A DNA stretch of 64,000 nt from the NCBI RefSeq assembly GCF_003023845.1, contig NZ_PYFT01000001.1, positions 2,976,001 through 3,040,000 of the forward strand. Reading direction: 5' to 3'. Shown one piece after another: positions 1-64,000 of the stretch (positions within the stretch are counted from its first letter, which is position 1; every line of letters begins with the position of its first letter). Made by a program: the position numbers and the translations under genes. This DNA is from Adhaeribacter arboris. Lineage in GTDB: Bacteria > Bacteroidota > Bacteroidia > Cytophagales > Hymenobacteraceae. Under the pieces are notes generated by a model, which was not told where the DNA came from, did no database searches, and was given only the letters and a program-made list of their open reading frames with translations.

Positions 1-539
1 TATTGATGAAAAGCAGTATCGTATTGCAATCCTCTTTTATCCTCAAATTGGCAAAGAGTAGCAACAGCCCAAGTTTTTGTAGCAACATTTTTCAATTTTA
101 GAGAATTGTTTAGATGAAATATGTATTCTGCCGTATCTTTAGGAGAGGTGTCCACTTTAAAAGCCTTATCCCACCCAAAATCTTCAGATTGTCTTACAGT
201 ATCAAGATAGAAGGTTTTTTTATACTTAAGTTCTTCTTGGTTAGATAAACGCTTAAAAATAGAGTCATCAAGCCAAAACTTGAAGTTTATAGTTTTAAAG
301 ACAGCTATTGTATCATCAATAAAACCTCTTTTTTCAATTCCTTGGCCTATACTTGCTTGCACCATCGGTTGATGGACAGGATAGTGAATGGATTTGGAGA
401 TGTTCAAATATTCTTTTCCGTTGATTGTAACTATAGGAAGGAGTTTTCTTTCAATAGGAGGTTTGTCTTCTATTCTTGTGGGAGAATTGCATGACATTAC
501 CAAAAATGTAAACCAGGCAATCAAAGAAAAATTTTTCAT
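1..539 (-). CDS. Putative lipoprotein, 3' end cut by window edge
   Basis: The minus strand is open from an ATG at 537-539 to the left edge (179 codons, no stop). The N-terminus is Lys-Asn followed by a hydrophobic stretch and the lipobox V-M-S-C at residues 14-17, so it should be a lipidated envelope protein. The rest is hydrophilic, with many Lys, Asp and Phe residues and no motif I recognise. The overlapping plus-strand reading frame at 388-603 looks like its shadow. Function unknown. An inverted repeat lies just upstream of the start. Confidence 0.7.
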   Translation of the reverse strand, partial: MKNFSLIAWFTFLVMSCNSPTRIEDKPPIERKLLPIVTINGKEYLNISKSIHYPVHQPMVQASIGQGIEKRGFIDDTIAVFKTINFKFWLDDSIFKRLSNQEELKYKKTFYLDTVRQSEDFGWDKAFKVDTSPKDTAEYIFHLNNSLKLKNVATKTWAVATLCQFEDKRGLQYDTAFHQ

Positions 540-570
540 GATATTTATGTTGCCTAACTATCAGATATAC

Positions 571-648
571 GGAACTGTTCCGGTTATCGGCAATATAATT
601 TAGCTACTTATTCCATATATCCGCCCAAAAACAACCGATAACCGGAAC
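571..648. repeat. Inverted repeat upstream of the lipoprotein gene
   Basis: GTTCCGGTTATCGG at 577-590 is repeated in inverse at 635-648 (14-bp arms, 44-nt spacer). The left arm overlaps a second short palindrome, GGAACTGTTCC, at 571-581. This could be an operator pair or a hairpin in the 5' region of the minus-strand lipoprotein gene. The rest of the 301-bp gap up to the next gene at 841 is AT-rich and shows no gene. Confidence 0.5.
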
Positions 649-840
649 TGCAAACTCAAATATACTTTATATTTAAGAGCTAATACTAAGCTAATCCATT
701 TCGTAAATTAATCTTTTTCCAAAATGAAATAGCTAAATAATAAAATAAAGGATAGTTGTAGTACCTACCAAACCGGGGCTAATTTATTATCTTTTATTTT
801 ATTTAATTACCAGTTGTTAAAATTACTAACTTAACCGGCT

Positions 841-1704
841 ATGAAATGGATTACGCGGGAGTGCCCTAAAATAGACCGGATTGCCTGTCCTTGGCTGATT
901 CGGCGGTTTATTGACCCGGAGGCCGAAATTATTTTCGCGCCTTTCGCGGATATACCTCGGTTAGCTACCGAACTTGCCGCTACGCCTTTTGATATTCCCG
1001 CTACCGAATTTACCCACTACGAAGACCGCTGCACCTTTGATTATTTCCTGGAAAAATACCAGCTCACGGACCCGGCTCTGCAGCGCATAGCCTTAATTGT
1101 GCGCGGCGCCGACACCGACGATCACTCCGTAGCCAACGAAGCAGCCGGTTTATGGGCCATCTCGGCGGGCCTGGCCTACAATACTACCAACGACTACGAA
1201 CTGCTCGAAAAAGGCATGGTTATTTACGATAGCTTATACAGTTGGGCAAAGCACTTGTACAAAGAAAAGCATACCCAAAACCCCACCGAAAAACTGCTGC
1301 TCCAAATTTTTAATACCTACCTGCATCAGAAGAAAACCGAAAAAAAGAAAATACCGGCTTGGGCTACCGAACTGAAAGATATTATTCAGGACCAGATGGA
1401 TACCAACCTGAGCTTGAGTTTAAAAGAAATCTCGGAAGACTTAAACGTTAACCCGGCGTATTTATCCCGGGAGTTTTCGAAGTATTTTGATAATTTAACG
1501 TTTGGCGAGTACATCCGGAAGCTGCGCATCGAAAAAGCCGTGCAGTTACTCAACTCTCCCGGAAATTCTCTTTCTGAAATTGCTTACCTCACTGGCTTTT
1601 CGGACCAGAGCCATTTTACCCGCATTTTTAAAAAACACACCGGTCAGAATCCTTCGGAGTACCGCAAAAATAAAGTAAAAAGTAAAACAGATACAAAAGG
1701 TTAA
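841..1704 (+). CDS. ChrB-like domain fused to AraC-type DNA-binding domain (chromate-responsive regulator)
   Basis: Residues 1-130 match the ChrB C-terminal domain of chromate resistance proteins: W-I-T-R-E-C-P-K-I-D-R at the start, then A-C-P-W-L-I-R-R-F, and R-G-A-D-T-D near residue 98. Residues about 180-280 are a two-helix-turn-helix AraC domain (NPAYLSREFSKYF, GFSDQSHFTRIFKK). The two are joined by a Lys/Glu-rich linker. The gene lies 70 bp upstream of chrA on the same strand, so it probably senses chromate or a related oxyanion and controls chrA. In proteobacterial chr operons ChrB is a separate regulator, so the AraC fusion is notable. Domain calls are firm; ligand and target are inferred. 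Confidence 0.85.
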   Translation: MKWITRECPKIDRIACPWLIRRFIDPEAEIIFAPFADIPRLATELAATPFDIPATEFTHYEDRCTFDYFLEKYQLTDPALQRIALIVRGADTDDHSVANEAAGLWAISAGLAYNTTNDYELLEKGMVIYDSLYSWAKHLYKEKHTQNPTEKLLLQIFNTYLHQKKTEKKKIPAWATELKDIIQDQMDTNLSLSLKEISEDLNVNPAYLSREFSKYFDNLTFGEYIRKLRIEKAVQLLNSPGNSLSEIAYLTGFSDQSHFTRIFKKHTGQNPSEYRKNKVKSKTDTKG

Positions 1705-1774
1705 TTTTGTTCTATTTTACCAGTTATTCTCTTGCTACACTTGTAACAGGATAAATGGTTGCACCTGATTTATT

Positions 1775-3115
1775 ATGCGTAACTCTTTAAGCGAAACCCC
1801 CACTATTAATAAACCCAGCTTTAAAGAAGCTTTTCTCTTCTGGCTGAAATTGGGTTTTATCAGTTTTGGCGGTCCGGCCGGTCAAATAGGTATTATGCAC
1901 GAATTTTTGGTAGACCAAAAAAAATGGATTTCCGATAAAAAGTTTTTGCACGCGCTCAATTACTGCATGTTGTTACCGGGTCCGGAAGCCCAGCAATTAG
2001 CTACCTACATTGGCTGGTTATTACACGGTACTATTGGCGGTTTAGTGGCCGGTATATTTTTCGTATTGCCTTCGGTTTTTATTTTATTGGGCCTGAGCAT
2101 TGCTTACGTTTTGTTCGGGAAAATTGCCTGGGTTGTTGCTTTGTTTTACGGCTTAAAACCAGCGGTAGTAGCTATTGTAATTCTGGCTTTAATTAAAATC
2201 GGAAAAAAGTCACTCTTAAGCTTATTCCACTATGTTATTGCCGCTTTAAGCTTTATCGGTATCTTTTTCTTCGATATTCCTTTTCCTTATTTAATAATTG
2301 GAGCCGTGCTGTTAGGTTGGCTGGGTAAAAAAATATTGCCGAATTTGTTTAATCAGAAGCAAGGCGGCGCCCAAAAACAATCCGACGAAAGTGGCTATTA
2401 TTTACACTCCGGCAGTAATATCCCGGGTACCGGCTTTTCGACTAAACGGCTTGTGCTGCAGGTAGCTATGGCCTTGTTACTCTGGGTGGCGCCCTTTGCT
2501 TTCTTTTACACCAGCACCGGCCAGGTTTTCTGGCAGCAACTAGCTTTGTTTTTTACCAAAGCAGCCCTGGTTACTTTTGGCGGCGCATACGCCGTATTAC
2601 CCTACGTAGCACAGGTTACCGTTGAAAAATTTAACTGGCTGAGTAACTTACAAATGATAGATGGCCTGGCTTTGGGTGAAACAACCCCCGGGCCGCTGAT
2701 TATGGTGCTGGCTTTTGTGGGATTTATGGCGGGCTATCATCATTTTCAGAATTCAGTTTTAATGGGCAGTCTGGGCCTTTTCTTAACCACCTATTATACT
2801 TTTTTGCCTTGCTTTTTATTTATTCTGGCCGGGGCACCTATTATTGAAAAAACGCAGGATAATCCGCAGGTGAAAGCTTTACTGAGTATTGTAACGGCGG
2901 CAGTGGTAGGTGTCATTTTAAACTTAACCATCTACTTTGCGCTGGCGGTAGTAGCCCCACAGAAAAGCATCAGCAACATCGATTATTTTAGTCTGGCTTG
3001 GATTGTTGTATCGTTTGTTGCGATGTACCGGTTTAAAATCGGCATGATTACCTGGATTGGCGTAAGTGCCCTGGCGGGCTTCATGCATTATCTGTTTACC
3101 AACTATATCTTTTAA
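1775..3115 (+). CDS. chrA: Chromate transporter ChrA, two-domain CHR family
   Basis: This 446-residue inner-membrane protein has the two-fold repeat of long-chain CHR transporters. The first half starts with F-W-L-K-L-G-F-I-S-F-G-G-P-A-G-Q-I, followed by PGPEAQQLATYIGW. The second half repeats the theme with KAALVTFGGAYAVLPY and GETTPGPL. About ten hydrophobic segments are visible. The family exports chromate by proton-coupled antiport in characterised members. It follows the ChrB-AraC regulator and precedes a small secreted protein, so the three probably form one unit. Substrate assignment is by family. Confidence 0.9.
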   Translation: MRNSLSETPTINKPSFKEAFLFWLKLGFISFGGPAGQIGIMHEFLVDQKKWISDKKFLHALNYCMLLPGPEAQQLATYIGWLLHGTIGGLVAGIFFVLPSVFILLGLSIAYVLFGKIAWVVALFYGLKPAVVAIVILALIKIGKKSLLSLFHYVIAALSFIGIFFFDIPFPYLIIGAVLLGWLGKKILPNLFNQKQGGAQKQSDESGYYLHSGSNIPGTGFSTKRLVLQVAMALLLWVAPFAFFYTSTGQVFWQQLALFFTKAALVTFGGAYAVLPYVAQVTVEKFNWLSNLQMIDGLALGETTPGPLIMVLAFVGFMAGYHHFQNSVLMGSLGLFLTTYYTFLPCFLFILAGAPIIEKTQDNPQVKALLSIVTAAVVGVILNLTIYFALAVVAPQKSISNIDYFSLAWIVVSFVAMYRFKIGMITWIGVSALAGFMHYLFTNYIF

Positions 3116-3292
3116 TTATTAATCATCCAGCCAGCTAAAAATACTCTTTAAACAATTAAGATAGAGATTAAATAAAATCAGATATAAATAAAAATTCTTT
3201 CCTGAAAAGGTAAAAATTCTACAAAAGGTTAATTGTATTCTATCTTTCTAAAAGATGGTTGCTTAGCATTGCAATGAAAAATTATTTATCGT

Positions 3293-3862
3293 ATGCTTCT
3301 GGAACACGTTTCATTTATCCAACTACCTTATGTTACTTTTTTTAAATTTTTATTCAGATTTCTTCTTTTAAGTGTATGGGGACTGCTGCTTACACCTAAT
3401 GTAAGCCAAGCCCAGGCACCGCCACCCGTTACTTACCCCAAAGTAGCCGGCTACGTGGGCATTATTCATCCGCTGGTAACTTTTAGCAACGAGGGTACTT
3501 CCACCAATTTCGATGGCTACTACGTAGTGGGGATGCCCACCGGGATTAATATCTGGAAAAGTGCCAAGATTGGATTTTCGGCGGAGTTTGTCCCTTTTGT
3601 CCGGGCCGAAAACGGTACGAGCCGCATGAGTAATTTTCTATTTCATCCGGGGGTATTGGTGGCCCTGGGACATGGTTTCACCTTTGCGGGGCGAGCGGCT
3701 TTTGAAACCTCGGGGCGTTACGGATTCACGCCGGTGTTAAATTATGCGGTGAAGAAAAACGCGAATAGCAATTACTTTGTAGCGGTGCCCCTACCCGTGC
3801 GGTTCGGCAACGACCACCCAACGAGTTTAACCATTGGCTTTCAGTTTGGCTTAGCCTTTTAA
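3293..3862 (+). CDS. Predicted outer-membrane or periplasmic protein, function unknown
   Basis: The 189-residue product has an N-terminal hydrophobic segment ending in V-S-Q-A-Q-A (about residue 42), a likely signal peptidase I site. The mature part alternates polar and aromatic residues and ends in G-F-Q-F-G-L-A-F with a terminal Phe, as in outer-membrane beta-barrels. I do not recognise a named family. It follows chrA on the same strand with a 177-bp AT-rich gap, so a link with anion resistance is possible but not shown. The start is uncertain because the signal region is long; a slightly later start would also give a signal peptide. Confidence 0.6.
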   Translation: MLLEHVSFIQLPYVTFFKFLFRFLLLSVWGLLLTPNVSQAQAPPPVTYPKVAGYVGIIHPLVTFSNEGTSTNFDGYYVVGMPTGINIWKSAKIGFSAEFVPFVRAENGTSRMSNFLFHPGVLVALGHGFTFAGRAAFETSGRYGFTPVLNYAVKKNANSNYFVAVPLPVRFGNDHPTSLTIGFQFGLAF

Positions 3863-4109
3863 GACTGGCCTTATAAAAAGCGCTTTTAAAGCAGTAATTT
3901 GTTTAGAAGCGCCTTCTAGAAATTATAAAAAATAACTTAGTAGAAAAGCGTGAAGCTAAAATACCAGAATGATGAGAGTATAGAGGAACCGAAGCAATTA
4001 GATTAACTCATCCTGCCTGTTTTTTAAATACTGTCCTATTCCTCAGTAAACAAGGTTATTTTGTTATATATAAGCAAGTTAAATAAACGCATAACCTGCC
4101 TCTTGCTCA

Positions 4110-5012
4110 TCAAAGCAGTTGTTTTAAAGCTTGCCCAAGCTGCGGATATTTAAAAGGAAATTGTTTTTCGGCCAAGATTGTAGATACCACTCTCCTACCA
4201 GATAGCACCAGTTCGGCTTCGGTGCCGATAAACAAAGCGCCGAAGCGCGTTAAGAAAGCCGGATTAGGTAACCCGATGGGTACTTTTAAGGCCTGCCGGA
4301 TTGCCCGCATGAATTCTTTGTTCTTCACCGGAAAAGGACTGGCCGCATGTATGATTCCGGTTACCTCATTGTTAATTACCCAATGGATTAAATTCACAAA
4401 ATCTTCTTCGTGAATCCAGGTCATATACTGGTCGCCGGAACCAATTTTTCCACCGAAGCCGGTTTTAGCTAGGTTAGCAAAAGGTTTTAATACGCCTTTA
4501 TTCGCTTGCAGCACCAAACCAATCCGCAAGAAAACTTTTCGGGTACCGGGAGTGGCTACACTAAAAAATGCCTGCTCCCACAACTTACAAACCTCCGGCG
4601 AAAAGCCTCCGCCCGTTTTCGAACTTTCATCTTTCAGCTCCTCGCCCGAATTGCCAAAAATAGCCGTAGAACCAGCGTTTATCCAAACGGCTGGTTTTTG
4701 CTTTAAACTTTGAATGGCTTGCCCAATGACTTTGGTGGAATCTACCCGCGAACGAATAATTTCTTGTTTATTTTTGGCGGTATACCGGCAATTTACCGAT
4801 TTACCCACCAGATTAATGACGGCCGTACTCTCTTCCAACTCCTGGGCCCAAGCGCCGAGGGATTTAGCATCCCAGGCCACATACCGGATGTTTTTATCGG
4901 TTGGCTTAGCAGTTCGGCTTAATACTATTAATTCGGTTTCGGTATTGTAATATCGTTGGATGATGGCACTTCCTAAGGCACCGGTGCCGCCGGCAATCAA
5001 AATTTTTCGCAT
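4110..5012 (-). CDS. TIGR01777-type NAD(P)-dependent epimerase (YfcH-like)
   Basis: The 300-residue protein begins with the Rossmann motif GGTGALGSAI (residues 8-17). It has V-I-N-L-V-G-K-S-V-N near residue 67, R-S-R-V-D-S-T near 88 and the family pattern W-I-N-A-G-S-T-A-I-F-G near 112. The C-terminal third (PIGLPNPAFLTRFGALFIGTEAEL) matches the DUF1731 tail of YfcH-type proteins. These extended short-chain dehydrogenases have no firmly established substrate. The gene stands alone on the minus strand. Confidence 0.88.
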   Translation of the reverse strand: MRKILIAGGTGALGSAIIQRYYNTETELIVLSRTAKPTDKNIRYVAWDAKSLGAWAQELEESTAVINLVGKSVNCRYTAKNKQEIIRSRVDSTKVIGQAIQSLKQKPAVWINAGSTAIFGNSGEELKDESSKTGGGFSPEVCKLWEQAFFSVATPGTRKVFLRIGLVLQANKGVLKPFANLAKTGFGGKIGSGDQYMTWIHEEDFVNLIHWVINNEVTGIIHAASPFPVKNKEFMRAIRQALKVPIGLPNPAFLTRFGALFIGTEAELVLSGRRVVSTILAEKQFPFKYPQLGQALKQLL

Positions 5013-5089
5013 GGTATTCCATTAAATTAGCAGGAGCATAAAGCTAGTTTTTCTGCCTTAAAGGCAAAGTAGTTTTGTTGATTTTTAAT

Positions 5090-5230
5090 GGCGCGAGCGT
5101 CCTCGCTCGTGCTTACTATTTGCGAGGCCTCTGGCCGGGCGAACAGATAAACTTAAATTAAAATAATAGAATGCCATTACCGGCCAGAGGCCGGACAATG
5201 AACATCACGAGCGAAGACGCTCGCGATAGC
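5090..5230. repeat. REP-like compound palindrome, copy 1
   Basis: Two nested inverted repeats are visible. The outer arms are GCGCGAGCGTCCTCGCTCGTG (5091-5111) and its near complement at 5206-5225, and each is itself a small hairpin. The inner arms are GGCCTCTGGCCGG (5126-5138) and its complement at 5180-5194. Close relatives lie at 8277-8425 and, more diverged, at 29741-29845. It follows the 3' end of the second doxX-like gene of operon A and precedes the epimerase gene's start. Confidence 0.8.
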
Positions 5231-5251
5231 TAAAGGTTAAACTACTCTTTC

Positions 5252-6769
5252 TTAAAAAGCACTGAGGGTAGTTTGTCTGCCTTCCACCAATGGGTACTTT
5301 TTATCTACTTTATCCAGCACCACGTAAATAGAATCGTTAAATTCATTCCGGCCAGTTAAAATAATGCGGTTAGCACTTGGCCGGCTGTAATGTAATTCCT
5401 GGGTTTCAGTGGCGTGGTTTTTATTTTTGTTCTGCAAATGCAATACTTGTTTTTCCGGGTCGGCCTGGTAAAAGAAATAACGGCGCTCACCGGCCATTCC
5501 CCCTACTTCCCAACGGGTAACGCCTAAATCGCGGTTCAGTTTCTTTTTGGCGAGCTGGTCAGAATCTTGGGTATTTACCTGGTTTAATTTGGTGTTCTTT
5601 TTATCGTTTTTCACGCGCAAAGGCGAATAGCCAATCATGCGGTCGGCAATGGCGCCGCGGTTGGTGCGGTAACTTAACGACGACCAATCTTCGAAAATAG
5701 CATCCTGCCACCGGATAGAATCGGTGGGCGAATACGGCAGCACCTGGTTGTTTAAACGAAACTCCGTAACGTTATATAGACCTTTGGTACTGGGTAAACC
5801 GGGCGTACTCGGAATATTATAATTATTGCCGTTAAAAAATCCGTAAGCCCATAAGCCCGCAGCCACCGGCACAAACACAATATTAAAAGTCCATTTTACC
5901 CCGTTTACCAGGTACTTCTGCCATTTTTGGGTGAAAACCGGGTTAAAACGGTAAGGCTGCAAGATGTCTCTTTCGTTAACCAGTAAGTTCCAGATTTTAG
6001 GCAAATCGTACCAGGCAATAAAAATCCCGATAATGGCAAAATAAGCGGCTGGCACGGCTACTCCGGCATCGTAGGCGTGGTTGGCAATGCAAATATTAAA
6101 GGTTACCACAGCGGCCAGGGCGGCTCCTAAAACAGAGGTTTTGCGGTACAATAAAAGTAAGCCGGGTAAAATCTCAGCAAAGCCTAGAAACACGGTATAT
6201 TCAAAGGAAATACCTACGTGCGACCAGTATAATTTTTTTTCCGCGAAATCGATAAAAGGGGTATTGAGCATACCCACCGTGGGGTAAACCATTTGCATCG
6301 GGAACGCTTTTTTCAATCCCCAGCCTATCATGCCGTAAGCCAACCGGTAACGAGCCAGCACCCGAATCCAATAATACAATTTGCTGTACTGGGTCGATTT
6401 TTTATCCAGCAGCGTCCAGATAGTACCGCCGATTACGGCTCCCACAAACACTAAAATTAGGTTAATGTAATTGAGAATACCAAATACGCCTTCTTCCGAC
6501 TCAATCAATACAATTTGCGGCGGCCAAAAAGCCACGATACTTTGCCAATCGTGGTAGGTTATTTTGGAGAATTTTAGCTCCAGCAAATCCGTGTAGAATT
6601 TAGGATAAGTGGGAATACATAAAAAGAGGATGTACAGAAAAGCAATCCGGAAAGCAATTTTTTGCAGATTAGTCCATTCACTTGGTCTTTTTATTTCCGT
6701 TACGGTCTTAGCGACTGGTGGCAATTTCTCCACGTAAGGAGCCTCTAAGCTTATTTCGTTTGCTGCCAT
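5252..6769 (-). CDS. DoxX-like membrane protein with C-terminal soluble domain (operon A, second copy)
   Basis: This 505-residue protein has about seven hydrophobic segments (residues 38-320). The DoxX-like core R-Y-R-L-A-Y-G-M-I-G-W-G is followed by F-P-M-Q-M-V-Y-P (about 150) and F-L-G-F-A-E-I-L-P-G-L-L (about 195). After the last membrane segment comes a soluble domain of about 180 residues with the signature G-L-Y-N-V-T-E-F, then P-Y-S-P-T-D-S-I-R-W-Q-D and N-K-N-K-N-H. A Lys/Asn/Gln-rich insert at about 390-420 is absent from the neighbouring paralogue. It lies 32 bp after the preceding doxX-like gene, last in a susC-susD-doxX-doxX operon. DoxX/DoxD relatives take part in thiosulfate or quinone redox chemistry; the role here is unknown. 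Confidence 0.75.
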   Translation of the reverse strand: MAANEISLEAPYVEKLPPVAKTVTEIKRPSEWTNLQKIAFRIAFLYILFLCIPTYPKFYTDLLELKFSKITYHDWQSIVAFWPPQIVLIESEEGVFGILNYINLILVFVGAVIGGTIWTLLDKKSTQYSKLYYWIRVLARYRLAYGMIGWGLKKAFPMQMVYPTVGMLNTPFIDFAEKKLYWSHVGISFEYTVFLGFAEILPGLLLLYRKTSVLGAALAAVVTFNICIANHAYDAGVAVPAAYFAIIGIFIAWYDLPKIWNLLVNERDILQPYRFNPVFTQKWQKYLVNGVKWTFNIVFVPVAAGLWAYGFFNGNNYNIPSTPGLPSTKGLYNVTEFRLNNQVLPYSPTDSIRWQDAIFEDWSSLSYRTNRGAIADRMIGYSPLRVKNDKKNTKLNQVNTQDSDQLAKKKLNRDLGVTRWEVGGMAGERRYFFYQADPEKQVLHLQNKNKNHATETQELHYSRPSANRIILTGRNEFNDSIYVVLDKVDKKYPLVEGRQTTLSAF

Positions 6770-6801
6770 AATAATTCGTTTATAGATAACTGAATGGTTT
6801 T

Positions 6802-8214
6802 TTAAATTTTCACCTCTTTCCGCCGCCCTTCGAAGAACATGTATTTTTTGTTTACCTTATTCAAAACCACGTGAATCGAATCTTTATTTTCGTTAATACC
6901 CGCCAGCACCAGGGTACTGTCGTTGGGTTGTTGGTAAGTAAGAAAAAGCTTTTCGGCGCGGTGATTTTTGTTTTTATTCTGGAGAGCCAATCTATGGTTT
7001 ACCGTGTCGGCTTCGTAATAGAAGTAATGCCGGCCCGCATGCCCGGCCAGTTCGTAATTGCGGTCAATATCTTTTTCGTGCACGGCTTCACCGCTGGTAA
7101 AGTCAATTTTTACCGGCCGGTTTACTTTAATGGTTAACGTCGACCATTTTTCAAAAATAACATCCTGCCAACGGTTGGGGTCGGTTTTGGAATACGGGAT
7201 GGTGTCCTGGTTTAAAATAAATTCTTTTACCCGGTAATAACCGTAAGCATTATGCAAGCCCGGCGTGCGCGGAATTTTGTACGGGTCGGTAGTATAATTT
7301 TCAAAAGTTTTGTAGGCGAAAAGAACTACAAACACCAGAAATGCGCTTCTCAAACCCAACCGGAAGTTCCTCAGTACATTATCGGAAAAATCAGGAATAA
7401 TTTTGTTGGCGTACGTAGGGCCTTCTTGAATTAATAAACTATACAACCGGGGCACATCGTTGGCCAATAAAAAGGCGGCCAGCAGCACAATAAACGTACT
7501 GAGTACCTGCTCGCCCACATCGTACAAACCATTTACTACCGCCACGTTCCCGATAAAGCCGAAAATTAAACCAACGCCAAAAGTAGTGGTGCGCCGGTTG
7601 AACAGTAAAAAGGCGGCCAGTATCTCCACAAAACCCAGAAAGGATTGGTATTTAGGAGCAATGCCCACGGTCTGGAAGTAAATTTTCCAGGCAAAAAAGT
7701 CGCCGTAGTTCGTAAACAGATTGCTCAGCGACGGGTACGGCATTTGTAACGGAAACACCTTGATAAAGCCGTAAGTAATTAAAACGATAGCCAGTCGGTA
7801 ACGCACTAGTACCCTCAGCCAGTAATATAAAACTGTGTATTCTTTCCGGTTAAAATCTATCCTACTCCAAATAACGGCCCCTACTAAGGCAATTACCAGG
7901 GCGATAGTCCAGTTCGCAAATTGGCCGATTCCCCATTGCGGTAAATGCTCCGCCGAAATAAACTGATTCTGGTAGCGGGACAGGCGGAATAAATCGTGAA
8001 AATGCAAATGTGCCCAGTCGATGGAAAAAAGCTCGCGATAAATTTTCCAATCTATCGGAAGAATGAGTAAGCTGAGAAAAAGGAAAAAAAAGCGAAACAA
8101 GTGCTTTTCCCAAGGCTTCCATTCTGGTTTGGGTTGGTTGGGCTTGATAATGCTCCCGAAGTGACGCCGCACTTTCGCCCAAACGGAATTGGTATTTGGT
8201 TGTATACTGCTCAT
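6802..8214 (-). CDS. DoxX-like membrane protein with C-terminal soluble domain (operon A, first copy)
   Basis: I place the start at 8214 (MSSIQPNTN), giving 470 residues. The frame is open up to 8403, but that extension only translates the repeat at 8277-8425. The architecture equals that of its neighbour: membrane segments, R-Y-R-L-A-I-V-L-I-T-Y-G-F-I-K-V-F-P-L-Q-M-P-Y-P, F-L-G-F-V-E-I-L-A-A-F-L, N-R-R-T-T-T-F-G, then a soluble domain with Y-Y-R-V-K-E-F, P-Y-S-K-T-D-P-N-R-W-Q-D and a C-terminal H-V-V-L-N-K-V-N-K-K-Y-M. It lacks the long insert. It is separated from susD by the REP-like element. Confidence 0.75.
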   Translation of the reverse strand: MSSIQPNTNSVWAKVRRHFGSIIKPNQPKPEWKPWEKHLFRFFFLFLSLLILPIDWKIYRELFSIDWAHLHFHDLFRLSRYQNQFISAEHLPQWGIGQFANWTIALVIALVGAVIWSRIDFNRKEYTVLYYWLRVLVRYRLAIVLITYGFIKVFPLQMPYPSLSNLFTNYGDFFAWKIYFQTVGIAPKYQSFLGFVEILAAFLLFNRRTTTFGVGLIFGFIGNVAVVNGLYDVGEQVLSTFIVLLAAFLLANDVPRLYSLLIQEGPTYANKIIPDFSDNVLRNFRLGLRSAFLVFVVLFAYKTFENYTTDPYKIPRTPGLHNAYGYYRVKEFILNQDTIPYSKTDPNRWQDVIFEKWSTLTIKVNRPVKIDFTSGEAVHEKDIDRNYELAGHAGRHYFYYEADTVNHRLALQNKNKNHRAEKLFLTYQQPNDSTLVLAGINENKDSIHVVLNKVNKKYMFFEGRRKEVKI

Positions 8215-8276
8215 AATCAAGTAATCAGTTTTATGTTTTAAATATTTTAAAATTTCGCAAACTGAGCTATGCTCTT

Positions 8277-8425
8277 GGCGCGAGCGTCTTCGCTCGTGTC
8301 TAACTATGTGGTAGGCCTCTGGCCGGGTTAACTGATAAACAGTAATTAAAAGCACATCAGCCGGCGAGTTCCAACCGGCCAGAGGCCGGACGATCATCAT
8401 CACGAGCGTGGACGCTCGCGATAGA
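8277..8425. repeat. REP-like compound palindrome, copy 2, between susD and doxX
   Basis: This has the same nested design as the copy at 5090-5230. The outer arm GCGAGCGTCTTCGCTCGTG at 8280-8298 pairs with the arm at 8401-8420, and the inner arm AGGCCTCTGGCCGG pairs with CCGGCCAGAGGCC at about 8375-8387. It fills the gap between susD and the first doxX-like gene, so its hairpins would lie inside the operon transcript. Confidence 0.8.
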
Positions 8426-8467
8426 ATTAAAACTTAAATCTCCTACTATAGGCAAAAATTTAAAAAA

Positions 8468-9781
8468 TCAATTGCCGTAGCCGGGATTTTGAGTTAAAGA
8501 AGGATCCGCTAAAATTTCACCCGCTGGAATCGGGAAGATGTATTTATTCGGATCGTTCAGGTTATAAACCGCCGGAGCCCGGCCAGTTCTCACAATATCA
8601 AACCAGCGGTGCGGCTCCAAAGCAAATTCTACCCGACGTTCGTTCTCTATGGCTAGTAAAATTTCTTCGGGAGTAAGGGCGGTACTGGTAGGCACATTGG
8701 CGCGAGCCCGCACGGCGTTCAAATCGCTTAATGCACCAGCTACATCCGGATTCGCTTTTTTCACGCGGGCTTCGGCTCTTATTAAGTATAATTCGGCCGT
8801 CCGGATGCCATAAGCCGCAGAGGTATTCGTGGGGTAGATACCGCCAATAAATTGGCCTAAGGCATTTTGCACGGATAATATTTTCCGGTCGCCGCCTACA
8901 TTTGAGTCATTTAACAAGTTATGCAGCTCGGCTTTAGGTTCTAATTGGCGGTTGCTGGTGTTCCATAAGCCATAACCGGTATTTAAATCGGTAACACTGT
9001 ATGAAAACTCCAGCACTGACTCAGTGGTACCGGCGGCCAGGTTAAAGGGCTTTACAAGTTGATAATTGGTATTCGCTAAAATACTGTTGGCGTCATTTTC
9101 GGCGGCTTCAAAGTTATTTTGGTAGAGGTGCAAACGCGCCCGGAGCGCATAAACCGTGAATTTGGTAGCCCGGTTCCGAACCACCGTGGCGGGCAGGAAA
9201 GTTTCGGCTTGATTTAAATCGGCTAGTACCTGGGCGTACACCTCGGCTTGCGAGCTTTTAGGTACTCCCAGTTTATCGGCTACTACTTTGGTGGGCGTCA
9301 GGAAAACTTGAACGTTGCCGAATACCCGGGCCAAATCGAAATACGAGTACGCCCGGATGAAATAAGCTTCGCCCAGAAGCTGGTTTTTCAAATCAGGGGT
9401 GAGTTTTACATCATTCACCAAAGGCACCTTTTCGATGACGTGGTTAGCCCGGTTAATGGTATTGTAAAAGTTGGCCCAGTACGTTGATAAAAACCCGATA
9501 TCCGAACGTAAATCATAGTTTATGACATTTAAGTCGGTTTGGGCATTGTTTAACGACCGAACATCGCCGCCCGATTGCAGAATGGTATTCTGAAAACCAC
9601 TGCTGTAGTTTAAACTAGCCAAAGAACGGTAAGCGCCTCGTACGGCAGTTTCGGCGGAGGCTTTGTCGAAGATGGTATTTTCGTCGGATACTTTGTCGTA
9701 AGACTCTACATCCAGATAATTTTCGCAGGAGGATAGCAAGATGCTTACGAAAAGCACCGGCCAGATAAGTAGCTTCTTCAT
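8468..9781 (-). CDS. SusD/RagB family surface lipoprotein (operon A)
   Basis: The 437-residue protein has a lipoprotein signal ending in L-L-S-S-C (Cys19), followed by E-N-Y-L-D-V-E-S, typical of SusD proteins. Also visible are AETAVRGAYRSL, the TPR region with LLGEAYFIRAYSYFDLARVFG (about 135-155), TKFTVYALRARLHLYQ, and the C-terminal signature A-I-E-N-E-R-R-V-E-F-A-L-E-P-H-R-W-F-D. SusD proteins cap SusC pores and bind the substrate at the cell surface. It lies 12 bp after susC. No glycosidase is nearby, so the ligand need not be a glycan. Confidence 0.93.
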   Translation of the reverse strand: MKKLLIWPVLFVSILLSSCENYLDVESYDKVSDENTIFDKASAETAVRGAYRSLASLNYSSGFQNTILQSGGDVRSLNNAQTDLNVINYDLRSDIGFLSTYWANFYNTINRANHVIEKVPLVNDVKLTPDLKNQLLGEAYFIRAYSYFDLARVFGNVQVFLTPTKVVADKLGVPKSSQAEVYAQVLADLNQAETFLPATVVRNRATKFTVYALRARLHLYQNNFEAAENDANSILANTNYQLVKPFNLAAGTTESVLEFSYSVTDLNTGYGLWNTSNRQLEPKAELHNLLNDSNVGGDRKILSVQNALGQFIGGIYPTNTSAAYGIRTAELYLIRAEARVKKANPDVAGALSDLNAVRARANVPTSTALTPEEILLAIENERRVEFALEPHRWFDIVRTGRAPAVYNLNDPNKYIFPIPAGEILADPSLTQNPGYGN

Positions 9782-9793
9782 GGTAATAAATTT

Positions 9794-12700
9794 TTAAAAA
9801 GTAAGGTTCGCACCAAATTGAAGTCCGCAGGGTTGCGGTGGCGTAGCGGTATCTAAACCATCCAGGTTTTGCCCCGCGCTACCCGAGGATTCGGGGTCAG
9901 CTCCGGTATATTTGGTAGCAATCCAGAGGTTGGTGCCTAAGGCGTACAGCCTTACTTTATTTAACTTTAAGCGATTGGTTAAACTTGGCGGCAAGGTGTA
10001 GCCCAACGTAACAGTTTTTACTCTTACAAAAGAGGCATCTTCCAGGTAGCGGCTGTTTTGCTCCATGTTGTAGTTATTGCCCACGCTTGTTACCCGCGGG
10101 GTATTGGTAATATCACCCGGTTTCTGCCAGCGGTCTAGTTGGCTTTTCAGAATAGAACGGGAAGCATCGCGGGTACCGCCGCCTTCCAGGATGTATTTAT
10201 TAAAGTTAAAAACCGAGTTGCCGTACTGGTAGGTGAGTAAAACGTTTAAATCAAATCCCTTGAAAGAAAAACTGTTGGTAAAGCCGCCGTAGAATTTCGG
10301 AATTAAATTACCTAATAATTGCCGGTCGGCCTGGGTAAGTTTGCCGTCTTTATCTACATCATCAAATACCGCATTTCCGGTTTCCGGGTCAACGTACAAT
10401 TGTTTATATAACCAGAAACTGCCCAGAGCGGCGCCTTCCTGGGTGCGGCGGTATTCGCGGGCTTCGAAGGTGATGGGGCTCACCAGCTTTTCGGCGCGGT
10501 TTACGTTGCGGGCAAAGTTAAAATTAGACGTCCAGCTAAAGCCGTTGCCCTGGTTTTGGATGTTTATCGTAGAAATGCCGAGTTCAATCCCTTTATTGCT
10601 TACCTCCCCGGCATTAGCCAGAGTACTGCCGTAACCCGTAGACGAAGGTACCGGCAGGTAAAGTAGAGCATCGGTGGTATATTTATAGTAGGCATCCACA
10701 TTCACGAGCAAGCGGTTGTCGAATAATCCTACATCTAAACCAGCGTTATAGGTGGTGGTTTTTTCCCATTTTAAATCCGGGTTTTCGAGCTGCGAGGGAG
10801 CAATACCCGGCTTAGGGCCACTGGTTAAATTATCCGGGTACTGGGCAATGCCCGTCCATAAGCCGCGGGAAGCGTAATCGTTAATGCCGTTTTGATTACC
10901 CGCCGAACCGGCACTCACCCGCAGCTTTAATTCGGTTAACTGGTTTAAATCCTGCAGAAAATTTTCTTGTTTCAGGCGCCACGAAGCCCCAATTCCCGGA
11001 AAATATCCCCAGCGGTTATTTACGCCAAACTTGGAAGAACCATCGGCCCGCAGGGAGCCTTCCAGAAAGTATTTATCCGCAAAACTATAATTAATCCGGC
11101 CGAAAAAAGAAGAAATGGTAGACTTTGATTTTCGTTGCTCCGAAGTACGAATTGAAGCCGCCGATATTTGCTGAAAAGAATTATTGGGAAATCCAGACCC
11201 GGTTTGCGCTGCTAACTCCTGCGTCGTGCTTTGAGTACTGTTACCCAACAAAACGGTAATAGCGTGTTTAGTGCCTAAGTCTAAATTATAAGTTAAAGTC
11301 TGCTCATTTTGCAGTAAGGTTAAATTGGTAAAAACCTCGTTCACGTACCCCGGCGGATTGGGCGCTCCCCCAATAATGGTTTGGTCGTTAAAGAACTCGC
11401 GTTCGTTGTAATGGTTATAATCCAGGCCCACCGAAGTTTTAAAGCGAAGCCCCGGCAAAATGGCCACTTCCACAAATTGGTTACCAATGTAGCGGATGCT
11501 GCGGGTAGAAATATTGGTAATATCGGTATTGGTTAAATTATCGATGTTTTCGTAAATGGACCCCCGGGCGGGTGTCCCATCCGGATTGGTGAGCGGCAAA
11601 TAAGTGGGATGATGCAGCGCGGCCAGTAAATGCCCGGCTTGTTGGCCGGCCCCGCCCCTTACCTGCTGCCGGAACGAACGGTAAGCCCCATTACTGGAAC
11701 TAAAGGTTATTTTTTTGCTTAGTTTGGTATCCAGGTTAAGTTTAAAACTAGCCCGTTCAAATTTGGCCGGTTTTAATATTCCTTCCTGATTCGTATAACC
11801 AGCGCCTAAATTGTACCGGATATTTTCGCTGCCGCCCTGAATGTTTAAATCGTAATTTTTAGTTTGCGCCGTCCGGAAAACCCGGCTCATGCGGTCGAAG
11901 GTTTGCTGTTCTTCGGGAGTGCCGCGACCCGGTACGCCATTAATTACTTCTTCTTTTGGGCGGAAAGGCCGGTTAGCGTAGGTTTGATTTAAACTGGGCT
12001 TATCAATGCCGGAATTTATCCATTGCTCGTTCACGAGTAAAGCGTGTTCCGGACCGGTAGTTAATTCCCATAACCGGCTTTTATCGGCTTGTTGCCATCC
12101 CTGCGAAACATCCAAGCTATATCGGGTTTTACCGGCATTATACTCGCCCCGCTTGGTAGTCACTAAAATAACGCCGTTTGCTCCCCGCGACCCGTAAATG
12201 GCAATGGCACTGGCATCTTTCAATACTTCAATGCTTTCAATATCGGCGGGGTTGATATCGGCTAGCGGAGAAGTTTTTTTATTTCCCAGGTCAATGGAAG
12301 CCAACGAGTTATTATTAACCAGTACCCCATCAATCACATACAAGGGATCATTACTGGCATTAATGGAAGCGGTTCCCCGAATTTGAACTTTCACGCCTTC
12401 GCCGGGAGTTCCGGAAAACGTATTCACCTGGATACCTGCCGCTTTGCCCTGGAGTTGGGCATCGAAACTAGCTACCGGGGTTTGTTTGGTTTCGGCGGGG
12501 TTTATGGTAGTAATGGCACCTACCAGGCTTTTCCGGCTCTGGGTTCCGTAGCCTACCACCACCACTTCGTTTAAAGCCTTGGTATCTTCCTGTAAGGTTA
12601 TTTGGAAATTACTTTGGTTTTTAATTGGAATTTCTTTGGCAACGTAGCCAATAATTGAGAAAACCAGTACATCAGAAGGATTTGGAACCGTTAGTTGGAA

Positions 12701-12949
12701 GGAACCATCAGTAGCAGTAGTAGTACCTATATTTGTATTTTTAACCAGCACTGAAACCCCGATTAAGGGTTCGCCGGCTTCCGTTACTACTTTACCGGAA
12801 ATAGTTTCTGTAAAGGAAAACTTTGGTTTTAAAACTCTTTTCGTTTTAGCAAGTGGAGGAAAAAAATTGGCTGTAGCCGCTAAAGAAGTAGATTCATAAA
12901 GTGCCAGCAATAGCAATAACTTACTACTCTTTTGTAGTAGTTTTTTCAT
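9794..12949 (-). CDS. SusC/RagA family TonB-linked outer-membrane transporter (operon A)
   Basis: The product has 1051 residues. A signal peptide (1-25) is followed by a carboxypeptidase-regulatory-like domain (about 48-135: ISGKVVTEAGEPLIGVSVLV). Then come the SusC motif A-L-N-E-V-V-V-V-G-Y-G (about 137), a plug domain with D-I-E-S-I-E-V-L-K-D-A-S and Y-G-S-R-G-A-N-G-V, and a long beta-barrel ending in a terminal Phe. It imports a ligand bound by the adjacent SusD using TonB energy. A TACTTTTG box at 13349-13356 on the minus strand could be its promoter, implying a long leader that covers the hairpin at 12985-13032. Confidence 0.95.
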   Translation of the reverse strand: MKKLLQKSSKLLLLLALYESTSLAATANFFPPLAKTKRVLKPKFSFTETISGKVVTEAGEPLIGVSVLVKNTNIGTTTATDGSFQLTVPNPSDVLVFSIIGYVAKEIPIKNQSNFQITLQEDTKALNEVVVVGYGTQSRKSLVGAITTINPAETKQTPVASFDAQLQGKAAGIQVNTFSGTPGEGVKVQIRGTASINASNDPLYVIDGVLVNNNSLASIDLGNKKTSPLADINPADIESIEVLKDASAIAIYGSRGANGVILVTTKRGEYNAGKTRYSLDVSQGWQQADKSRLWELTTGPEHALLVNEQWINSGIDKPSLNQTYANRPFRPKEEVINGVPGRGTPEEQQTFDRMSRVFRTAQTKNYDLNIQGGSENIRYNLGAGYTNQEGILKPAKFERASFKLNLDTKLSKKITFSSSNGAYRSFRQQVRGGAGQQAGHLLAALHHPTYLPLTNPDGTPARGSIYENIDNLTNTDITNISTRSIRYIGNQFVEVAILPGLRFKTSVGLDYNHYNEREFFNDQTIIGGAPNPPGYVNEVFTNLTLLQNEQTLTYNLDLGTKHAITVLLGNSTQSTTQELAAQTGSGFPNNSFQQISAASIRTSEQRKSKSTISSFFGRINYSFADKYFLEGSLRADGSSKFGVNNRWGYFPGIGASWRLKQENFLQDLNQLTELKLRVSAGSAGNQNGINDYASRGLWTGIAQYPDNLTSGPKPGIAPSQLENPDLKWEKTTTYNAGLDVGLFDNRLLVNVDAYYKYTTDALLYLPVPSSTGYGSTLANAGEVSNKGIELGISTINIQNQGNGFSWTSNFNFARNVNRAEKLVSPITFEAREYRRTQEGAALGSFWLYKQLYVDPETGNAVFDDVDKDGKLTQADRQLLGNLIPKFYGGFTNSFSFKGFDLNVLLTYQYGNSVFNFNKYILEGGGTRDASRSILKSQLDRWQKPGDITNTPRVTSVGNNYNMEQNSRYLEDASFVRVKTVTLGYTLPPSLTNRLKLNKVRLYALGTNLWIATKYTGADPESSGSAGQNLDGLDTATPPQPCGLQFGANLTF

Positions 12950-12957
12950 ATTTTACG

Positions 12958-12965
12958 TATTTTTG
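12958..12965 (+). promoter_or_regulatory. TAnnTTTG -7 box for a divergent RNA before susC A
   Basis: TATTTTTG matches the Bacteroidota -7 consensus TAnnTTTG on the plus strand. It starts 9 bp beyond the susC start codon. A TTTG at 12931-12934 lies 23 nt upstream and could serve as the -33 element. The same box occurs at the same distance from the other susC (34360-34367). Confidence 0.5.
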
Positions 12966-12971
12966 GGTTAA

Positions 12972-13040
12972 CAATTATTTACCGGCTTTCCCGATTCTTT
13001 GCCTGGTCCAGAGGCGTTGCAGTCGGGAAAGCTATTTTTT
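12972..13040 (+). ncRNA. Putative antisense small RNA of susC A, ending in an intrinsic terminator
   Basis: From a plausible start near 12972 the plus strand would give an RNA of about 70 nt. It holds a perfect 10-bp stem (GCTTTCCCGA 12985-12994, TCGGGAAAGC 13023-13032) and ends in TATTTTTT (13033-13040). The loop contains TGCCTGGTCCAGAGGCGTTG, which is shared with the unit before susC B. The RNA would be complementary to the 5' untranslated region of the susC mRNA. Cis-antisense RNAs of this kind repress PUL operons in Bacteroides. Exact ends are estimates, and a hairpin acting in the susC leader is the alternative. Confidence 0.55.
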
Positions 13041-13463
13041 ATCATTACCGGCAAACCACTTCTTGCTGGTAATTTTTTAACGTCTGTCTAACTTGTATTT
13101 TATAGCATAGGCATCTTTCAAATCAGGTTATTTATAAAAAAAGAATCATCCTCCGAAATTTTATCTCCGGCTACAATAATCTTTATAAGTACGGTGTCTA
13201 AATGAATTTACCTACTGCGGATTAAGCATTTGGCTAGGAATAAACCAAAATAGATAAGGCAAAAAACGCCGGTTACGGTGTAGATAAGCGGGTTTTCAAC
13301 AAAGAACAATTTTAAATTTTACACTTGTCTTGTCGATTAATAGGAACTCAAAAGTAAATGTTTTTACAGTAACCATGTTCGTATAAAATTTATAGAGAAA
13401 GTTTCTTCTCTGAGGTTAAAAGTATAATTCCTGAATGCTAATCTGCGCCCTGGCATGCCCTAC
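13041..13463. other. Intergenic region without a recognisable gene
   Basis: AT-rich DNA between the susC A upstream unit and the peroxiredoxin stop. The only signal I see is the minus-strand box TACTTTTG at 13349-13356, a possible susC promoter with no clear -33 element. Confidence 0.5.
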
Positions 13464-14096
13464 TTAATTAGGTTGCGGGGTAGTACGTAGGTAGGGCTTC
13501 ACTATCTTAAACCCTTTTGGAAAAGTAGTGGCTAATTCTTCGTCTTTTACGACGGGCAGCACGAAACAGTCATCCCCATATTCCCAATTAGCCGGGGTAG
13601 CTACCTTAAAGCCATCTGTCAGACGTAGCGAGTCAATCATCCGCAATATCTCGTGAAAATTGCGGCCGGTATTGCCCGGGTAAATTAATATGCTCTTAAT
13701 GCGTTTATCCGGTCCTATAATAAAAACCGACCGGATAGTATCGTTGTGACTGAAAAAAGGATGAATCATATCGTAGAGGTAAGCTACCTTTTTGTGCGGG
13801 TCGGCAATAACCGGAAAATTGACGGTAGTTTCCTGAGTTTCTTCAATGTCAAAAATCCAGCGCCTGTGCGATTCTAAGGTACCAATGCTGATGCCCAAAA
13901 CCTTAGTCTTTCGTTTATCAAATTCAACTTTCAATTTGGCAACCGCGCCTAGCTCGGAAGTACACACCGGGGTAAAATCGCTGGGGTGAGAAAACAAAAT
14001 GGCCCAATGGTTATGAATATACCGGTGAAAAGATATAATTCCCTGGGTAGATTCGGCTTTAAAGTCGGGAGCAATTTCTCCAATACGAAGTGCCAT
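13464..14096 (-). CDS. 1-Cys peroxiredoxin (Prx6-like)
   Basis: I choose the start at 14096 (MALRIGEIAPDF), giving 210 residues; the longer reading frame to 14192 would translate part of the tRNA-like gene. The active-site motif H-P-S-D-F-T-P-V-C-T-S-E-L (Cys about residue 46) and a long C-terminal arm (KGFKIVKPYLRTTPQPN) fit the Prx6/AhpE-like 1-Cys group, which reduces hydroperoxides. No resolving Cys is evident in the usual place. Its neighbours are the tRNA-like gene and a sterol desaturase on the same strand. Confidence 0.92.
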   Translation of the reverse strand: MALRIGEIAPDFKAESTQGIISFHRYIHNHWAILFSHPSDFTPVCTSELGAVAKLKVEFDKRKTKVLGISIGTLESHRRWIFDIEETQETTVNFPVIADPHKKVAYLYDMIHPFFSHNDTIRSVFIIGPDKRIKSILIYPGNTGRNFHEILRMIDSLRLTDGFKVATPANWEYGDDCFVLPVVKDEELATTFPKGFKIVKPYLRTTPQPN

Positions 14097-14127
14097 AACT
14101 ATACTTTTAAATGAAAAAATAGATTTG

Positions 14128-14198
14128 CGTCGCGGAACGGACTCGAACCGTTGTACAAGATTTGGCGAACCTTTGCCTAGCCACTCAGCCACTGCGAC
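14128..14198 (-). tRNA. tRNA-like gene, anticodon read as GCC (Gly), unusual C33
   Basis: The 71-nt minus-strand sequence folds as a cloverleaf. The acceptor is GTCGCAG/CCGCGAC with one A-C mismatch, the D-arm has a GAGTGGCTA loop, the anticodon stem is AAGGT/ATCTT with loop TCGCCAA, the variable loop has 4 nt, and the T-arm is AACGG-TTCGAGT-CCGTT. The discriminator is G and no CCA is encoded. The loop puts GCC at the anticodon but C instead of the near-universal U at position 33, and the D-stem is weak. It could be a divergent or minor tRNA-Gly or a pseudo-tRNA. Confidence 0.65.
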
Positions 14199-14249
14199 GG
14201 GTTTTATTTTGTTTGATTTTAATTATTATTTGAACAGTAACCAGCAATT

Positions 14250-14519
14250 TTAACAACTTGCCAGACCGTAAACATATTGGTAATAGGTTTTCTTTAACCG
14301 GGAAAAATAGACAATAGAAAGTACCAAGTAAAGCAGAAGCACCACCGGAATAATTAAGTAGGAATGGTACATATAAATGGTAAATAAAATGAATATAACC
14401 CGGCTGTACTCCAGGTAAAACACCCAGGCCCGTTGCTCCAGAATGGCGCCGCAATTAATAAGGGTAAGTAAAATGCACACACCAACGGCTACGGAAAAAC
14501 CCAGCGATACCTGATATTG
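14250..14519 (-). other. C-terminal part of the sterol desaturase in the -1 frame
   Basis: Reading on from the T-tract at 14520-14525 in the -1 frame gives 89 hydrophobic residues (FQYQVSLGF, CGAILEQRAWVFYLEYSR, LVLSIVYFSR) up to a stop at 14250. Joined to the upstream frame this makes about 405 residues, close to the usual length of Bacteroidota sterol desaturases. The segment has no good start of its own: the first ATG at 14480 falls inside the sequence. Confidence 0.6.
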
Positions 14520-15466
14520 AAAAAAGATAATTCCAAAAGAGCGGCTAAACTTATTATTAACTGTCCGCTTACATAGCGTCGTAAATTAGCAGTAATCGGA
14601 AAGGTAACTTTAGGCGGCAGTAACTGTTGCTCTAACCGGTCGCGCCAGTATTCGGGTACCTGGTCTGGCTTGCCGAATAATATCCGGATTTTGTGGCGCC
14701 ATCCCGATGCTTCGCCGGTAGCAAAAAGCAATTCGAGTAAAAAATGAAAATGCTGCCACAAAAAGCTGTGGCTTTTTAATGGCTTGGTTAAGCCATAAAC
14801 GGGTTCTTCTTTTTCGGGGGCAAAGGTGCCAAATAAACGGTCCCAGATAATTAAAATGTCGCCGTAGTTTTTATCGAGGTATTGCGGATTTGAGGCATGA
14901 TGTACCCGGTGGTGCGAGGGCGTAACGAAGAACCACTCCAGAATACCTAAATTTTTAATGTAACGGGTATGCAGGAAGAACGGATAAGCCCCATGCATCA
15001 ACAACAGCACGGATAACATATGGGCCGGGAAACCAATTAGGGGTAAAACACTCCAAAAGGCGGTACGGAAAATCGACTGAAAAATGGTAATACGGGCCGA
15101 TACCGTTAAGTTAAATTCTTCGCTGGTATGATGCACAATATGCGCGCTCCAACCAATATTTACTTCGTGCCCAAACCGGTGGTACCAGTACCAGATAAAA
15201 TCGACCAGGAAAAACAAAAACACCCAATTGTAAACCGAAGCTTTTATATCAAATAAAGCGTAATTGTCGTGGAGGTAATCAAAAATGCCGTAAAAAGCAC
15301 CGGCCACAAATAAGTTCATCAAGCGATCGGCAATTCCTACGCAAATATTTAAAACCGAATTCTCAAATTTATAGTAGCCTTTTTTCTGCCGGATACTCCA
15401 AAATAATTCCAACCCTATGAACAGGAAAAACACGGGAATAACAAAAGCCATGTAGTTAAATTTCAT
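14489..15466 (-). CDS. Sterol desaturase / fatty acid hydroxylase superfamily protein, frameshifted at its 3' end
   Basis: The 325-residue frame holds the histidine clusters of membrane di-iron oxygenases: W-Y-H-R-F-G-H-E (about 94), W-S-A-H-I-V-H-H-T-S-E (about 106) and H-H-R-V-H-H-A-S-N (about 184). It also has four or five membrane segments and DILIIWDRLFGTFAPE, typical of the alkylglycerol monooxygenase-like group. The frame stops soon after the sequence T-TTT-TTC (14519-14525), while the expected C-terminal region continues in the -1 frame to 14250. This may be a homopolymer error, a true lesion or programmed slippage. Substrate unknown. Confidence 0.85.
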   Translation of the reverse strand: MKFNYMAFVIPVFFLFIGLELFWSIRQKKGYYKFENSVLNICVGIADRLMNLFVAGAFYGIFDYLHDNYALFDIKASVYNWVFLFFLVDFIWYWYHRFGHEVNIGWSAHIVHHTSEEFNLTVSARITIFQSIFRTAFWSVLPLIGFPAHMLSVLLLMHGAYPFFLHTRYIKNLGILEWFFVTPSHHRVHHASNPQYLDKNYGDILIIWDRLFGTFAPEKEEPVYGLTKPLKSHSFLWQHFHFLLELLFATGEASGWRHKIRILFGKPDQVPEYWRDRLEQQLLPPKVTFPITANLRRYVSGQLIISLAALLELSFFNIRYRWVFP

Positions 15467-15766
15467 CTGTCGGAGGTTTTAAGTTTTAGGCGATTGACCG
15501 GGGGTTCATTTAAAAAATCTTAAATCCGCAGGTCTAGGTTTCTATTTTTAACTTAATCTTTTCCTTGCAAAATAATTAATTCGGGTATTCTGGTTATTAC
15601 TGCCCCCTCACTCCTACAAATATCCAAAACTGCACTTGGGTTACTTCTGCGACAAATATATAAGTCACTTTTGTAAAAACAAATAATCTCTATAGAATTA
15701 GTAGAGAAATATCTGTTTTTATTTACTTTTGACTCCATCAAATCCTTTATTCTCCAAAAGAAAACT
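15467..15766. other. Divergent intergenic region
   Basis: 300 bp between the divergent desaturase and creatininase genes, presumably holding both promoters. A 62-codon minus-strand frame at 15553-15741 has unremarkable composition and no recognisable homology, so I do not call it a gene. Confidence 0.4.
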
Positions 15767-16681
15767 ATGAAACTAGTATTTACCTTCCTTCAATTTGTAG
15801 GGCTGCTAACTTCCACCAGCTTATTAGCGCAGACTAATCCTTTGTGGCACGAACAAAAAATTAAGAATTACTTACCCCACATGACCGTACCCGAAGTGCG
15901 GGAATTACTAAACAAAACCGACATGGTAATTATTCCGGTAGCGGCTTTGGAGCAGCACGGCCTGCATTTACCCATCGGCACCGATTTTTTAAACGGCGTA
16001 GAAGAAGCCAAATTAATTGCCCAACAAACTGATGTATTGGTAGCTCCCGTTTTACTAGCGGGCCAATCGCCTTACCATATGGGCTTCCCGGGTACTATCT
16101 CCATTTCTTCCGAAACTATTGTGCAGGTGCATCTGGAAGCGGTGAAGTCTTTGTTGCAGCACGGTTTTAAACGTTTTTTAATTTTAAATGCGCACGCCGG
16201 TAACCGGGCCACCAGCTCTTTTTTAATAGATAGAATTAATCAGGAAACCGCTGGCATTGCGGTAGATTTAAGTGAAGGCGCCGCTCCTTTCCGGCAAAAA
16301 TCCGCTACGCCCAAAAGTACCGTTTTCGACCGCCACGCCGGGGTAGGGGAAACTTCGTCGGCCCTTTATTTAATACCCAGCCTGGTAAATTTACCACAAG
16401 CCGAAAAAGCGAAACTGACTTTACCGCCTCACCTGCAAGCTATGCTGCCGGCCGTAGTAGCCGGCGACCCCACGGCTAATTTAGTTTTTCTGGCCGAAGG
16501 ATTAAAAGCGAAAGAAACCGGCAAAAAAACCTCGTCGGCCGAAATGTCTACTACGGGAGTTTGGGGAATACGAGATCCCAAAGAAGCAACCGCCGCGCAG
16601 GGCCGCGCCGCCACTGAAAACTTTGTGAACGCCGCCGTAGCTTTTATTCAAAAATGGAAGGAATTAAGACCCACTAAATAA
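15767..16681 (+). CDS. Secreted creatininase-family amidohydrolase
   Basis: A signal peptide ending near L-L-A-Q-T (about residue 22) precedes a creatininase domain. It has A-L-E-Q-H-G-L-H-L-P-I-G-T-D (about 61-74, metal-ligand E, H, D), F-P-G-T-I-S-I, N-A-H-A-G-N (about 142-147) and H-A-G-V-G-E-T-S-S-A (about 188). The family usually has N-G-H-G-G-N, so the two Gly to Ala changes are unusual. Members hydrolyse cyclic amides or act in cofactor pathways (creatinine, MftE); the substrate here is unknown. It sits 42 bp upstream of a DASS transporter, suggesting that product and transporter are linked. Confidence 0.88.
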   Translation: MKLVFTFLQFVGLLTSTSLLAQTNPLWHEQKIKNYLPHMTVPEVRELLNKTDMVIIPVAALEQHGLHLPIGTDFLNGVEEAKLIAQQTDVLVAPVLLAGQSPYHMGFPGTISISSETIVQVHLEAVKSLLQHGFKRFLILNAHAGNRATSSFLIDRINQETAGIAVDLSEGAAPFRQKSATPKSTVFDRHAGVGETSSALYLIPSLVNLPQAEKAKLTLPPHLQAMLPAVVAGDPTANLVFLAEGLKAKETGKKTSSAEMSTTGVWGIRDPKEATAAQGRAATENFVNAAVAFIQKWKELRPTK

Positions 16682-16723
16682 TCTGCCTTTCACTTTAATG
16701 ATTCGCTTCTGACTCAAACCTGC

Positions 16724-18154
16724 ATGGAAAATATAAATTTCAAAAAATTACTCTTCACCCTTATTTTTTCATTTACTATTTGGTTTTTACCGGTACCCGT
16801 TGGCTTAAAGCCGGAAGCCATCTATTTATTAGCGGTATTTCTGGGTATTATTCTGGGCATTATTTTAAAAGCGGCGCCTATGGGAACCCTTTCGATGTTA
16901 GCCATTGCCGTGGTTACGCTTACCGGAATGCTGGCCCCCGATGACCCGGAAAAAGCCATAAGCCTGGCCCTAAGCGGCTTTAGTAATACCATTATCTGGT
17001 TTATCACGGTTTCGGTATTTATTGCCCGGGGATTCATCAAATCAGGACTGGGAACCCGCATTGCTTATTTTTTTATTAAGAAATTTGGCCGCACCCCGCT
17101 GGGTTTAGCCTACAGTTTAAGTTTCGCCGACTTTATTCTGGCGCCGGCCATTCCGGGTAATACCGCCCGCGCCGGTGGTATTATTTATCCTATCATGCAG
17201 TCGATTGCCGATAGCATGGGCTCTACCCCCGACTCGGAAGAGTCGCGGCACCGCATCGGCACTTTCCTGACACTTTGCTGTTACAACGCTACCTTAATTA
17301 CCTCGGCTATTTTCCTGACGGGTACTTCCAGTAATTTGATGTGCCAGAAGTTTGCTGCTGATTTAGGGATATCTATTTCCTGGGGTTATTGGGCTTTGGC
17401 CGGCATTTTCCCGGGTATCATCAGCTTGTTTGTAACCCCCGTAATTATAAAAAAAATAGTACCTCCGCAAATAAAAAGCACCCACCAGGCCGTAACCGCC
17501 GCGGCTGAATATTTAAAAAAACTAGGCCCTTTGCAGCCCGAGGAAAAATGGATGGTAATAACCTTTTTAGTTTTATTGTTTTTGTGGATAGCTGGTCCGC
17601 TCTGGAAAATAAACGCCACCACTTCGGCTTTTGTGGGTTTAGCCTTATTGTTACTCACCCAAGTATTAACCTGGGAAGATGTGAAAAAGGAACAAGCCGC
17701 CTGGGATAGTTTTATTTGGTTTTCGGCTTTGGTGATGATGGCTAGTGGCTTAAATACTTTAGGATTTTTTAACTGGTTAGGAGAATTGATAAAATTGTAC
17801 CTGGCGAATTTATCGTGGTTGATTGCCTTTCCGGTTATTGTACTGGTTTATTTTTACAGTCATTATTTATTTGCCAGCGCCACGGCGCACGTGGCGGCCA
17901 TGTACGCGGTTTTATTGGGTTTAGGCGTTTCGCTGGGAGTACCGGGCACGCTACTGGCTTTAATGCTGGGATTTACCGGCTCTTTGTACGGCACGCTTAC
18001 CCAATACGGCCACGGTCCGGCCCCCGTGTTGTTTGGCAGTGGCTACGTAACGGTAACCGAATGGTGGAAAACCGGTTTTTTGTTAAGCGTGTCTTTTTTG
18101 TTAATTTGGTTGGTGTTGGGAGGGGTTTGGTGGAAAGTAATTGGTGTTTTTTAA
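16724..18154 (+). CDS. DASS (SLC13/CitT-like) anion transporter
   Basis: 476 residues with about twelve membrane segments. The family's substrate and Na+ site motifs are present in both halves: L-T-G-T-S-S-N-L-M (about 204) and T-G-S-L-Y-G-T-L-T-Q-Y-G-H-G-P-A-P (about 420). Close relatives carry dicarboxylates, 2-oxoglutarate, citrate or sulfate. It is in the same orientation as, and close to, the creatininase-like gene, so it may import or exchange an organic acid from that reaction. Overlapping frames on either strand are shadows. Confidence 0.9.
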   Translation: MENINFKKLLFTLIFSFTIWFLPVPVGLKPEAIYLLAVFLGIILGIILKAAPMGTLSMLAIAVVTLTGMLAPDDPEKAISLALSGFSNTIIWFITVSVFIARGFIKSGLGTRIAYFFIKKFGRTPLGLAYSLSFADFILAPAIPGNTARAGGIIYPIMQSIADSMGSTPDSEESRHRIGTFLTLCCYNATLITSAIFLTGTSSNLMCQKFAADLGISISWGYWALAGIFPGIISLFVTPVIIKKIVPPQIKSTHQAVTAAAEYLKKLGPLQPEEKWMVITFLVLLFLWIAGPLWKINATTSAFVGLALLLLTQVLTWEDVKKEQAAWDSFIWFSALVMMASGLNTLGFFNWLGELIKLYLANLSWLIAFPVIVLVYFYSHYLFASATAHVAAMYAVLLGLGVSLGVPGTLLALMLGFTGSLYGTLTQYGHGPAPVLFGSGYVTVTEWWKTGFLLSVSFLLIWLVLGGVWWKVIGVF

Positions 18155-18190
18155 AATTTAAACGCTAATTCGTGTTGCTGATTTTAGGTA

Positions 18191-18634
18191 GTGTCCGTGA
18201 AAAATAAATTAAGCCCGCATATAAGGCAATTCAGGTACAGTTTGTTTTTGATTAGTTTGTGGTGGATAGCCTGCAATAAACCAAACAAACCAGAGGTGGA
18301 CCATCCCCGCCGAAGAATGGACTATATCCGAAAAATTCCCGGAGAAAGTAAACCAATTCCCGCCGAGGCAGTCCAGAAAGGAGAAGTTTATATTGCTTAT
18401 TCCGATTGTTATACCTGCCATAAAGAAGACAAAGATTCGGTAGGTCCGGCATTTAAAGATATTGCCGAAAGATATCCGGTCCAGCAAGCTTATATAGATA
18501 TGCTGGCGCAAAAAGTAATAAACGGCGGAAAAGGTTCCTGGGGACATGCCACCATGAGTGCTCACCCGAAAGTATCTAGGGAAGAAGCCAGGTTCATGGT
18601 CAGTTATATCCTTTCCTTAAAGAAAAACCAGTAA
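18191..18634 (+). CDS. Class I cytochrome c lipoprotein
   Basis: Starts with GTG at 18191 (a second in-frame GTG is at 18197). The signal S-L-W-W-I-A-C gives a lipobox Cys near residue 28. A single heme-binding motif C-Y-T-C-H lies near residue 76, and the axial Met is probably in G-H-A-T-M-S-A-H-P. The sequence resembles the cytochrome c551/c552 domains of Bacteroidota. It should be a membrane-anchored periplasmic electron carrier. It follows the DASS gene by 36 bp. Confident on fold, not on partner. Confidence 0.85.
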   Translation: MSVKNKLSPHIRQFRYSLFLISLWWIACNKPNKPEVDHPRRRMDYIRKIPGESKPIPAEAVQKGEVYIAYSDCYTCHKEDKDSVGPAFKDIAERYPVQQAYIDMLAQKVINGGKGSWGHATMSAHPKVSREEARFMVSYILSLKKNQ

Positions 18635-18765
18635 AATAAATCTTTACTAAATTGTACCTGGCTGATTTTGAGTAAAAATCAATATTTTGGATTAGTTACT
18701 AAAAACATAAAAGCTACAGCTCAGAATAGAAAAGTCTTAAAATCAAGAAACTCAAAAGTAAATCC

Positions 18766-19332
18766 ATGGAGGTAACCAACTGGAATGAACGACTTAACGA
18801 AACAGAATTAAAGGTGCTTGGCTTTGTAACAAAACACCATGGCGAACAGAAACGGAAGTACACCCATGAGCCTTATGTAAATCATTTAGTGAGAGTGGCG
18901 CTACTAGTAAAAGATTATCCCGATGACAGCCGAATGGTAATGGCAGCTTTATGCCACGATTTATTGGAAGATACCGAGTGTACGATGGCGGAACTTTATC
19001 AATTTCTGTCCGGCATTGGCTTAAATGGTGCGGATAGTGATTATATATGCTTTTGGGTGAAAGAATTAACCGACGTGTTTACCTCGGAGGCATATCCTCA
19101 ATTTAACCGAAAAACCAGAAAAGATTTGGAAGCAGCCCGACTATGGGAAATCTCACCGGATGCCCAAACCATTAAATATTGCGATTTGATTGACAATACT
19201 ACTTCCATTGTGGAACATGGAGGTGGGTTTGCCAAAGTATATTTGAAAGAAAAGAAACGGATACTGGTTAATATGAATAAAGGCAACCAGGAACTTTATC
19301 AGAAAGCTAGTTCTATTGTGGAAAAGATATAA
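18766..19332 (+). CDS. HD-domain protein, MESH1-like (p)ppGpp hydrolase candidate
   Basis: 188 residues. The pattern H-G-E-Q-K-R-K-Y-T-H-E-P-Y-V-N-H (about 24-39), A-A-L-C-H-D-L-L-E-D-T (about 65-75) and K-Y-C-D-L-I-D-N (about 141-148) is that of the SpoT/MESH1 HD hydrolase family. There is no synthetase, TGS or ACT domain, so it would be a small alarmone hydrolase or a related nucleotide phosphohydrolase. It stands alone and ends at a strong bidirectional terminator. Confidence 0.8.
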   Translation: MEVTNWNERLNETELKVLGFVTKHHGEQKRKYTHEPYVNHLVRVALLVKDYPDDSRMVMAALCHDLLEDTECTMAELYQFLSGIGLNGADSDYICFWVKELTDVFTSEAYPQFNRKTRKDLEAARLWEISPDAQTIKYCDLIDNTTSIVEHGGGFAKVYLKEKKRILVNMNKGNQELYQKASSIVEKI

Positions 19333-19364
19333 ACGTCGTTGAATATTCCTTTTATACTTCTGTC

Positions 19365-19414
19365 CTTCAGGAGGAAACTATTTGGCTACGAAGCAGAATA
19401 GTTTCCTCCTGAAG
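19365..19414. terminator. Bidirectional hairpin between convergent genes
   Basis: CTTCAGGAGGAAACTAT (19365-19381) and its perfect complement (19398-19414) form a 17-bp stem with a 16-nt loop, between the HD gene and the convergent bshB1. An A/T-rich stretch follows. It probably serves both genes. Confidence 0.7.
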
Positions 19415-19493
19415 AACAAATATTTTAAATTTTTGAACTGCACTCAGCCTGATAAATCTTACAAAATTCCAAAATCACAGCCTAATATTTTGC

Positions 19494-20213
19494 TTACCGC
19501 AGATGCTGTAAATTATCCACTCCCAAAAAGCGTTGGCAGGTAAAACCTTCGGCGAACGGGGCGTTAATGTACTTGCCAAATTCCCGGGCGCGGCCTTCGT
19601 GAATGAGGAAAAAATCGGGCGCGGAAATATAGGTTACAGCGGGTTCGTTGTAATCCGGGTGGTAAAACTGACTCCGATAGGCCTGGATAGCAGCTAATTT
19701 TAAATCCCAGTAATTGGTAATATCCACCAGAATATCGGGTTTGATGTAGGTATTTTGGATGTATTGCAGTACCAGTTCGGGGCGCCAGGCTTCCTGGGGT
19801 TCGCCGTCGAGTTCGGTTTTAATTTGCGGTAAGCCCGCGATAAAAGCGGCTTCAGTTACTAATTTACAGGCCCGGCCGTGGTCCGGATGCCGGTCGTGGG
19901 GCGCGTTAGTCAGTACAATTCGCGGTTGGTATTTGCGTACCGCCCGGATAATCTGCATGGTATGGGCTTCGTCGATCACGAAAAAACAATCCCGCATCCA
20001 TAAATTTTCACGCACCTGCAAACCCAATAATCTTTTTGCTTCTAACGCTTCTGTTGCCCGGATTTCGGCGGAGCCGCGCGTGCCCAGTTCACCACGGGTC
20101 AGATCGATCATGCCTACTTTATCGCCGAGCGCTACTTGTTTTAAAATGGTACCGCCGCAGCCCACTTCCGCATCGTCCGGATGCGCCGAAAAAACCAAAA
20201 TATCTAACTTCAT
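19494..20213 (-). CDS. bshB1: Bacillithiol biosynthesis deacetylase BshB1
   Basis: 239 residues of the LmbE/PIG-L Zn deacetylase fold. The zinc motif A-H-P-D-D-A-E-V-G-C-G-G (10-21) is followed by L-T-R-G-E-L-G-T-R-G-S, W-M-R-D and H-D-R-H-P-D-H-G-R-A. The full-length pattern is that of BshB1, which deacetylates GlcNAc-malate in bacillithiol synthesis. It lies 39 bp downstream of the sulfite dehydrogenase gene on the same strand, so a thiol gene is transcribed with sulfur oxidation genes, perhaps by chance. Confidence 0.93.
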   Translation of the reverse strand: MKLDILVFSAHPDDAEVGCGGTILKQVALGDKVGMIDLTRGELGTRGSAEIRATEALEAKRLLGLQVRENLWMRDCFFVIDEAHTMQIIRAVRKYQPRIVLTNAPHDRHPDHGRACKLVTEAAFIAGLPQIKTELDGEPQEAWRPELVLQYIQNTYIKPDILVDITNYWDLKLAAIQAYRSQFYHPDYNEPAVTYISAPDFFLIHEGRAREFGKYINAPFAEGFTCQRFLGVDNLQHLR

Positions 20214-20252
20214 AAAAGCGCTGCTTCTGCTTGCCCGGCAAGATACTCTTTT

Positions 20253-21503
20253 TTATTTATCCGGTTTGTTTAAAACCTGACCATCCCGTTGAATCAGCCA
20301 GGTAGTAATGGGGTTGAAATGGTAGCCGCCTTTGTTGTCGCCGCGGGCGGCAACTAATTGGCTAAAGGTGGGTTGGGTATAACCGGTTTCATCGACGGCC
20401 CGGCTCATGATTTCGGTTTCGTTGCCGTTCCATTGCCACAAATGCCGGAAATAGGTATGCGCTTTGTCCAGCACCGGGTCTTGCAATCGGGCCAATTGCC
20501 AGGTTTTGCCGGCGTCGGTACTTACTTCTACTTGGGTAATTTTGCCCCGACCGCTCCAGGCAATGCCGCGGATTTCCATCCAGCCTTTTTCGACCTGCAC
20601 CGGGTAAGCCGGGAAGGTAATGATGGAACGGGCATCCATATCGAAACTAAATTGCCGGATTTTGCCGTCTTTTACGGGTTCGGTGTATTTAGAAGTTTCT
20701 TCGCGCGTCATAAACGGCGCATCCGAAAACTCAATACGGCGCAACCATTTTACGCTGGTATTGCCTTCCCAACCGGGTAAAAACAAGCGGGCCGGATACC
20801 CTTGCTCCGGACGAATAGCTTCGCCGTTTTGGGAGTAAGCAATCATCCCGTCCTGTAAGCCTTTTTTTACCGGAATACTGCGGGTCATGACGGCAGCATC
20901 GGAACCTTCGGCCAAGAACCAGGTAGCATTGGGTTTTACGCCTACTTCCCGGAACAAGGTAGAAAGCAGCACGCCGGTCCATTCGCTTTGGCTGGTTAAA
21001 CCGGCAATTTCCTGGGGCGTTATTTTACCGGCCGGGTTACTCCGGAAATTGCCCGAACATTCTAAAAAGCAAATCCGCGAAAAAGCCGGGAACCGCTTTA
21101 AATCTTGTAAGGTGAATTTCATGGGCTTTTCCACCAATCCGTGAATATACAATTCGTACTCTTCCGGGTTAATGGTGGGCACACCGCCGTGGTGCCGTTC
21201 GTAATGCAAGTCGGCGGGCGTAATGGTGCCGTACAAATCCTGCAAAGGCGTGCGCGAGGACGTGTCGGAGGGTTTCCGGACCGGCTTTTCGTACCCCGAC
21301 CGGGTGCCTAATTCACTAGGCAAAGGCCCTTGTTTTTTAGTAGGATCATCTGGTATTACGGCGGCTTCCGGTATGGCCGCCTGCACGGTTTTCCCAACTG
21401 CAGTTTGTACCAATACTACCGCCGCAGTTGCCGCTCCGCCCAACAATTGCCGGCGACTCAGCGGTTTATGAAACAAAGGCGTATCTTCCGTTTCCGACTT
21501 CAC
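20253..21503 (-). CDS. SoxC-like molybdopterin sulfite dehydrogenase with Tat signal
   Basis: 416 residues. The N-terminus carries a twin-arginine signal (L-S-R-R-Q-L-L-G-G, residues 15-23) and an Ala-rich hydrophobic core. The sulfite oxidase domain holds the Mo-ligating Cys in F-L-E-C-S-G-N (about 146-152), H-H-G-G-V-P-T-I-N-P-E-E-Y and PGWEGNTSVKWLRRIE. The C-terminal dimerisation domain has Q-V-E-V-S-T-D-A-G-K-T-W. It should oxidise sulfite to sulfate in the periplasm and pass electrons to the cytochrome c encoded just upstream, as in the SoxCD pair. Confidence 0.9.
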   Translation of the reverse strand: MKSETEDTPLFHKPLSRRQLLGGAATAAVVLVQTAVGKTVQAAIPEAAVIPDDPTKKQGPLPSELGTRSGYEKPVRKPSDTSSRTPLQDLYGTITPADLHYERHHGGVPTINPEEYELYIHGLVEKPMKFTLQDLKRFPAFSRICFLECSGNFRSNPAGKITPQEIAGLTSQSEWTGVLLSTLFREVGVKPNATWFLAEGSDAAVMTRSIPVKKGLQDGMIAYSQNGEAIRPEQGYPARLFLPGWEGNTSVKWLRRIEFSDAPFMTREETSKYTEPVKDGKIRQFSFDMDARSIITFPAYPVQVEKGWMEIRGIAWSGRGKITQVEVSTDAGKTWQLARLQDPVLDKAHTYFRHLWQWNGNETEIMSRAVDETGYTQPTFSQLVAARGDNKGGYHFNPITTWLIQRDGQVLNKPDK

Positions 21504-21567
21504 TTTTATTATGTTTTTTAAATATTTTTAAATTTTCAGCTTGCTACAAACTTTGTAAGAGTTTGAT

Positions 21568-22215
21568 TTAACGAACTTCCGGACCACCTTTTCGGTCGTC
21601 GGGCACAAAAAGCTTTTGCGCCGGCATCACTACTTTGGGTAAAGTTTCGGCGTTCATGAAGGCTTCCGCGGGAATAATTTTATTCGCGTTGAGCAGAAAA
21701 GCCGTTAAGGCATACACTTCTTCGTTGGTTAAAGAACCGGGAGCGTTAAACGGCATGGCCCGGCGAATGTAGTCGAACAAGGTGGTGGCGTAAGGCCAGT
21801 AATTGCCAATAGTTTTTTCTTTATTATTCTCGGTTCCGGCAGCATCGGTTTCCACAACCGAAACCAGGCGGTTATTAGGTCCTTCCACTCCGGTTTTTCC
21901 GTGACACGCCGCACATTTCACGGCGTAAACGGCCTTACCGGCCAGTACCGTTCCGGAGCCGCCAGGTAATCCTTTGCCATCGGGCCGCACATCTATGTCC
22001 AATAAGGCTATTTCCTGAGCAGTGGCCGGTTTCCCAAAACCAAAGCTAGTCGGCCAATTTTCTGAATCAGCTTTTGTTACTTGGGTTGATGGAACAACAG
22101 CAGTGGCAGAAGATTTATTTGCTGTTGGGGAACGGGTACAGGCTGCTCCTAGCAAAATCAGTCCGGTTAAAAGCCAGTTGAAGCCCGAATTTTTTAAAAT
22201 TTTTAAATTTTTCAT
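21568..22215 (-). CDS. Cytochrome c lipoprotein, SoxD-like electron acceptor
   Basis: I choose the start at 22215 (MKNLKILKN), giving 215 residues, because it gives a clean lipoprotein signal (L-L-G-A-A-C, Cys about 22); the longer frame from 22332 would bury it. One heme motif C-A-A-C-H lies near residue 100. G-N-Y-W-P-Y-A-T-T-L-F-D-Y-I-R-R-A-M-P and L-T-N-E-E-V-Y-A-L match the SoxD cytochrome domain. It is immediately upstream of the SoxC-like gene (64 bp), so it should take electrons from sulfite oxidation. A frame at 21729-21914 is a shadow. Confidence 0.88.
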   Translation of the reverse strand: MKNLKILKNSGFNWLLTGLILLGAACTRSPTANKSSATAVVPSTQVTKADSENWPTSFGFGKPATAQEIALLDIDVRPDGKGLPGGSGTVLAGKAVYAVKCAACHGKTGVEGPNNRLVSVVETDAAGTENNKEKTIGNYWPYATTLFDYIRRAMPFNAPGSLTNEEVYALTAFLLNANKIIPAEAFMNAETLPKVVMPAQKLFVPDDRKGGPEVR

Positions 22216-22480
22216 TAACTGTTTAGGAGGATAGCTTGCTTTTATAACCAAGCTAGTTTTTAATACAATTTTCTGCTTTTCCGTGGTTAAATAATTGACG
22301 CTGCAAACATTAAGTTTCATCTTGAATATCACTTAGCTAAGTTTTCTGATATTATTTGCTTCGTCAACTCTTGATGTTCTCCTAATTCCAACTTATTTGT
22401 CGGATTTAAACAAACACAAGCCAGTAGCAGCCGTAACAAGAAGAGTGAATCATTTATTTTCCACTTAAAAGTTATAAGCC

Positions 22481-22654
22481 ATGACCAAAGGACACAATAA
22501 AGACATGCACGAGGATGAAAATACATCTCAAACAAACAAAGACAAAGGCCAAAGCACCAAGCTGAAACACTCCAAAAAAGACGACAGCCCGAACCAGGGC
22601 CGCCATGCCAACCCGGACCAAAGCGGTGGTACCAAAGGAGCCAACAGCATTTAA
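22481..22654 (+). CDS. Small, highly hydrophilic protein of 57 residues
   Basis: ATG at 22481 to TAA at 22654. The product is almost wholly charged or polar (Lys, Asp, Asn, Gln, Gly, His) with no hydrophobic core. It contains K-D-D-S-P-N-Q-G-R-H and ends in D-Q-S-G-G-T-K-G-A-N-S-I. The composition recalls small stress or desiccation-related hydrophilins, with a loose likeness to KGG-type stress proteins. It lies on the opposite strand to the sulfur genes, between the cytochrome and exporter genes. Codon use and the biased composition favour a real gene; function unknown. Confidence 0.6.
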   Translation: MTKGHNKDMHEDENTSQTNKDKGQSTKLKHSKKDDSPNQGRHANPDQSGGTKGANSI

Positions 22655-22745
22655 ATTTAAAAAATTTGTTTTAAACCCAAGAATCTAGTTTATTCTGGTT
22701 CTTGAGCTATTTTTAAATTATTTAAAGTTTTACAATCTTGGAGGT

Positions 22746-22886
22746 AGTCCCCCTTTGGAGGGGGTAGGGGGAGAATTTATATATTTGATAATTTAAAACA
22801 AGTTTTAATCCATGCAGCTTTCCAGAATAAGGCCTTTTATTGATCACGTTAATTTATCCTCCCCCTACCCCCTCCAAAGGGGGACT
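22746..22886. repeat. Inverted pair of the common CCCCCTTTGGAGGGGGTAGG repeat
   Basis: A 27-nt G/C-rich arm at 22746-22772 is repeated exactly in inverse at 22860-22886, with an 87-bp AT-rich spacer. Each arm is also partly self-complementary (CCCCCTTTGGAGGGGG). It lies between the 57-residue gene and the YeiH stop. Similar sequences are widespread in intergenic DNA of Bacteroidota. Confidence 0.75.
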
Positions 22887-22917
22887 TCTCTCCTGGATCA
22901 AAAATAAAAGTAAATTG

Positions 22918-24207
22918 TTACTTACCGCCGAATAAAACAAAAGCAATTACCAGCGTAATGAAAATGTTAAAAGTTTGCGCAATTAAAAAGGCGTAAAGCG
23001 GTTTCTTGCTTTGCTTGTTAAATAAATCAGCAAAATTGGTTTCCAGGCCAATGCTGGTGAAAGCCAAGGCAAACCACAAGCCTTGCAGGTTTTTTAAACT
23101 ATCTTTCACCTGAGCGGTAGTTTCGGGCGAGATGAAGAAAGAAAAAAGCAACGAAGCGCCAATAAAACCCAGTACAAACTTGGGAAAACGTTCCCAGATT
23201 ACCCCTAAAGTTGGCTTGCTGTTTTGCTCTTCTGAATTGGGATGTTTGGTATAGGTCCAGTAAACCGAAATAGCGAAAGCCGCTAAACCCAGCAATACGT
23301 TCTGCGAAAATTTTACAATCGTACTGATTTTTAGAGCCGTTTCGCCCACCAGCGTACCCGAAGCCACTACGGCTCCGGTAGTATCAATGCTGCCGCCTAA
23401 CCAGGCGCCGGTAACTTCCTGCGGAAAGTTAAAATACTGGGCTACGTACGGCATAAATAGCATCATCGGGATGGCCGTAATTAACACCATGGAAATCACG
23501 TAGGACAGCTTTTTGGAATCACCTTTAATCGCGCCGGAAGTAGCAATTGCCGCTGAAACCCCGCAAATAGAAACGGCGCTGGAAATCATCATGGTGAGTT
23601 CGTCGTCTACTTTCAATTTCTTGCAAGTCCAGTAAGCCAGATACCACACCGATACGACTACCAGCAAGGCCTGAATTAAACCTAAGGAACCCGCCTTTAG
23701 AATATCGGAGAAAATAACGCTGGTACCCAGCAGCACCAAACCAATTTTCACGAATAACTCTGTCGTTAGCGTAGACCGAAACCAATCGGGTAATTTGAAA
23801 AAGTTGCCGATGATCAAACCAATGGATAAACTAAAAATAACGGCTTCCAGGTTTAAGGCTTTTACCTGCTTGTTCCCAGCCAGAATTAAGGCCAGAATAG
23901 TTAGTACATAGACCACCGGAAAAACGAGCAAATACGATTTCAAGGGCTTACCAATCAGGGTGGCGCCCAACCCACCAATGGTAAATACCAGCAAAAACTG
24001 CAAAGCAATTAAGCCTAGGTTACTGGCATTTAAAACTTTAGCGGTTAATTCCGCAGGATTACTCCAGCCAAATACCGGCACCGGCAGCAAAAATCCAGCA
24101 ATGGCTAACAAAATGATTAATCCGCCTAAAATTACAACGGTCCAATCTTCCGAAACGGCAAACCGGGTTTTGGGCGGAGAAGTAACTGTTGCTTGGGTTG
24201 AAGACAT
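22918..24207 (-). CDS. YeiH/UPF0324 family putative sulfate exporter
   Basis: I place the start at 24207 (MSSTQATVT, 429 residues) because the promoter box at 24246-24253 would put the transcript start after the longer frame's ATG (24249). About ten to twelve membrane segments are visible. Family motifs include L-E-A-V-I-F-S-L-S-I-G-L-I-I-G-N, V-S-I-C-G-V-S-A-A-I-A and G-G-S-I-D-T-T-G-A-V-V-A-S-G (about 285). Members near sulfite-oxidising genes are thought to export sulfate; YeiH itself is unproven. Here it is next to the SoxC-like module, which supports that role. Confidence 0.88.
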   Translation of the reverse strand: MSSTQATVTSPPKTRFAVSEDWTVVILGGLIILLAIAGFLLPVPVFGWSNPAELTAKVLNASNLGLIALQFLLVFTIGGLGATLIGKPLKSYLLVFPVVYVLTILALILAGNKQVKALNLEAVIFSLSIGLIIGNFFKLPDWFRSTLTTELFVKIGLVLLGTSVIFSDILKAGSLGLIQALLVVVSVWYLAYWTCKKLKVDDELTMMISSAVSICGVSAAIATSGAIKGDSKKLSYVISMVLITAIPMMLFMPYVAQYFNFPQEVTGAWLGGSIDTTGAVVASGTLVGETALKISTIVKFSQNVLLGLAAFAISVYWTYTKHPNSEEQNSKPTLGVIWERFPKFVLGFIGASLLFSFFISPETTAQVKDSLKNLQGLWFALAFTSIGLETNFADLFNKQSKKPLYAFLIAQTFNIFITLVIAFVLFGGK

Positions 24208-24245
24208 AAATTTTAAATTTTCTTTTATGTATATAGATGTAGTAG

Positions 24246-24253
24246 ACAAATCT
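24246..24253 (-). promoter_or_regulatory. TAnnTTTG -7 box before the YeiH gene
   Basis: On the minus strand the sequence is TAGATTTG. It lies just upstream of the chosen start (24207) and overlaps the longer reading frame's ATG, which decides the start call. No clear -33 TTG was found at standard spacing. Confidence 0.4.
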
Positions 24254-24340
24254 ATTGCATAGTTGCCACTTTCGCTATTATTTCTTACAAAAGTTGTTTA
24301 AAGTTATGGTATGGGTTCTGTTTGTATTGGTAATTTTACT

Positions 24341-24390
24341 CTTCCGCCCGAAAGGGCACCTTCCCTAAAAACAGGGAAGGAGAGGCGGCT
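24341..24390. repeat. Intergenic repeat family D, copy 1
   Basis: TTCCGCCCGAAAGGGCACC followed by TTCCCTAAAAACAGGGAAGG and AGAGGCGGC. Near-identical copies lie at 46651-46695 and, inverted, at 46912-46956. The inner part can form a hairpin around TAAAAACA. Confidence 0.65.
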
Positions 24391-24477
24391 TTTTACATTT
24401 ACCAATTACCATTTACCAGTTAATAAGTACCAGTTTGTAATTTAACTGAGCAACAGATAGCTAGGCAACAAACTCCT

Positions 24478-24574
24478 ATGGCGCGGATTTACTTCCGTGA
24501 CTTGCTTATTCTATATTAGAAATGGCTGCTTTTTCCTAAGTTAAAAAAGGCACGGAAGTAAATCCGCGCCATAG
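24478..24574. repeat. Inverted repeat family B, copy 1
   Basis: A 23-bp arm starting TATGGCGCGGATTTACTTCC (24478-24500) is perfectly inverted at 24552-24574, enclosing about 50 bp. A second, partly decayed copy is at 26304-26439, on the other side of the PYROXD2-like gene. Confidence 0.75.
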
Positions 24575-24590
24575 TGCGGCTATAGGAAAG

Positions 24591-24629
24591 CTCCCCTCCT
24601 AATCTTAGGAGGGGCAGAGGTGGTTGACC
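24591..24629. repeat. Intergenic repeat family C, copy 1
   Basis: CCCCTCCTAATCTTAGGAGGGG, a hairpin, followed by CAGAGGTGGTTGACC. It is inverted relative to the copy at 26224-26261, so the two face each other across the PYROXD2-like gene. Together with copies B and D this fills the 24208-24651 gap. Confidence 0.65.
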
Positions 24630-24651
24630 CTTTGCACAATAACTTTTATAC

Positions 24652-26082
24652 TTAACTTATTTTAAAAACATCCTTTAAAGCCCGGTTAGCCGCATGAAAC
24701 CCGCACATGCCGTGTACTCCCCCGCCTGGCGGCGTGGAGGAAGAACAGATATAAATACCTTTGGCCGACGTGCGGTAAGGTGATAAACTGATGGTAGGAC
24801 GGGTATATAATTGCTGCACGTCGATAACGCCCCCGTTAATATCGCCGCCAATGTAATTCGGGTTGTACGCTTCAATCTGGGCGGTATTCATTACGCTGCG
24901 GCCAATAATTAAATCGCGGAAACCGGGTGCAAAACGCTCTACTTGTTTTTCAATTATTTCGGTCCGGTCGAGGGTGGAGCCGTTGGGTACGTGGCAATAC
25001 GCCCAGGCCACCTGCTTGCCGGCCGGGGCGCGGGTTGGGTCAAACAAACTTTGCTGCGCTAATAACACGAATGGCTTATCGGGGTGCTGCCCGCTGGCAT
25101 TTTGCTTTTCTGTGGCCGCAATTTCTTCGAAGGTATTGCCAATGTGGATGGTGCCGGCGTTCCGGCATTCGGGGGCGGTAAACGGAATCGGACCGTCCAG
25201 GGCCCAGTCAATTTTAAAAACGCCCATGCCGTAGCGGTACCGGTTAAGCTGCCATTTATAAATGGATGAAAACTTGTGACCGGCAATATCTAATAATTGC
25301 CGTGGCGTTACATCTAGCAAAACAGCCCGGGACGAAGGCAATTGCTCTAATTTTTTTACATAGTAACCTGTTTCGATCTTCCCGCCCAAAGAAACAAAGT
25401 AAGAAGCCATGGCATTGGCCATTTGCTGCGAACCTCCTTTGGGAATCGGCCAACCGCGTAAGTGCCCTACGGCCATTAATACCAATCCAATGGCCGAAGT
25501 AGCCAGATTGTTTAGTGGCTGAATGTTATGTGCCGCCATTCCGCCCCAAAGCCCCCGGGCTTCCATGGTCCGGAAACGTTTGGCCAAGAGAGTAGACGGC
25601 GGCAAGGCTTTTAAACCAAACTCCGCCATGGCAATCGGGTATTTGGGAATCGGCAAAGGCCCTAGAACATCCGGAGCCAGCTTAGGCCAGTCCCGCACGG
25701 TAGGCTCCATCAGACTGAGGTAAGTCTGTTTATCTGCCCCCAACAATTCAGCTGTTTCTGTTATCGATTTTTTTAATACGGCGGCGGTGCCGTTATCAAA
25801 AGGGTGCGCTGCAGCAATTTCCGGATAAATAAATTCCAGGCCGTGTTCGTGCAGCGGCAAGGTGCTCATGTAAGGCGAACCGGCCGCCATGGGGTGAATG
25901 GCCGAGCACACATCGTGCACAAAACCGGGTAAGGTTAATTCTTTTGACCGTAATCCGCCCCCGATTGTGTTATTGCCTTCTACTAATAATACCGAAAGTC
26001 CGGCTTGCTGCAACCGGATACCGGCGGCTAGTCCATTGGGTCCGGAACCTACTACTACGGCATCAAAATCTGTCTTCGTCAC
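24652..26082 (-). CDS. PYROXD2/phytoene-desaturase-like FAD oxidoreductase
   Basis: 476 residues. An N-terminal dinucleotide-binding motif V-V-G-S-G-P-N-G-L-A-A-G (11-22) and an E at the end of the second strand are followed by G-G-G-L-R-S. K-G-G-S-Q-Q-M (about 217) and the C-terminal G-I-Y-I-C-S-S-S-T-P-P-G-G-G-V-H-G-M-C-G flavin motif match the PYROXD2/CrtI group. The substrate is not known for most members. The gene is flanked on both sides by copies of repeat families B and C, apart from its neighbours in the sulfur region. Confidence 0.9.
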   Translation of the reverse strand: MTKTDFDAVVVGSGPNGLAAGIRLQQAGLSVLLVEGNNTIGGGLRSKELTLPGFVHDVCSAIHPMAAGSPYMSTLPLHEHGLEFIYPEIAAAHPFDNGTAAVLKKSITETAELLGADKQTYLSLMEPTVRDWPKLAPDVLGPLPIPKYPIAMAEFGLKALPPSTLLAKRFRTMEARGLWGGMAAHNIQPLNNLATSAIGLVLMAVGHLRGWPIPKGGSQQMANAMASYFVSLGGKIETGYYVKKLEQLPSSRAVLLDVTPRQLLDIAGHKFSSIYKWQLNRYRYGMGVFKIDWALDGPIPFTAPECRNAGTIHIGNTFEEIAATEKQNASGQHPDKPFVLLAQQSLFDPTRAPAGKQVAWAYCHVPNGSTLDRTEIIEKQVERFAPGFRDLIIGRSVMNTAQIEAYNPNYIGGDINGGVIDVQQLYTRPTISLSPYRTSAKGIYICSSSTPPGGGVHGMCGFHAANRALKDVFKIS

Positions 26083-26223
26083 AAATAATGTTTAGTTGGA
26101 ATAGGTTAAGCCATTTAACTGTACTTATCCTATTCTCTTAATCTGGTTTGGGAGGATAATGTTTCAATAAACTTTTACGCTACAATAAGCGGTTTGCTCT
26201 TTTTTTAAATTTTTAACCAGAAA

Positions 26224-26261
26224 GTCGACCACCCCTGCCCCTCCTTATCCCAGGAGGGGCG
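26224..26261. repeat. Intergenic repeat family C, copy 2 (inverted)
   Basis: GTCGACCACCCCTGCCCCTCC then TTATCCCAGGAGGGG. This is the reverse-complement form of the copy at 24591-24629, 141 bp upstream of the oxidoreductase start codon. Confidence 0.65.
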
Positions 26262-26303
26262 CTTAAACTCAAATAATCCAATGGCATTAACTTTTAATAA
26301 AAC

Positions 26304-26439
26304 TATGGCGCGGATTTACTTCCGTGACTTGCCTAAACTTAGCTACTTTGCATGGTAAAGAAAATAGCACCACTTTTATAGCAGCAGATTCAACTTTCTT
26401 GTTTTAATCTGTTAGGCACGGAAGTAAATCCACAGCGTA
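26304..26439. repeat. Inverted repeat family B, copy 2
   Basis: The arm beginning TATGGCGCGGATTTACTTCC (26304-26326) pairs with a decayed arm at 26417-26439 (CACGGAAGTAAATCCACAGC). It encloses about 90 bp of unique AT-rich DNA. Confidence 0.7.
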
Positions 26440-26496
26440 AATACTATAGATAAGATATTTCTAAAATTTTTATCTTTTAAACGGCAACTTTAAAAA

Positions 26497-26535
26497 CTTC
26501 CCTCCTTGAATAAGGAGGGATTGGGGTGGTTGATC
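26497..26535. repeat. Intergenic repeat family C, copy 3
   Basis: CTTCCCTCCTTGAATAAGGAGGG followed by ATTGGGGTGGTTGATC, the same orientation as the copy at 24591. With copies B2 and C2 it makes up most of the 478-bp gap between the oxidoreductase and the doxX-like gene; no gene is seen in it. Confidence 0.6.
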
Positions 26536-26560
26536 TTCGAGTTTAGCTTTTTATCTCTTA

Positions 26561-28219
26561 CTAATACTTACCGGCTTCCAAAGTGCTTGCGGAAAGCGCG
26601 TATTGCTTATTGGCTTTATCCAGTACAATGTACACGGAGTTTTTCCGGTCGTCGGTGCCGGTTAAAATTACCCGGGAACCATCCGTGGTCGCGTATTTTA
26701 AAATCATGCGATTGCGTTTCTCGTTTTTAGGAGCATCGGCAAACTCGCGGTCGCGGCGGGTAGAAGCGGCTCTTTTATCAATTTTTGAATTTTCGTCGCC
26801 AATGTTGGCCAAAGCTTCTTTAGGTATCCAATTATCATCGTACACCGGCGCTGCTTCTTTTTTCTTCTGTTGTTTTTTTGCGTTATCCTGGCCACCATCG
26901 CCACCTACTCCGGCTACTTTGTTTCGGCGACCTTGGAACAGGAAATACTTATCCTGCAGGTATAACACCTGGTTCACCGTATCGGCCTGGTAGTGGAAAA
27001 TGCGTCGGCCGCCGCCCACCCCGGAAATTTCGAAGGTACGGTTAATATCGCGCATCGGGTCGCCGCCACCATTCGACAAATCTAATGGCAAAGGCCGGTT
27101 TACTTTATACGTCAGGGTGGTCCATTTCTCAAAGGTTACGTCTTGCCACCGCACCGAATCTTCCGGGGAGAAAGGCAGGACCTGATTGTTAATTCGGAAC
27201 TCCGTTACATGATACGTACCACGCAATTTCTTTACTCCTGCCGTTGAGGGCTGCTTATACGGGTCGTACAAAAAGTTAATGAGTTGCAAATAAAACAACA
27301 CTCCCAGAAATAAGACAATCACGGCAGTTTTTAAACCAATGCGGGTATATTTCTGCCAGGTTTGCGCGAAAGCGGGATAAAAATTAACCGGTACCGTAAA
27401 GCGCTCCTGAATGAGCAAGCGGTATATTTTCGGAATATCGTGTACCAGTAGAAAGGCCGCCAATAAGACAAAATAAGAGCTGTACACGTGCACGCCGCCA
27501 TCGTACGCAAAATTCACGTACACAATATCGCCCAGAGCGCCAAATAACAAGATAGCGCCCAGCGTAGTAGTTCTCCGGAAGAATAATAAAGTACCCGCAC
27601 TTACTTCTACTACGCCGGCAAAAATTTGGTACCAGGGCACAATGCCGATCGATAACCAGTAAATTTTTTGGGCAGTAAAATCACCCAGATTGGTTTCCAG
27701 CAAACCAAAAGAAGGATATGGCATTTGCACCGGTAGTAATTTGGTAAAACCAAACCCGATAATACCAATACCGGCCCGGTAGCGTACAATTACCCGCAGC
27801 CAGTAGTACAGTAAGTTGTAATTTTTAGGCGTCGGAATTCGCTTAGCATCTACCCAGGTCCAGATTAAGCCGCCCACTACGGCTACCAAAAAAGTAACAA
27901 TCCAGTTGGCATAGCCATTCAGCCGGCTACCAAATAAAGTATTGCCGAACAAATCAATGCCCGAGCCGAAACGGGCAATGTCGTATAAATCGCGGTAATG
28001 CAGGTTGGTCCAGTCCAGGTTAGCGACGTGCTTGTACCACTCTACACCGTTCGGAATGGAGAGGCAAACAAAAAAGATAAAGGCCACCCGGAAAATTACT
28101 TTCTGAGTTCTGGTCCATTCCGAGATTATCGGAGAATTCGATATGGTTCCAATCCCGTTACCCGTATCCGGGTTAGTCTGCCGGTTGGTAATAGGCTCGA
28201 TGGTTTCTATTGTAGCCAT
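26561..28219 (-). CDS. DoxX-like membrane protein with long insert (operon B, second copy)
   Basis: 552 residues, with the same architecture as the operon A proteins. R-Y-R-A-G-I-G-I-I-G-F-G-F-T-K-L-L-P-V-Q-M-P-Y-P (about 148) is followed by F-A-G-V-V-E-V-S-A-G-T-L-L-F-F-R-R-T-T-T-L-G and a soluble domain with Y-H-V-T-E-F, P-F-S-P-E-D-S-V-R-W-Q-D and V-Y-I-V-L-D-K-A-N-K-Q-Y. Between about 425 and 505 it carries a charged, Lys/Asp/Gly-rich insert not found in the others. It lies 36 bp after the previous doxX-like gene and ends operon B. Confidence 0.75.
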   Translation of the reverse strand: MATIETIEPITNRQTNPDTGNGIGTISNSPIISEWTRTQKVIFRVAFIFFVCLSIPNGVEWYKHVANLDWTNLHYRDLYDIARFGSGIDLFGNTLFGSRLNGYANWIVTFLVAVVGGLIWTWVDAKRIPTPKNYNLLYYWLRVIVRYRAGIGIIGFGFTKLLPVQMPYPSFGLLETNLGDFTAQKIYWLSIGIVPWYQIFAGVVEVSAGTLLFFRRTTTLGAILLFGALGDIVYVNFAYDGGVHVYSSYFVLLAAFLLVHDIPKIYRLLIQERFTVPVNFYPAFAQTWQKYTRIGLKTAVIVLFLGVLFYLQLINFLYDPYKQPSTAGVKKLRGTYHVTEFRINNQVLPFSPEDSVRWQDVTFEKWTTLTYKVNRPLPLDLSNGGGDPMRDINRTFEISGVGGGRRIFHYQADTVNQVLYLQDKYFLFQGRRNKVAGVGGDGGQDNAKKQQKKKEAAPVYDDNWIPKEALANIGDENSKIDKRAASTRRDREFADAPKNEKRNRMILKYATTDGSRVILTGTDDRKNSVYIVLDKANKQYALSASTLEAGKY

Positions 28220-28255
28220 GGTAATTTTTAAAAATTGTAAGGGGAATTTATCTAC

Positions 28256-29683
28256 TTATAACTTCATCGGTTTTTGGCGGCCTTCGCGGGCAACTTCATC
28301 CAGCAGGTATTTTTTATTTATTTTTTCCAGGACTACGTACACCAGCTCATTCTTCTCATTCAGACCCGACAAAATAATCTGGTTAGCATTTGGTCGCTCG
28401 TACTTCAAAGTTAATTTCTCGTTCTGCCGATTTTTGTTTTTGTTTTGCAGAATCAAAGTTTGATTAGCGGCATCGAACTGGTAAGAATAATACTGCCGAC
28501 CGCCGGAACCGGCTTCTTCGTAATTCCTTTCCTGGTCGTTCAGAAAAATTTCTTCGGTTTTGGCGTACTCTAATGGTGCTTGCTGGTTAGAGCGGATACT
28601 GATAGTAGCCCATTTTTCAAAAACTACATCCTGCCAGCGAATGGGGTCGGTAGCCGAATAAGGTAAAACCTGGTTATTAACCCGGAACTCTTTTACATTG
28701 TACAAGCCACTAGTATTCGGTAAGCCGGCAGTTTTCGGGAAGTGATAAGAGCCTTCTTTTTGGTAAACCGCGTATGTTTTATACCCATACAGCAATACAA
28801 ACACAAACACAAAGCTGCTTTTTAGCACCAAACGCGCACTTTTTTGCCAATCAGTAAATTTAGGATGAAAGCGGTTGGGCAGCGTAGGTTGCTCTAGCGT
28901 GAGTAAGGTAAAAAGCCGTTTGCCATCGTAAGCAAACAAATATAAGGCAATGGTAATCAGGTAAAAACTGTACACGTATTCGCCGCCCTCATAAGCCAAA
29001 TTCGACATAAACACGTTACCGGTAAAAGGTAATACCAGAAAAGCCCCAATGGAAGCGGTTTTGCGGAAAAATAACAAACCCGCCGCTAATAACTCCACCA
29101 AGCCTAAAAATGACTGGTAATCCGGCACAATACCTAAAGTAAGCGAAAATATTTTCCAGGCGTTGAAATCACCGTAATGCGTATTCAGGTTACTAATAGA
29201 AGGAATTGGCGCCTGCATCGGGTATATTTTAATGAAAGCATAGGCAATTAAACCAATGGCTAAGCGATAACGCAGAATAACCCGTACCCAATAATACAAT
29301 TGATTATATTCTTTTCGATTTCGGCCCACAAGCGACCATACCACTGCTCCTACCACCGCAATAGCCAAAACTATTCCCCAATCAGCAAAAGAGCCGATGC
29401 CCCAGCCACTGGTATTTTCCGGGGTAGAAAAAAACTGCGGCGTGTACCGGCTCAAATAAAATATATCCCGGAAATGTAAATCGAGCCAGTTAATGGAAAA
29501 CAGATTGCGAAAGTACTTCCAGTCGAGTGGTACCGCTTGTATAAAAAAATAAATAAAGAAAAAACGAAATGCTGCTTTCTCTAATTTATTCCAATCGGAA
29601 GATGGAACCGGAGGCTCTGGCACATTCACCTTTTCAAAGGCTTTCTTTTTAGAAACAGGTAACGAAATTTCTGCAGTAGCCAT
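28256..29683 (-). CDS. DoxX-like membrane protein with C-terminal soluble domain (operon B, first copy)
   Basis: 475 residues. Membrane segments are followed by R-Y-R-L-A-I-G-L-I-A-Y-A-F-I-K-I-Y-P-M-Q-A-P-I-P (about 135-155), S-F-L-G-L-V-E-L-L-A-A-G-L-L-F-F-R-K-T and a soluble domain (about 315-475) with L-Y-N-V-K-E-F, P-Y-S-A-T-D-P-I-R-W-Q-D and L-Q-N-K-N-K-N-R-Q-N-E-K. It is the positional counterpart of the gene at 6802-8214 and like it lacks the long insert. It is separated from susD B by a REP-like element. Confidence 0.75.
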   Translation of the reverse strand: MATAEISLPVSKKKAFEKVNVPEPPVPSSDWNKLEKAAFRFFFIYFFIQAVPLDWKYFRNLFSINWLDLHFRDIFYLSRYTPQFFSTPENTSGWGIGSFADWGIVLAIAVVGAVVWSLVGRNRKEYNQLYYWVRVILRYRLAIGLIAYAFIKIYPMQAPIPSISNLNTHYGDFNAWKIFSLTLGIVPDYQSFLGLVELLAAGLLFFRKTASIGAFLVLPFTGNVFMSNLAYEGGEYVYSFYLITIALYLFAYDGKRLFTLLTLEQPTLPNRFHPKFTDWQKSARLVLKSSFVFVFVLLYGYKTYAVYQKEGSYHFPKTAGLPNTSGLYNVKEFRVNNQVLPYSATDPIRWQDVVFEKWATISIRSNQQAPLEYAKTEEIFLNDQERNYEEAGSGGRQYYSYQFDAANQTLILQNKNKNRQNEKLTLKYERPNANQIILSGLNEKNELVYVVLEKINKKYLLDEVAREGRQKPMKL

Positions 29684-29740
29684 ATTTTTTAAATTTTTGG
29701 AGTATCAGATATCAGCACTCTATTTTTTTAATTACTGGTT

Positions 29741-29845
29741 CTGTCGCAAACGTCTTCGTTTGTGACGACTTTAGGTAGGCGTCCCGCCTACGCTGGCCAG
29801 AGGCCAGCCCATGGGAACCACGAGCGAGGCGTGCTCGCGGTATGC
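29741..29845. repeat. Diverged REP-like element between susD B and doxX
   Basis: CTGTCGCAAACGTCTTCG, then GTAGGCGTCCCGCCTAC (hairpin), GCTGGCCAGAGGCCAGC (hairpin) and CACGAGCGAGGCGTGCTCGC (hairpin). It shares the CCAGAGGCC and CACGAGCG modules with the elements at 5090 and 8277. It lies at the same place in operon B as copy 2 does in operon A. Confidence 0.65.
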
Positions 29846-29869
29846 GAAAAACTTAAAAATTCACCTCAA

Positions 29870-31219
29870 TTAATAACCCGGATTTTGTTCCAAAGCTTTG
29901 TCGGCATTTAGCTGGTCGATCGGGATGGGCAGCACATATTTATTCGCATCGGTCACTCCCAGAACTTCGGCCACGCGGCCGGTCCGGATTAAATCAAACC
30001 AGCGGTGTGGTTCAAAAGCAAATTCTACGCGGCGTTCGTTTTCAATGGCCAGCAATACTTCGGGTTGCGTAATGGCCGGACTAGGCGCTAAATCGGCGCG
30101 GCTGCGTACTGCGTTTAAATCCGCTAAGGCTTCCGGAAGTTTATTCAATTGAGCCCGGGCTTCGGCCCGGATTAAAAACAATTCGGCAATCCGGATGACG
30201 AAGGTAGGATCGGTAGCGGGGCTGCGGTAATACATGTTGCCGTACCACAATCCTTGCGCAGTTTTCGCGACTAAGGCGTTGCGGTTCCCTCCTACCGTGG
30301 GGTCATTTACCAAGTTTACAAAAGCATCGTTGGGCGCCCATTGCCGGGTACCGCCATTGGCGGGTGGTTGCCAGCTGTTGCGGTGCGTGTTGGTGGAAGT
30401 CGGGCTATAGTAAATTTCAAAAACAGATTCTTCGGTACCACGGGCATTGTTGGCGAAGAAAGCGCTGTAGGGTTTTACCAGTTTGTAATTCGCGGCGTCG
30501 TCCACTAGTTTGCTCGCGTAGGTTTCGGCTTGGGCCCAGTCTTTTTGATACAAATAATAACGCGCGAGTAAAGCCCAAGCCGTTTTTTTGGTGGCCCGGT
30601 AGCGGTTGGTCGTTTCGGATAATAGTTTTTCGGCCTCGGTTAAGTCTTTTAGAACCTGGGCGTAAGTTTCGGTTACCGAACTGCGGCGAATGCGCTCGTT
30701 GTCGGTGAGTTCTTTGGTGGGCGTGAGTACTAACTGTACACCACCCCAGGTACGCGCCAAATCGAAATAAGCCAAAGCCCGCACGAAGTAAGCTTCGCCT
30801 AATAACTGGTTCTTTTTCTCCTGGGTAAAAGTAGCATCCGTTACGGCCGGCACTTTTTCGATAATATGATTCGCGCGGTTGATGGTCTGGTAAATAGCGG
30901 CCCAGGTACTGGCTACCGTAGCATTATCGGCGGTTACGTTATGATTGATAAATTGCGCCACGATAGACTGCGAACCCGTCCATTGAATATTATCGCCCTG
31001 AAAATAACCGATGGATTGAAAATTGGTGCCGTAATAGTTTGCCCCCGCCAGCGCTCCGTATAAACCCCGCACGGCCGTTTCGGCGGTTACGCCATCCACA
31101 ATGGTTTGGTCGTCCACGATGGCTTGGCGCGGCTCTACTTCCAGGAAATTATCGCAGGAAGCTAAACTCAGGGTCAGCACGAAGGGCAGTATATATCTGG
31201 TATTTTTAAAAAATTTCAT
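29870..31219 (-). CDS. SusD/RagB family surface lipoprotein (operon B)
   Basis: 449 residues with lipobox S-L-A-S-C (about Cys22), then D-N-F-L-E-V-E-P-R-Q. The TPR motif LLGEAYFVRALAYFDLART, K-K-T-A-W-A-L-L-A-R-Y-Y-L-Y-Q and the C-terminal A-I-E-N-E-R-R-V-E-F-A-F-E-P-H-R-W-F-D-L are as in the operon A protein. The two are clearly paralogues along their whole length. It follows susC by 24 bp. Confidence 0.93.
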   Translation of the reverse strand: MKFFKNTRYILPFVLTLSLASCDNFLEVEPRQAIVDDQTIVDGVTAETAVRGLYGALAGANYYGTNFQSIGYFQGDNIQWTGSQSIVAQFINHNVTADNATVASTWAAIYQTINRANHIIEKVPAVTDATFTQEKKNQLLGEAYFVRALAYFDLARTWGGVQLVLTPTKELTDNERIRRSSVTETYAQVLKDLTEAEKLLSETTNRYRATKKTAWALLARYYLYQKDWAQAETYASKLVDDAANYKLVKPYSAFFANNARGTEESVFEIYYSPTSTNTHRNSWQPPANGGTRQWAPNDAFVNLVNDPTVGGNRNALVAKTAQGLWYGNMYYRSPATDPTFVIRIAELFLIRAEARAQLNKLPEALADLNAVRSRADLAPSPAITQPEVLLAIENERRVEFAFEPHRWFDLIRTGRVAEVLGVTDANKYVLPIPIDQLNADKALEQNPGY

Positions 31220-31243
31220 TTTTCTAGAAACTTAAATAGAAAC

Positions 31244-34200
31244 TTAAATGGTAATGTTAATTCCGAATTGAATGGTGCGCGGCTGCGGCGGCGTTCCCAG
31301 GTCAAGCCCTTGCGTATTCTGGTCGGTGTTGGTCACGTTCGACTCGGGATCCGGACCGGTGTATTTGGTGAGCAGGAACAAATTGCTACCCACTACGTAC
31401 AGGCGCAGATTGTCGACCTTAACCCGGGATAAAAGATTTTTGGGCAGCGAATACCCGAGGGTAAGCGAACGAAGGCGCAGGAACGAGCCATCTTCTAAAA
31501 AGCGGCTGTTTTGCTCTAAACGGTAATTGTTGCCGATGCCGGTTAAGCGGGGAACGTCGGTTTCGTCGCCGGGCTTTTGCCACCGGTCTAGCTGGCTGGC
31601 AAAAATTACCCGGTTGGCATCGCGGGTACCGCCACCTTCGCCGAAGAACCGGTTGTGGTTCCAGACTTTATTGCCGTATTGGAACGAAATCAGCACACCG
31701 GCATCAAAACCTTTGTAAGTAAAATTGTTGGTGAGTCCACCAAAGAACTTAGGCGATGCGGTACCTAAAATTTGGCGGTCGGCGACGGTGATCTGGCCGT
31801 CTTTGTTTACATCTTCGAACACCGCGTTGCCGGTTTGCGGATCTACGTACAGTTGTTTGTAGGCCCAGAAGGAATACATCGGGTAACCTTGCTGCGCCCG
31901 CAGTAAATCGCGGCTACCGTAAACGGTCGGGATGGGCAGTTTTTCAATTTTGTTGCTATTCCGGGCCAGGTTGAAATTGGTGTTCCAGGTAAAATCGCCG
32001 GCTTGAATGTTAACCGTGTTGAGGCCTAACTCAAAGCCTTTATTACTGATTTCGCCGGCGTTGGTAATGTAGGTCGAGAAACCGGTGCGGGCGGGTACGG
32101 GTAATTGTAACAAAGCGTCAGTAGTATATTTGGAATAGTAATTAAACTCCAGACCAATACGACCCTCGAACAAACCAACGTCTACCCCGGCGTTTACCTG
32201 GCGGGTCCGCTCCCACTTTAAGTTCGGGTTAGCCACTTGCTGCGGGGCAATGCCCGGTTTATCGCCGCTAGTCGCATTATCGACGTAACTGACGCCACCG
32301 GCCCAAAGACCCAGTGGGGCGAAATCGTTAATACCGTTTTGGTTACCGGTTACCCCGAAGCTACCCCGCATTTTTAAATCGCTCAGGGCCCTTACATTTT
32401 TCAGGAAATTTTCTTCTTTTAAGCGCCAGGCGCCACCAATCGACGGGAAGTAGCCCCATTTATTATTGCCCCCGAAGCGGGAAGAACCATCGGCCCGGAT
32501 CGTAAACTCCAACAAATATTTTTCATCAAAATTGTAATCCAACCGGGAGAAGAAAGAAGCCAGCGAATTTTTCGTCCAGGTTTGCGTAGAGGTACGGGTA
32601 GCTGCATCCGAAATTAGGGTAAACGAGTTACTCGCGAAGTTACTGCCTTGGGCCGAAGTATTATTCAACACATCGCTTTGCAAGGTATTCCCCACTAAAG
32701 CGCCAATGGTATGTTTACCGCCAAAGTTTTTGCGGTAAGTAAGGGTTTGCTCGTTCAGCCAGGAAGTTTTTTGGGTTAAGCCGGATGTGGCTAAACCATT
32801 AGTAGGAGCTGCGCCGAGCTGGGTTTTATCGTTCCAGTATTCCGATTCGTCGTAGTTATTATAATCTGCTCCCCAACTGCTCCGGAATTTTAAACCCGGA
32901 ATAATTTCGGCATCCACGAACAAGTTGCCAATGTACCGCAAGCTGGTAGAGTTTACGTCGTAGTTATTCAGGAGTACATCCAGGTTATCGAAACCGGCGT
33001 ACCGAGCCGGGCTGCCATCCGGGTTGTTCTTGGGCAGGTAAGTAGGCGTATGCAGCGCCGATTGCAATAAACCACCCTGCGGACCGTCGCCGGCGCGGGC
33101 CTGGTTGCGGTAAGTGCGCGACACGGTATTACTCACGCCTACTTGCACTTTGTCGTTTACCTGCTGGTCGATGTTTACTTTAAAGCTGGCGCGTTGCAGG
33201 TAAACGGGCTTAATGATAGCTTCTTGTTTGGTGTAACCGCCCCCGATGTAATATTTGGTATTGGCGTTGCCGCCCTGCAAAGATAAATCGTAGTTCGACA
33301 AGGTAGCCGTTCGGAATACATCGCCTAAACGATCGTACGTTTTTTGTTCTTCGGGCAAACCTCTGCCACCTTCGGCCACGGGCCGGAAAGGGCGGTTTTC
33401 AAAGGTTTGCTTTAAAGCCGGATTGTCCAGGCCGGTATTTATCCAATATTCGTTAATTAAAGCAGCGTGTTCCGGACCAGTGGTTAAATCCCAAAGTTTG
33501 GCGGCTTTGGCCCAGCCCTGCGAGGTGTTGAAGGTAACTTTAGGTTTGGTATTGTAGCTGCCGCGTTTGGTGGTAACAATTACTACCCCGTTGGCTCCCC
33601 GGGAACCGTAAATAGCGGTAGCATTGGCATCTTTCAACACTTCAATGCTCTCTATATCGGCGGGGTTAATATCCGCAATGGGAGAAGTAGCTTTACCACC
33701 GGTGTTTACCGTTTGTAAACTGGTGTTATTCACGAAAACCCCGTCAACTACGTACAGCGGGTCGTTGCTGGCGTTAATGGAAGTAGCGCCCCGCACCCGG
33801 ATAAAAATTCCCTCGCCGGGTACGCCGGTGCTCGACGTAATCTGCACACCGGAGGCTTTACCCTGCAACTGAGCCGCAAAGTTACCACCCGGTATGTCTT
33901 TGGTTTCGGAAGGGTTTACTTTACTAACCGAACCAACCAGGTTTTTGCGCTCCTGGCTACCATAACCAACTACCACTACCTCGTTCAGGGCTTTGGTATC
34001 TTCGGTTAAGGTAACCTGCACGGAGCCTTGGCCATTTACCGGAATTTCTTTAGTGGCATAACCAATAAACGAAGCCACCAAAGTACCCGAGCCATTCGGT
34101 ACGGTTAACTGAAAGGAACCATCGTTGCCGGTGGTAGTACCAATGGTAGTATTTTTTAAAACAATGGTTACGCCGGGTAATGGTTCGCCACCCGGACCGG

Positions 34201-34351
34201 TTACTTTTCCGGTAACCGACACGTCGGGCAGGTTTAATTTCCGGATAGTAAAACCAGCAGGAAGAGCGTAAAAAGAATTGGCTAGTAAAGGTGTTCCATA
34301 GAGTGTCAGCAATAAGAAGACTTTACTGCTACGGGAGAGCAGCTTTTTCAT
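31244..34351 (-). CDS. SusC/RagA family TonB-linked outer-membrane transporter (operon B)
   Basis: 1035 residues. A signal peptide (1-25) is followed by a carboxypeptidase-regulatory-like domain (VTGKVTGPGGEPLPGVTIVL, about 45-65), A-L-N-E-V-V-V-V-G-Y-G-S-Q-E-R, a plug with D-I-E-S-I-E-V-L-K-D-A-N-A-T-A-I-Y-G-S-R-G-A-N-G and a barrel that is colinear with SusC A. It imports a ligand with SusD B. The start is preceded by the conserved upstream unit on the opposite strand. Confidence 0.95.
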   Translation of the reverse strand: MKKLLSRSSKVFLLLTLYGTPLLANSFYALPAGFTIRKLNLPDVSVTGKVTGPGGEPLPGVTIVLKNTTIGTTTGNDGSFQLTVPNGSGTLVASFIGYATKEIPVNGQGSVQVTLTEDTKALNEVVVVGYGSQERKNLVGSVSKVNPSETKDIPGGNFAAQLQGKASGVQITSSTGVPGEGIFIRVRGATSINASNDPLYVVDGVFVNNTSLQTVNTGGKATSPIADINPADIESIEVLKDANATAIYGSRGANGVVIVTTKRGSYNTKPKVTFNTSQGWAKAAKLWDLTTGPEHAALINEYWINTGLDNPALKQTFENRPFRPVAEGGRGLPEEQKTYDRLGDVFRTATLSNYDLSLQGGNANTKYYIGGGYTKQEAIIKPVYLQRASFKVNIDQQVNDKVQVGVSNTVSRTYRNQARAGDGPQGGLLQSALHTPTYLPKNNPDGSPARYAGFDNLDVLLNNYDVNSTSLRYIGNLFVDAEIIPGLKFRSSWGADYNNYDESEYWNDKTQLGAAPTNGLATSGLTQKTSWLNEQTLTYRKNFGGKHTIGALVGNTLQSDVLNNTSAQGSNFASNSFTLISDAATRTSTQTWTKNSLASFFSRLDYNFDEKYLLEFTIRADGSSRFGGNNKWGYFPSIGGAWRLKEENFLKNVRALSDLKMRGSFGVTGNQNGINDFAPLGLWAGGVSYVDNATSGDKPGIAPQQVANPNLKWERTRQVNAGVDVGLFEGRIGLEFNYYSKYTTDALLQLPVPARTGFSTYITNAGEISNKGFELGLNTVNIQAGDFTWNTNFNLARNSNKIEKLPIPTVYGSRDLLRAQQGYPMYSFWAYKQLYVDPQTGNAVFEDVNKDGQITVADRQILGTASPKFFGGLTNNFTYKGFDAGVLISFQYGNKVWNHNRFFGEGGGTRDANRVIFASQLDRWQKPGDETDVPRLTGIGNNYRLEQNSRFLEDGSFLRLRSLTLGYSLPKNLLSRVKVDNLRLYVVGSNLFLLTKYTGPDPESNVTNTDQNTQGLDLGTPPQPRTIQFGINITI

Positions 34352-34359
34352 AAGTTTTG

Positions 34360-34367
34360 TATATTTG
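34360..34367 (+). promoter_or_regulatory. TAnnTTTG -7 box for a divergent RNA before susC B
   Basis: TATATTTG, a perfect match to the consensus, starts 9 bp beyond the susC B start codon, the same offset as the box before susC A. I see no good -33 TTG at 17-23 nt, so promoter strength is unclear. Confidence 0.5.
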
Positions 34368-34373
34368 GTTTAA

Positions 34374-34442
34374 CAATTAATTCTTGGACTTTCCCGGTAA
34401 TGCCTGGACCAGAGGCGTTGTAACCGGGGGAGTCCTTTTTTT
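34374..34442 (+). ncRNA. Putative antisense small RNA of susC B, ending in an intrinsic terminator
   Basis: About 70 nt from a plausible start near 34374. A 13-bp stem (GGACTTTCCCGGT 34386-34398, ACCGGGGGAGTCC 34423-34435) encloses TGCCTGGACCAGAGGCGTTG and is followed by seven T. Two pairs are T-G on this strand, so the stem is intact in the plus-strand RNA but would have two A-C mismatches in a minus-strand RNA. That supports transcription on the plus strand, antisense to the susC leader. Ends are estimates. Confidence 0.58.
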
Positions 34443-34503
34443 ATTTAGAGGCTATTTGTAGCCGATTATATTCACTTATTTTCTAAAAATTCCTGCTTGT
34501 CCT

Positions 34504-34647
34504 CTACGCTTCAGCGGTTTTGCCATTATCTAGTACTGGAATCGGCATCATCTCTTCATCTATTGGTGGACGAAGCCCAAAGAAGCTGGCTTTTTTGTGT
34601 AAAAGGACCAGTAAGCTTAAGAATAAAGTTAGGCTGATAATATCCAT
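34504..34647 (-). CDS. Possible small membrane protein of 47 residues
   Basis: ATG at 34647, stop TAG at 34504. The product has one hydrophobic helix (I-I-S-L-T-L-F-L-S-L-L-V-L-L) followed by H-K-K-A-S-F-F-G and a short acidic tail with P-P-I-D-E-E-M-M-P. Shape and positive-inside pattern fit a small inner-membrane protein. There is no clear ribosome-binding site and no recognised family. It lies upstream of susC B on the same strand and has no counterpart before susC A. Confidence 0.35.
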   Translation of the reverse strand: MDIISLTLFLSLLVLLHKKASFFGLRPPIDEEMMPIPVLDNGKTAEA

Positions 34648-34840
34648 TAGGGTATGAGAATAAAATTTAAAATCGAATAATTAAGTAATTAGAAAGCTGT
34701 ATGGTTTTACTAGCATGAGCAACAACCGCGCATCAGAGGGCAACCAATTAAGCCAGGTAATTGGTTTTTATTCCGGAAAGTAGTTCTTCCCGCCTTGGCA
34801 TGTAAAGCTATTTGCGTAGTAAGTTCCGGTTTATAATATA

Positions 34841-34863
34841 TTGTCTATAGAAATTATAGACAA
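34841..34863. promoter_or_regulatory. Perfect palindrome, possible operator
   Basis: TTGTCTATA (34841-34849) and TATAGACAA (34855-34863) with a 5-bp spacer. It lies in the otherwise featureless gap between the 47-residue ORF and the RDD gene stop (34648-35132). The shape suits a dimeric repressor site; no regulator gene is adjacent. Confidence 0.4.
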
Positions 34864-35132
34864 ATAAAGAGAAGCTTTTTTTTACTTCCAAATTTTATTT
34901 TACTTTTTTCTACTTATAACCCAATGCCGTATTTGTATTTAATTATCGCATGGAAGTTTATGGGCTTTCCTTGGGCCTGGATATTTCTTAGCCTAACCGC
35001 TATTATTTAATAAGTGGGTATGGCATTGCGCTACGAAGGGGTTAGAGTTTTCCATTTCCCAACAGCTTGGCAAAGGATTATAGAAAGCTAAAGTAACCGA
35101 CTATCCCGTAATAGTTAATAAAATAAAGTAAG

Positions 35133-35849
35133 CTAAAGAGCGGCTGATTCGGCCATCCGATGCTGATAATCTTTCAGTACGGTTAACAAGAAATCAGCGG
35201 GGGACAGGTTATGAGTTACACGCATGGTTTCCTGCGTTTTTTCGGCTACCCGTTCCAGTAAAAGGGTATTTTGGTGTTGGCGGGCTTTAAAGAATAATTT
35301 GCGAATAAGGGCCACATCGGCATCGGTCAGTTCCTGCACTTCCGGAAAAACTACTTGATAATTTTCTTCGGGTTGAATAGCCAGTAAGGGATTACGTTTA
35401 ATCGCGCGAGTACGAATGACGGTGGTGCCGGCCGCCAAATCGCCTAAGCGCTGCCCCCGCCCGTTGGCAGCCAGGGTAATAATAGCAATAATCCCGAAAG
35501 AAGCGAGAGTATCCACAATCAGGAAAACCCACCGGAGGAGGTAATCGCCGATGCTGGGAGAGCGACCATTGAGTTTAATTACTTTTATATCTTGAGCTTT
35601 CTTGCCAATAGTTTGGCCATTCAGAAAAATCTCGCATAATAAACTGTAAAATAGTAATGGCAGGTAAAATAAAATAACCAATATAGGGCCATAACCTATT
35701 TTAAACACGGCAAGAATCAGCCCAACGGCCATGAACCAGCCCATGTAAACGGCATAATCTATCAACTGGGCCAAAATGCGATTGCCAATACTAGCCGGTT
35801 CGTATTCCAACTCCACGTTCTGCGACGTGTTTATACGAATAGTATTCAT
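35133..35849 (-). CDS. RDD family membrane protein
   Basis: 238 residues. The RDD signature is seen as A-S-I-G-N-R-I-L-A-Q-L-I-D-Y (about 19-32) followed by three membrane segments, with G-Q-T-I-G-K-K-A-Q-D-I-K-V and a downstream G-R-G-Q-R-L-G-D-L-A-A-G-T. The C-terminal third is a soluble helical region. It is divergent from the SpoIIM-MoxR cluster, its usual neighbour in Bacteroidota. Role unknown; ion transport has been proposed for some RDD proteins. Confidence 0.88.
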   Translation of the reverse strand: MNTIRINTSQNVELEYEPASIGNRILAQLIDYAVYMGWFMAVGLILAVFKIGYGPILVILFYLPLLFYSLLCEIFLNGQTIGKKAQDIKVIKLNGRSPSIGDYLLRWVFLIVDTLASFGIIAIITLAANGRGQRLGDLAAGTTVIRTRAIKRNPLLAIQPEENYQVVFPEVQELTDADVALIRKLFFKARQHQNTLLLERVAEKTQETMRVTHNLSPADFLLTVLKDYQHRMAESAAL

Positions 35850-35889
35850 TAAATTAAATATAGAGCTTTAATAATTAGGCTAATTTAAG

Positions 35890-35897
35890 TATATTTG
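35890..35897 (+). promoter_or_regulatory. TAnnTTTG -7 box for the SpoIIM operon
   Basis: TATATTTG, 22 bp before the SpoIIM start codon, in the short divergent region shared with the RDD gene. Confidence 0.45.
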
Positions 35898-35919
35898 ACA
35901 GGAATAAAAACCCAGACGG

Positions 35920-36882
35920 ATGCGTGAAGCTGCTTTTATCAAACAAAATTCGGCAAAATGGAAATCTTTCGAAAACCAGGACTTTCTGGACCCCGACTTA
36001 CTGGCCGACCGTTTTATTCAACTAACCGACGATTTATCTTTTGCCCGAACTTTTTATCCTGACTCAGATAATACGCTGTACCTGAATGCTTTGGCTGCCA
36101 GAGTGCACCAGGCCATTTACAAAAATAATCGTACGCGCCGTAATAGGTTCGGGCAATTCTGGCGTTACGAGTTGCCATTCCTGTTCTGGCAACATCAAAA
36201 GCAGTTAATTTTTGCCTTTATTATATTCACCGCCGGGGCGGCCATTGGGGTGCTCTCGGCGGCCTTCGACGATACCTTTGTCCGGTTAATTTTAGGCGAC
36301 GGTTACGTAAACCAGACTATTGCCAACATTAAAAAAGGAGATCCCATGGCCATTTATAAGCAAGACGGGCAAACCGAGATGTTTTTATTCATTACCCTCA
36401 ACAACATTAAAGTGGCTTTTTTTGCTTTCGTTTATGGAATTTTCTTTTCGGTGGGTACTTTCTGGATTTTGCTGAGTAATGGTATTATGCTGGGGGCATT
36501 TCAGTATTTTTTCTATAAACAAGGGTTGCTCCTCCCTTCCGTGCTCACGGTATGGATTCATGGTACTTTAGAGATATCGGCCATTGTAATTGCGGGTTGC
36601 GCCGGGTTTGTACTGGGCAACAGTATATTATTTCCGAAAACATATTCGCGCCTGGATTCGTTTAAACGGGCTTCCCGCCAAGGATTGAAAATAACCGTTG
36701 GCCTGGTACCAATATTTATAACCGCTGGCTTTCTGGAAAGCTTTGTAACCCGCCATACCGAAATGCCTCTGGCGCTAAGTTGTTTTATTATTCTGGCTTC
36801 TTTGTTTTTTATTCTTTTGTACTTTATTTATTACCCGCAGGCCCTTCACGCTAAAAATACCCATGCCCAGTTATCTTCTTAA
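35920..36882 (+). CDS. SpoIIM family (stage II sporulation protein M-like) membrane protein
   Basis: 320 residues. A soluble N-terminal region of about 95 residues (M-R-E-A-A-F-I-K-Q-N, W-K-S-F-E) is followed by five or six membrane segments with F-I-I-F-T-A-G-A-A-I-G, F-I-T-L-N-N-I-K-V-A-F-F-A and the conserved H-G-T-L-E-I-S-A-I-V-I-A-G. The organism is not expected to sporulate; in Bacteroidota such genes belong to RDD/MoxR/DUF58 clusters of unknown envelope function. It overlaps the next gene by 20 bp. Confidence 0.88.
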   Translation: MREAAFIKQNSAKWKSFENQDFLDPDLLADRFIQLTDDLSFARTFYPDSDNTLYLNALAARVHQAIYKNNRTRRNRFGQFWRYELPFLFWQHQKQLIFAFIIFTAGAAIGVLSAAFDDTFVRLILGDGYVNQTIANIKKGDPMAIYKQDGQTEMFLFITLNNIKVAFFAFVYGIFFSVGTFWILLSNGIMLGAFQYFFYKQGLLLPSVLTVWIHGTLEISAIVIAGCAGFVLGNSILFPKTYSRLDSFKRASRQGLKITVGLVPIFITAGFLESFVTRHTEMPLALSCFIILASLFFILLYFIYYPQALHAKNTHAQLSS

Positions 36883-37753
36883 TTTCCGCGAAGAACGCGA
36901 TTTAAGCCAGAAAATAAACGCCACTTTCGGGTTCATCAAACAGCACTTTAAACCCCTGTTCCGACTCTTGCTATTTATAGTAATGCCATTCGCCTTAATT
37001 GGAGGCGTATTTCTGGGTATTTACCAGCGGCGGGCCCTCACGCTGAACCGGGGCGAACGCGATATTGAATACGGTACTTATGCCGAGTACGAATTTTATA
37101 ATCAGATTAGCTCGTTTAATTATCTGATTGGGATTTTCTGCGCTTATGTGAGCTTCCTGCTCATTAGCCTGGTTATTTATAGCTATATTCTGGAGTACAT
37201 GGATAACGAGGGACAGATTGCCCCCGGAAGTGTTTGGAACCGCGTGAAAGACAATTTTCTGCGGGTGTTTTTTGCCTCCTTCGGAATATTTTTACTTTGT
37301 GCACTTGGTACTGTTTTGCTCGTTGTACCCGGTATTTACCTAAGCGTAGCTTTAAGTTTTTTTATGATGGTAATGCTGCGCGAAGATTTGGGTTTTGTAG
37401 ATACCGTGGAGCGTTGTTTGTATTTAATAAAAGGTAATTGGTGGAGTACCCTGGGAATGTTGTTTATTGTTTCTTTTATACAGGCTCTATTAGCGCTGGT
37501 ATTAGGGTTTCCGGTTTGGGTGCTACAGATTATGCAGGTACTAAACTTACCCGGGGTAGATAACGATTTACTAATGATTAGTGCCAATACCTTGTCGTCG
37601 GTGTTGAGTATATTTATGTACGTCATTATTATTGTGGCGCTGGCCTTTCAATATTTCAACCTTGTCGAAATAAAAGACGGTATTGGCTTCCTCGAACAAG
37701 CCGAAATGATTGGTACTCGCCGTACTCTTGTAGCCGATGAAGGGGATTTTTAA
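36863..37753 (+). CDS. Predicted membrane protein of the MoxR cluster
   Basis: 296 residues with six hydrophobic segments (about 36-60, 95-120, 140-170, 195-220, 235-270). The central part, D-N-F-L-R-V-F-F and V-P-G-I-Y-L-S-V-A-L-S-F-F, resembles membrane domains annotated as DUF7544/glycerophosphoryl-diester-phosphodiesterase-like, but I cannot name the family firmly. It overlaps both its neighbours, so it is translated as part of the operon. Confidence 0.75.
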   Translation: MPSYLLNFREERDLSQKINATFGFIKQHFKPLFRLLLFIVMPFALIGGVFLGIYQRRALTLNRGERDIEYGTYAEYEFYNQISSFNYLIGIFCAYVSFLLISLVIYSYILEYMDNEGQIAPGSVWNRVKDNFLRVFFASFGIFLLCALGTVLLVVPGIYLSVALSFFMMVMLREDLGFVDTVERCLYLIKGNWWSTLGMLFIVSFIQALLALVLGFPVWVLQIMQVLNLPGVDNDLLMISANTLSSVLSIFMYVIIIVALAFQYFNLVEIKDGIGFLEQAEMIGTRRTLVADEGDF

Positions 37754-38477
37754 ATATTTTATAATTTTTCTGATGTTCGGGGTATGTCGTTCGGGATACG
37801 CCGTCTCCGTTCGCTCACTTACTGATTCTATTCATATTGCCGCTGATACCAGCCGGGTAGTGGTGCGAACTTTGTCAGCCGACCAGTTAAATGCCTACCG
37901 CGCGGATCCTGATTTTCAGTACGGTACCGATGTACGCCCTTTGACCTCCGCCTGGGATCGTTTCTGGCGACAAGTTCGGGCGTATAGCTGGGAAATTCTG
38001 CGCAACCGTTCCTACGAGGGTTTCTGGAAATATGTGATCTACGGGGTTGTGGTTGGTCTCACGATTTTTGTGGTGCTTAAATTACTTAAAATAGAGTTTA
38101 CTGGGCTTTTGGGTAAAAAGGCAAAGGCATTTGCGGTACCCTACGAAACCCACGCCGAAAACATCCACGCACTCGATTTTACCTCCTTGCTCGACGAAGC
38201 CGTCCGGCAAAAAGATTATCGCCGCGCTATTCGGTTGTATTATTTACACACCCTGAAACAACTCACCGACCAGGCGCTCATTGATTGGCAACCCGGTAAA
38301 ACCAACCGCAGTTACATTCGCGAAATCCAGCCCCAGACTCTCCGGAAAGACTTCGAAAAAATTACGGCTTTGTTTGAATATGTGTGGTACGGTGGTTCCC
38401 AGGTAAATGAAGCGCATTATAATACCACGCGTCTGGCATTTATAACTTTTAATCAACTTATCGGCCGCCATGCGTAA
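37737..38477 (+). CDS. DUF4129-type protein of the MoxR cluster
   Basis: 246 residues. A signal peptide (about 1-22), a membrane segment at about 100-120 and a C-terminal cytoplasmic domain with D-Y-R-R-A-I-R-L-Y-Y-L-H-T-L-K-Q-L and F-E-Y-V-W-Y-G-G match DUF4129. These proteins accompany MoxR ATPases and DUF58 proteins. Overlaps of 17 and 8 bp with its neighbours indicate translational coupling. Confidence 0.82.
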   Translation: MKGIFKYFIIFLMFGVCRSGYAVSVRSLTDSIHIAADTSRVVVRTLSADQLNAYRADPDFQYGTDVRPLTSAWDRFWRQVRAYSWEILRNRSYEGFWKYVIYGVVVGLTIFVVLKLLKIEFTGLLGKKAKAFAVPYETHAENIHALDFTSLLDEAVRQKDYRRAIRLYYLHTLKQLTDQALIDWQPGKTNRSYIREIQPQTLRKDFEKITALFEYVWYGGSQVNEAHYNTTRLAFITFNQLIGRHA

Positions 38478-39648
38478 TTACCGGATGAGTTTGGCTTTGC
38501 TGGCGGTATTATTTGCCACGCTCGTAGCCGTTGAATATTACCAGCCCAAACCCGTCGATTGGCGGCAAAGCTTCGCGAACAAAGATAAAATACCGTACGG
38601 TACCTACGTGCTGTATCAGTTGCTGCCCGATCTGTTCCGGAATCAGGATATCACCACCGTACGGCAACCTATTTTAAACCATTTAGAAGAAACCCCTGTC
38701 CGGCATACGAATTATATTTTTATTAACGACGAGTTTGTTTTAGATTCTTTAGACCAACAAGCCTTACTGGCTCACGTAGCCCGTGGCAACCAAGTTTTTA
38801 TTGCTGCCGAATCTTTTGCCGAAAAGTTTAAGGATATACTTCATTTTGATAGCCACTTTACCTATACAAAATCGGTTAAAGATCGTTTAGGGGTATACTT
38901 TGTCAACCCTAAACGGGGTAAGCAGCGGTATTATTTTGAAAAAAGAAAGTCGGAGGGGTATTTTACGCTCCGGAAAGGAGCGCAGGTAACGGCCTTAGGC
39001 AGAAATTCGGCAGGTTTACTTAACTTTATTTCCATCCGGTTCGGGAAAGGTGTATTCTATTTAAATACCGTGCCGGCCGCATTCACCAATTATTACGTAC
39101 TCTCGCCCAAACACACCCGCTACGCCGCTACGGCTTTATCTTACCTGCCCGTGCAACCCGTTTTTTGGGACGAGTATCAGAAACAAGGTGGCATGGGTGA
39201 GCAATCGGTTTTTCGGGTTCTATTGGCGCATCCGCCGCTGCGTTGGGCTTACTACATTACATTGGTTGCCTTGGTGCTATACGTGTTGTTCGAAGGGAAA
39301 CGTACGCAACGTATCATTCCTATTCTGGCGCCATCCACCAACGAAACGCTGGCTTTTGTGCGGGTAGTCGGTAACTTATATTTCAATAATCGTAATCATA
39401 AAAACATTGCCGAGAAAAAAATTCGTTATTTCCTGGAGTATCTGCGGCTGCACTTCTACGAATCATCACCGATCAACGATTCTGAGGCCCAGGAGCGCAT
39501 TGCGGCCCGTTCGGGAGTTGCTATTACCGAAGTAAACAATTTATTTTATTTGCTGCAGAAAATCAGCAATGTACCAATTATCACCGACGAAGATCTGAGG
39601 CAACTGAACCAACAACTTGAGGCATTTTATAATCAAACCAATCGTTAA
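38470..39648 (+). CDS. DUF4350-containing membrane protein
   Basis: 392 residues. An N-terminal membrane anchor (about 5-22) is followed by a DUF4350 region (P-Y-G-T-Y-V-L-Y-Q-L-L-P-D-L-F, N-Y-I-F-I-N-D-E-F, G-N-Q-V-F-I-A-A-E), a second membrane segment near 260 and a cytoplasmic tail with N-L-Y-F-N-N-R-N-H-K-N-I-A-E-K-K. It completes the upstream half of the cluster. Confidence 0.82.
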   Translation: MRNYRMSLALLAVLFATLVAVEYYQPKPVDWRQSFANKDKIPYGTYVLYQLLPDLFRNQDITTVRQPILNHLEETPVRHTNYIFINDEFVLDSLDQQALLAHVARGNQVFIAAESFAEKFKDILHFDSHFTYTKSVKDRLGVYFVNPKRGKQRYYFEKRKSEGYFTLRKGAQVTALGRNSAGLLNFISIRFGKGVFYLNTVPAAFTNYYVLSPKHTRYAATALSYLPVQPVFWDEYQKQGGMGEQSVFRVLLAHPPLRWAYYITLVALVLYVLFEGKRTQRIIPILAPSTNETLAFVRVVGNLYFNNRNHKNIAEKKIRYFLEYLRLHFYESSPINDSEAQERIAARSGVAITEVNNLFYLLQKISNVPIITDEDLRQLNQQLEAFYNQTNR

Positions 39649-40039
39649 TGAATGATGAAACATAACCTTTCATCGGGCAGAAAAGTTAAGTACCTCTCAC
39701 TATTCTGAGTTACTTTACCGGCTAATTAAAAAACATAGGTGTCTGGTGTAAATACACTTGGATAGTACATGTAACTTTTAAGTAGTTGTGGGTTATTCGT
39801 TGTTCGACTAATTAATTTTTGAGGATCAGTAAGTTATCTCAAATGGTAGTCTCAACTAATTTCGTTGAAGTACTTAATTCTTTTTAAAACAGGATAAAAG
39901 ATAAAATCCTGAACTAGTAAATAAATACTTAATAAATATATCTTTAACCGCCTTAAGCTAACTAAAATAAACTCTTACCAGCCAGCCGGAACTGCGGCCG
40001 CGCCACTACCTGTAGCTTAGTTATATTGCCTTTACTTTT
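39649..40039. other. 391-bp gap inside the MoxR cluster
   Basis: AT-rich, with no open frame of note, no strong hairpin and no clear promoter box. It presumably holds a promoter for the MoxR-DUF58 pair, since the upstream genes overlap each other and these two are coupled. Confidence 0.4.
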
Positions 40040-41026
40040 ATGGAAGAAACCCTCACTGAATTAGAACCCCGCGCGCAATTTTCAGAATTACAGGAATCTG
40101 TGCAAGAGATAAAACAAGCCATTGGCCGGATAATAGTTGGGCAAGAGGAAATGATTGATCTGCTTCTGGTAGCACTGCTCGCCGACGGTCACGTATTGAT
40201 TGAAGGCGTACCCGGTATTGCCAAAACACTAACGGCCAAACTGCTGGCCCGCACCATTGCCGTGCCGTTTAGCCGCATTCAGTTTACACCCGATATGATG
40301 CCTTCGGATGTGCTGGGCACCTCGGTGTTTCATCCCGGTACCGCCTCCTTCCAATTTAAGCAGGGGCCGATTTTCTCGAATATAGTCCTGATTGATGAAA
40401 TTAACCGGGCGCCCGCCAAAACCCAGGCTTCGTTGTTCGAGGTGATGGAGGAACGCCACATTACCCACGACGGCGTAACCTATCCGCTCACCGAACCATT
40501 TACCGTACTGGCTACTCAAAACCCGATTGAACAGGAAGGCACCTACCGTTTGCCCGAAGCCCAGCTCGACCGGTTCATGTTTAAAATTATCGTACCCTAC
40601 CCCAACCTGAACGAAGAAGTAGCCATACTAAAAGTACACCACACCCAGCCTGACCTCAAAAATGACTTGGATACTATAAAGCCGGTACTCAGCGCCGAGA
40701 AGATGGCCTCGTTGCGCCAGCAGGTGAAAACGGTGCATCTCGACGAAAAACTCCTGGAGTATATTGGTCAATTGGTCGTACAAACCCGGACCCACAAAGC
40801 CTTATACCTGGGTGCTTCGCCGCGGGCCTCGCTGGCTATCCTTCATAGTTCCAAGGCGTTGGCGGCTACTCGGGGCCGGAGTTTCGTAACCCCCGAAGAT
40901 GTGCAGGAGTTGGCGCCCGCCGTGCTGCGCCACCGCATTTTGCTTACGCCCGAAAAAGAAATGGAAGGCGCCCAACCCGACGACATCGTAAAACAAATTA
41001 TTCAGAAAACCGAAGTACCGCGCTAG
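40040..41026 (+). CDS. MoxR family AAA+ ATPase
   Basis: 328 residues. The family's Walker A form G-V-P-G-I-A-K-T (about 56-63), Walker B V-L-I-D-E-I-N-R-A-P (about 118), sensor A-T-Q-N-P-I-E-Q-E-G-T-Y-R-L-P-E-A-Q-L-D-R-F and the C-terminal lid G-A-S-P-R-A are intact. MoxR ATPases act as chaperone-like partners of VWA or DUF58 proteins, one of which follows with a TAGTG overlap. Confidence 0.95.
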   Translation: MEETLTELEPRAQFSELQESVQEIKQAIGRIIVGQEEMIDLLLVALLADGHVLIEGVPGIAKTLTAKLLARTIAVPFSRIQFTPDMMPSDVLGTSVFHPGTASFQFKQGPIFSNIVLIDEINRAPAKTQASLFEVMEERHITHDGVTYPLTEPFTVLATQNPIEQEGTYRLPEAQLDRFMFKIIVPYPNLNEEVAILKVHHTQPDLKNDLDTIKPVLSAEKMASLRQQVKTVHLDEKLLEYIGQLVVQTRTHKALYLGASPRASLAILHSSKALAATRGRSFVTPEDVQELAPAVLRHRILLTPEKEMEGAQPDDIVKQIIQKTEVPR

Positions 41027-42357
41027 TGCAGTTTGTTCGTCAGCTCTATTTTACCTCTCGCTGGTACTACAGCCTCGCAGCTTTAGTAGGTTTGTTGTTG
41101 CTGGCTTTTTTCTTTCCGGCTTTATTTGGCGTTGCCCGGGTGCTGTGCGGTGTGTTAGCGTTGCTGGTGCTGCTGGATGGAGTGTCTTTGTTCCGGACCA
41201 ACCGGGGGGTATTTGCCCGCCGCCAACTAGCCGAAAAGCTTTCGAACGGCAGCGATAACGATATAACTATTTCCCTCGAAAACCATTACTCTTTTCCCAT
41301 AACAGTAGAGGTGATTGATGAATTACCGGTGCAACTGCAGTTGCGGGATACTGTTTTTAAAGTACGCGTACCTACCGGCGAAACTCACCTGATTACCTAC
41401 CAGATCCGACCGGTGAAGCGGGGAGTATATTCTTTTGGGGCAATAAATGCGTTCGTGCGCAGCCCTTTGGGTTTGGTGCGCCGCCGTTACCAGTTTGCGC
41501 AGAACCAGGAAGTGCCCGTTTACCCATCTTTTATTCAGATGCGGCAGTTTGAATTGCGGGCTTTTACGAGTCAGTTAGCGGAACATGGCCTGAAAAAAGT
41601 ACGCCGCGTGGGCCACCAGGCCGAGTTTGAGCAAATCCGGCCGTATACCCCCGGCGACGACCCCCGTGTGATTAACTGGCAGGCCACGGCTCGCCGTTCC
41701 GAGTTGATGGTGAACAGTTTCCAGGACGAAAAATCCCAACCGGTTTACTGCCTCATTGATAAAGGTCGGGTTATGAAAATGCCGTTTGAAGAGTTAAGTT
41801 TACTGGATTATGCTATTAATGCTACTTTAGTGCTAGCCAATGTTGCCCTTAAAAAACAGGATAAAGCTGGTATTATTACTTTTGCCGAAAGAGTAGGCAC
41901 TGTTTTACCCGCCGAACGAAAAGCGGCTCACCTGCAAAAAATTCTGGATTTATTGTATCACCAGAAAACACGCTTCCTGGAGTCGGATTTTGAAAGCTTG
42001 TACGCGACTGTGCGCACCAAAATAAAACACCGGAGCTTGCTGGTATTATTTACTAATTTTGAAACCTTACAGGCAGCGCAGCGCCAATTACCTTATCTGA
42101 AAAAGCTGGCTCGCTACCATCTAATACTGGTAGTATTTTTCGAGAACACGGAACTGCGCACTTTGCTCGATGCACCCGCCCGCACTACCGAAGAAATATA
42201 CCTGAAAGCCATTGCCGAAAAGTTTGATTATGAGAAACGGCAAATTGTAAAAGAATTTAACCGCTACGGACTGCACGCCTTACTAACTGCTCCTCATTCG
42301 CTTACAGTAAATACCCTTAACAAATACTTAGAGTTTAAAGCGCGCGGTTTATTATAG
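41026..42357 (+). CDS. DUF58 domain protein, MoxR partner
   Basis: 443 residues from a GTG start (41026) that overlaps the MoxR stop codon by one base. Two membrane segments (about 15-50) precede a soluble region. R-P-Y-T-P-G-D-D-P-R-V-I-N-W-Q-A-T-A (about 206) is the DUF58 signature, followed by a VWA-like fold (V-Y-C-L-I-D-K-G-R). Probably a membrane-anchored client or adaptor of the ATPase. Confidence 0.92.
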   Translation: MQFVRQLYFTSRWYYSLAALVGLLLLAFFFPALFGVARVLCGVLALLVLLDGVSLFRTNRGVFARRQLAEKLSNGSDNDITISLENHYSFPITVEVIDELPVQLQLRDTVFKVRVPTGETHLITYQIRPVKRGVYSFGAINAFVRSPLGLVRRRYQFAQNQEVPVYPSFIQMRQFELRAFTSQLAEHGLKKVRRVGHQAEFEQIRPYTPGDDPRVINWQATARRSELMVNSFQDEKSQPVYCLIDKGRVMKMPFEELSLLDYAINATLVLANVALKKQDKAGIITFAERVGTVLPAERKAAHLQKILDLLYHQKTRFLESDFESLYATVRTKIKHRSLLVLFTNFETLQAAQRQLPYLKKLARYHLILVVFFENTELRTLLDAPARTTEEIYLKAIAEKFDYEKRQIVKEFNRYGLHALLTAPHSLTVNTLNKYLEFKARGLL

Positions 42358-42671
42358 AAAGGTAAATTTTTGATGCCAACAAATTCTTCGTTTTTTGAAA
42401 ACGGAAGTTCGCTCTAGTTGCATTTAAGAAGGACATTTAAGCTCTGTTTTAAGTCCTGAGTTTGAAAAGAAAGAGATTGGGAAACAACTCCCCCGTAAAG
42501 TGCTTAGTTGGACTTTTCTCAATCAAAAAATCAAGGTAGAAGTGAGTACGTCACTCGATACCAGAGCGGAAGCTTTTTTATAGAAAAACTTACTGTCAGG
42601 GAGCGGGTAGTAACGGGAAAGCAAATTAAATTTATAATAACTTTTGATAACTACCTTGAACTAGTTCGTAT
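42358..42671. other. Intergenic region without a recognisable gene
   Basis: 314 bp, AT-rich. No open frame, palindrome or promoter box that I can support. Confidence 0.4.
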
Positions 42672-43685
42672 ATGCTAAAAACTACCTGCTTCCTTTTCTT
42701 GCTCTTGGTTAGTTATTCCTCGTGTTTTAGTCAAAAATTAATTGGCGGTACTGCGGTTACTCCCAGAATGCGGGTTATTATAGACAATGATTTTAGCGGC
42801 GACCCGGATGGATTGTTTCAATTAGCGCACCTTTTGTTATCACCTTCCGTAGAAACCCGGGCGATTATTGGTTCGCACTTGAAAGTGGGAGATGGTTTTG
42901 ATCCTTCCAAAACCCAGGCTCAAAATGCGGCCAACCAAGCCAAAGAACTAGTAAAAGTAATGGGCTTAAAAAGCAACGTTCCGGTTATTGCCGGTTCCAA
43001 CATGGCTATGCCCAACGATAGCACCCCGGTAAAAAGCGAAGCCGTAAATTTTATTATAAAAGAAGCCTTACGCACCGACACAAAATTGCCATTATACCTG
43101 CTTTGCGGCGCCGGGCTCACCGAAATTGCCTCGGCTGTTTTAACTGACCCGCAAATTGCCGATAAGCTTACCTTAATATGGATTGGCGGTCCGGAGTACC
43201 CCGATTTGGCAGTTCCCCCACCTAACTATTCTAACCCCGAATACAACCTTAATATTGATATAGCCGCGGCTAGAGTAGTATTTAACCAATCCACTATCCC
43301 CATCTGGCAAGTGCCCCGAAACACCTACCGGCAAGCGATATTACCTTATTCGCAACTACTTCTAAAAATAAAACCCCAAGGTAAAGTAGGCAGTTATTTA
43401 AGCGGTATACTAGAAAACTTAATGACCCGAATTCAAAAGTTTGTCAACATTGGTGAAACGTACATTCTGGGCGATAGTCCTTTGGTTTTACTTACGGCCC
43501 TGCAATCTTCTTTTGAGGCCGACCCTTCCTCGAGTACCTACGTTATGAAAATGGCACCGAAGATTAACCCACAAGGAGCTTATGATTTTAACCATAAAGG
43601 CCGCCCCATTAGAGTGTACACGCAATTAGATAGTAACCTTATGTTTAATGACTTTTTTGCCAAACTGGAATTGCTAAACCAATAA
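42672..43685 (+). CDS. Secreted nucleoside hydrolase-like protein
   Basis: 337 residues. A signal peptide (about 1-20) precedes R-V-I-I-D-N-D-F-S-G-D-P-D-G (about 34-47), the Ca2+-binding Asp cluster of inosine-uridine hydrolases in a variant form. It continues with V-P-V-I-A-G-S-N, L-Y-L-L-C-G-A-G-L-T-E-I-A and I-W-I-G-G-P-E. It probably cleaves N-glycosidic bonds in the periplasm; the substrate is not evident. No transporter is adjacent. Confidence 0.85.
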   Translation: MLKTTCFLFLLLVSYSSCFSQKLIGGTAVTPRMRVIIDNDFSGDPDGLFQLAHLLLSPSVETRAIIGSHLKVGDGFDPSKTQAQNAANQAKELVKVMGLKSNVPVIAGSNMAMPNDSTPVKSEAVNFIIKEALRTDTKLPLYLLCGAGLTEIASAVLTDPQIADKLTLIWIGGPEYPDLAVPPPNYSNPEYNLNIDIAAARVVFNQSTIPIWQVPRNTYRQAILPYSQLLLKIKPQGKVGSYLSGILENLMTRIQKFVNIGETYILGDSPLVLLTALQSSFEADPSSSTYVMKMAPKINPQGAYDFNHKGRPIRVYTQLDSNLMFNDFFAKLELLNQ

Positions 43686-43837
43686 GCCCACTTGATTTAC
43701 CCGCATAGAATCTGGAAAAAGGTAACAAAATTCCAGCATAGTGGAATCCATTCCGATGGACCTTATCTAAAGGTAAAAGAGTAATCCTAGCTACATAATT
43801 TAAATCAGCATAGGGTTCCTTCCGGGAGTATAAGAAA

Positions 43838-43867
43838 TAAAAAAAGCCTTCCTGGTTAGGGAAGGCT
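43838..43867 (-). terminator. Intrinsic terminator of clpB
   Basis: On the minus strand AGCCTTCC, a 7-nt loop, GGAAGGCT and a T-tract, 26 bp past the clpB stop codon. Confidence 0.85.
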
Positions 43868-43892
43868 CTCCACAAAAAACATTTTACTATAC

Positions 43893-46511
43893 TTACTTAT
43901 TCATCGGTATCTCGATGTCGATGTTGTTGAATTTGATTTTATCGTCTTCCAGCACCGCTTCTACTACCGCATCTTTCCGGATTTCGCCGGACAAGATGGC
44001 TTTCGACAACTCATTCAAAATACGGGTTTGCAACACGCGTTTTAGCGGACGAGCCCCAAACTGCGGATCGAAACCTTGTTCAGCCAGGTACTCGAGTACT
44101 TCCACGGTAGCCTCCAGACGAATACCGGCTTCGTTTAAGCGCTGCTGAATATGACGAAACTGAATTTCCACAATTTTGTAGATTTCATTCTGGCTCAATG
44201 GCCGGAACATAATCAGTTCATCAATTCGATTCAAAAATTCCGGCCGCACCGTTTTCTTCAGCAGTTCAAAAACTTCGTCTTTGGTGCGCTCAATTACATC
44301 CTCGCGGTTGTATTGGTTCAGTTCCGCAAAATTCTCCTGAATAATGTGCGCGCCAATATTCGACGTCATGATGATGATGGTGTTCTTAAAGTTTGCTACC
44401 CGACCTTTGTTATCGGTTAAACGGCCATCATCCAGCACCTGCAACAAGATGTTAAACACATCCGGATGCGCTTTTTCAATTTCATCCAACAATATTACCG
44501 AATAAGGCTTGCGACGTACCGCTTCCGTTAACTGACCACCTTCGTCGTAACCTACGTATCCCGGAGGCGCACCAATCAACCGGCTTACCGCATGGCGTTC
44601 TTGGTACTCGCTCATATCGATCCGGACCATGTTGTTCTCGTCGTTGAACAAGAAATCGGCTAACGCTTTGGCTAATTCAGTTTTACCCACCCCGGTAGTT
44701 CCCAGGAAGATAAACGAACCAATCGGGCGTTTGGGATCTTGTAAACCCGCCCGGCTCCGGCGTACCGCATCCGAAATAGCCGCTATGGCTTCTTCCTGAC
44801 CAGCTACCCGTTTACCTAACTCTTCTTCCAGGTGCAATAGTTTTTCGCGGTCGCTTTGCAGCATTTTACTTACCGGAATTCCTGTCCATTTGGCTACTAC
44901 TTCGGCAATATCTTCAGCCGTAACTTCTTCTTTCAGCATGGGGTTACCATCTTGGTTGGCTTCTACTTGCTGTTGCAGTTCTTTTAATTTCTGCTCGGCT
45001 TCGGTAATTTTACCGTAACGTAGCTCCGCTACCCGGCCGTAATCGCCTTGACGCTCGGCTTGGTCGGCTTCCAGTTTAAATTGCTCAATCAGCTCTTTTT
45101 GCTTCTGAATGCCTTCGATTACCTGCTTTTCGTTTTGCCATTTCGCTTTTAGGTCGTCACGTTTGCCGCTTAAATCCGCAATTTCGCGGGACAATACTGC
45201 TTCTTTATCTTTATCGTTTTCGCGCCGGATAGCTTCGCGTTCAATTTCCAGCTGCATAATGCGCCGCTGCAATTCGTCTAATTCAACCGGCAAAGAATCA
45301 ATCTCGATGCGCAATTTAGCGGCGGCTTCGTCCATTAAGTCGATGGCTTTATCCGGCAGGAAACGGTCGGAAATATACCGGCTGGACAACTCCACCGACG
45401 CAATAATAGCATCGTCTTTAATGCGCACCCCGTGGTGCAATTCGTATTTATCTTTAATACCACGTAAGATCGAAATAGCATCCGGAATGCTGGGTTCATC
45501 CACCGTTACGGCCTGGAACCGGCGTTCTAAGGCTTTATCTTTCTCGATGTACTTTTGGTATTCTTTTAAAGTAGTGGCACCAATCGCGTGTAACTCACCG
45601 CGCGCTAATGCTGGTTTCAACAGGTTAGCCGCATCCATGGCGCTTTCACCGCCGCCACCCGCGCCAATCAAAGTATGCATCTCGTCGATGAAGAGAATAA
45701 TTTCGCCTTCGGAATCGGTTACTTCTTTAATTACCGCTTTTAAACGTTCTTCAAACTCACCTTTGTATTTGGCCCCGGCTACGAGTAAACCCATATCCAG
45801 GCTCATCAAGGTTTTAGATTTCAGGTTTTCGGGCACATCGCCGGAAACAATACGCTGCGCTAAACCTTCTACAATTGCGGTTTTACCAACGCCGGGCTCT
45901 CCCAACAATACCGGGTTGTTTTTGGTACGCCGCGATAAAATTTGTAGCACTCGCCGGATTTCTTCGTCGCGGCCAATTACCGGGTCTATTTTACCGGACT
46001 GGGCCAGCTCGTTCAGGTTCTTGGAATATTTTTTAAGCGAATTATATTTTGTTTCGGCGTTTTGGTCGGTAACTTTCTCGCCGCCGCGCAGCTCTTTAAT
46101 CACCGCTTTTAAATGTTTTTCATTAAAGCCAACGTCTTTTAACAAGGCAGCTACATTATCGCGACCCGCCAGAATACCTAACAAAATATGCTCGATGGCC
46201 ACGTACTCATCCTTAAACTCTTTCAGGTAACTGGTAGCTTTTTGCAAAGCCGCCGCGGCATCATTACTTAAATAAGGGCTACCGCCGCTTACCTTCGGGT
46301 ACTTCTCGACAATTTCGTCCAGCTTGGTGGTCAGAATATTCTGGTTCACGCCCAGCTTCTTTACCAGGAACGTAATTACGTTCTCGTCAGTCTGGAGAAT
46401 GCCTTTTAGAATATGGCCGGTTTCCACGACCTGCTGCTGGTTACCACCCGCAATTTCGGTTGCTTTCTGGATGGCTTCCTGCGATTTTATGGTATAATTA
46501 TTAAAGTTCAT
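43893..46511 (-). CDS. clpB: ATP-dependent disaggregase ClpB
   Basis: 872 residues, the normal length. N-terminal Clp_N repeat domain (1-145), first AAA domain with G-E-P-G-V-G-K-T (about 206) and L-F-I-D-E-M-H-T, the coiled-coil middle domain (about 410-530: [12 protein letters not shown]) and second AAA domain with G-T-T-G-V-G-K-T (about 606), [11 protein letters not shown] and the sensor N-R-I-D-E. ClpB rescues aggregated proteins with DnaK. Frames on the opposite strand (for example 45109-46230) are shadows. Confidence 0.98.
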
Positions 46512-46650
46512 AGCTCTATTTTCCTACGCTCACAAGTTTTACCTCTTATTATCAAATTACTTTCCAAGGGCCATTTATGTTTAAATCCGGAAAAATTGTC
46601 CTAAAATTTTTAGCAAAATTTAGGGATTTAAGACATTTTGACTGCATCTT

Positions 46651-46695
46651 TCCGCCTAAAGGCACCTCCCCTAAAAACAGGGAAGGAGAGGCCGT
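46651..46695. repeat. Intergenic repeat family D, copy 2
   Basis: TCCGCCTAAAGGCACCTCCC followed by CTAAAAACAGGGAAGGAGAG and GCCGT. It forms an inverted pair with the copy at 46912-46956, and resembles 24341-24390. Confidence 0.7.
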
Positions 46696-46911
46696 TTATT
46701 GCATTAAAGGTCCGCAAAATACCGCAGATTGCGTTCCCGGAAATGAGGAGTAAAGGCAGCTTGTTAAATTAAAGGAAGTTGTTCCAGTTTAATAAATATT
46801 AGATATGCATGTTTGGGCTTTATCGACTAAATCTTTGAGAATTAATCCTCCGAAATTTTAAATTAGAATTACGTGTATAAATAAACCATAAGTCTAATCT
46901 ACGCAGCTTAG

Positions 46912-46956
46912 ACGGCCTCTCCTCCTCTGTTCTTAGGGGAGGTGCCTTTAGGCGGA
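46912..46956. repeat. Intergenic repeat family D, copy 3 (inverted)
   Basis: Near-complement of 46651-46695 over the full 45 bp; about 215 bp of AT-rich DNA lies between them. The pair fills most of the 46512-46960 gap upstream of clpB, next to the 3' end of the following gene. Otherwise no gene is seen there. Confidence 0.7.
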
Positions 46957-46960
46957 GGGG

Positions 46961-47443
46961 TTACCCCATGGCAGATGAGCCAATAGCATAACCAATAAAA
47001 ACCAAGGCGTAAATGGCCAAGATAACAAGGAGAAATATGCCCCAGAATTTAAAGAAAGACTTGAGCCGGGAAAAGGCATACGCTAAGTTAACCTCTTCGC
47101 CGTATAGAAGGGCGGCTTTGGTTTTGGTGGAAAATTGGTATAAATACAAAGTGGGAAAAAAGTAGAGAACCGCGAAAAACAGCAAATAGATGGTCATGAT
47201 GACACTGGAACCACCGGGTATACTGGTAGGAGCGCCGGGAAAGTTTGCCATCATCGAACGCATAATGGCGCCAAAAGTAAAAGCCCCAATTACCATCAGG
47301 CCAATAAATACAAACCCGACAATGGCCAGGAATCTCGTCCATTTTGCCGTTAGAAGTAAATAATTCCGCATTTGAGCAGTTACCTGCAGCTCTGACCGAA
47401 GTGGTTCTAAACCACCTCCTGGCATCTGGTTATCCATTTCCAT
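46961..47443 (-). CDS. Small membrane protein, DUF5362-like
   Basis: 160 residues. A short soluble N-terminus (L-R-S-E-L-Q-V-T-A-Q-M-R-N-Y-L-L) is followed by four hydrophobic segments (about 36-65, 80-105, 135-155). The arrangement Q-M-R-N-Y-L and F-S-T-K-T-K-A-A-L resembles DUF5362 proteins of Bacteroidota. No function is known. The stop codon abuts repeat copy D3. Confidence 0.65.
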   Translation of the reverse strand: MEMDNQMPGGGLEPLRSELQVTAQMRNYLLLTAKWTRFLAIVGFVFIGLMVIGAFTFGAIMRSMMANFPGAPTSIPGGSSVIMTIYLLFFAVLYFFPTLYLYQFSTKTKAALLYGEEVNLAYAFSRLKSFFKFWGIFLLVILAIYALVFIGYAIGSSAMG

Positions 47444-47561
47444 ATTTTTTAACTTATTTGGTAAGCTACTAAAATTTCAGGAGGGTAATTTCTAAATTTT
47501 ACACCTAAAGAGATTCATTTATCATTCGCTAATAACTAAAAATTTACGGAGCTAAAATGTA

Positions 47562-47595
47562 AAAAAGCTTTCGGATAGATAACCGAAAGCTTTTT
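47562..47595 (-). terminator. Intrinsic terminator of the SDR gene at 47633
   Basis: A nearly perfect AAAAAGCTTTCGG / CCGAAAGCTTTTT stem with a 9-nt loop, flanked by A and T runs, so it can work on either strand. It lies 38 bp past the stop codon of the SDR gene. Confidence 0.8.
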
Positions 47596-47632
47596 AGTGT
47601 CATTATGCTGCAAAAGAAAGGTAAATTTTTTC

Positions 47633-48700
47633 TTATTGCGTTTTCTTGGTGCTTCTTTTTGGCTTAGGAGTAGGGGTTGAAGCTGCTTCTAAATTAGTAG
47701 CCGTTAAATCAGCGGCGGTTAAACCCGTTGCGGCAACGGTAGGATCTAAAGCACCGGTGGTGTCTAAATTTGTAGTGGTGGTACTTTTAATGTTTTTTTT
47801 CCGGGCAGTTGAAGCTGGAGCGGGTGTTTCTGTTACGGGTAAGCTGGCACTTTCGGGAGCTACCACCGGTGTGGTACTAGCTTTTTTAGACGAAGATTTC
47901 TTGGGTTTGGTGGTCTCTTCTGATTGTTTGTGCATGAGAGTAGCATTCAAGGCATCGGGCAAAATAGCACTTTGCGCCACCTGCAATTTGGCTTTAAAAG
48001 TAGGTATGGCGCGTTTGTCGCCGGCCATTAAAGCTTGGTAAGCAGTGGTGGCCACTTCTTCGGGAGTAGCCAGGTTGCCCTGGGCTATTTTACTGTCCTG
48101 GGCGCCTGCCACGTTAAAAAAGTTGGTATCGGTAGCCGGTGGGCACAGAATAGTAACGGTTACCGGCGAGTCTTTTAATTCTTCCTGCAAAGCTTCGCTG
48201 AAAGATAAAATAAAGGCCTTGGTAGCGCCATACACCGATTGTAATGGAGTAGGCGTAAACGAGGCGACGGAACCCACCTGCAATATTTTACCGGAACCCT
48301 GATTAAGCAGGTAAGGCAAAAACAATTTAGTAAGATGTACCAGCGAGATAATATTCAGGTGAATCATGGCTAATTCTTTTTGCAGATTCGATTCTGTGAA
48401 AAGACCATATTCCCCGAAACCAGCGTTGTTTACCAATACATTTACCTGCCAGCCTTGTTGCCGCACGTGATCGAACAGCCGGCTGGGGGCATCGTCTTTA
48501 CTTAAATCTATCGCAATAGTATTTAACCGGACTCCGCTGAACTCACTTTGCAATTGCCAGGCCGCCTGGTCCAGTTTATCTACGTGGTGCGCTACCATAA
48601 TAAGGTGGTAATTATTCCGGGCAAATAACCGCGCTAGTTCGTACCCAATGCCGCTGGAAGCGCCCGTAATTAAAACTGTTTGACTTTGTACCGTTTCCAT
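47633..48700 (-). CDS. Short-chain dehydrogenase with low-complexity C-terminal tail
   Basis: 355 residues. Residues 1-260 are a classical SDR: T-G-A-S-S-G-I-G (13-20), N-N-A-G-F-G-E (about 91), S-V-Y-G-A-T-K (Y and K of the catalytic triad near 155). From about 263 the chain becomes a Lys/Ser/Thr/Ala/Pro-rich tail of some 90 residues, with K-P-K-K-S-S-S-K-K and a short run of five-residue L-x-A units (T-G-L-T-A, A-D-L-T-A, T-N-L-E-A). Its neighbour at 48759 is a paralogue without the tail. The substrate is unknown. Confidence 0.88.
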   Translation of the reverse strand: METVQSQTVLITGASSGIGYELARLFARNNYHLIMVAHHVDKLDQAAWQLQSEFSGVRLNTIAIDLSKDDAPSRLFDHVRQQGWQVNVLVNNAGFGEYGLFTESNLQKELAMIHLNIISLVHLTKLFLPYLLNQGSGKILQVGSVASFTPTPLQSVYGATKAFILSFSEALQEELKDSPVTVTILCPPATDTNFFNVAGAQDSKIAQGNLATPEEVATTAYQALMAGDKRAIPTFKAKLQVAQSAILPDALNATLMHKQSEETTKPKKSSSKKASTTPVVAPESASLPVTETPAPASTARKKNIKSTTTTNLDTTGALDPTVAATGLTAADLTATNLEAASTPTPKPKRSTKKTQ

Positions 48701-48722
48701 AGTTAATATTTTATTTAAAGGG

Positions 48723-48753
48723 AAAAGCTCCCGGTACGAAGCCAGGAGCTTTT
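48723..48753 (-). terminator. Hairpin terminator between the two SDR genes
   Basis: AAAAGCTCC and GGAGCTTTT arms (48723-48731, 48745-48753) with a 13-nt loop, just past the stop of the SDR gene at 48759. It should at least weaken read-through into the tailed paralogue. Confidence 0.6.
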
Positions 48754-48758
48754 AGGTT

Positions 48759-49559
48759 TTACTCTTTTACGTTTTCTAATTGTTTCTTGGTTATTGCCGC
48801 ATTCCATGAATCCGGCAAAGTAAGGCCTTGGGCGGCGTACATTTTGGCTACCAAGGTTGGCAATACGCGGGCATCGCCATTCATTAATCCTTTGTATCCT
48901 TCTTCGGCTACATCTACCGCCGATTGCACCTGCGAAGAATTCGCAATTTTGGTATTTTCCATGTGCGCTACTTCAAAAAAGTTGGTTTCAGTGGGCGGCG
49001 GACACAGAAGGGTTAACGAAATACCGGTATCTTTTAACTCTACTTGCAAAGCTTCGGTAAAAGAAAGAATAAAAGCTTTGGAGGCGGCGTAAACGGATAA
49101 CAGCGGATGCGGAATAAACGAGGCCACCGAACCTAATTGCAGTATTTTACCTGAACCGCGTTTTACCATATCCTGAACAAAGAATTTAGTTAAGGACACC
49201 AGGGCAATTATATTCAGGTGAATAAGAGCGATTTCTTTCTCCAGGTCCGTTTCCAGGAAAGAGCCGCGTTCGCCGAAACCCGCATTGTTTATTAAAAAAT
49301 CAATTTGCTGGCCACGTTGCTGCACTTGCTCGTACAATTGCTGCGCTGCGCCATCCTTACTTAAATCGCAGGCAATGGTATCGACCAGAACTTCCGGAAA
49401 TTCCTGCTGAATTTTCTGGGCGGCATCGGTTAATTTATCGGGGTAATGTGCTGTCATGATAACGCCGTACCCATCGCGGGCAAAGCAGCGGGTAAGTTCA
49501 AAACCTATACCGCTGGAGGCTCCGGTTATTAAAGCTATTTTACTTTGTGTTGCATTCAT
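48759..49559 (-). CDS. Short-chain dehydrogenase, paralogue of 47633-48700
   Basis: 266 residues. T-G-A-S-S-G-I-G (13-20), C-D-L-S-K-D-G-A-A, N-N-A-G-F-G-E (about 91) and S-V-Y-A-A-S-K (about 155) give a complete SDR active site. Sequence order and length match the tailed paralogue throughout, so the two arose by tandem duplication. Substrate unknown; such enzymes are often annotated as DltE-like. Confidence 0.9.
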   Translation of the reverse strand: MNATQSKIALITGASSGIGFELTRCFARDGYGVIMTAHYPDKLTDAAQKIQQEFPEVLVDTIACDLSKDGAAQQLYEQVQQRGQQIDFLINNAGFGERGSFLETDLEKEIALIHLNIIALVSLTKFFVQDMVKRGSGKILQLGSVASFIPHPLLSVYAASKAFILSFTEALQVELKDTGISLTLLCPPPTETNFFEVAHMENTKIANSSQVQSAVDVAEEGYKGLMNGDARVLPTLVAKMYAAQGLTLPDSWNAAITKKQLENVKE

Positions 49560-49948
49560 AGTTTTTTAGAAATTTTAAGTTCACTGATTTTACCTTTACG
49601 GGATATTTGGCTCAGTGATTCCTTTTTTTGCCGGAAGATTTTCTCAAATAACACAAAATCAGCCTGCTGCCAGCCTCAAACAAGCCTAGCAAATCAATTA
49701 GAAAAGAAAACGTACCTGGAATAATTCAAATCCTCAGATGATCAGGTAACCCTGAAATGTTTTTCTAGCTTTTGAAAACTATTTTTTTAACGTATTAGCC
49801 ATAGTTACCAGTACGGCTTACTTTATTGTAAATCTTGGAAATAGAAAGCTGCTAAATATTACCATAGAAGGTAGTTTTTGTCCCATAAAACAAGCTCCCA
49901 CCTATTCTATCTTTGTATCATAAATAGGTACAATAAACCATTAAAACT
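49560..49948. other. Divergent intergenic region with promoter box
   Basis: No gene seen. TATCTTTG at 49908-49915 on the plus strand is a good -7 box for the DUF983 gene, with its start codon 33 bp further on. A TTG at 49878-49880 is slightly too far upstream to be a standard -33 element. Confidence 0.45.
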
Positions 49949-50374
49949 ATGACTAATTATAAGCAAGCTTGGATATATAGTGTAGCCACGGCAAAATGTC
50001 CGCGCTGCCGGGAAGGACGAATGTTTCCGGCAGGAACCTTGTATAGTCGTCGGTTCGCTGATATGAATACCCATTGTTCTTGCTGCAGCCAAAACTTTGA
50101 ACCCGAACCAGGTTATTACTACGGCGCTATGTTTGTTAGCTACGCTTTTAGTACGGCTATTTTCCTGGCGGTAATTTTTGGTTTAAGTTTATTCGTGAAA
50201 GAAGTAACTACTACTATGGTTTTCATGACCATTCTGGTGATTGTAGTGGGTTTGCTGCCCGTTACTTTTCGTTTATCCCGGGCCTTATGGATTAATATTT
50301 TTATTCATTACGAAGGTCCCTGCCCCTCATTTGCAAAAAACAAGATAGGTGTAAACAGATTGAATAATGGCTGA
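49949..50374 (+). CDS. DUF983 family membrane protein
   Basis: 141 residues. An N-terminal zinc-ribbon-like pair (C-P-R-C at about 14, C-S-C-C at about 42) is followed by P-E-P-G-Y-Y-Y-G-A-M and two membrane segments, the standard DUF983 layout. Function unknown; homologues lie near respiratory genes in some bacteria, but not here. Confidence 0.88.
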   Translation: MTNYKQAWIYSVATAKCPRCREGRMFPAGTLYSRRFADMNTHCSCCSQNFEPEPGYYYGAMFVSYAFSTAIFLAVIFGLSLFVKEVTTTMVFMTILVIVVGLLPVTFRLSRALWINIFIHYEGPCPSFAKNKIGVNRLNNG

Positions 50375-50438
50375 TTCTTCCGCTTTTTACTTTATTTAAT
50401 ATTGGTATATTTAGGCGGTACAAACTGCTTTTTATTTT

Positions 50439-51317
50439 ATGCCGAATAATCCGTTACCACTGTACAATATTCAAGATTTTGGCAAAATAGACGCGACTCA
50501 AAAACCGGAATTTTACCTGAATCGTTTTGAAAAGCATTTACAGGAGCACGCTTTTATTCAACCGGCTCATAAACACGATTTTTTTATTATTCTCCTGGTT
50601 ACTCAAGGTACCGGAACCCATACCATTGATTTTAAGTCGTATCCGGTAATTCCCCAAACAGTATTTTTCCTGAGCCCGGGGCAGGTGCATGCCTGGCAGT
50701 TATCTGATGAGTCGGCGGGTTATATTTTGTTCTTTAACCGGAATTTTATTTGCACCCAACCAGAACAAAAAGAAATTTATAGATTTCCTTTTTTTAATGG
50801 GTTGCTAAATAAGCCGCTGGTTTATCTGCCTGCTGAACAGCTATTACCCGTTACCAAAACAATAGAAAACATGGAGCAGGAGCATCGCCAACACGGGTTC
50901 CGGTGGCAAGATGCAGTTCGTAATTATTTAAACATTTTGTTAATCCGATTACACCGGGTTTATCAAATGCAACAGCCAGATCCGGAAACAACAATTAATC
51001 ATCATTCTCTTTGGCAACAACTGGATAACTTAATAGAGCAACACTTTAAGCAACACCAACAGATAAGTTTTTACGCCGAACAGTTACATCTTACGGATAA
51101 ACAATTAAACGAAGCCTGTAAAAGTACTTTCGGTAAAACTACTTCTGCGTTGCTACAAGACCGGATTATTTTAGAAGCAAGCCGTTTGTTAATTCATTCT
51201 TCGCTTACCATTACCCAAATTGCCGCCGAGTTAGGTTATTTTGATAATTCGTACTTCGGCCGGTTTTTTAAAAAACACACCGGTAAAACGCCGGAACAAT
51301 TCCGCCAGACAGGTTAA
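50439..51317 (+). CDS. AraC family transcriptional regulator
   Basis: 292 residues. A cupin-like sensor domain (H-K-H-D-F-F-I-I-L-L-V, F-L-S-P-G-Q-V-H-A-W, about 40-100) and a C-terminal AraC domain (L-T-I-T-Q-I-A-A-E-L-G-Y-F-D-N-S-Y-F-G-R-F-F-K-K-H-T-G-K-T-P-E). Unlike the ChrB fusion this is the usual architecture. No target is evident; the gene stands alone between two unrelated ones. Confidence 0.93.
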   Translation: MPNNPLPLYNIQDFGKIDATQKPEFYLNRFEKHLQEHAFIQPAHKHDFFIILLVTQGTGTHTIDFKSYPVIPQTVFFLSPGQVHAWQLSDESAGYILFFNRNFICTQPEQKEIYRFPFFNGLLNKPLVYLPAEQLLPVTKTIENMEQEHRQHGFRWQDAVRNYLNILLIRLHRVYQMQQPDPETTINHHSLWQQLDNLIEQHFKQHQQISFYAEQLHLTDKQLNEACKSTFGKTTSALLQDRIILEASRLLIHSSLTITQIAAELGYFDNSYFGRFFKKHTGKTPEQFRQTG

Positions 51318-51361
51318 GTAAGCGGCTAGTGCTTATTTTTAAACTTACGGCTCCCGAAAAC

Positions 51362-52015
51362 TTATACCTTATACAGATTGGCTAAAAAACCAGGATAAGA
51401 ATCGGATTGATTTGATTGCAGGCTCGTAACGTTTATTTCGGGTAGAATGTAATTAAGAACCTGATCCAGATTTTGTTTTTCCCGCTGGGTCTTGCTGAAA
51501 GCTTCCAAGCCAAACGTATAATATTCCTGCTGGTTCACTTTAATTTTCGTTAGCTCTACACCGCATCCCTCGTCCGGCCAGGCATCTTCCGAAGTTACAG
51601 AAAGCGTGTCGTTAGCCTCATTTAGGGAGTATTTTACCAATAAGCGTTCTTTCTCTACCCGCACCCAAAGATTTTCTTTTGTCTCCGCTAATGGCTGACT
51701 AAATTGTTCCAGTAAAGCTTTGTTTTCTGCATCCGTTTCTTTCAGCTCAAAACTGTACTTCACCCAATCATTGCCCAGGCCGGAGTTTGTGGAGGGAATG
51801 GTTACTACTCCCCTATCTTGCAGTAAAACTTTTACCTCTACTTTGCCTTCTCTAATTTTTACACTATGCGTTCTTAAATCGGCTTGCCGCAAATAAATAT
51901 CCGCCCGGCCCCATTGCCCGGAGAAAAATTTTTGCTGCGCGTTAAACCACTTTTCGATGGTAGAAACTTCGGCTAGCGCATTAAAAAACCAGCGGATTTC
52001 GGAACTGTAAACCAT
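51362..52015 (-). CDS. Uncharacterised protein with CYTH-like features
   Basis: 217 residues, soluble, no signal. S-S-E-I-R-W-F-F at the N-terminus, then R-A-D-I-Y-L-R and V-K-I-R-E-G-K-V-E-V-K suggest the EIERKF-like entry and strand pattern of the CYTH/triphosphate tunnel fold, but the match is loose and I cannot confirm catalytic Glu/Lys pairs. It stands alone, convergent with the AraC gene. Function unknown. Confidence 0.6.
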   Translation of the reverse strand: MVYSSEIRWFFNALAEVSTIEKWFNAQQKFFSGQWGRADIYLRQADLRTHSVKIREGKVEVKVLLQDRGVVTIPSTNSGLGNDWVKYSFELKETDAENKALLEQFSQPLAETKENLWVRVEKERLLVKYSLNEANDTLSVTSEDAWPDEGCGVELTKIKVNQQEYYTFGLEAFSKTQREKQNLDQVLNYILPEINVTSLQSNQSDSYPGFLANLYKV

Positions 52016-52101
52016 ATTTTTTTTAAAATCTTAAATAATCAAACCTGGTAAAATTAATTAACAACCAATAAGGCAATCTTGATAAATCTTAGACCTTAAA
52101 A

Positions 52102-53190
52102 TCAACTAACCCGGAATCGGCTCTTTACTCGTTGGTAAATAGGTTTTTCGAATAAATAATAAATAAGGATGGCTATTGCCCAAAAAATTACAAAAAGCAG
52201 CAAAGCAGAATGGGTGTAGTTTATTTCGAGCCAGTTGCGCACCCACCCAATATGAATCAGATAAAAGGCGTAAGAGGCATTTCCTAATACTTTAAATAAC
52301 CGGGTGCTTAAAATTTTACTCACAAGAGTTTTTTCCTGAATTAAGCCGGCTAACCAAATAAAACCGCTCACAGGCATGAATGCATGATGCAATACTAAAC
52401 CAGGCCAGTTGTGAATGCCGGTAGTTAATGATAATAGGCAAGTACTAAGCACAAATAAAACTATTCCTCCATACGTAAGTGGCAAGCCAAATGGTAAAGG
52501 AAATGGCAAGTGTTTTTTGAACCTTACAACCTGAGCTAAGTACATCCCGGCAAAAAACTCGGGCGCTCGCCCAAAAAAAGTTTGCCAGGCCGTAAAAAGA
52601 ATATCCGGCATAAAGCCCAAAATATTCCCATCAAGTTTAGTTAAAATAACACCCAGGCCCGTTAAAAGTAAACCCGCTGAAAAGGTAAAAACTAAAGTAA
52701 GTAGATAAGAAAATTTCCGGACCAATTGAAAAAGCAGCGGGGCCAGAGCATAAAAAGTAAGCTCTACCGTTAACGACCAAGCTTGCATTACGCCGGTAGA
52801 ATTTAATTTCTTAAAAAAGCCCATGAGCAGGCTGACATGCAAGAAAAATTCGGGAACAGTAAATAACCATTGTGTGTATAATACGGCCAGAATTAGTCCG
52901 TAAACCGGCCACAAACGTAGTAACCGTATTGTTAAATACGCTCCATAAATTTGGATGGTAGGAAAGGAAGTTTGTTGATAGCGATGAGCAATCAGGAAGC
53001 CGCTGAGGACAAAGAAAAGGCTTACCCCAGTATGCAAGTTGGCTAAAAAAGGCGCGAGCAGTTCCGCCAGACCCGGCGAAAGTTTATCTTGAAAATGATA
53101 CAAAAAAACCAGGGAAGCCGCCACCATGCGTAGACCCGTTAAAGCAGGAAAATACGTGGAGGTAGGCGGCACCGGCAAAGGTTTAATCAT
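52102..53190 (-). CDS. Acyltransferase 3 (OafA-like) membrane protein
   Basis: 362 residues with about ten membrane segments. [13 protein letters not shown] (about 14), [14 protein letters not shown] (about 54, family core) and [14 protein letters not shown] are typical. Such enzymes acetylate or acylate surface glycans or lipids. The first codons overlap the purE stop by 8 bp, an unusual coupling of a surface-modifying enzyme to purine genes. Confidence 0.93.
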
Positions 53191-53716
53191 CGTCGCGGTC
53201 GCCGCGGCGGAGTTCCTGAACGGAGCGCATTACTTTTTCGCGCAAGGAATTCCGGTGTTTTTCTAACCGGTCGGCAATAGCGGCATTATACGTTCCTAAA
53301 ATTTGCGCCGCCAATAAGCCGGCATTTTGAGCCCCGTTTAAGGCTACCGTTGCCACCGGAATTCCACTGGGCATTTGCAGGATAGATAACATAGAATCCC
53401 AGCCGTCTATTGAATTAGTTGATTTTATGGGTACTCCGATTACGGGAATGGTAGTTAAAGCGGCTACCATGCCGGGCAAATGCGCAGCGCCACCCGCACC
53501 AGCTATAATTACCCGCAAACCTCTTTTACGGGCATTTTCGGCGTATTCTACCATACGGTGGGGAGTGCGGTGCGCCGATACAATGGTTAGTTCAAACGGG
53601 ACTCCCATTTGCTCTAATATTTCAGCCGCTAATTCCATAACTTTTAAATCAGACTGACTTCCCATAATAATGCCTACTAAGGGAGTTGTTTGGCTATTTC
53701 CGGATACCTCGGTCAT
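53183..53716 (-). CDS. purE: N5-carboxyaminoimidazole ribonucleotide mutase PurE
   Basis: 177 residues. I-I-M-G-S-Q-S-D-L (about 16-24), S-A-H-R-T-P (about 47-52), [12 protein letters not shown] (about 73) and the octamer-forming core are intact. It converts the PurK product to CAIR in purine synthesis. It overlaps purK by 4 bp. Confidence 0.97.
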
Positions 53717-54843
53717 GCTTTTACTTTTATCACTTCTTTAATACTAGTTGCTTTTTGGGTAGCCTCCGCTACCGTGCCAGCAGTAATGGTAACGTGCCCC
53801 ATTTTGCGGGCCGGACGGGTAATTTTTTTTCCGTATAAATGAATGCTTACGCCCGGAACAGCCAAAGTTTCCTGCAAACCTTCGTATTTCGCCTCCCCGG
53901 AAAAGCCGGGTTCCCCGAGTAAATTAAGCATTACCGCCGCACTGTGTTCTTGCGGATTGCCTAAAGGTAAATTTAAAATAGCCCGTAAATGCTGCTCAAA
54001 CTGCGACGTTAAATTAGCTTTAAAGGTATGATGCCCGCTATTATGCGGCCGGGGCGCTGCTTCATTTACCAAAATCTGGCCGTCTTTGGTCAGAAACATT
54101 TCTACGGCGAGTAAGCCTGTCATGTTAAAGGCCTGAATTACCTGCTCGGCAATTTCCTGGGCCTGTTGGCTTATTTCGGCGGAAATATTAGCCGGAGCAA
54201 ATAAATAATCTACTAGGTTATGAACCGGATGAAAAACCAATTCTACCACCGGAAAGCAACTTACTTCCCCTTTTTCATTACGGGCTACCAGCACCGCTAG
54301 TTCTTTTTCGTAATCCACCAGTTTTTCCAGTACCGAAGGCGCTTCAAATCCTTTGGCAAAATCGGCGGAGCTGGCAATTCTGGTTACCCCGCGGCCGTCG
54401 TACCCCAAAGTCCGCAATTTCTGAAAAGCCGGGAGAAAATCTTCGTGCTCCGGTAATTCCATTTTATTCTGTAATAAACGGAATGCAGCGGTGGGGATGC
54501 CATGTTGCCGGTAAAACTCCTTTTGTAAACCTTTATCCTGAATAATTTTAATTACTTCCGGTTCCGGAAACACCCGTACTCCTTCTTGCTTTAAACGAAG
54601 CAGAGCCTCGGTATTTACGTGCTCAATTTCAATGGTAACCACATCGCATTTTTTTCCGAAAGTATAAACAGTATTATAATCCGCGAAGCTACCCACGTGA
54701 AATTCATTACACAACGATTTGCAGGGTGCTTCCGGATCCGGATCTAATATTAACGTGTATAAATTTAAATCAATCCCGGCTTGTAACAACATGCGGCCTA
54801 GTTGTCCGCCGCCCAAAATACCGAGTCTGGTTTCTCCGTGCAT
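53713..54843 (-). CDS. purK: N5-carboxyaminoimidazole ribonucleotide synthase PurK
   Basis: I choose the ATG at 54843, giving 376 residues: a -7 box (TACTTTTG at 54874-54881) overlaps the alternative ATG at 54876, so that codon would not be in the transcript. The ATP-grasp features [16 protein letters not shown] and [13 protein letters not shown] (about 274) are present. It carboxylates AIR with ATP and bicarbonate, upstream of purE in the same operon. Confidence 0.96.
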
Positions 54844-54873
54844 GCTAATTTTATCATTATTACCTGTATCAGG

Positions 54874-54881
54874 CAAAAGTA
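54874..54881 (-). promoter_or_regulatory. TAnnTTTG -7 box for purKE
   Basis: TACTTTTG on the minus strand. The expected transcript start (about 54867) lies between the two candidate start codons of purK and favours the inner one at 54843. Confidence 0.45.
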
Positions 54882-55070
54882 AGCAATTTAATTAAGTTGC
54901 CGAGGATGCCATAATCAGCCGTAAATTTAATTTGCATTTCCTTTTGGTTCCCGGTGGCTTTAGAAACTCTTTTTATCCGGCAGGTAAGAATAAAAAACTA
55001 GCGGGCAAAACACCCGTATGTGCCAAATAAGTAATACTATTGCTACTGGAACTTAAACTTACTGCCGCCA

Positions 55071-55688
55071 ATGGAAATTTTACTGGCTACTTTTTCTGCT
55101 TTATTTTCCGTGGTAAACCCTTTTGGAGCAATGCCGGTTTTCCTCACGCTTACCCAAGACGATACCCCGGCCCGACGTCGGCAGCAAGCCCTAAAAGCTT
55201 GCTTTTACATGATTGGCATTTTAACCGTTTTTTTTCTGGCGGGTCAGTATATTCTTAACTTTTTTGGTTTACGTATTCACGATTTGCGCATTGCCGGCGG
55301 CATTATGATTTTAAAAGCCGGAGCCGATTTATTAACGACCAAATCCGATGCAGGTCGTAAAGTTTCGAAAGATGCGGTAGAGGAAAGCATTGCCAAACCG
55401 GATATTTCCTTTACCCCGCTGGCGATGCCGATGCTCTCGGGACCAGGAGCCATTGCTGTGAGTATTGGATTATTTACCAAATCGCTTTCGTACCTGGACA
55501 TGGGATTAATTATTCTTGCTATAATTTTATTAGCTATTCCTACTTACTACATTTTAATATTTTCTCCTACGCTGATAAAAGTAATGGGGAAAGCCGGCCT
55601 CGAAGCTTTATCTAAAATTATGGGTTTTATTGTGCTTTCGCTCGGCGTTAATTTTATTACCTCGGCCCTCATTGCCTTGTTTAAATAG
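55071..55688 (+). CDS. MarC family membrane protein
   Basis: 205 residues with six membrane segments. F-S-V-V-N-P-F-G-A-M-P-V-F (about 12), P-L-A-M-P-M-L-S-G-P-G-A-I (about 117) and the C-terminal G-V-N-F-I-T-S-A-L fit MarC/YchE (NAAT) proteins, whose transport role is unclear. The overlapping frame at 55040 is a shadow. Confidence 0.93.
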   Translation: MEILLATFSALFSVVNPFGAMPVFLTLTQDDTPARRRQQALKACFYMIGILTVFFLAGQYILNFFGLRIHDLRIAGGIMILKAGADLLTTKSDAGRKVSKDAVEESIAKPDISFTPLAMPMLSGPGAIAVSIGLFTKSLSYLDMGLIILAIILLAIPTYYILIFSPTLIKVMGKAGLEALSKIMGFIVLSLGVNFITSALIALFK

Positions 55689-55948
55689 TCCATAGTCCAC
55701 GGTTCACAGACCACAGTAGATGGTTTTCAGTTCATAGGTGATCGTTGCAAGACAATAGGTAATTCACAGTGTTTAAAAGAGAACGGATATATAGAAAATA
55801 CTCACCCGAAAAGGCTAAATTATCTTATTAAACAACTAAAAACAGATTTTGCAGTTTGTTTTTAATAATCTGATAGCCCTTATTCATGAACCATGAACTA
55901 TTATCCTCGGACCATTAACTAAAAACTATTAACCGTGGACTATGGACT
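55687..55948. repeat. Inverted AGTCCATAGTCC repeats before hemE
   Basis: AGTCCATAGTCCACGGTT (55687-55704) is exactly inverted at 55931-55948. Near copies follow (ACTATGGACTGTCGACTATG, from 55939). The DNA between holds no gene. Similar simple repeats are scattered in Bacteroidota intergenic DNA. Confidence 0.7.
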
Positions 55949-55970
55949 GTCGACTATGGACTAATTGTAT

Positions 55971-55978
55971 TACCTTTG
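55971..55978 (+). promoter_or_regulatory. TAnnTTTG -7 box for hemE
   Basis: TACCTTTG, ending 5 nt before the ATG at 55983. The transcript would begin at or near the start codon, so a leaderless mRNA is possible. No clear -33 TTG. Confidence 0.45.
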
Positions 55979-55982
55979 CCGC

Positions 55983-57038
55983 ATGGAGTTAAAGAATGAT
56001 TTGATATTACGGGCCGCAACCGGCGAACCTACCGAGCGAACCCCCGTTTGGCTCATGCGGCAGGCCGGGCGGATTTTACCGGAATACCGCGCCGTTCGGA
56101 ATAGTGTAAGCGGATTTAAAGAATTAGTAGAAACCCCGGAGTTAGCTTCCGAAGTAACCATCCAACCGGTTGATATTCTGGGAGTAGATGCCGCCATCAT
56201 TTTTTCGGATATACTGGTAGTACCCGAAGCCATGGGCTGTATGTACGAAATGCTGGAACAACGCGGCCCCATCTTCCCCAAAACCATCCAGACGCCGGAC
56301 GATGTTAAACAACTACGCGTAAACGAAGCGCATTACCAATTGCATTACGTATACGAAGCCATCCGGATAACCAAGCGGGCATTAAATGGCCGGGTACCCA
56401 TTATTGGTTTTGCCGGGGCTCCCTGGACCATTTTGGCTTACATGGTAGAAGGCAGTGGGTCGAAAACGTTTTCTAAAGCCCGCAAACTCCTGTATACTTC
56501 GCCGGAAATGGCGCATACTTTACTCGATAAAATTACGACGGTAACCATTAATTATTTACAAGCCCAGGTAGAGGCCGGAGCAGCCATGCTGCAGATTTTC
56601 GACTCCTGGGCGGGAATTTTACCACCAGCGCACTACCGCGAATTTTCGACGAGATATATTGCCCGGATTTGCGAAGCCATAACAACGGTACCTATTACTG
56701 TTTTTGCCAAAGGTGCTTTTTTTGCTTTAGGAGATTTTGCCCAGTTAAACTGCCACACCATTGGTCTGGATTGGAACAGTAACATTGCCGATGCTCGTGC
56801 TACTATTGGCAATAATAAAACGCTGCAAGGCAATTTAGATCCTTGTGCTTTATACGGTTCCTTCGACAGCATTCGTCAGGAAACCATAGCCATGCTGCAA
56901 GCCTTTGGTCCGACCCGCCATATTGCTAACCTGGGCCACGGCGTTTATCCGGATACCGACCCCGAAAAAGTGAAATGCTTTGTAGAAACGGTAAAAGAAT
57001 ATACTAGTAAATTTAACGCACCGGTTACTATAACTTAA
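55983..57038 (+). CDS. hemE: Uroporphyrinogen decarboxylase HemE
   Basis: 351 residues from the ATG at 55983 ([11 protein letters not shown]); the upstream in-frame ATG at 55965 precedes the promoter box. [10 protein letters not shown] (about 26), I-F-S-D-I-L-V-V-P (about 78), G-F-A-G-A-P-W-T and the C-terminal N-L-G-H-G-V are diagnostic. It decarboxylates uroporphyrinogen III to coproporphyrinogen III in heme synthesis. It ends at a strong shared terminator. Confidence 0.98.
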
Positions 57039-57095
57039 GTATTTAGGCTTAGTACGAGGAAGATTATTGCAACAAAACCATAAAATCCTGTAAAC

Positions 57096-57125
57096 AAAAG
57101 AGCCGCTCTTGGGAGCGGCTCTTTT
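57096..57125. terminator. Bidirectional terminator, hemE / transglutaminase-like gene
   Basis: AAAAGAGCCGCTC, TTGG, GAGCGGCTCTTTT: a perfect 13-bp stem with A and T flanks between convergent genes. Confidence 0.9.
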
Positions 57126-57143
57126 ATTTAGTGAGTTAATCTT

Positions 57144-58061
57144 TTAAACAGAATCATCCTCTTCTTCCGTATCCGGATTCTCTTCGTTGTCTTCCTCTCC
57201 GGGCTGCTTCGGAATGGTAATACCGGCATCGTCGGCAATAGCCTCGAGTAGTTTATTTACTTCGGTAGCTTTTTCCGGTTCGTTTAATTTTTCAAACGAA
57301 ACCGCTAAATTCCGCAGCGCTCTTTTTATAATATCCAGGTTAGAGCAAGGCTCATAAAAAATATCCACCGGATGTAAATTTAGCTGCAGAATATACGAAT
57401 CGATATCGGCTTTCGACAGAATAAGCCCCCGGTTATACACATTAATGTAAAACTGGTATCCTTCCTTTTTATAGGTGAGAATAAATAAATTGGGCAAATT
57501 TACCCCGTATACCGGCATACCCAGCTTTTGCGCAATGGTTAAATAAATAACGCATAACGTTAAAGGATTGCCGCGTTGGGTTTCCAGAGCCAGGTGCAAC
57601 ATGGAATTAGCCGGCGAATGGAAATTTTTAGTATTTGCCGAAAACTTATATAACCGGAATAAAACATGATTGAGCGCCTTGATTTGATCGTAAGGGTGCA
57701 TATCCGGTTTAATGTGCAGCCAGGCTTCGTAATAAATTTGATCCAGGGTTTTATTAATGGTTGCCAGATCGGCATCCGGGTATTGATAGGTATTCACCAG
57801 CCACATCCCTTCAATTAAACTTTGCGCTCCGGTTTTTTTCCAGTTAGCCAGCCTATTATAAACTGATTCATACTGTAGTTTATGAATCAAATCTTCAATC
57901 CGTTTCTGCACATCGGGGTTAATACTTTCTTCCCAGTGCTCTTCCAGAAAAGGAATTACAGGTTCACCCAGCGACACAATTTTATCTTCTACGTGTTCCG
58001 ATATTTCCTGATCCTCATCGTCGAGTAATGATATTAAGGCTTTTATTTCTTGATTTGTCAC
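57144..58061 (-). CDS. SirB1-type transglutaminase-like protein
   Basis: 305 residues. A helical N-terminal region (about 1-80) is followed by the transglutaminase-like core with R-G-N-P-L-T-L-C-V-I-Y-L (Cys about 172), L-G-M-P-V-Y-G-V-N-L-P and Y-I-N-V-Y-N-R-G. The C-terminus is a Glu/Asp-rich acidic tail (about 285-305). Matches transglut_core2/SirB1 proteins, whose role is unknown. Confidence 0.88.
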   Translation of the reverse strand: MTNQEIKALISLLDDEDQEISEHVEDKIVSLGEPVIPFLEEHWEESINPDVQKRIEDLIHKLQYESVYNRLANWKKTGAQSLIEGMWLVNTYQYPDADLATINKTLDQIYYEAWLHIKPDMHPYDQIKALNHVLFRLYKFSANTKNFHSPANSMLHLALETQRGNPLTLCVIYLTIAQKLGMPVYGVNLPNLFILTYKKEGYQFYINVYNRGLILSKADIDSYILQLNLHPVDIFYEPCSNLDIIKRALRNLAVSFEKLNEPEKATEVNKLLEAIADDAGITIPKQPGEEDNEENPDTEEEDDSV

Positions 58062-58302
58062 GCTTTGTAAAATATGAATTGGAAATTATGAGTTAGAAAT
58101 TAGAAATGAAATGTATCCCGTTTTCTAATTCTTAATTCGTCTTAACAAATTTAATTAAACGTTATGTTTCCTTTTTGTTGCTGTCTTTAAAACTTGATTT
58201 CAATTATTTGAAGTAAAAATAATTGAACAGTTACAAACAACTAATAATAAACACGTTAGGATAACTTAAAAAGTTAGAATTCCAAATTTTTAAGTTAGAT
58301 TT

Positions 58303-59937
58303 TCAGGTTTGAATAATGCCCACGTTAAAAGGCTTTTCGATAGGAGCCTGGTTAGCGGCCGCAATTCCCATCGAAATTACCCGCCGGGTTTCCAAAGGGT
58401 CGATAATACCATCCACCCATAATCGGCCCGCCGCATAATATGGCGATAGTTGCTCGTTATAACTAGAGGTAATTTTCTCTAATAATTCTTTTTCCGCGGC
58501 GGGGGTAATTGTTTCTCCTTTGCTTTTTAAAGAAGCTACCTGAATTTGCAACAAGGTATTAGCCGCGGCAGCCCCGCTCATAACTGCAATTTGGGCAGTA
58601 GGCCAGGCAAAAATCAGCCGCGGATCATACGCTTTGCCGCACATAGCGTAATTACCTGCCCCATAAGAATTGCCAATAATAAAGGTAAACTTAGGTACTA
58701 CCGAATTAGCCATGGCGTTCACCATTTTAGCGCCATCTTTAATAATGCCGCCATGCTCGGCTTTGCTGCCCACCATAAACCCGGAAACATCCTGCAGAAA
58801 CACCAAGGGTATTTTTTTCTGGTTACAATTCATAATAAAGCGAGCCGCTTTGTCCGCTGAGTCGGAGTAAATAACACCCCCCATCTGCATTTCGCCTTTT
58901 TTAGACTTTACAATTTTACGCTGATTCGCTACAATACCCACAGCCCAACCATCTATCCGGGCCAAACCACAGATTAACGTCTGGCCGTATAATTCTTTAT
59001 AAGGTTCAAAATCCGAGTTATCTACTAATCGCCGGATTATCTCTAGCATGTCGTAAGGCTTTACGCGATCGGCGGGAAGCAAACCGTATATTTCGGCTGC
59101 GTCTAATTTTGGCGAAGCGGGTGCGGCGCGGTTAAATCCGGCTTTGGGAGAATCGCCAATTTTATCTAAAATATTGCGGATAGCCTCCAGGCATTCCTGG
59201 TCCGACTGAAACTTATAATCGGTTACCCCGGAAATTTCGGTGTGCGTGGTAGCTCCGCCTAAAGTTTCGTTATCTACTGTTTCGCCAATCGCCGCTTTTA
59301 CCAGGTACGAACCGGCTAAAAAAATGGAACCCGTCTGATCCACAATCATGGCTTCGTCGGACATAATCGGCAGATAAGCGCCGCCCGCCACGCAGCTACC
59401 CATAATGGCCGAAATCTGAATAATTCCCATGGCCGACATGACCGCATTGTTCCGGAAAATACGACCAAAATGTTCTTTATCCGGAAATATCTCGTCCTGC
59501 ATGGGTAAATAAACGCCGGCACTATCTACCAAGTAAATAATGGGCAGCTTGTTTTCCATGGCTATTTCCTGGGCGCGCAAATTTTTCTTGGCGGTAATCG
59601 GGAACCAGGCCCCGGCTTTAACGGTAGCATCGTTGGCTACTACTACGCACTGCCGACCTTTTACGTAACCTAGTATTACCACTACGCCCGCGCTAGGGCA
59701 ACCACCTTGCTCCAGGTACATATCTTCTCCGGCCAGAGCTCCTATTTCAACAAACTCCGTCTCCTCATCCAACAAGTACTTTACCCTTTCGCGGGCCGTA
59801 AGTTTGCCTTTGTCTCTTTGTGCCTCCTGGCGGCTGGCACCGCCACCCAGATATACTTTTTTCAGCCGGTTTTTCAGCTGGTACACCTGCTGTTTTAAAA
59901 CATCTTCGTTTTTATGAAAGTCAATATCACGCTCCAT
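58303..59937 (-). CDS. Acyl-CoA carboxylase beta (carboxyltransferase) subunit
   Basis: 544 residues. Both crotonase-like halves are present: R-E-R-V-K-Y-L-L-D, D-S-A-G-V-Y-L-P-M-Q (about 117), G-S-C-V-A-G-G-A-Y-L-P and the C-terminal Q-D-V-S-G-F-M-V-G-S-K-A-E-H-G-G-I-I and A-G-N-Y-A-M-C-G. The pattern is closest to methylcrotonyl- or geranyl-CoA carboxylase beta rather than AccD. No biotin-carrying alpha subunit is adjacent, so the partner is encoded elsewhere. Exact substrate uncertain. Confidence 0.92.
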   Translation of the reverse strand: MERDIDFHKNEDVLKQQVYQLKNRLKKVYLGGGASRQEAQRDKGKLTARERVKYLLDEETEFVEIGALAGEDMYLEQGGCPSAGVVVILGYVKGRQCVVVANDATVKAGAWFPITAKKNLRAQEIAMENKLPIIYLVDSAGVYLPMQDEIFPDKEHFGRIFRNNAVMSAMGIIQISAIMGSCVAGGAYLPIMSDEAMIVDQTGSIFLAGSYLVKAAIGETVDNETLGGATTHTEISGVTDYKFQSDQECLEAIRNILDKIGDSPKAGFNRAAPASPKLDAAEIYGLLPADRVKPYDMLEIIRRLVDNSDFEPYKELYGQTLICGLARIDGWAVGIVANQRKIVKSKKGEMQMGGVIYSDSADKAARFIMNCNQKKIPLVFLQDVSGFMVGSKAEHGGIIKDGAKMVNAMANSVVPKFTFIIGNSYGAGNYAMCGKAYDPRLIFAWPTAQIAVMSGAAAANTLLQIQVASLKSKGETITPAAEKELLEKITSSYNEQLSPYYAAGRLWVDGIIDPLETRRVISMGIAAANQAPIEKPFNVGIIQT

Positions 59938-59951
59938 AGATTTGGAAGGAT

Positions 59952-59979
59952 ATAAAAAATCCGCCTGAAGAGCGGATTT
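59952..59979 (-). terminator. Hairpin with T-tract before the MlaD gene
   Basis: AAATCCGC, a 7-nt loop, GCGGATTT and a T-tract on the minus strand, 102 bp past the mlaD-like gene's stop and before the carboxylase start. It should end the amidase-mlaD transcript. Confidence 0.75.
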
Positions 59980-60080
59980 CTAAGTTTAAGGTTATGGGTT
60001 ACAAGTTGCAGGTAAAATAAGTATTATAAAGATTTTCTATCCTAAAATTGTTAGACGTAAAACTTACAACTTACAAATTT

Positions 60081-61094
60081 TTACTTTTTATTTACTTCGC
60101 CTACTACGCCCGTATTTTCTACGGTGGTAGCATTGCGTACTTTATCCGCCGATTTTACATTATCCGCTTGTTTTACTTTGGTACCGCCACCAATTAACGA
60201 GAAATGCACGTATCGTTTTGGATTGGCCTTGAGATCTTGCAGCAAAGCATTTAAGCTTTCAGTAGAAGCATTCATGTTCCGGTACAAGGAATCGTCGTTC
60301 ATTATTTTACCTAACGTACCGCTATCCTGGTTAAACTTTTTAATCATAGACTGAGCTTCTGCCACCGTGGCGTTTAATTGCCGCACGGTAGTATTAATAG
60401 GAGCTCTTTTTAAGGTATCCGTTATCTGGCTTAAGTTAGTGGCTAATTGACTGAATTTTTGCTCCGTGGTTTTAAGAGAAGAGGTTAAATCGGCTACGTT
60501 AGAAGTAATACGATTAATATTGCGTTGGTTAGCTACCATCAAATTCTTAACTGCTTCGGTAGTAGCCTGGGTATTTAAAATAGTGGCCTGAATGCTGCGT
60601 TTAGCATCTTCCCCAAAAAAAGCATTTAATTTAAGTAAGGTAGAATCAATGGTACCCAATACCGGCATAGCTTTCGCCGTCAGCATATCGGTAATACTTT
60701 TTTCTACGAAGGGGGTTAGGGTTTCGCCGCCGGTAAACTTTTTGGTATTAGGCCGCAGAAAGAAAGTAATCGCTTTTCCGCCCAATAAGTCGCTGTTCGA
60801 TAAACTGGCAATAGTCGAATCGCCTACGGTTATATCATCATCCACCGCCAGAGTTACCCGGATTTTGTTATTCTTATCTTTCAGAATATACATATCCTTT
60901 ACGGTACCTATTTTAACCCCGTTTAATACAATCGGCGCGGAAATGTTTAAGCCGTCAACGGTGTCATATTCAACGTAATAGGTGGTGTTAGACGAGAAAA
61001 AGTCGGTTCCTCGCAAAAAGGTATACCCAAAATACAGCATTACAATGGCAACAACGGCCAATAAGCCTACTTTTATTTCTTTCGAGAATTTCAC
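60081..61094 (-). CDS. MlaD/MCE family protein
   Basis: 337 residues. One N-terminal membrane anchor (about 8-25) and an MCE domain (V-E-Y-D-T-V-D-G-L-N-I-S-A-P-I-V-L-N-G-V-K-I-G-T-V, about 41-65) are followed by a long helical region with N-I-N-R-I-T-S-N-V-A-D-L-T and a low-complexity tail (A-D-N-V-K-S-A-D-K-V). Probably the substrate-binding component of a lipid ABC transporter in the envelope; MlaE and MlaF genes are not in view. Confidence 0.9.
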   Translation of the reverse strand: MKFSKEIKVGLLAVVAIVMLYFGYTFLRGTDFFSSNTTYYVEYDTVDGLNISAPIVLNGVKIGTVKDMYILKDKNNKIRVTLAVDDDITVGDSTIASLSNSDLLGGKAITFFLRPNTKKFTGGETLTPFVEKSITDMLTAKAMPVLGTIDSTLLKLNAFFGEDAKRSIQATILNTQATTEAVKNLMVANQRNINRITSNVADLTSSLKTTEQKFSQLATNLSQITDTLKRAPINTTVRQLNATVAEAQSMIKKFNQDSGTLGKIMNDDSLYRNMNASTESLNALLQDLKANPKRYVHFSLIGGGTKVKQADNVKSADKVRNATTVENTGVVGEVNKK

Positions 61095-61114
61095 GCAGTG
61101 TAGATTAGTTTGAA

Positions 61115-61897
61115 TTAGTTCATGGCTTCGAGCTCTTGTTTGTATTCTTTAAAAGCCCGGTATATGCCTGATGCAATATACGATTGCCCCAATTTATCGT
61201 TCAGATATTTTTCTTCCGCCGGATTGGTTAAGAACCCGGTCTCTATTAATACGCTAGGCATAGCCGATTTCCAGAGGACAATAAGCCCGGCTTGCTTTAC
61301 CCCCCGGCTTTTCCGGCTTACTTTATTTACAAACTGGTGTTCTACTTTTTGAGCAAAACGCAAGCTGTTATCCATGTAAGCGCTTTGGCGCAGCGACAAT
61401 AAAATATGGCTTTGCGGCGAATTCGGATCAAAACCGTCGTAATTTTCTTGGTAGCCTTCTTCTTTTAAAATAACTGAATTTTCGCGTTTCGCTACTTTTA
61501 AATTGGCTTCGGAAGTATGCAGTCCCATGGTAAAGGTTTCGGTACCATAAGCCACCGCAGGCCCGGAGTTACAATGGATAGATATAAACAGGTCGGCGTT
61601 GTTTTTGTTTGCAATGCCGGCACGATCTATTAGTTCTACAAACACATTAGACTTACGGGTATACACTACTTTTACGTCCGGCAAGTTTTCTTCAATTTGG
61701 TCCCCCAATTCCAGGGCCACTTTTAAGGCTACGTCTTTTTCTTTCGAAAAGCGGCCGCTACACCCATTATCGTGGGCACCGTGGCCGGCATCGATTACTA
61801 CGGTACGCACTCGGTTATCGCGGCGGGGAGCATTGGTACTAAATCCGGAAAAAACAAAAATAAGAGCGGGCAGCAAAAACAAAACAATATTTCTCAC
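61115..61897 (-). CDS. N-acetylmuramoyl-L-alanine amidase
   Basis: 260 residues with a signal peptide (about 1-22). Amidase_3 zinc motifs: V-I-D-A-G-H-G-A-H (about 35), E-K-D-V-A-L-K-V-A, S-I-H-C-N-S and V-L-I-E-T-G-F-L-T-N (about 225). It cleaves peptidoglycan at the NAM-L-Ala bond. It lies 20 bp upstream of the MlaD gene and divergent from the LptD-like gene, a layout seen elsewhere in Bacteroidota. Confidence 0.93.
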   Translation of the reverse strand: MRNIVLFLLPALIFVFSGFSTNAPRRDNRVRTVVIDAGHGAHDNGCSGRFSKEKDVALKVALELGDQIEENLPDVKVVYTRKSNVFVELIDRAGIANKNNADLFISIHCNSGPAVAYGTETFTMGLHTSEANLKVAKRENSVILKEEGYQENYDGFDPNSPQSHILLSLRQSAYMDNSLRFAQKVEHQFVNKVSRKSRGVKQAGLIVLWKSAMPSVLIETGFLTNPAEEKYLNDKLGQSYIASGIYRAFKEYKQELEAMN

Positions 61898-61982
61898 GAC
61901 TTACGTTACATTAAAGCTAATGATATTACCTTTACAAAAATATATAAAAAGATAGTTAATTCTGAATCGTTTCCCACACATT

Positions 61983-64000
61983 TTGCGGCTATTCTTAATC
62001 TTACTGGTTTCTTTAACCGGGTGGGTGAGCGCCTGGGCGCAACAAACGCCGAGCCGGACAACCACACCTCAAACCCCGGAAATTACTATTGATACAGCTT
62101 CTATAAAACAAGATTCCATTAAAGGCGATATTACTACTACCATTAAATATACCGCTAAGGACTCTATCGTTTTAAACGTACAAAACAAGTTGGTTAATAT
62201 GTACAACGATGCCAATATTGAATATGGCACCATGTCGTTAAAGGCGCATACCACCCAACTGGACTACAAAACCAACTTAGTAAATGCTATTGGCACCAAG
62301 GACTCTACGGGTAAAGCAATGGGGACACCGGTTTTTAAAGATGATGCCGAAGCGTATGAGGCCGAACAGATTACCTATAATTTTAAAACTAAAAAAGGTA
62401 AAATCCGCAATGTAGTTACTCGGCAAGGCGAAGGCTTTCTGCACGCCGAAGTAGTAAAAAAGACCCAAGGTGATGCCATGTATGGTATAAATTCCAAGTA
62501 CACTACCTGCGATTTACCGCACCCGCATTTTTACATTAATTCCAGTAAGATGAAAGCTATTCCGGGCAAAAAGATTTTTACCGGACCTTTTAACTTGGTT
62601 TTCGGAGATATTCCTACTCCGTTAGGGTTTTTATTTGGTTATTTCCCGACGCCTAAAAAGCGAAGTTCGGGTTTAATTATTCCTACTTTCGGCGAAGCGC
62701 GGCAACGCGGCTTTTACCTGCGCAATGGGGGTTACTATTTTGTTTTAAACGAAAACATTGACATGCGTTTAACCGGCGATATTTACTCGCTGGGAAGTTA
62801 CGGCGCCCAGTTACAATCGATGTACCTGAAGCGTTATAGATACCGCGGCAACGTCAGCATGAGCTTTAGCGCTAATAAAAACCCTACTACCGCGGCTAAT
62901 GAAGCGACCCTTGGCCCCGGCAACTTTAACCGGGTAGAACCTAAATCTTTCTGGATTAGCGCCAGTCACACGCCCACTACTTTGCGGCCCGGGGGCAAAT
63001 GGTCGGCGAGTGTAAATGCCGGTACGCAGTTTTACAACCGCCAAAACCGGTACGATAATCCGGCTTTAGCCCTCAATAACACATTTAGCTCCAGTGTACA
63101 GTACCAATTTGCGAAACCTACCTCGCCCGTTACTTTTACAACTTCTGCCTTGCACAACATGAATACATCCACGGGAGTGCATAATTTTACCTTGCCAGAT
63201 GCTAGTTTTACCGTAAACCGCCAAACTCCGCTCCGGTGGTTTAAGGAAACAGGGACCGGTACTTGGTTTGATGATATAGCCATTAGCTACAGCGGTAATG
63301 TGCGCAACTTAATTTCCACGCAGTTGAATCGTAGTTCGCTCAGCGGGGCTTCTAATTTGGTGGGAGGTATTCCTTCCGATACTATCTTAAAGCTAAACGG
63401 GAAAAATTTCCGTCGTATTCTGGCCAACGCCGATTATGGCATTCAGCATTCGTTACCCATATCCATGAATAGTATCCGGGTATTTAAGTATTTTCAGCTA
63501 TCACCTGGTTTGAGCTATAATGAAACTTGGTTTTTCAAGAAATTTAATTACAACTACGTTAAAGATTTAAACGCCGTAAAAATAGATACTACCAAAGGTT
63601 TTTACCGGGCATATTCTTATTCGGCCAGTGCCAGCATGAGTACGCGTATTTACGGTACGTACATTATTAAAGGAAAAAAAATAGAGGCGATCCGTCATTT
63701 AATGACGCCTAACATCAGTTATTCGTATAATCCGGATTTCTCAAATAAATATACTCAGGCTATACAGGTGGGTCGGCCGGATATCGAAAATAATATTCCA
63801 ATTTATTATTTACCTATTTACCGTAATCTTTATGGCGCTCCCACTACGTTAAGGCAAAGTAACATGAACTTTAGCTTAACGAACAACGTGGAAATGAAGG
63901 TAAAAAGTAAATCGGATACCGCCAGCACCTTCGAGAAAGTTAGTTTAATTGATAACCTGGGACTTACTTCCGGTTATAATTTCGCGGCCGATTCGTTTGC
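61983..64000 (+). CDS. LptD-like outer-membrane assembly protein, 3' end cut
   Basis: An open plus-strand frame runs from after a stop at 61953-61955 to the right edge. No ATG precedes the signal region; TTG at 61983 (R-L-F-L-I-L-L-V-S-L, cut after S-A-W-A-Q) is the best start, with ATT at 61980 next. The OstA-like N-terminal domain (L-N-V-Q-N-K-L-V-N-M-Y-N-D-A, I-T-Y-N-F-K-T-K-K-G-K-I, about 50-140) and a following barrel with P-L-G-F-L-F-G-Y-F-P and S-G-L-I-I-P fit the Bacteroidota LptD group, which inserts LPS in the outer membrane. Confidence 0.85.
   Translation, partial: MRLFLILLVSLTGWVSAWAQQTPSRTTTPQTPEITIDTASIKQDSIKGDITTTIKYTAKDSIVLNVQNKLVNMYNDANIEYGTMSLKAHTTQLDYKTNLVNAIGTKDSTGKAMGTPVFKDDAEAYEAEQITYNFKTKKGKIRNVVTRQGEGFLHAEVVKKTQGDAMYGINSKYTTCDLPHPHFYINSSKMKAIPGKKIFTGPFNLVFGDIPTPLGFLFGYFPTPKKRSSGLIIPTFGEARQRGFYLRNGGYYFVLNENIDMRLTGDIYSLGSYGAQLQSMYLKRYRYRGNVSMSFSANKNPTTAANEATLGPGNFNRVEPKSFWISASHTPTTLRPGGKWSASVNAGTQFYNRQNRYDNPALALNNTFSSSVQYQFAKPTSPVTFTTSALHNMNTSTGVHNFTLPDASFTVNRQTPLRWFKETGTGTWFDDIAISYSGNVRNLISTQLNRSSLSGASNLVGGIPSDTILKLNGKNFRRILANADYGIQHSLPISMNSIRVFKYFQLSPGLSYNETWFFKKFNYNYVKDLNAVKIDTTKGFYRAYSYSASASMSTRIYGTYIIKGKKIEAIRHLMTPNISYSYNPDFSNKYTQAIQVGRPDIENNIPIYYLPIYRNLYGAPTTLRQSNMNFSLTNNVEMKVKSKSDTASTFEKVSLIDNLGLTSGYNFAADSF

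Follow-up and report, generated by a model that had tools for sequence, protein, structure and literature searches.

Two susCD operons lie on the minus strand of the window (the whole stretch of 64,000 nucleotides of Adhaeribacter arboris DNA that was analysed), and a short plus-strand unit stands upstream of each susC gene (Table 1). Unit B opens with the TATATTTG box, which is separated by an A/T-rich stretch from a terminator-like hairpin with a 13-bp outer stem, and unit A has the same order. Behind each susCD pair lie two probable membrane-protein genes with no clear Pfam family (5252-8403 and 26561-29683, minus strand); between operons A and B their identities are 50% and 40%. The region between the operons (16724-24249) encodes sulfur-related functions, namely a sodium:sulfate symporter, a molybdopterin oxidoreductase with a cytochrome c gene, and a YeiH-type exporter; the neighbouring proteins indicate no clear substrate for the transporters. 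A 47-codon frame for a small membrane-like protein lies upstream of susC B (34504-34647, minus strand) and has related frames in L011, L012 and L013. An ~80-base block ~350-430 nt upstream of susC A (13297-13376, minus strand) is kept in four A-type loci (L020-L023), contains TACTTTTG on the sense strand, and is possibly the susC promoter.

Table 1. The two upstream units and their susCD genes, in window coordinates.
Feature	Coordinates	Strand	Sequence or parts	Remarks
Unit B	34360-34442	+	box, hairpin, T-tract	upstream of susC B
-7 box of unit B	34360..34367	+	TATATTTG	sigma-A-type; putative promoter element
Predicted antisense sRNA B	34372..34442	+	~71 nt	from covariation and strand bias; start placed by the box at -12 to -5, end by the T-tract
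Terminator-like hairpin B	34386..34435	+	outer stem 34386-34398/34423-34435 (13 bp); apical stem 34399-34405/34413-34419; loop 34406-34412 (7 nt)	
Apical core of unit B	34403..34415	+	CCTGGACCAGAGG	conserved; pattern CCTG[GT][AT]CCAGAGG
T-tract of unit B	34436..34442	+	TTTTTTT	directly 3' of hairpin
susC B leader	34352..34442	-		from sequence; predicted sRNA would cover about -21 to -91
susC B	31244..34351	-	SusC/RagA TonB-linked outer membrane protein	TIGR04056, 879.6 bits
susD B	29870..31219	-		PF14322, PF07980
Unit A	12958..13040	+	box 12958-12965; stem 12984-12995/13022-13033; core 13002-13014; T-tract 13035-13040	
susC A	9794..12949	-		PF00593, PF07715, PF13715; 58% identical to susC B
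susD A	8468..9781	-		

The initial annotation had described the unit before susC B as a second copy of an upstream unit, and a unit was indeed found at that place. As it had stated, the offset from the gene is equal in A and B, with both boxes beginning 9 bases past the last base of the start codon on the plus strand (34349-34351 for susC B), and the loop cores differ by a single base (A versus B, TGCCTGG[T/A]CCAGAGGCGTTG). The comparison of A with B also bears out that the stems differ in sequence yet still pair through compensatory changes, and that both copies end in T-tracts on the plus strand. The two T-G pairs singled out in that annotation are T34391-G34430 and T34392-G34429 in the 13-bp stem of B, and a third plus-strand wobble pair, T34401-G34417, lies in the apical stem. 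When up to three mismatches were allowed, the 29-base loop region of B matched only itself in the window (0.00 expected), and copy A differs from it at more than three positions. Predicted plus-strand folds reach -32.8 kcal/mol for B (z -5.80) and -28.3 kcal/mol for A (z -4.89), and the corresponding z scores on the minus strand are -3.40 and -2.30.

Other repeats surround the units. Early susC codons contain an inverted repeat (34326-34342 in B, codons 4-9) that reads CTACT..AGTAG in A-type and CTGCT..AGCAG in B-type genes, with synonymous compensatory changes; it shows sense-strand G-U pairs in L021, L022 and L149, is followed by a T-tract on the plus strand, and also occurs in L164 and L193, both of which carry no antisense unit. 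Beyond unit A, at 13045-13072, lies a second inverted repeat, TTACCGGC..GC[CT]GGTAA, shared by the A-type loci L021-L023 and L014 (imperfect in L022, L023 and L014). An alternative pairing at unit A is possible because the TTACCGGC arm recurs at 12979-12986, just ahead of the unit A stem. A conserved GCATAGGCA block stands further upstream at A-type loci.

Thirteen copies of the unit were found in total, each before a susC-type gene: three in the A. arboris genome, seven in four congeners, and three in one Pontibacter, a genus of the same family, Hymenobacteraceae. The third A. arboris copy (C) is located at G000:C1:6123330-6123412 on the minus strand. A search model built from four B-type copies (R1) recovered the three own-genome copies and the seven in G003, G004, G005 and G007 among 120 family genomes. 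A second model of 11 rows (R2), one row being the Pontibacter copy L033, returned the same copies plus three in G200 among 204 family genomes. One of the G200 copies is identical to L033 and hence was already in R2 (L033 and L145 of G200 are the same unit, counted once), while L149 and L152 were absent from the model. Because L033 comes from Pontibacter qinzhouensis, this identity makes G200 that species or a very near relative. Unit-bearing genomes thus number 6 of 204 in the family, five of them among the eight of the genus. Outside Hymenobacteraceae, R2 gave no core-bearing match in 390 genomes of the order and 395 of the phylum (some overlapping the family set), searches in which diverged relatives may be missed because stricter filters were applied. 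A degenerate-pattern scan of the collection yielded at least 119 loci, all scored with R2; among those listed, one was real (L033), one more reached E 0.24, and 117 gave nothing at E ≤1. Eighteen weak model matches beyond the 13 copies were dropped, since the core is absent from them even with two mismatches and most resemble plain terminators, as was a genus pattern-search match (L003) at which the unit is absent. Two congener loci (L146 in G001 and L150 in G005) hold ordinary-looking terminators whose outer stem is very like that of the unit.

Each of the 13 copies stands before a susC-type start codon at a nearly constant offset. In 12 of them this gene matches the susC B protein, and the remaining copy (L149) precedes a SusC frame identified by TIGR04056 (470.4 bits over 499 available residues). 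The reverse does not hold. The best susC B relatives in the family were examined at 30 loci; six of these carry the hairpin, the core and the box, and the core is missing from the other 24, which argues that the unit is not a general feature of susC genes. One of these 24 core-less loci (L193) has a susC 68% identical to B; three have a TAnnTTTG nearby, and only in L212 is it upstream of the called start. Applied to 51 further susC loci, R2 gave only four matches, of 14-18 bits.

The 13 copies were aligned to the structure (alignment A6), and 92.9% of the 252 cells are paired. Both sides change at 12 of 20 pairs (36 of 252 cells), at one pair all four Watson-Crick combinations occur, and an earlier alignment of 10 copies had double changes at 11 of 20 pairs. 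The covariation score of A6 was 0.462, compared with a mean of 0.217 over the shuffles, and none of 500 shuffles scored as high; this figure is not a probability, because the copies share descent and the structure guided their alignment, which tilts A6 towards it. The number of further pair types was equalled by 8 of 500 shuffles, and such counts overstate independence because the copies are kin. When the structure was slid out of register, the score fell to 0.029-0.139. Maintenance of the hairpin, as judged from this covariation, is well supported.

Where one strand forms a G-U pair, the opposite strand has an A-C mismatch, and the two strands can therefore be told apart by their wobble pairs. 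Read on the plus strand, the alignment contains 209 Watson-Crick cells, 25 G-U cells (10 pairs), 4 A-C cells (3 pairs), 14 other mismatches and 8 gaps, with the A-C cells at or beside the ends of the outer stem. Tallied by clade, this amounts to ~15 G-U versus 3 A-C events (one-sided binomial 0.004), and by pair columns to 10 versus 3 (0.046). The plus-strand fold is more stable than the minus-strand fold in 12 of the 13 copies, with a mean difference of -6.7 kcal/mol; the exception, L152, is slightly better on the minus strand (-29.9 versus -29.3 kcal/mol). Because of the G-U/A-C asymmetry and this folding bias, the selected RNA is most likely the plus-strand, antisense one, as the initial annotation had claimed. 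The outcomes that it had named as refuting were looked for in the 13 copies, where covariation was strong and favoured the plus strand; neither support for the minus strand nor lack of covariation was seen. Strand and structure of the predicted RNA are both well supported.

In Flavobacterium, TAnnTTTG is described as the -7 box for sigma A, located at -12 to -5 (PMC9723704). This box begins ~26 nt before the stem and precedes the hairpin in 12 of the 13 copies (L023 is one base short), and a run of at least five T follows the hairpin in all 13. Both signals are compatible with a plus-strand transcript, which in unit B would start near 34372 and would be ~71 nt long. A TTG/TTTG (-33 element) 17-22 nt before the box was found in 0 of the 13 copies. 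Box and hairpin were also compared across the susC genes of A. arboris. The susC B protein search gave 57 match rows there, some of them pieces of one gene; 30 loci were taken, four with an unclear start (L165, L175, L177 and L186) were dropped, and the statistics rest on the 26 individually examined loci that were left. All three hairpin-bearing susC genes have an antisense box in the 60 nt before the start, and the 23 without the hairpin have none there (3.8e-4 by counting, though the three genes are related). Antisense terminators of -28.1 to -32.8 kcal/mol occur at exactly these three of the 26 genes. The next best, at L164, reaches -13.8 kcal/mol; the susC there shares the N-terminus MKKLLPKSSK, and its weak terminator is perhaps a relic of the unit. 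On the sense strand, the 400 nt before susC A, B and C of A. arboris contain no TAnnTTTG, which is present at 7 of the 23 others.

Taking together the anatomy, conservation, covariation, strand bias and box co-occurrence observed, we consider it probable that the unit is the gene of an antisense sRNA of ~71 nt, with a DonS-like layout, that represses susC; transcription, ends, pairing and repression of this candidate are what we infer. Plus-strand transcription would begin at a sigma-A-type promoter, with the -7 box placed 9 bases away from the start codon of susC. The product would have a 5' tail that stays unpaired, followed by a single long hairpin and T-tract that act as its own terminator. 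If the sense start site lies upstream of the hairpin, the susC transcript would cross the unit, and the sRNA would be fully complementary to its leader at about -21 to -91. The tail and the exposed loop would most likely make the first contact, and a duplex would form just upstream of the start codon. The computed duplex with the cognate leader is ~-143 kcal/mol, compared with -68 to -86 kcal/mol for the other two leaders of the genome (internal structure ignored). Expression of susC(D) would then drop, via translation or mRNA stability, as with DonS. Repression is not certain, because antisense-PUL pairs with positive correlation are reported too (PMC10994844).

The apical loop bears on how such an RNA would act. 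The pattern CCTG[GT][AT]CCAGAGG is present in all 13 copies while the outer stems vary by compensation, and the apical hairpin is better kept than the outer stem both among copies A, B and C (identity 0.84 versus 0.53, the latter too low because row C is shifted there) and among the three G200 copies (0.92 versus 0.81). A cis-antisense RNA need not conserve its loop sequence, because its target changes along with it, and one reason for a fixed loop is a shared partner, another is recent duplication. Constancy of the core despite drift of the stems hints at the former, and it is conceivable, though rather unlikely, that these are paralogous antisense RNAs that each repress their own susC in cis and whose fixed loop is read by one shared partner, either an RNA-binding protein or, through cross-talk, the paralogous transporters. 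Loop-loop kissing of RNAs A and B was rejected as a candidate; their 9-base loops are complementary in A. arboris and G003 but not in G004 and G007. The same constancy would suit a plus-strand RNA that acts mainly in trans, via loop and tail, on another mRNA, on paralogous susC leaders or on a protein, with its place opposite susC being secondary, and the computed duplexes with non-cognate leaders are in keeping with this. However, a core-pattern search of G200, G164 and the eight genus members, ten genomes in all, returned only 16 sites, the 13 units and three unrelated reading frames, with no second conserved core site (a reversed control pattern gave one site), and each copy stays opposite a susC leader at a near-constant offset; we hold action mainly in trans to be doubtful. 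If the hairpin were a mere plus-strand terminator that halts antisense transcription emerging from susC, and no distinct small RNA were made, then the long stem, the T-tract and the missing -33 element would be expected, but termination needs no invariant loop, 23 of the 26 susC genes of the genome have no comparable hairpin, and the constant -7 box ahead of the stem is absent at those 23 starts, which makes this account unlikely.

Readings that place the function elsewhere than in a plus-strand RNA fit less well. A riboswitch, thermometer or attenuator in the sense-strand susC leader would be in line with the folding of the minus strand (-23.2 kcal/mol for B and -20.9 kcal/mol for A), but these folds are the weaker ones in 12 of the 13 copies, neither wobble pattern nor fold favours the minus strand across the 13, the T-tract lies on the plus strand, and no Rfam family matches; a sense leader is thus very improbable. 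Invertible susC promoters are known in Bacteroides, and an inverted repeat upstream of susC with a near-palindromic apical core might likewise be a DNA feature, whether an operator site for a regulator, a mobile repeat or the two arms of an invertible promoter. Yet the orientation to susC is constant in all 13 copies, core-bearing copies were found solely before susC, the spacer in B is only 24 bp, and the arms retain G-U pairs, which break DNA symmetry, so that we give a DNA feature hardly any credence.

If the antisense sRNA reading is correct, a family in Hymenobacteraceae would put antisense control of susC in another branch of the phylum, and its presence at 3 of the 26 susC genes examined in A. 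arboris would mean selective use. The natural pairs of susC genes with and without the unit could be used to test the contribution of the RNA, and the comparison made here illustrates that comparative data can indicate the strand of an antisense RNA ahead of RNA-seq. No published description of the unit was found in a literature search judged by titles and the beginnings of abstracts, and no Rfam family reaches its gathering score at the units, a tRNA being the only match in the window.

Among RNAs with a described role at susC, FopS (RF04319) comprises paralogous sRNAs of ~65-70 nt with an unpaired 5' part and a terminator hairpin, which act on susC mRNA (PMC11697453). The predicted unit RNA is likewise paralogous and of similar length and build, and it would be directed at susC, but FopS use a 5' seed that acts close to mRNA start codons, unit B scores 13.3 bits against a gathering cut-off of 56, and no FopS was found in the A. 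arboris genome. Antisense RNAs of the CopA/CopT type, which control plasmid copy number, consist of a long hairpin with an exposed loop and are fully complementary to the leader. The unit RNA would share these traits, but it is chromosomal, would have a transporter gene as its target, and would use its terminator as the recognition hairpin. The closest layout is that of the DonS-like PUL-associated cis-antisense RNAs of Bacteroides, which are 78-128 nt long and lie opposite and divergent to a susC homologue (PMC7366714, PMC10994844). Repression of the cognate susC locus is reported there for DonS of Bacteroides fragilis (originally Cao et al. 2016), the one demonstrated case of antisense repression of a SusC locus that these sources describe, and 52% of the cis-antisense RNAs of B. 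thetaiotaomicron have an assigned sigma-ABfr promoter (PMC7366714). In all 13 copies the unit is antisense and divergent to the 5' end of susC, as in this class, in which a sigma-A promoter is common but not universal; the unit has the -7 box in 12 of 13 copies and the -33 element in none. It differs in the shorter predicted RNA (~71 nt), in its single terminator-like hairpin with a conserved loop, and in its host family, Hymenobacteraceae. The likeness drawn here is one of described layout, and R2 found no core-bearing relatives in a phylum sample that may or may not include a DonS-bearing Bacteroides. Because its layout matches that of PUL-associated antisense RNAs, we file the unit as a putative new RNA family of this known class.
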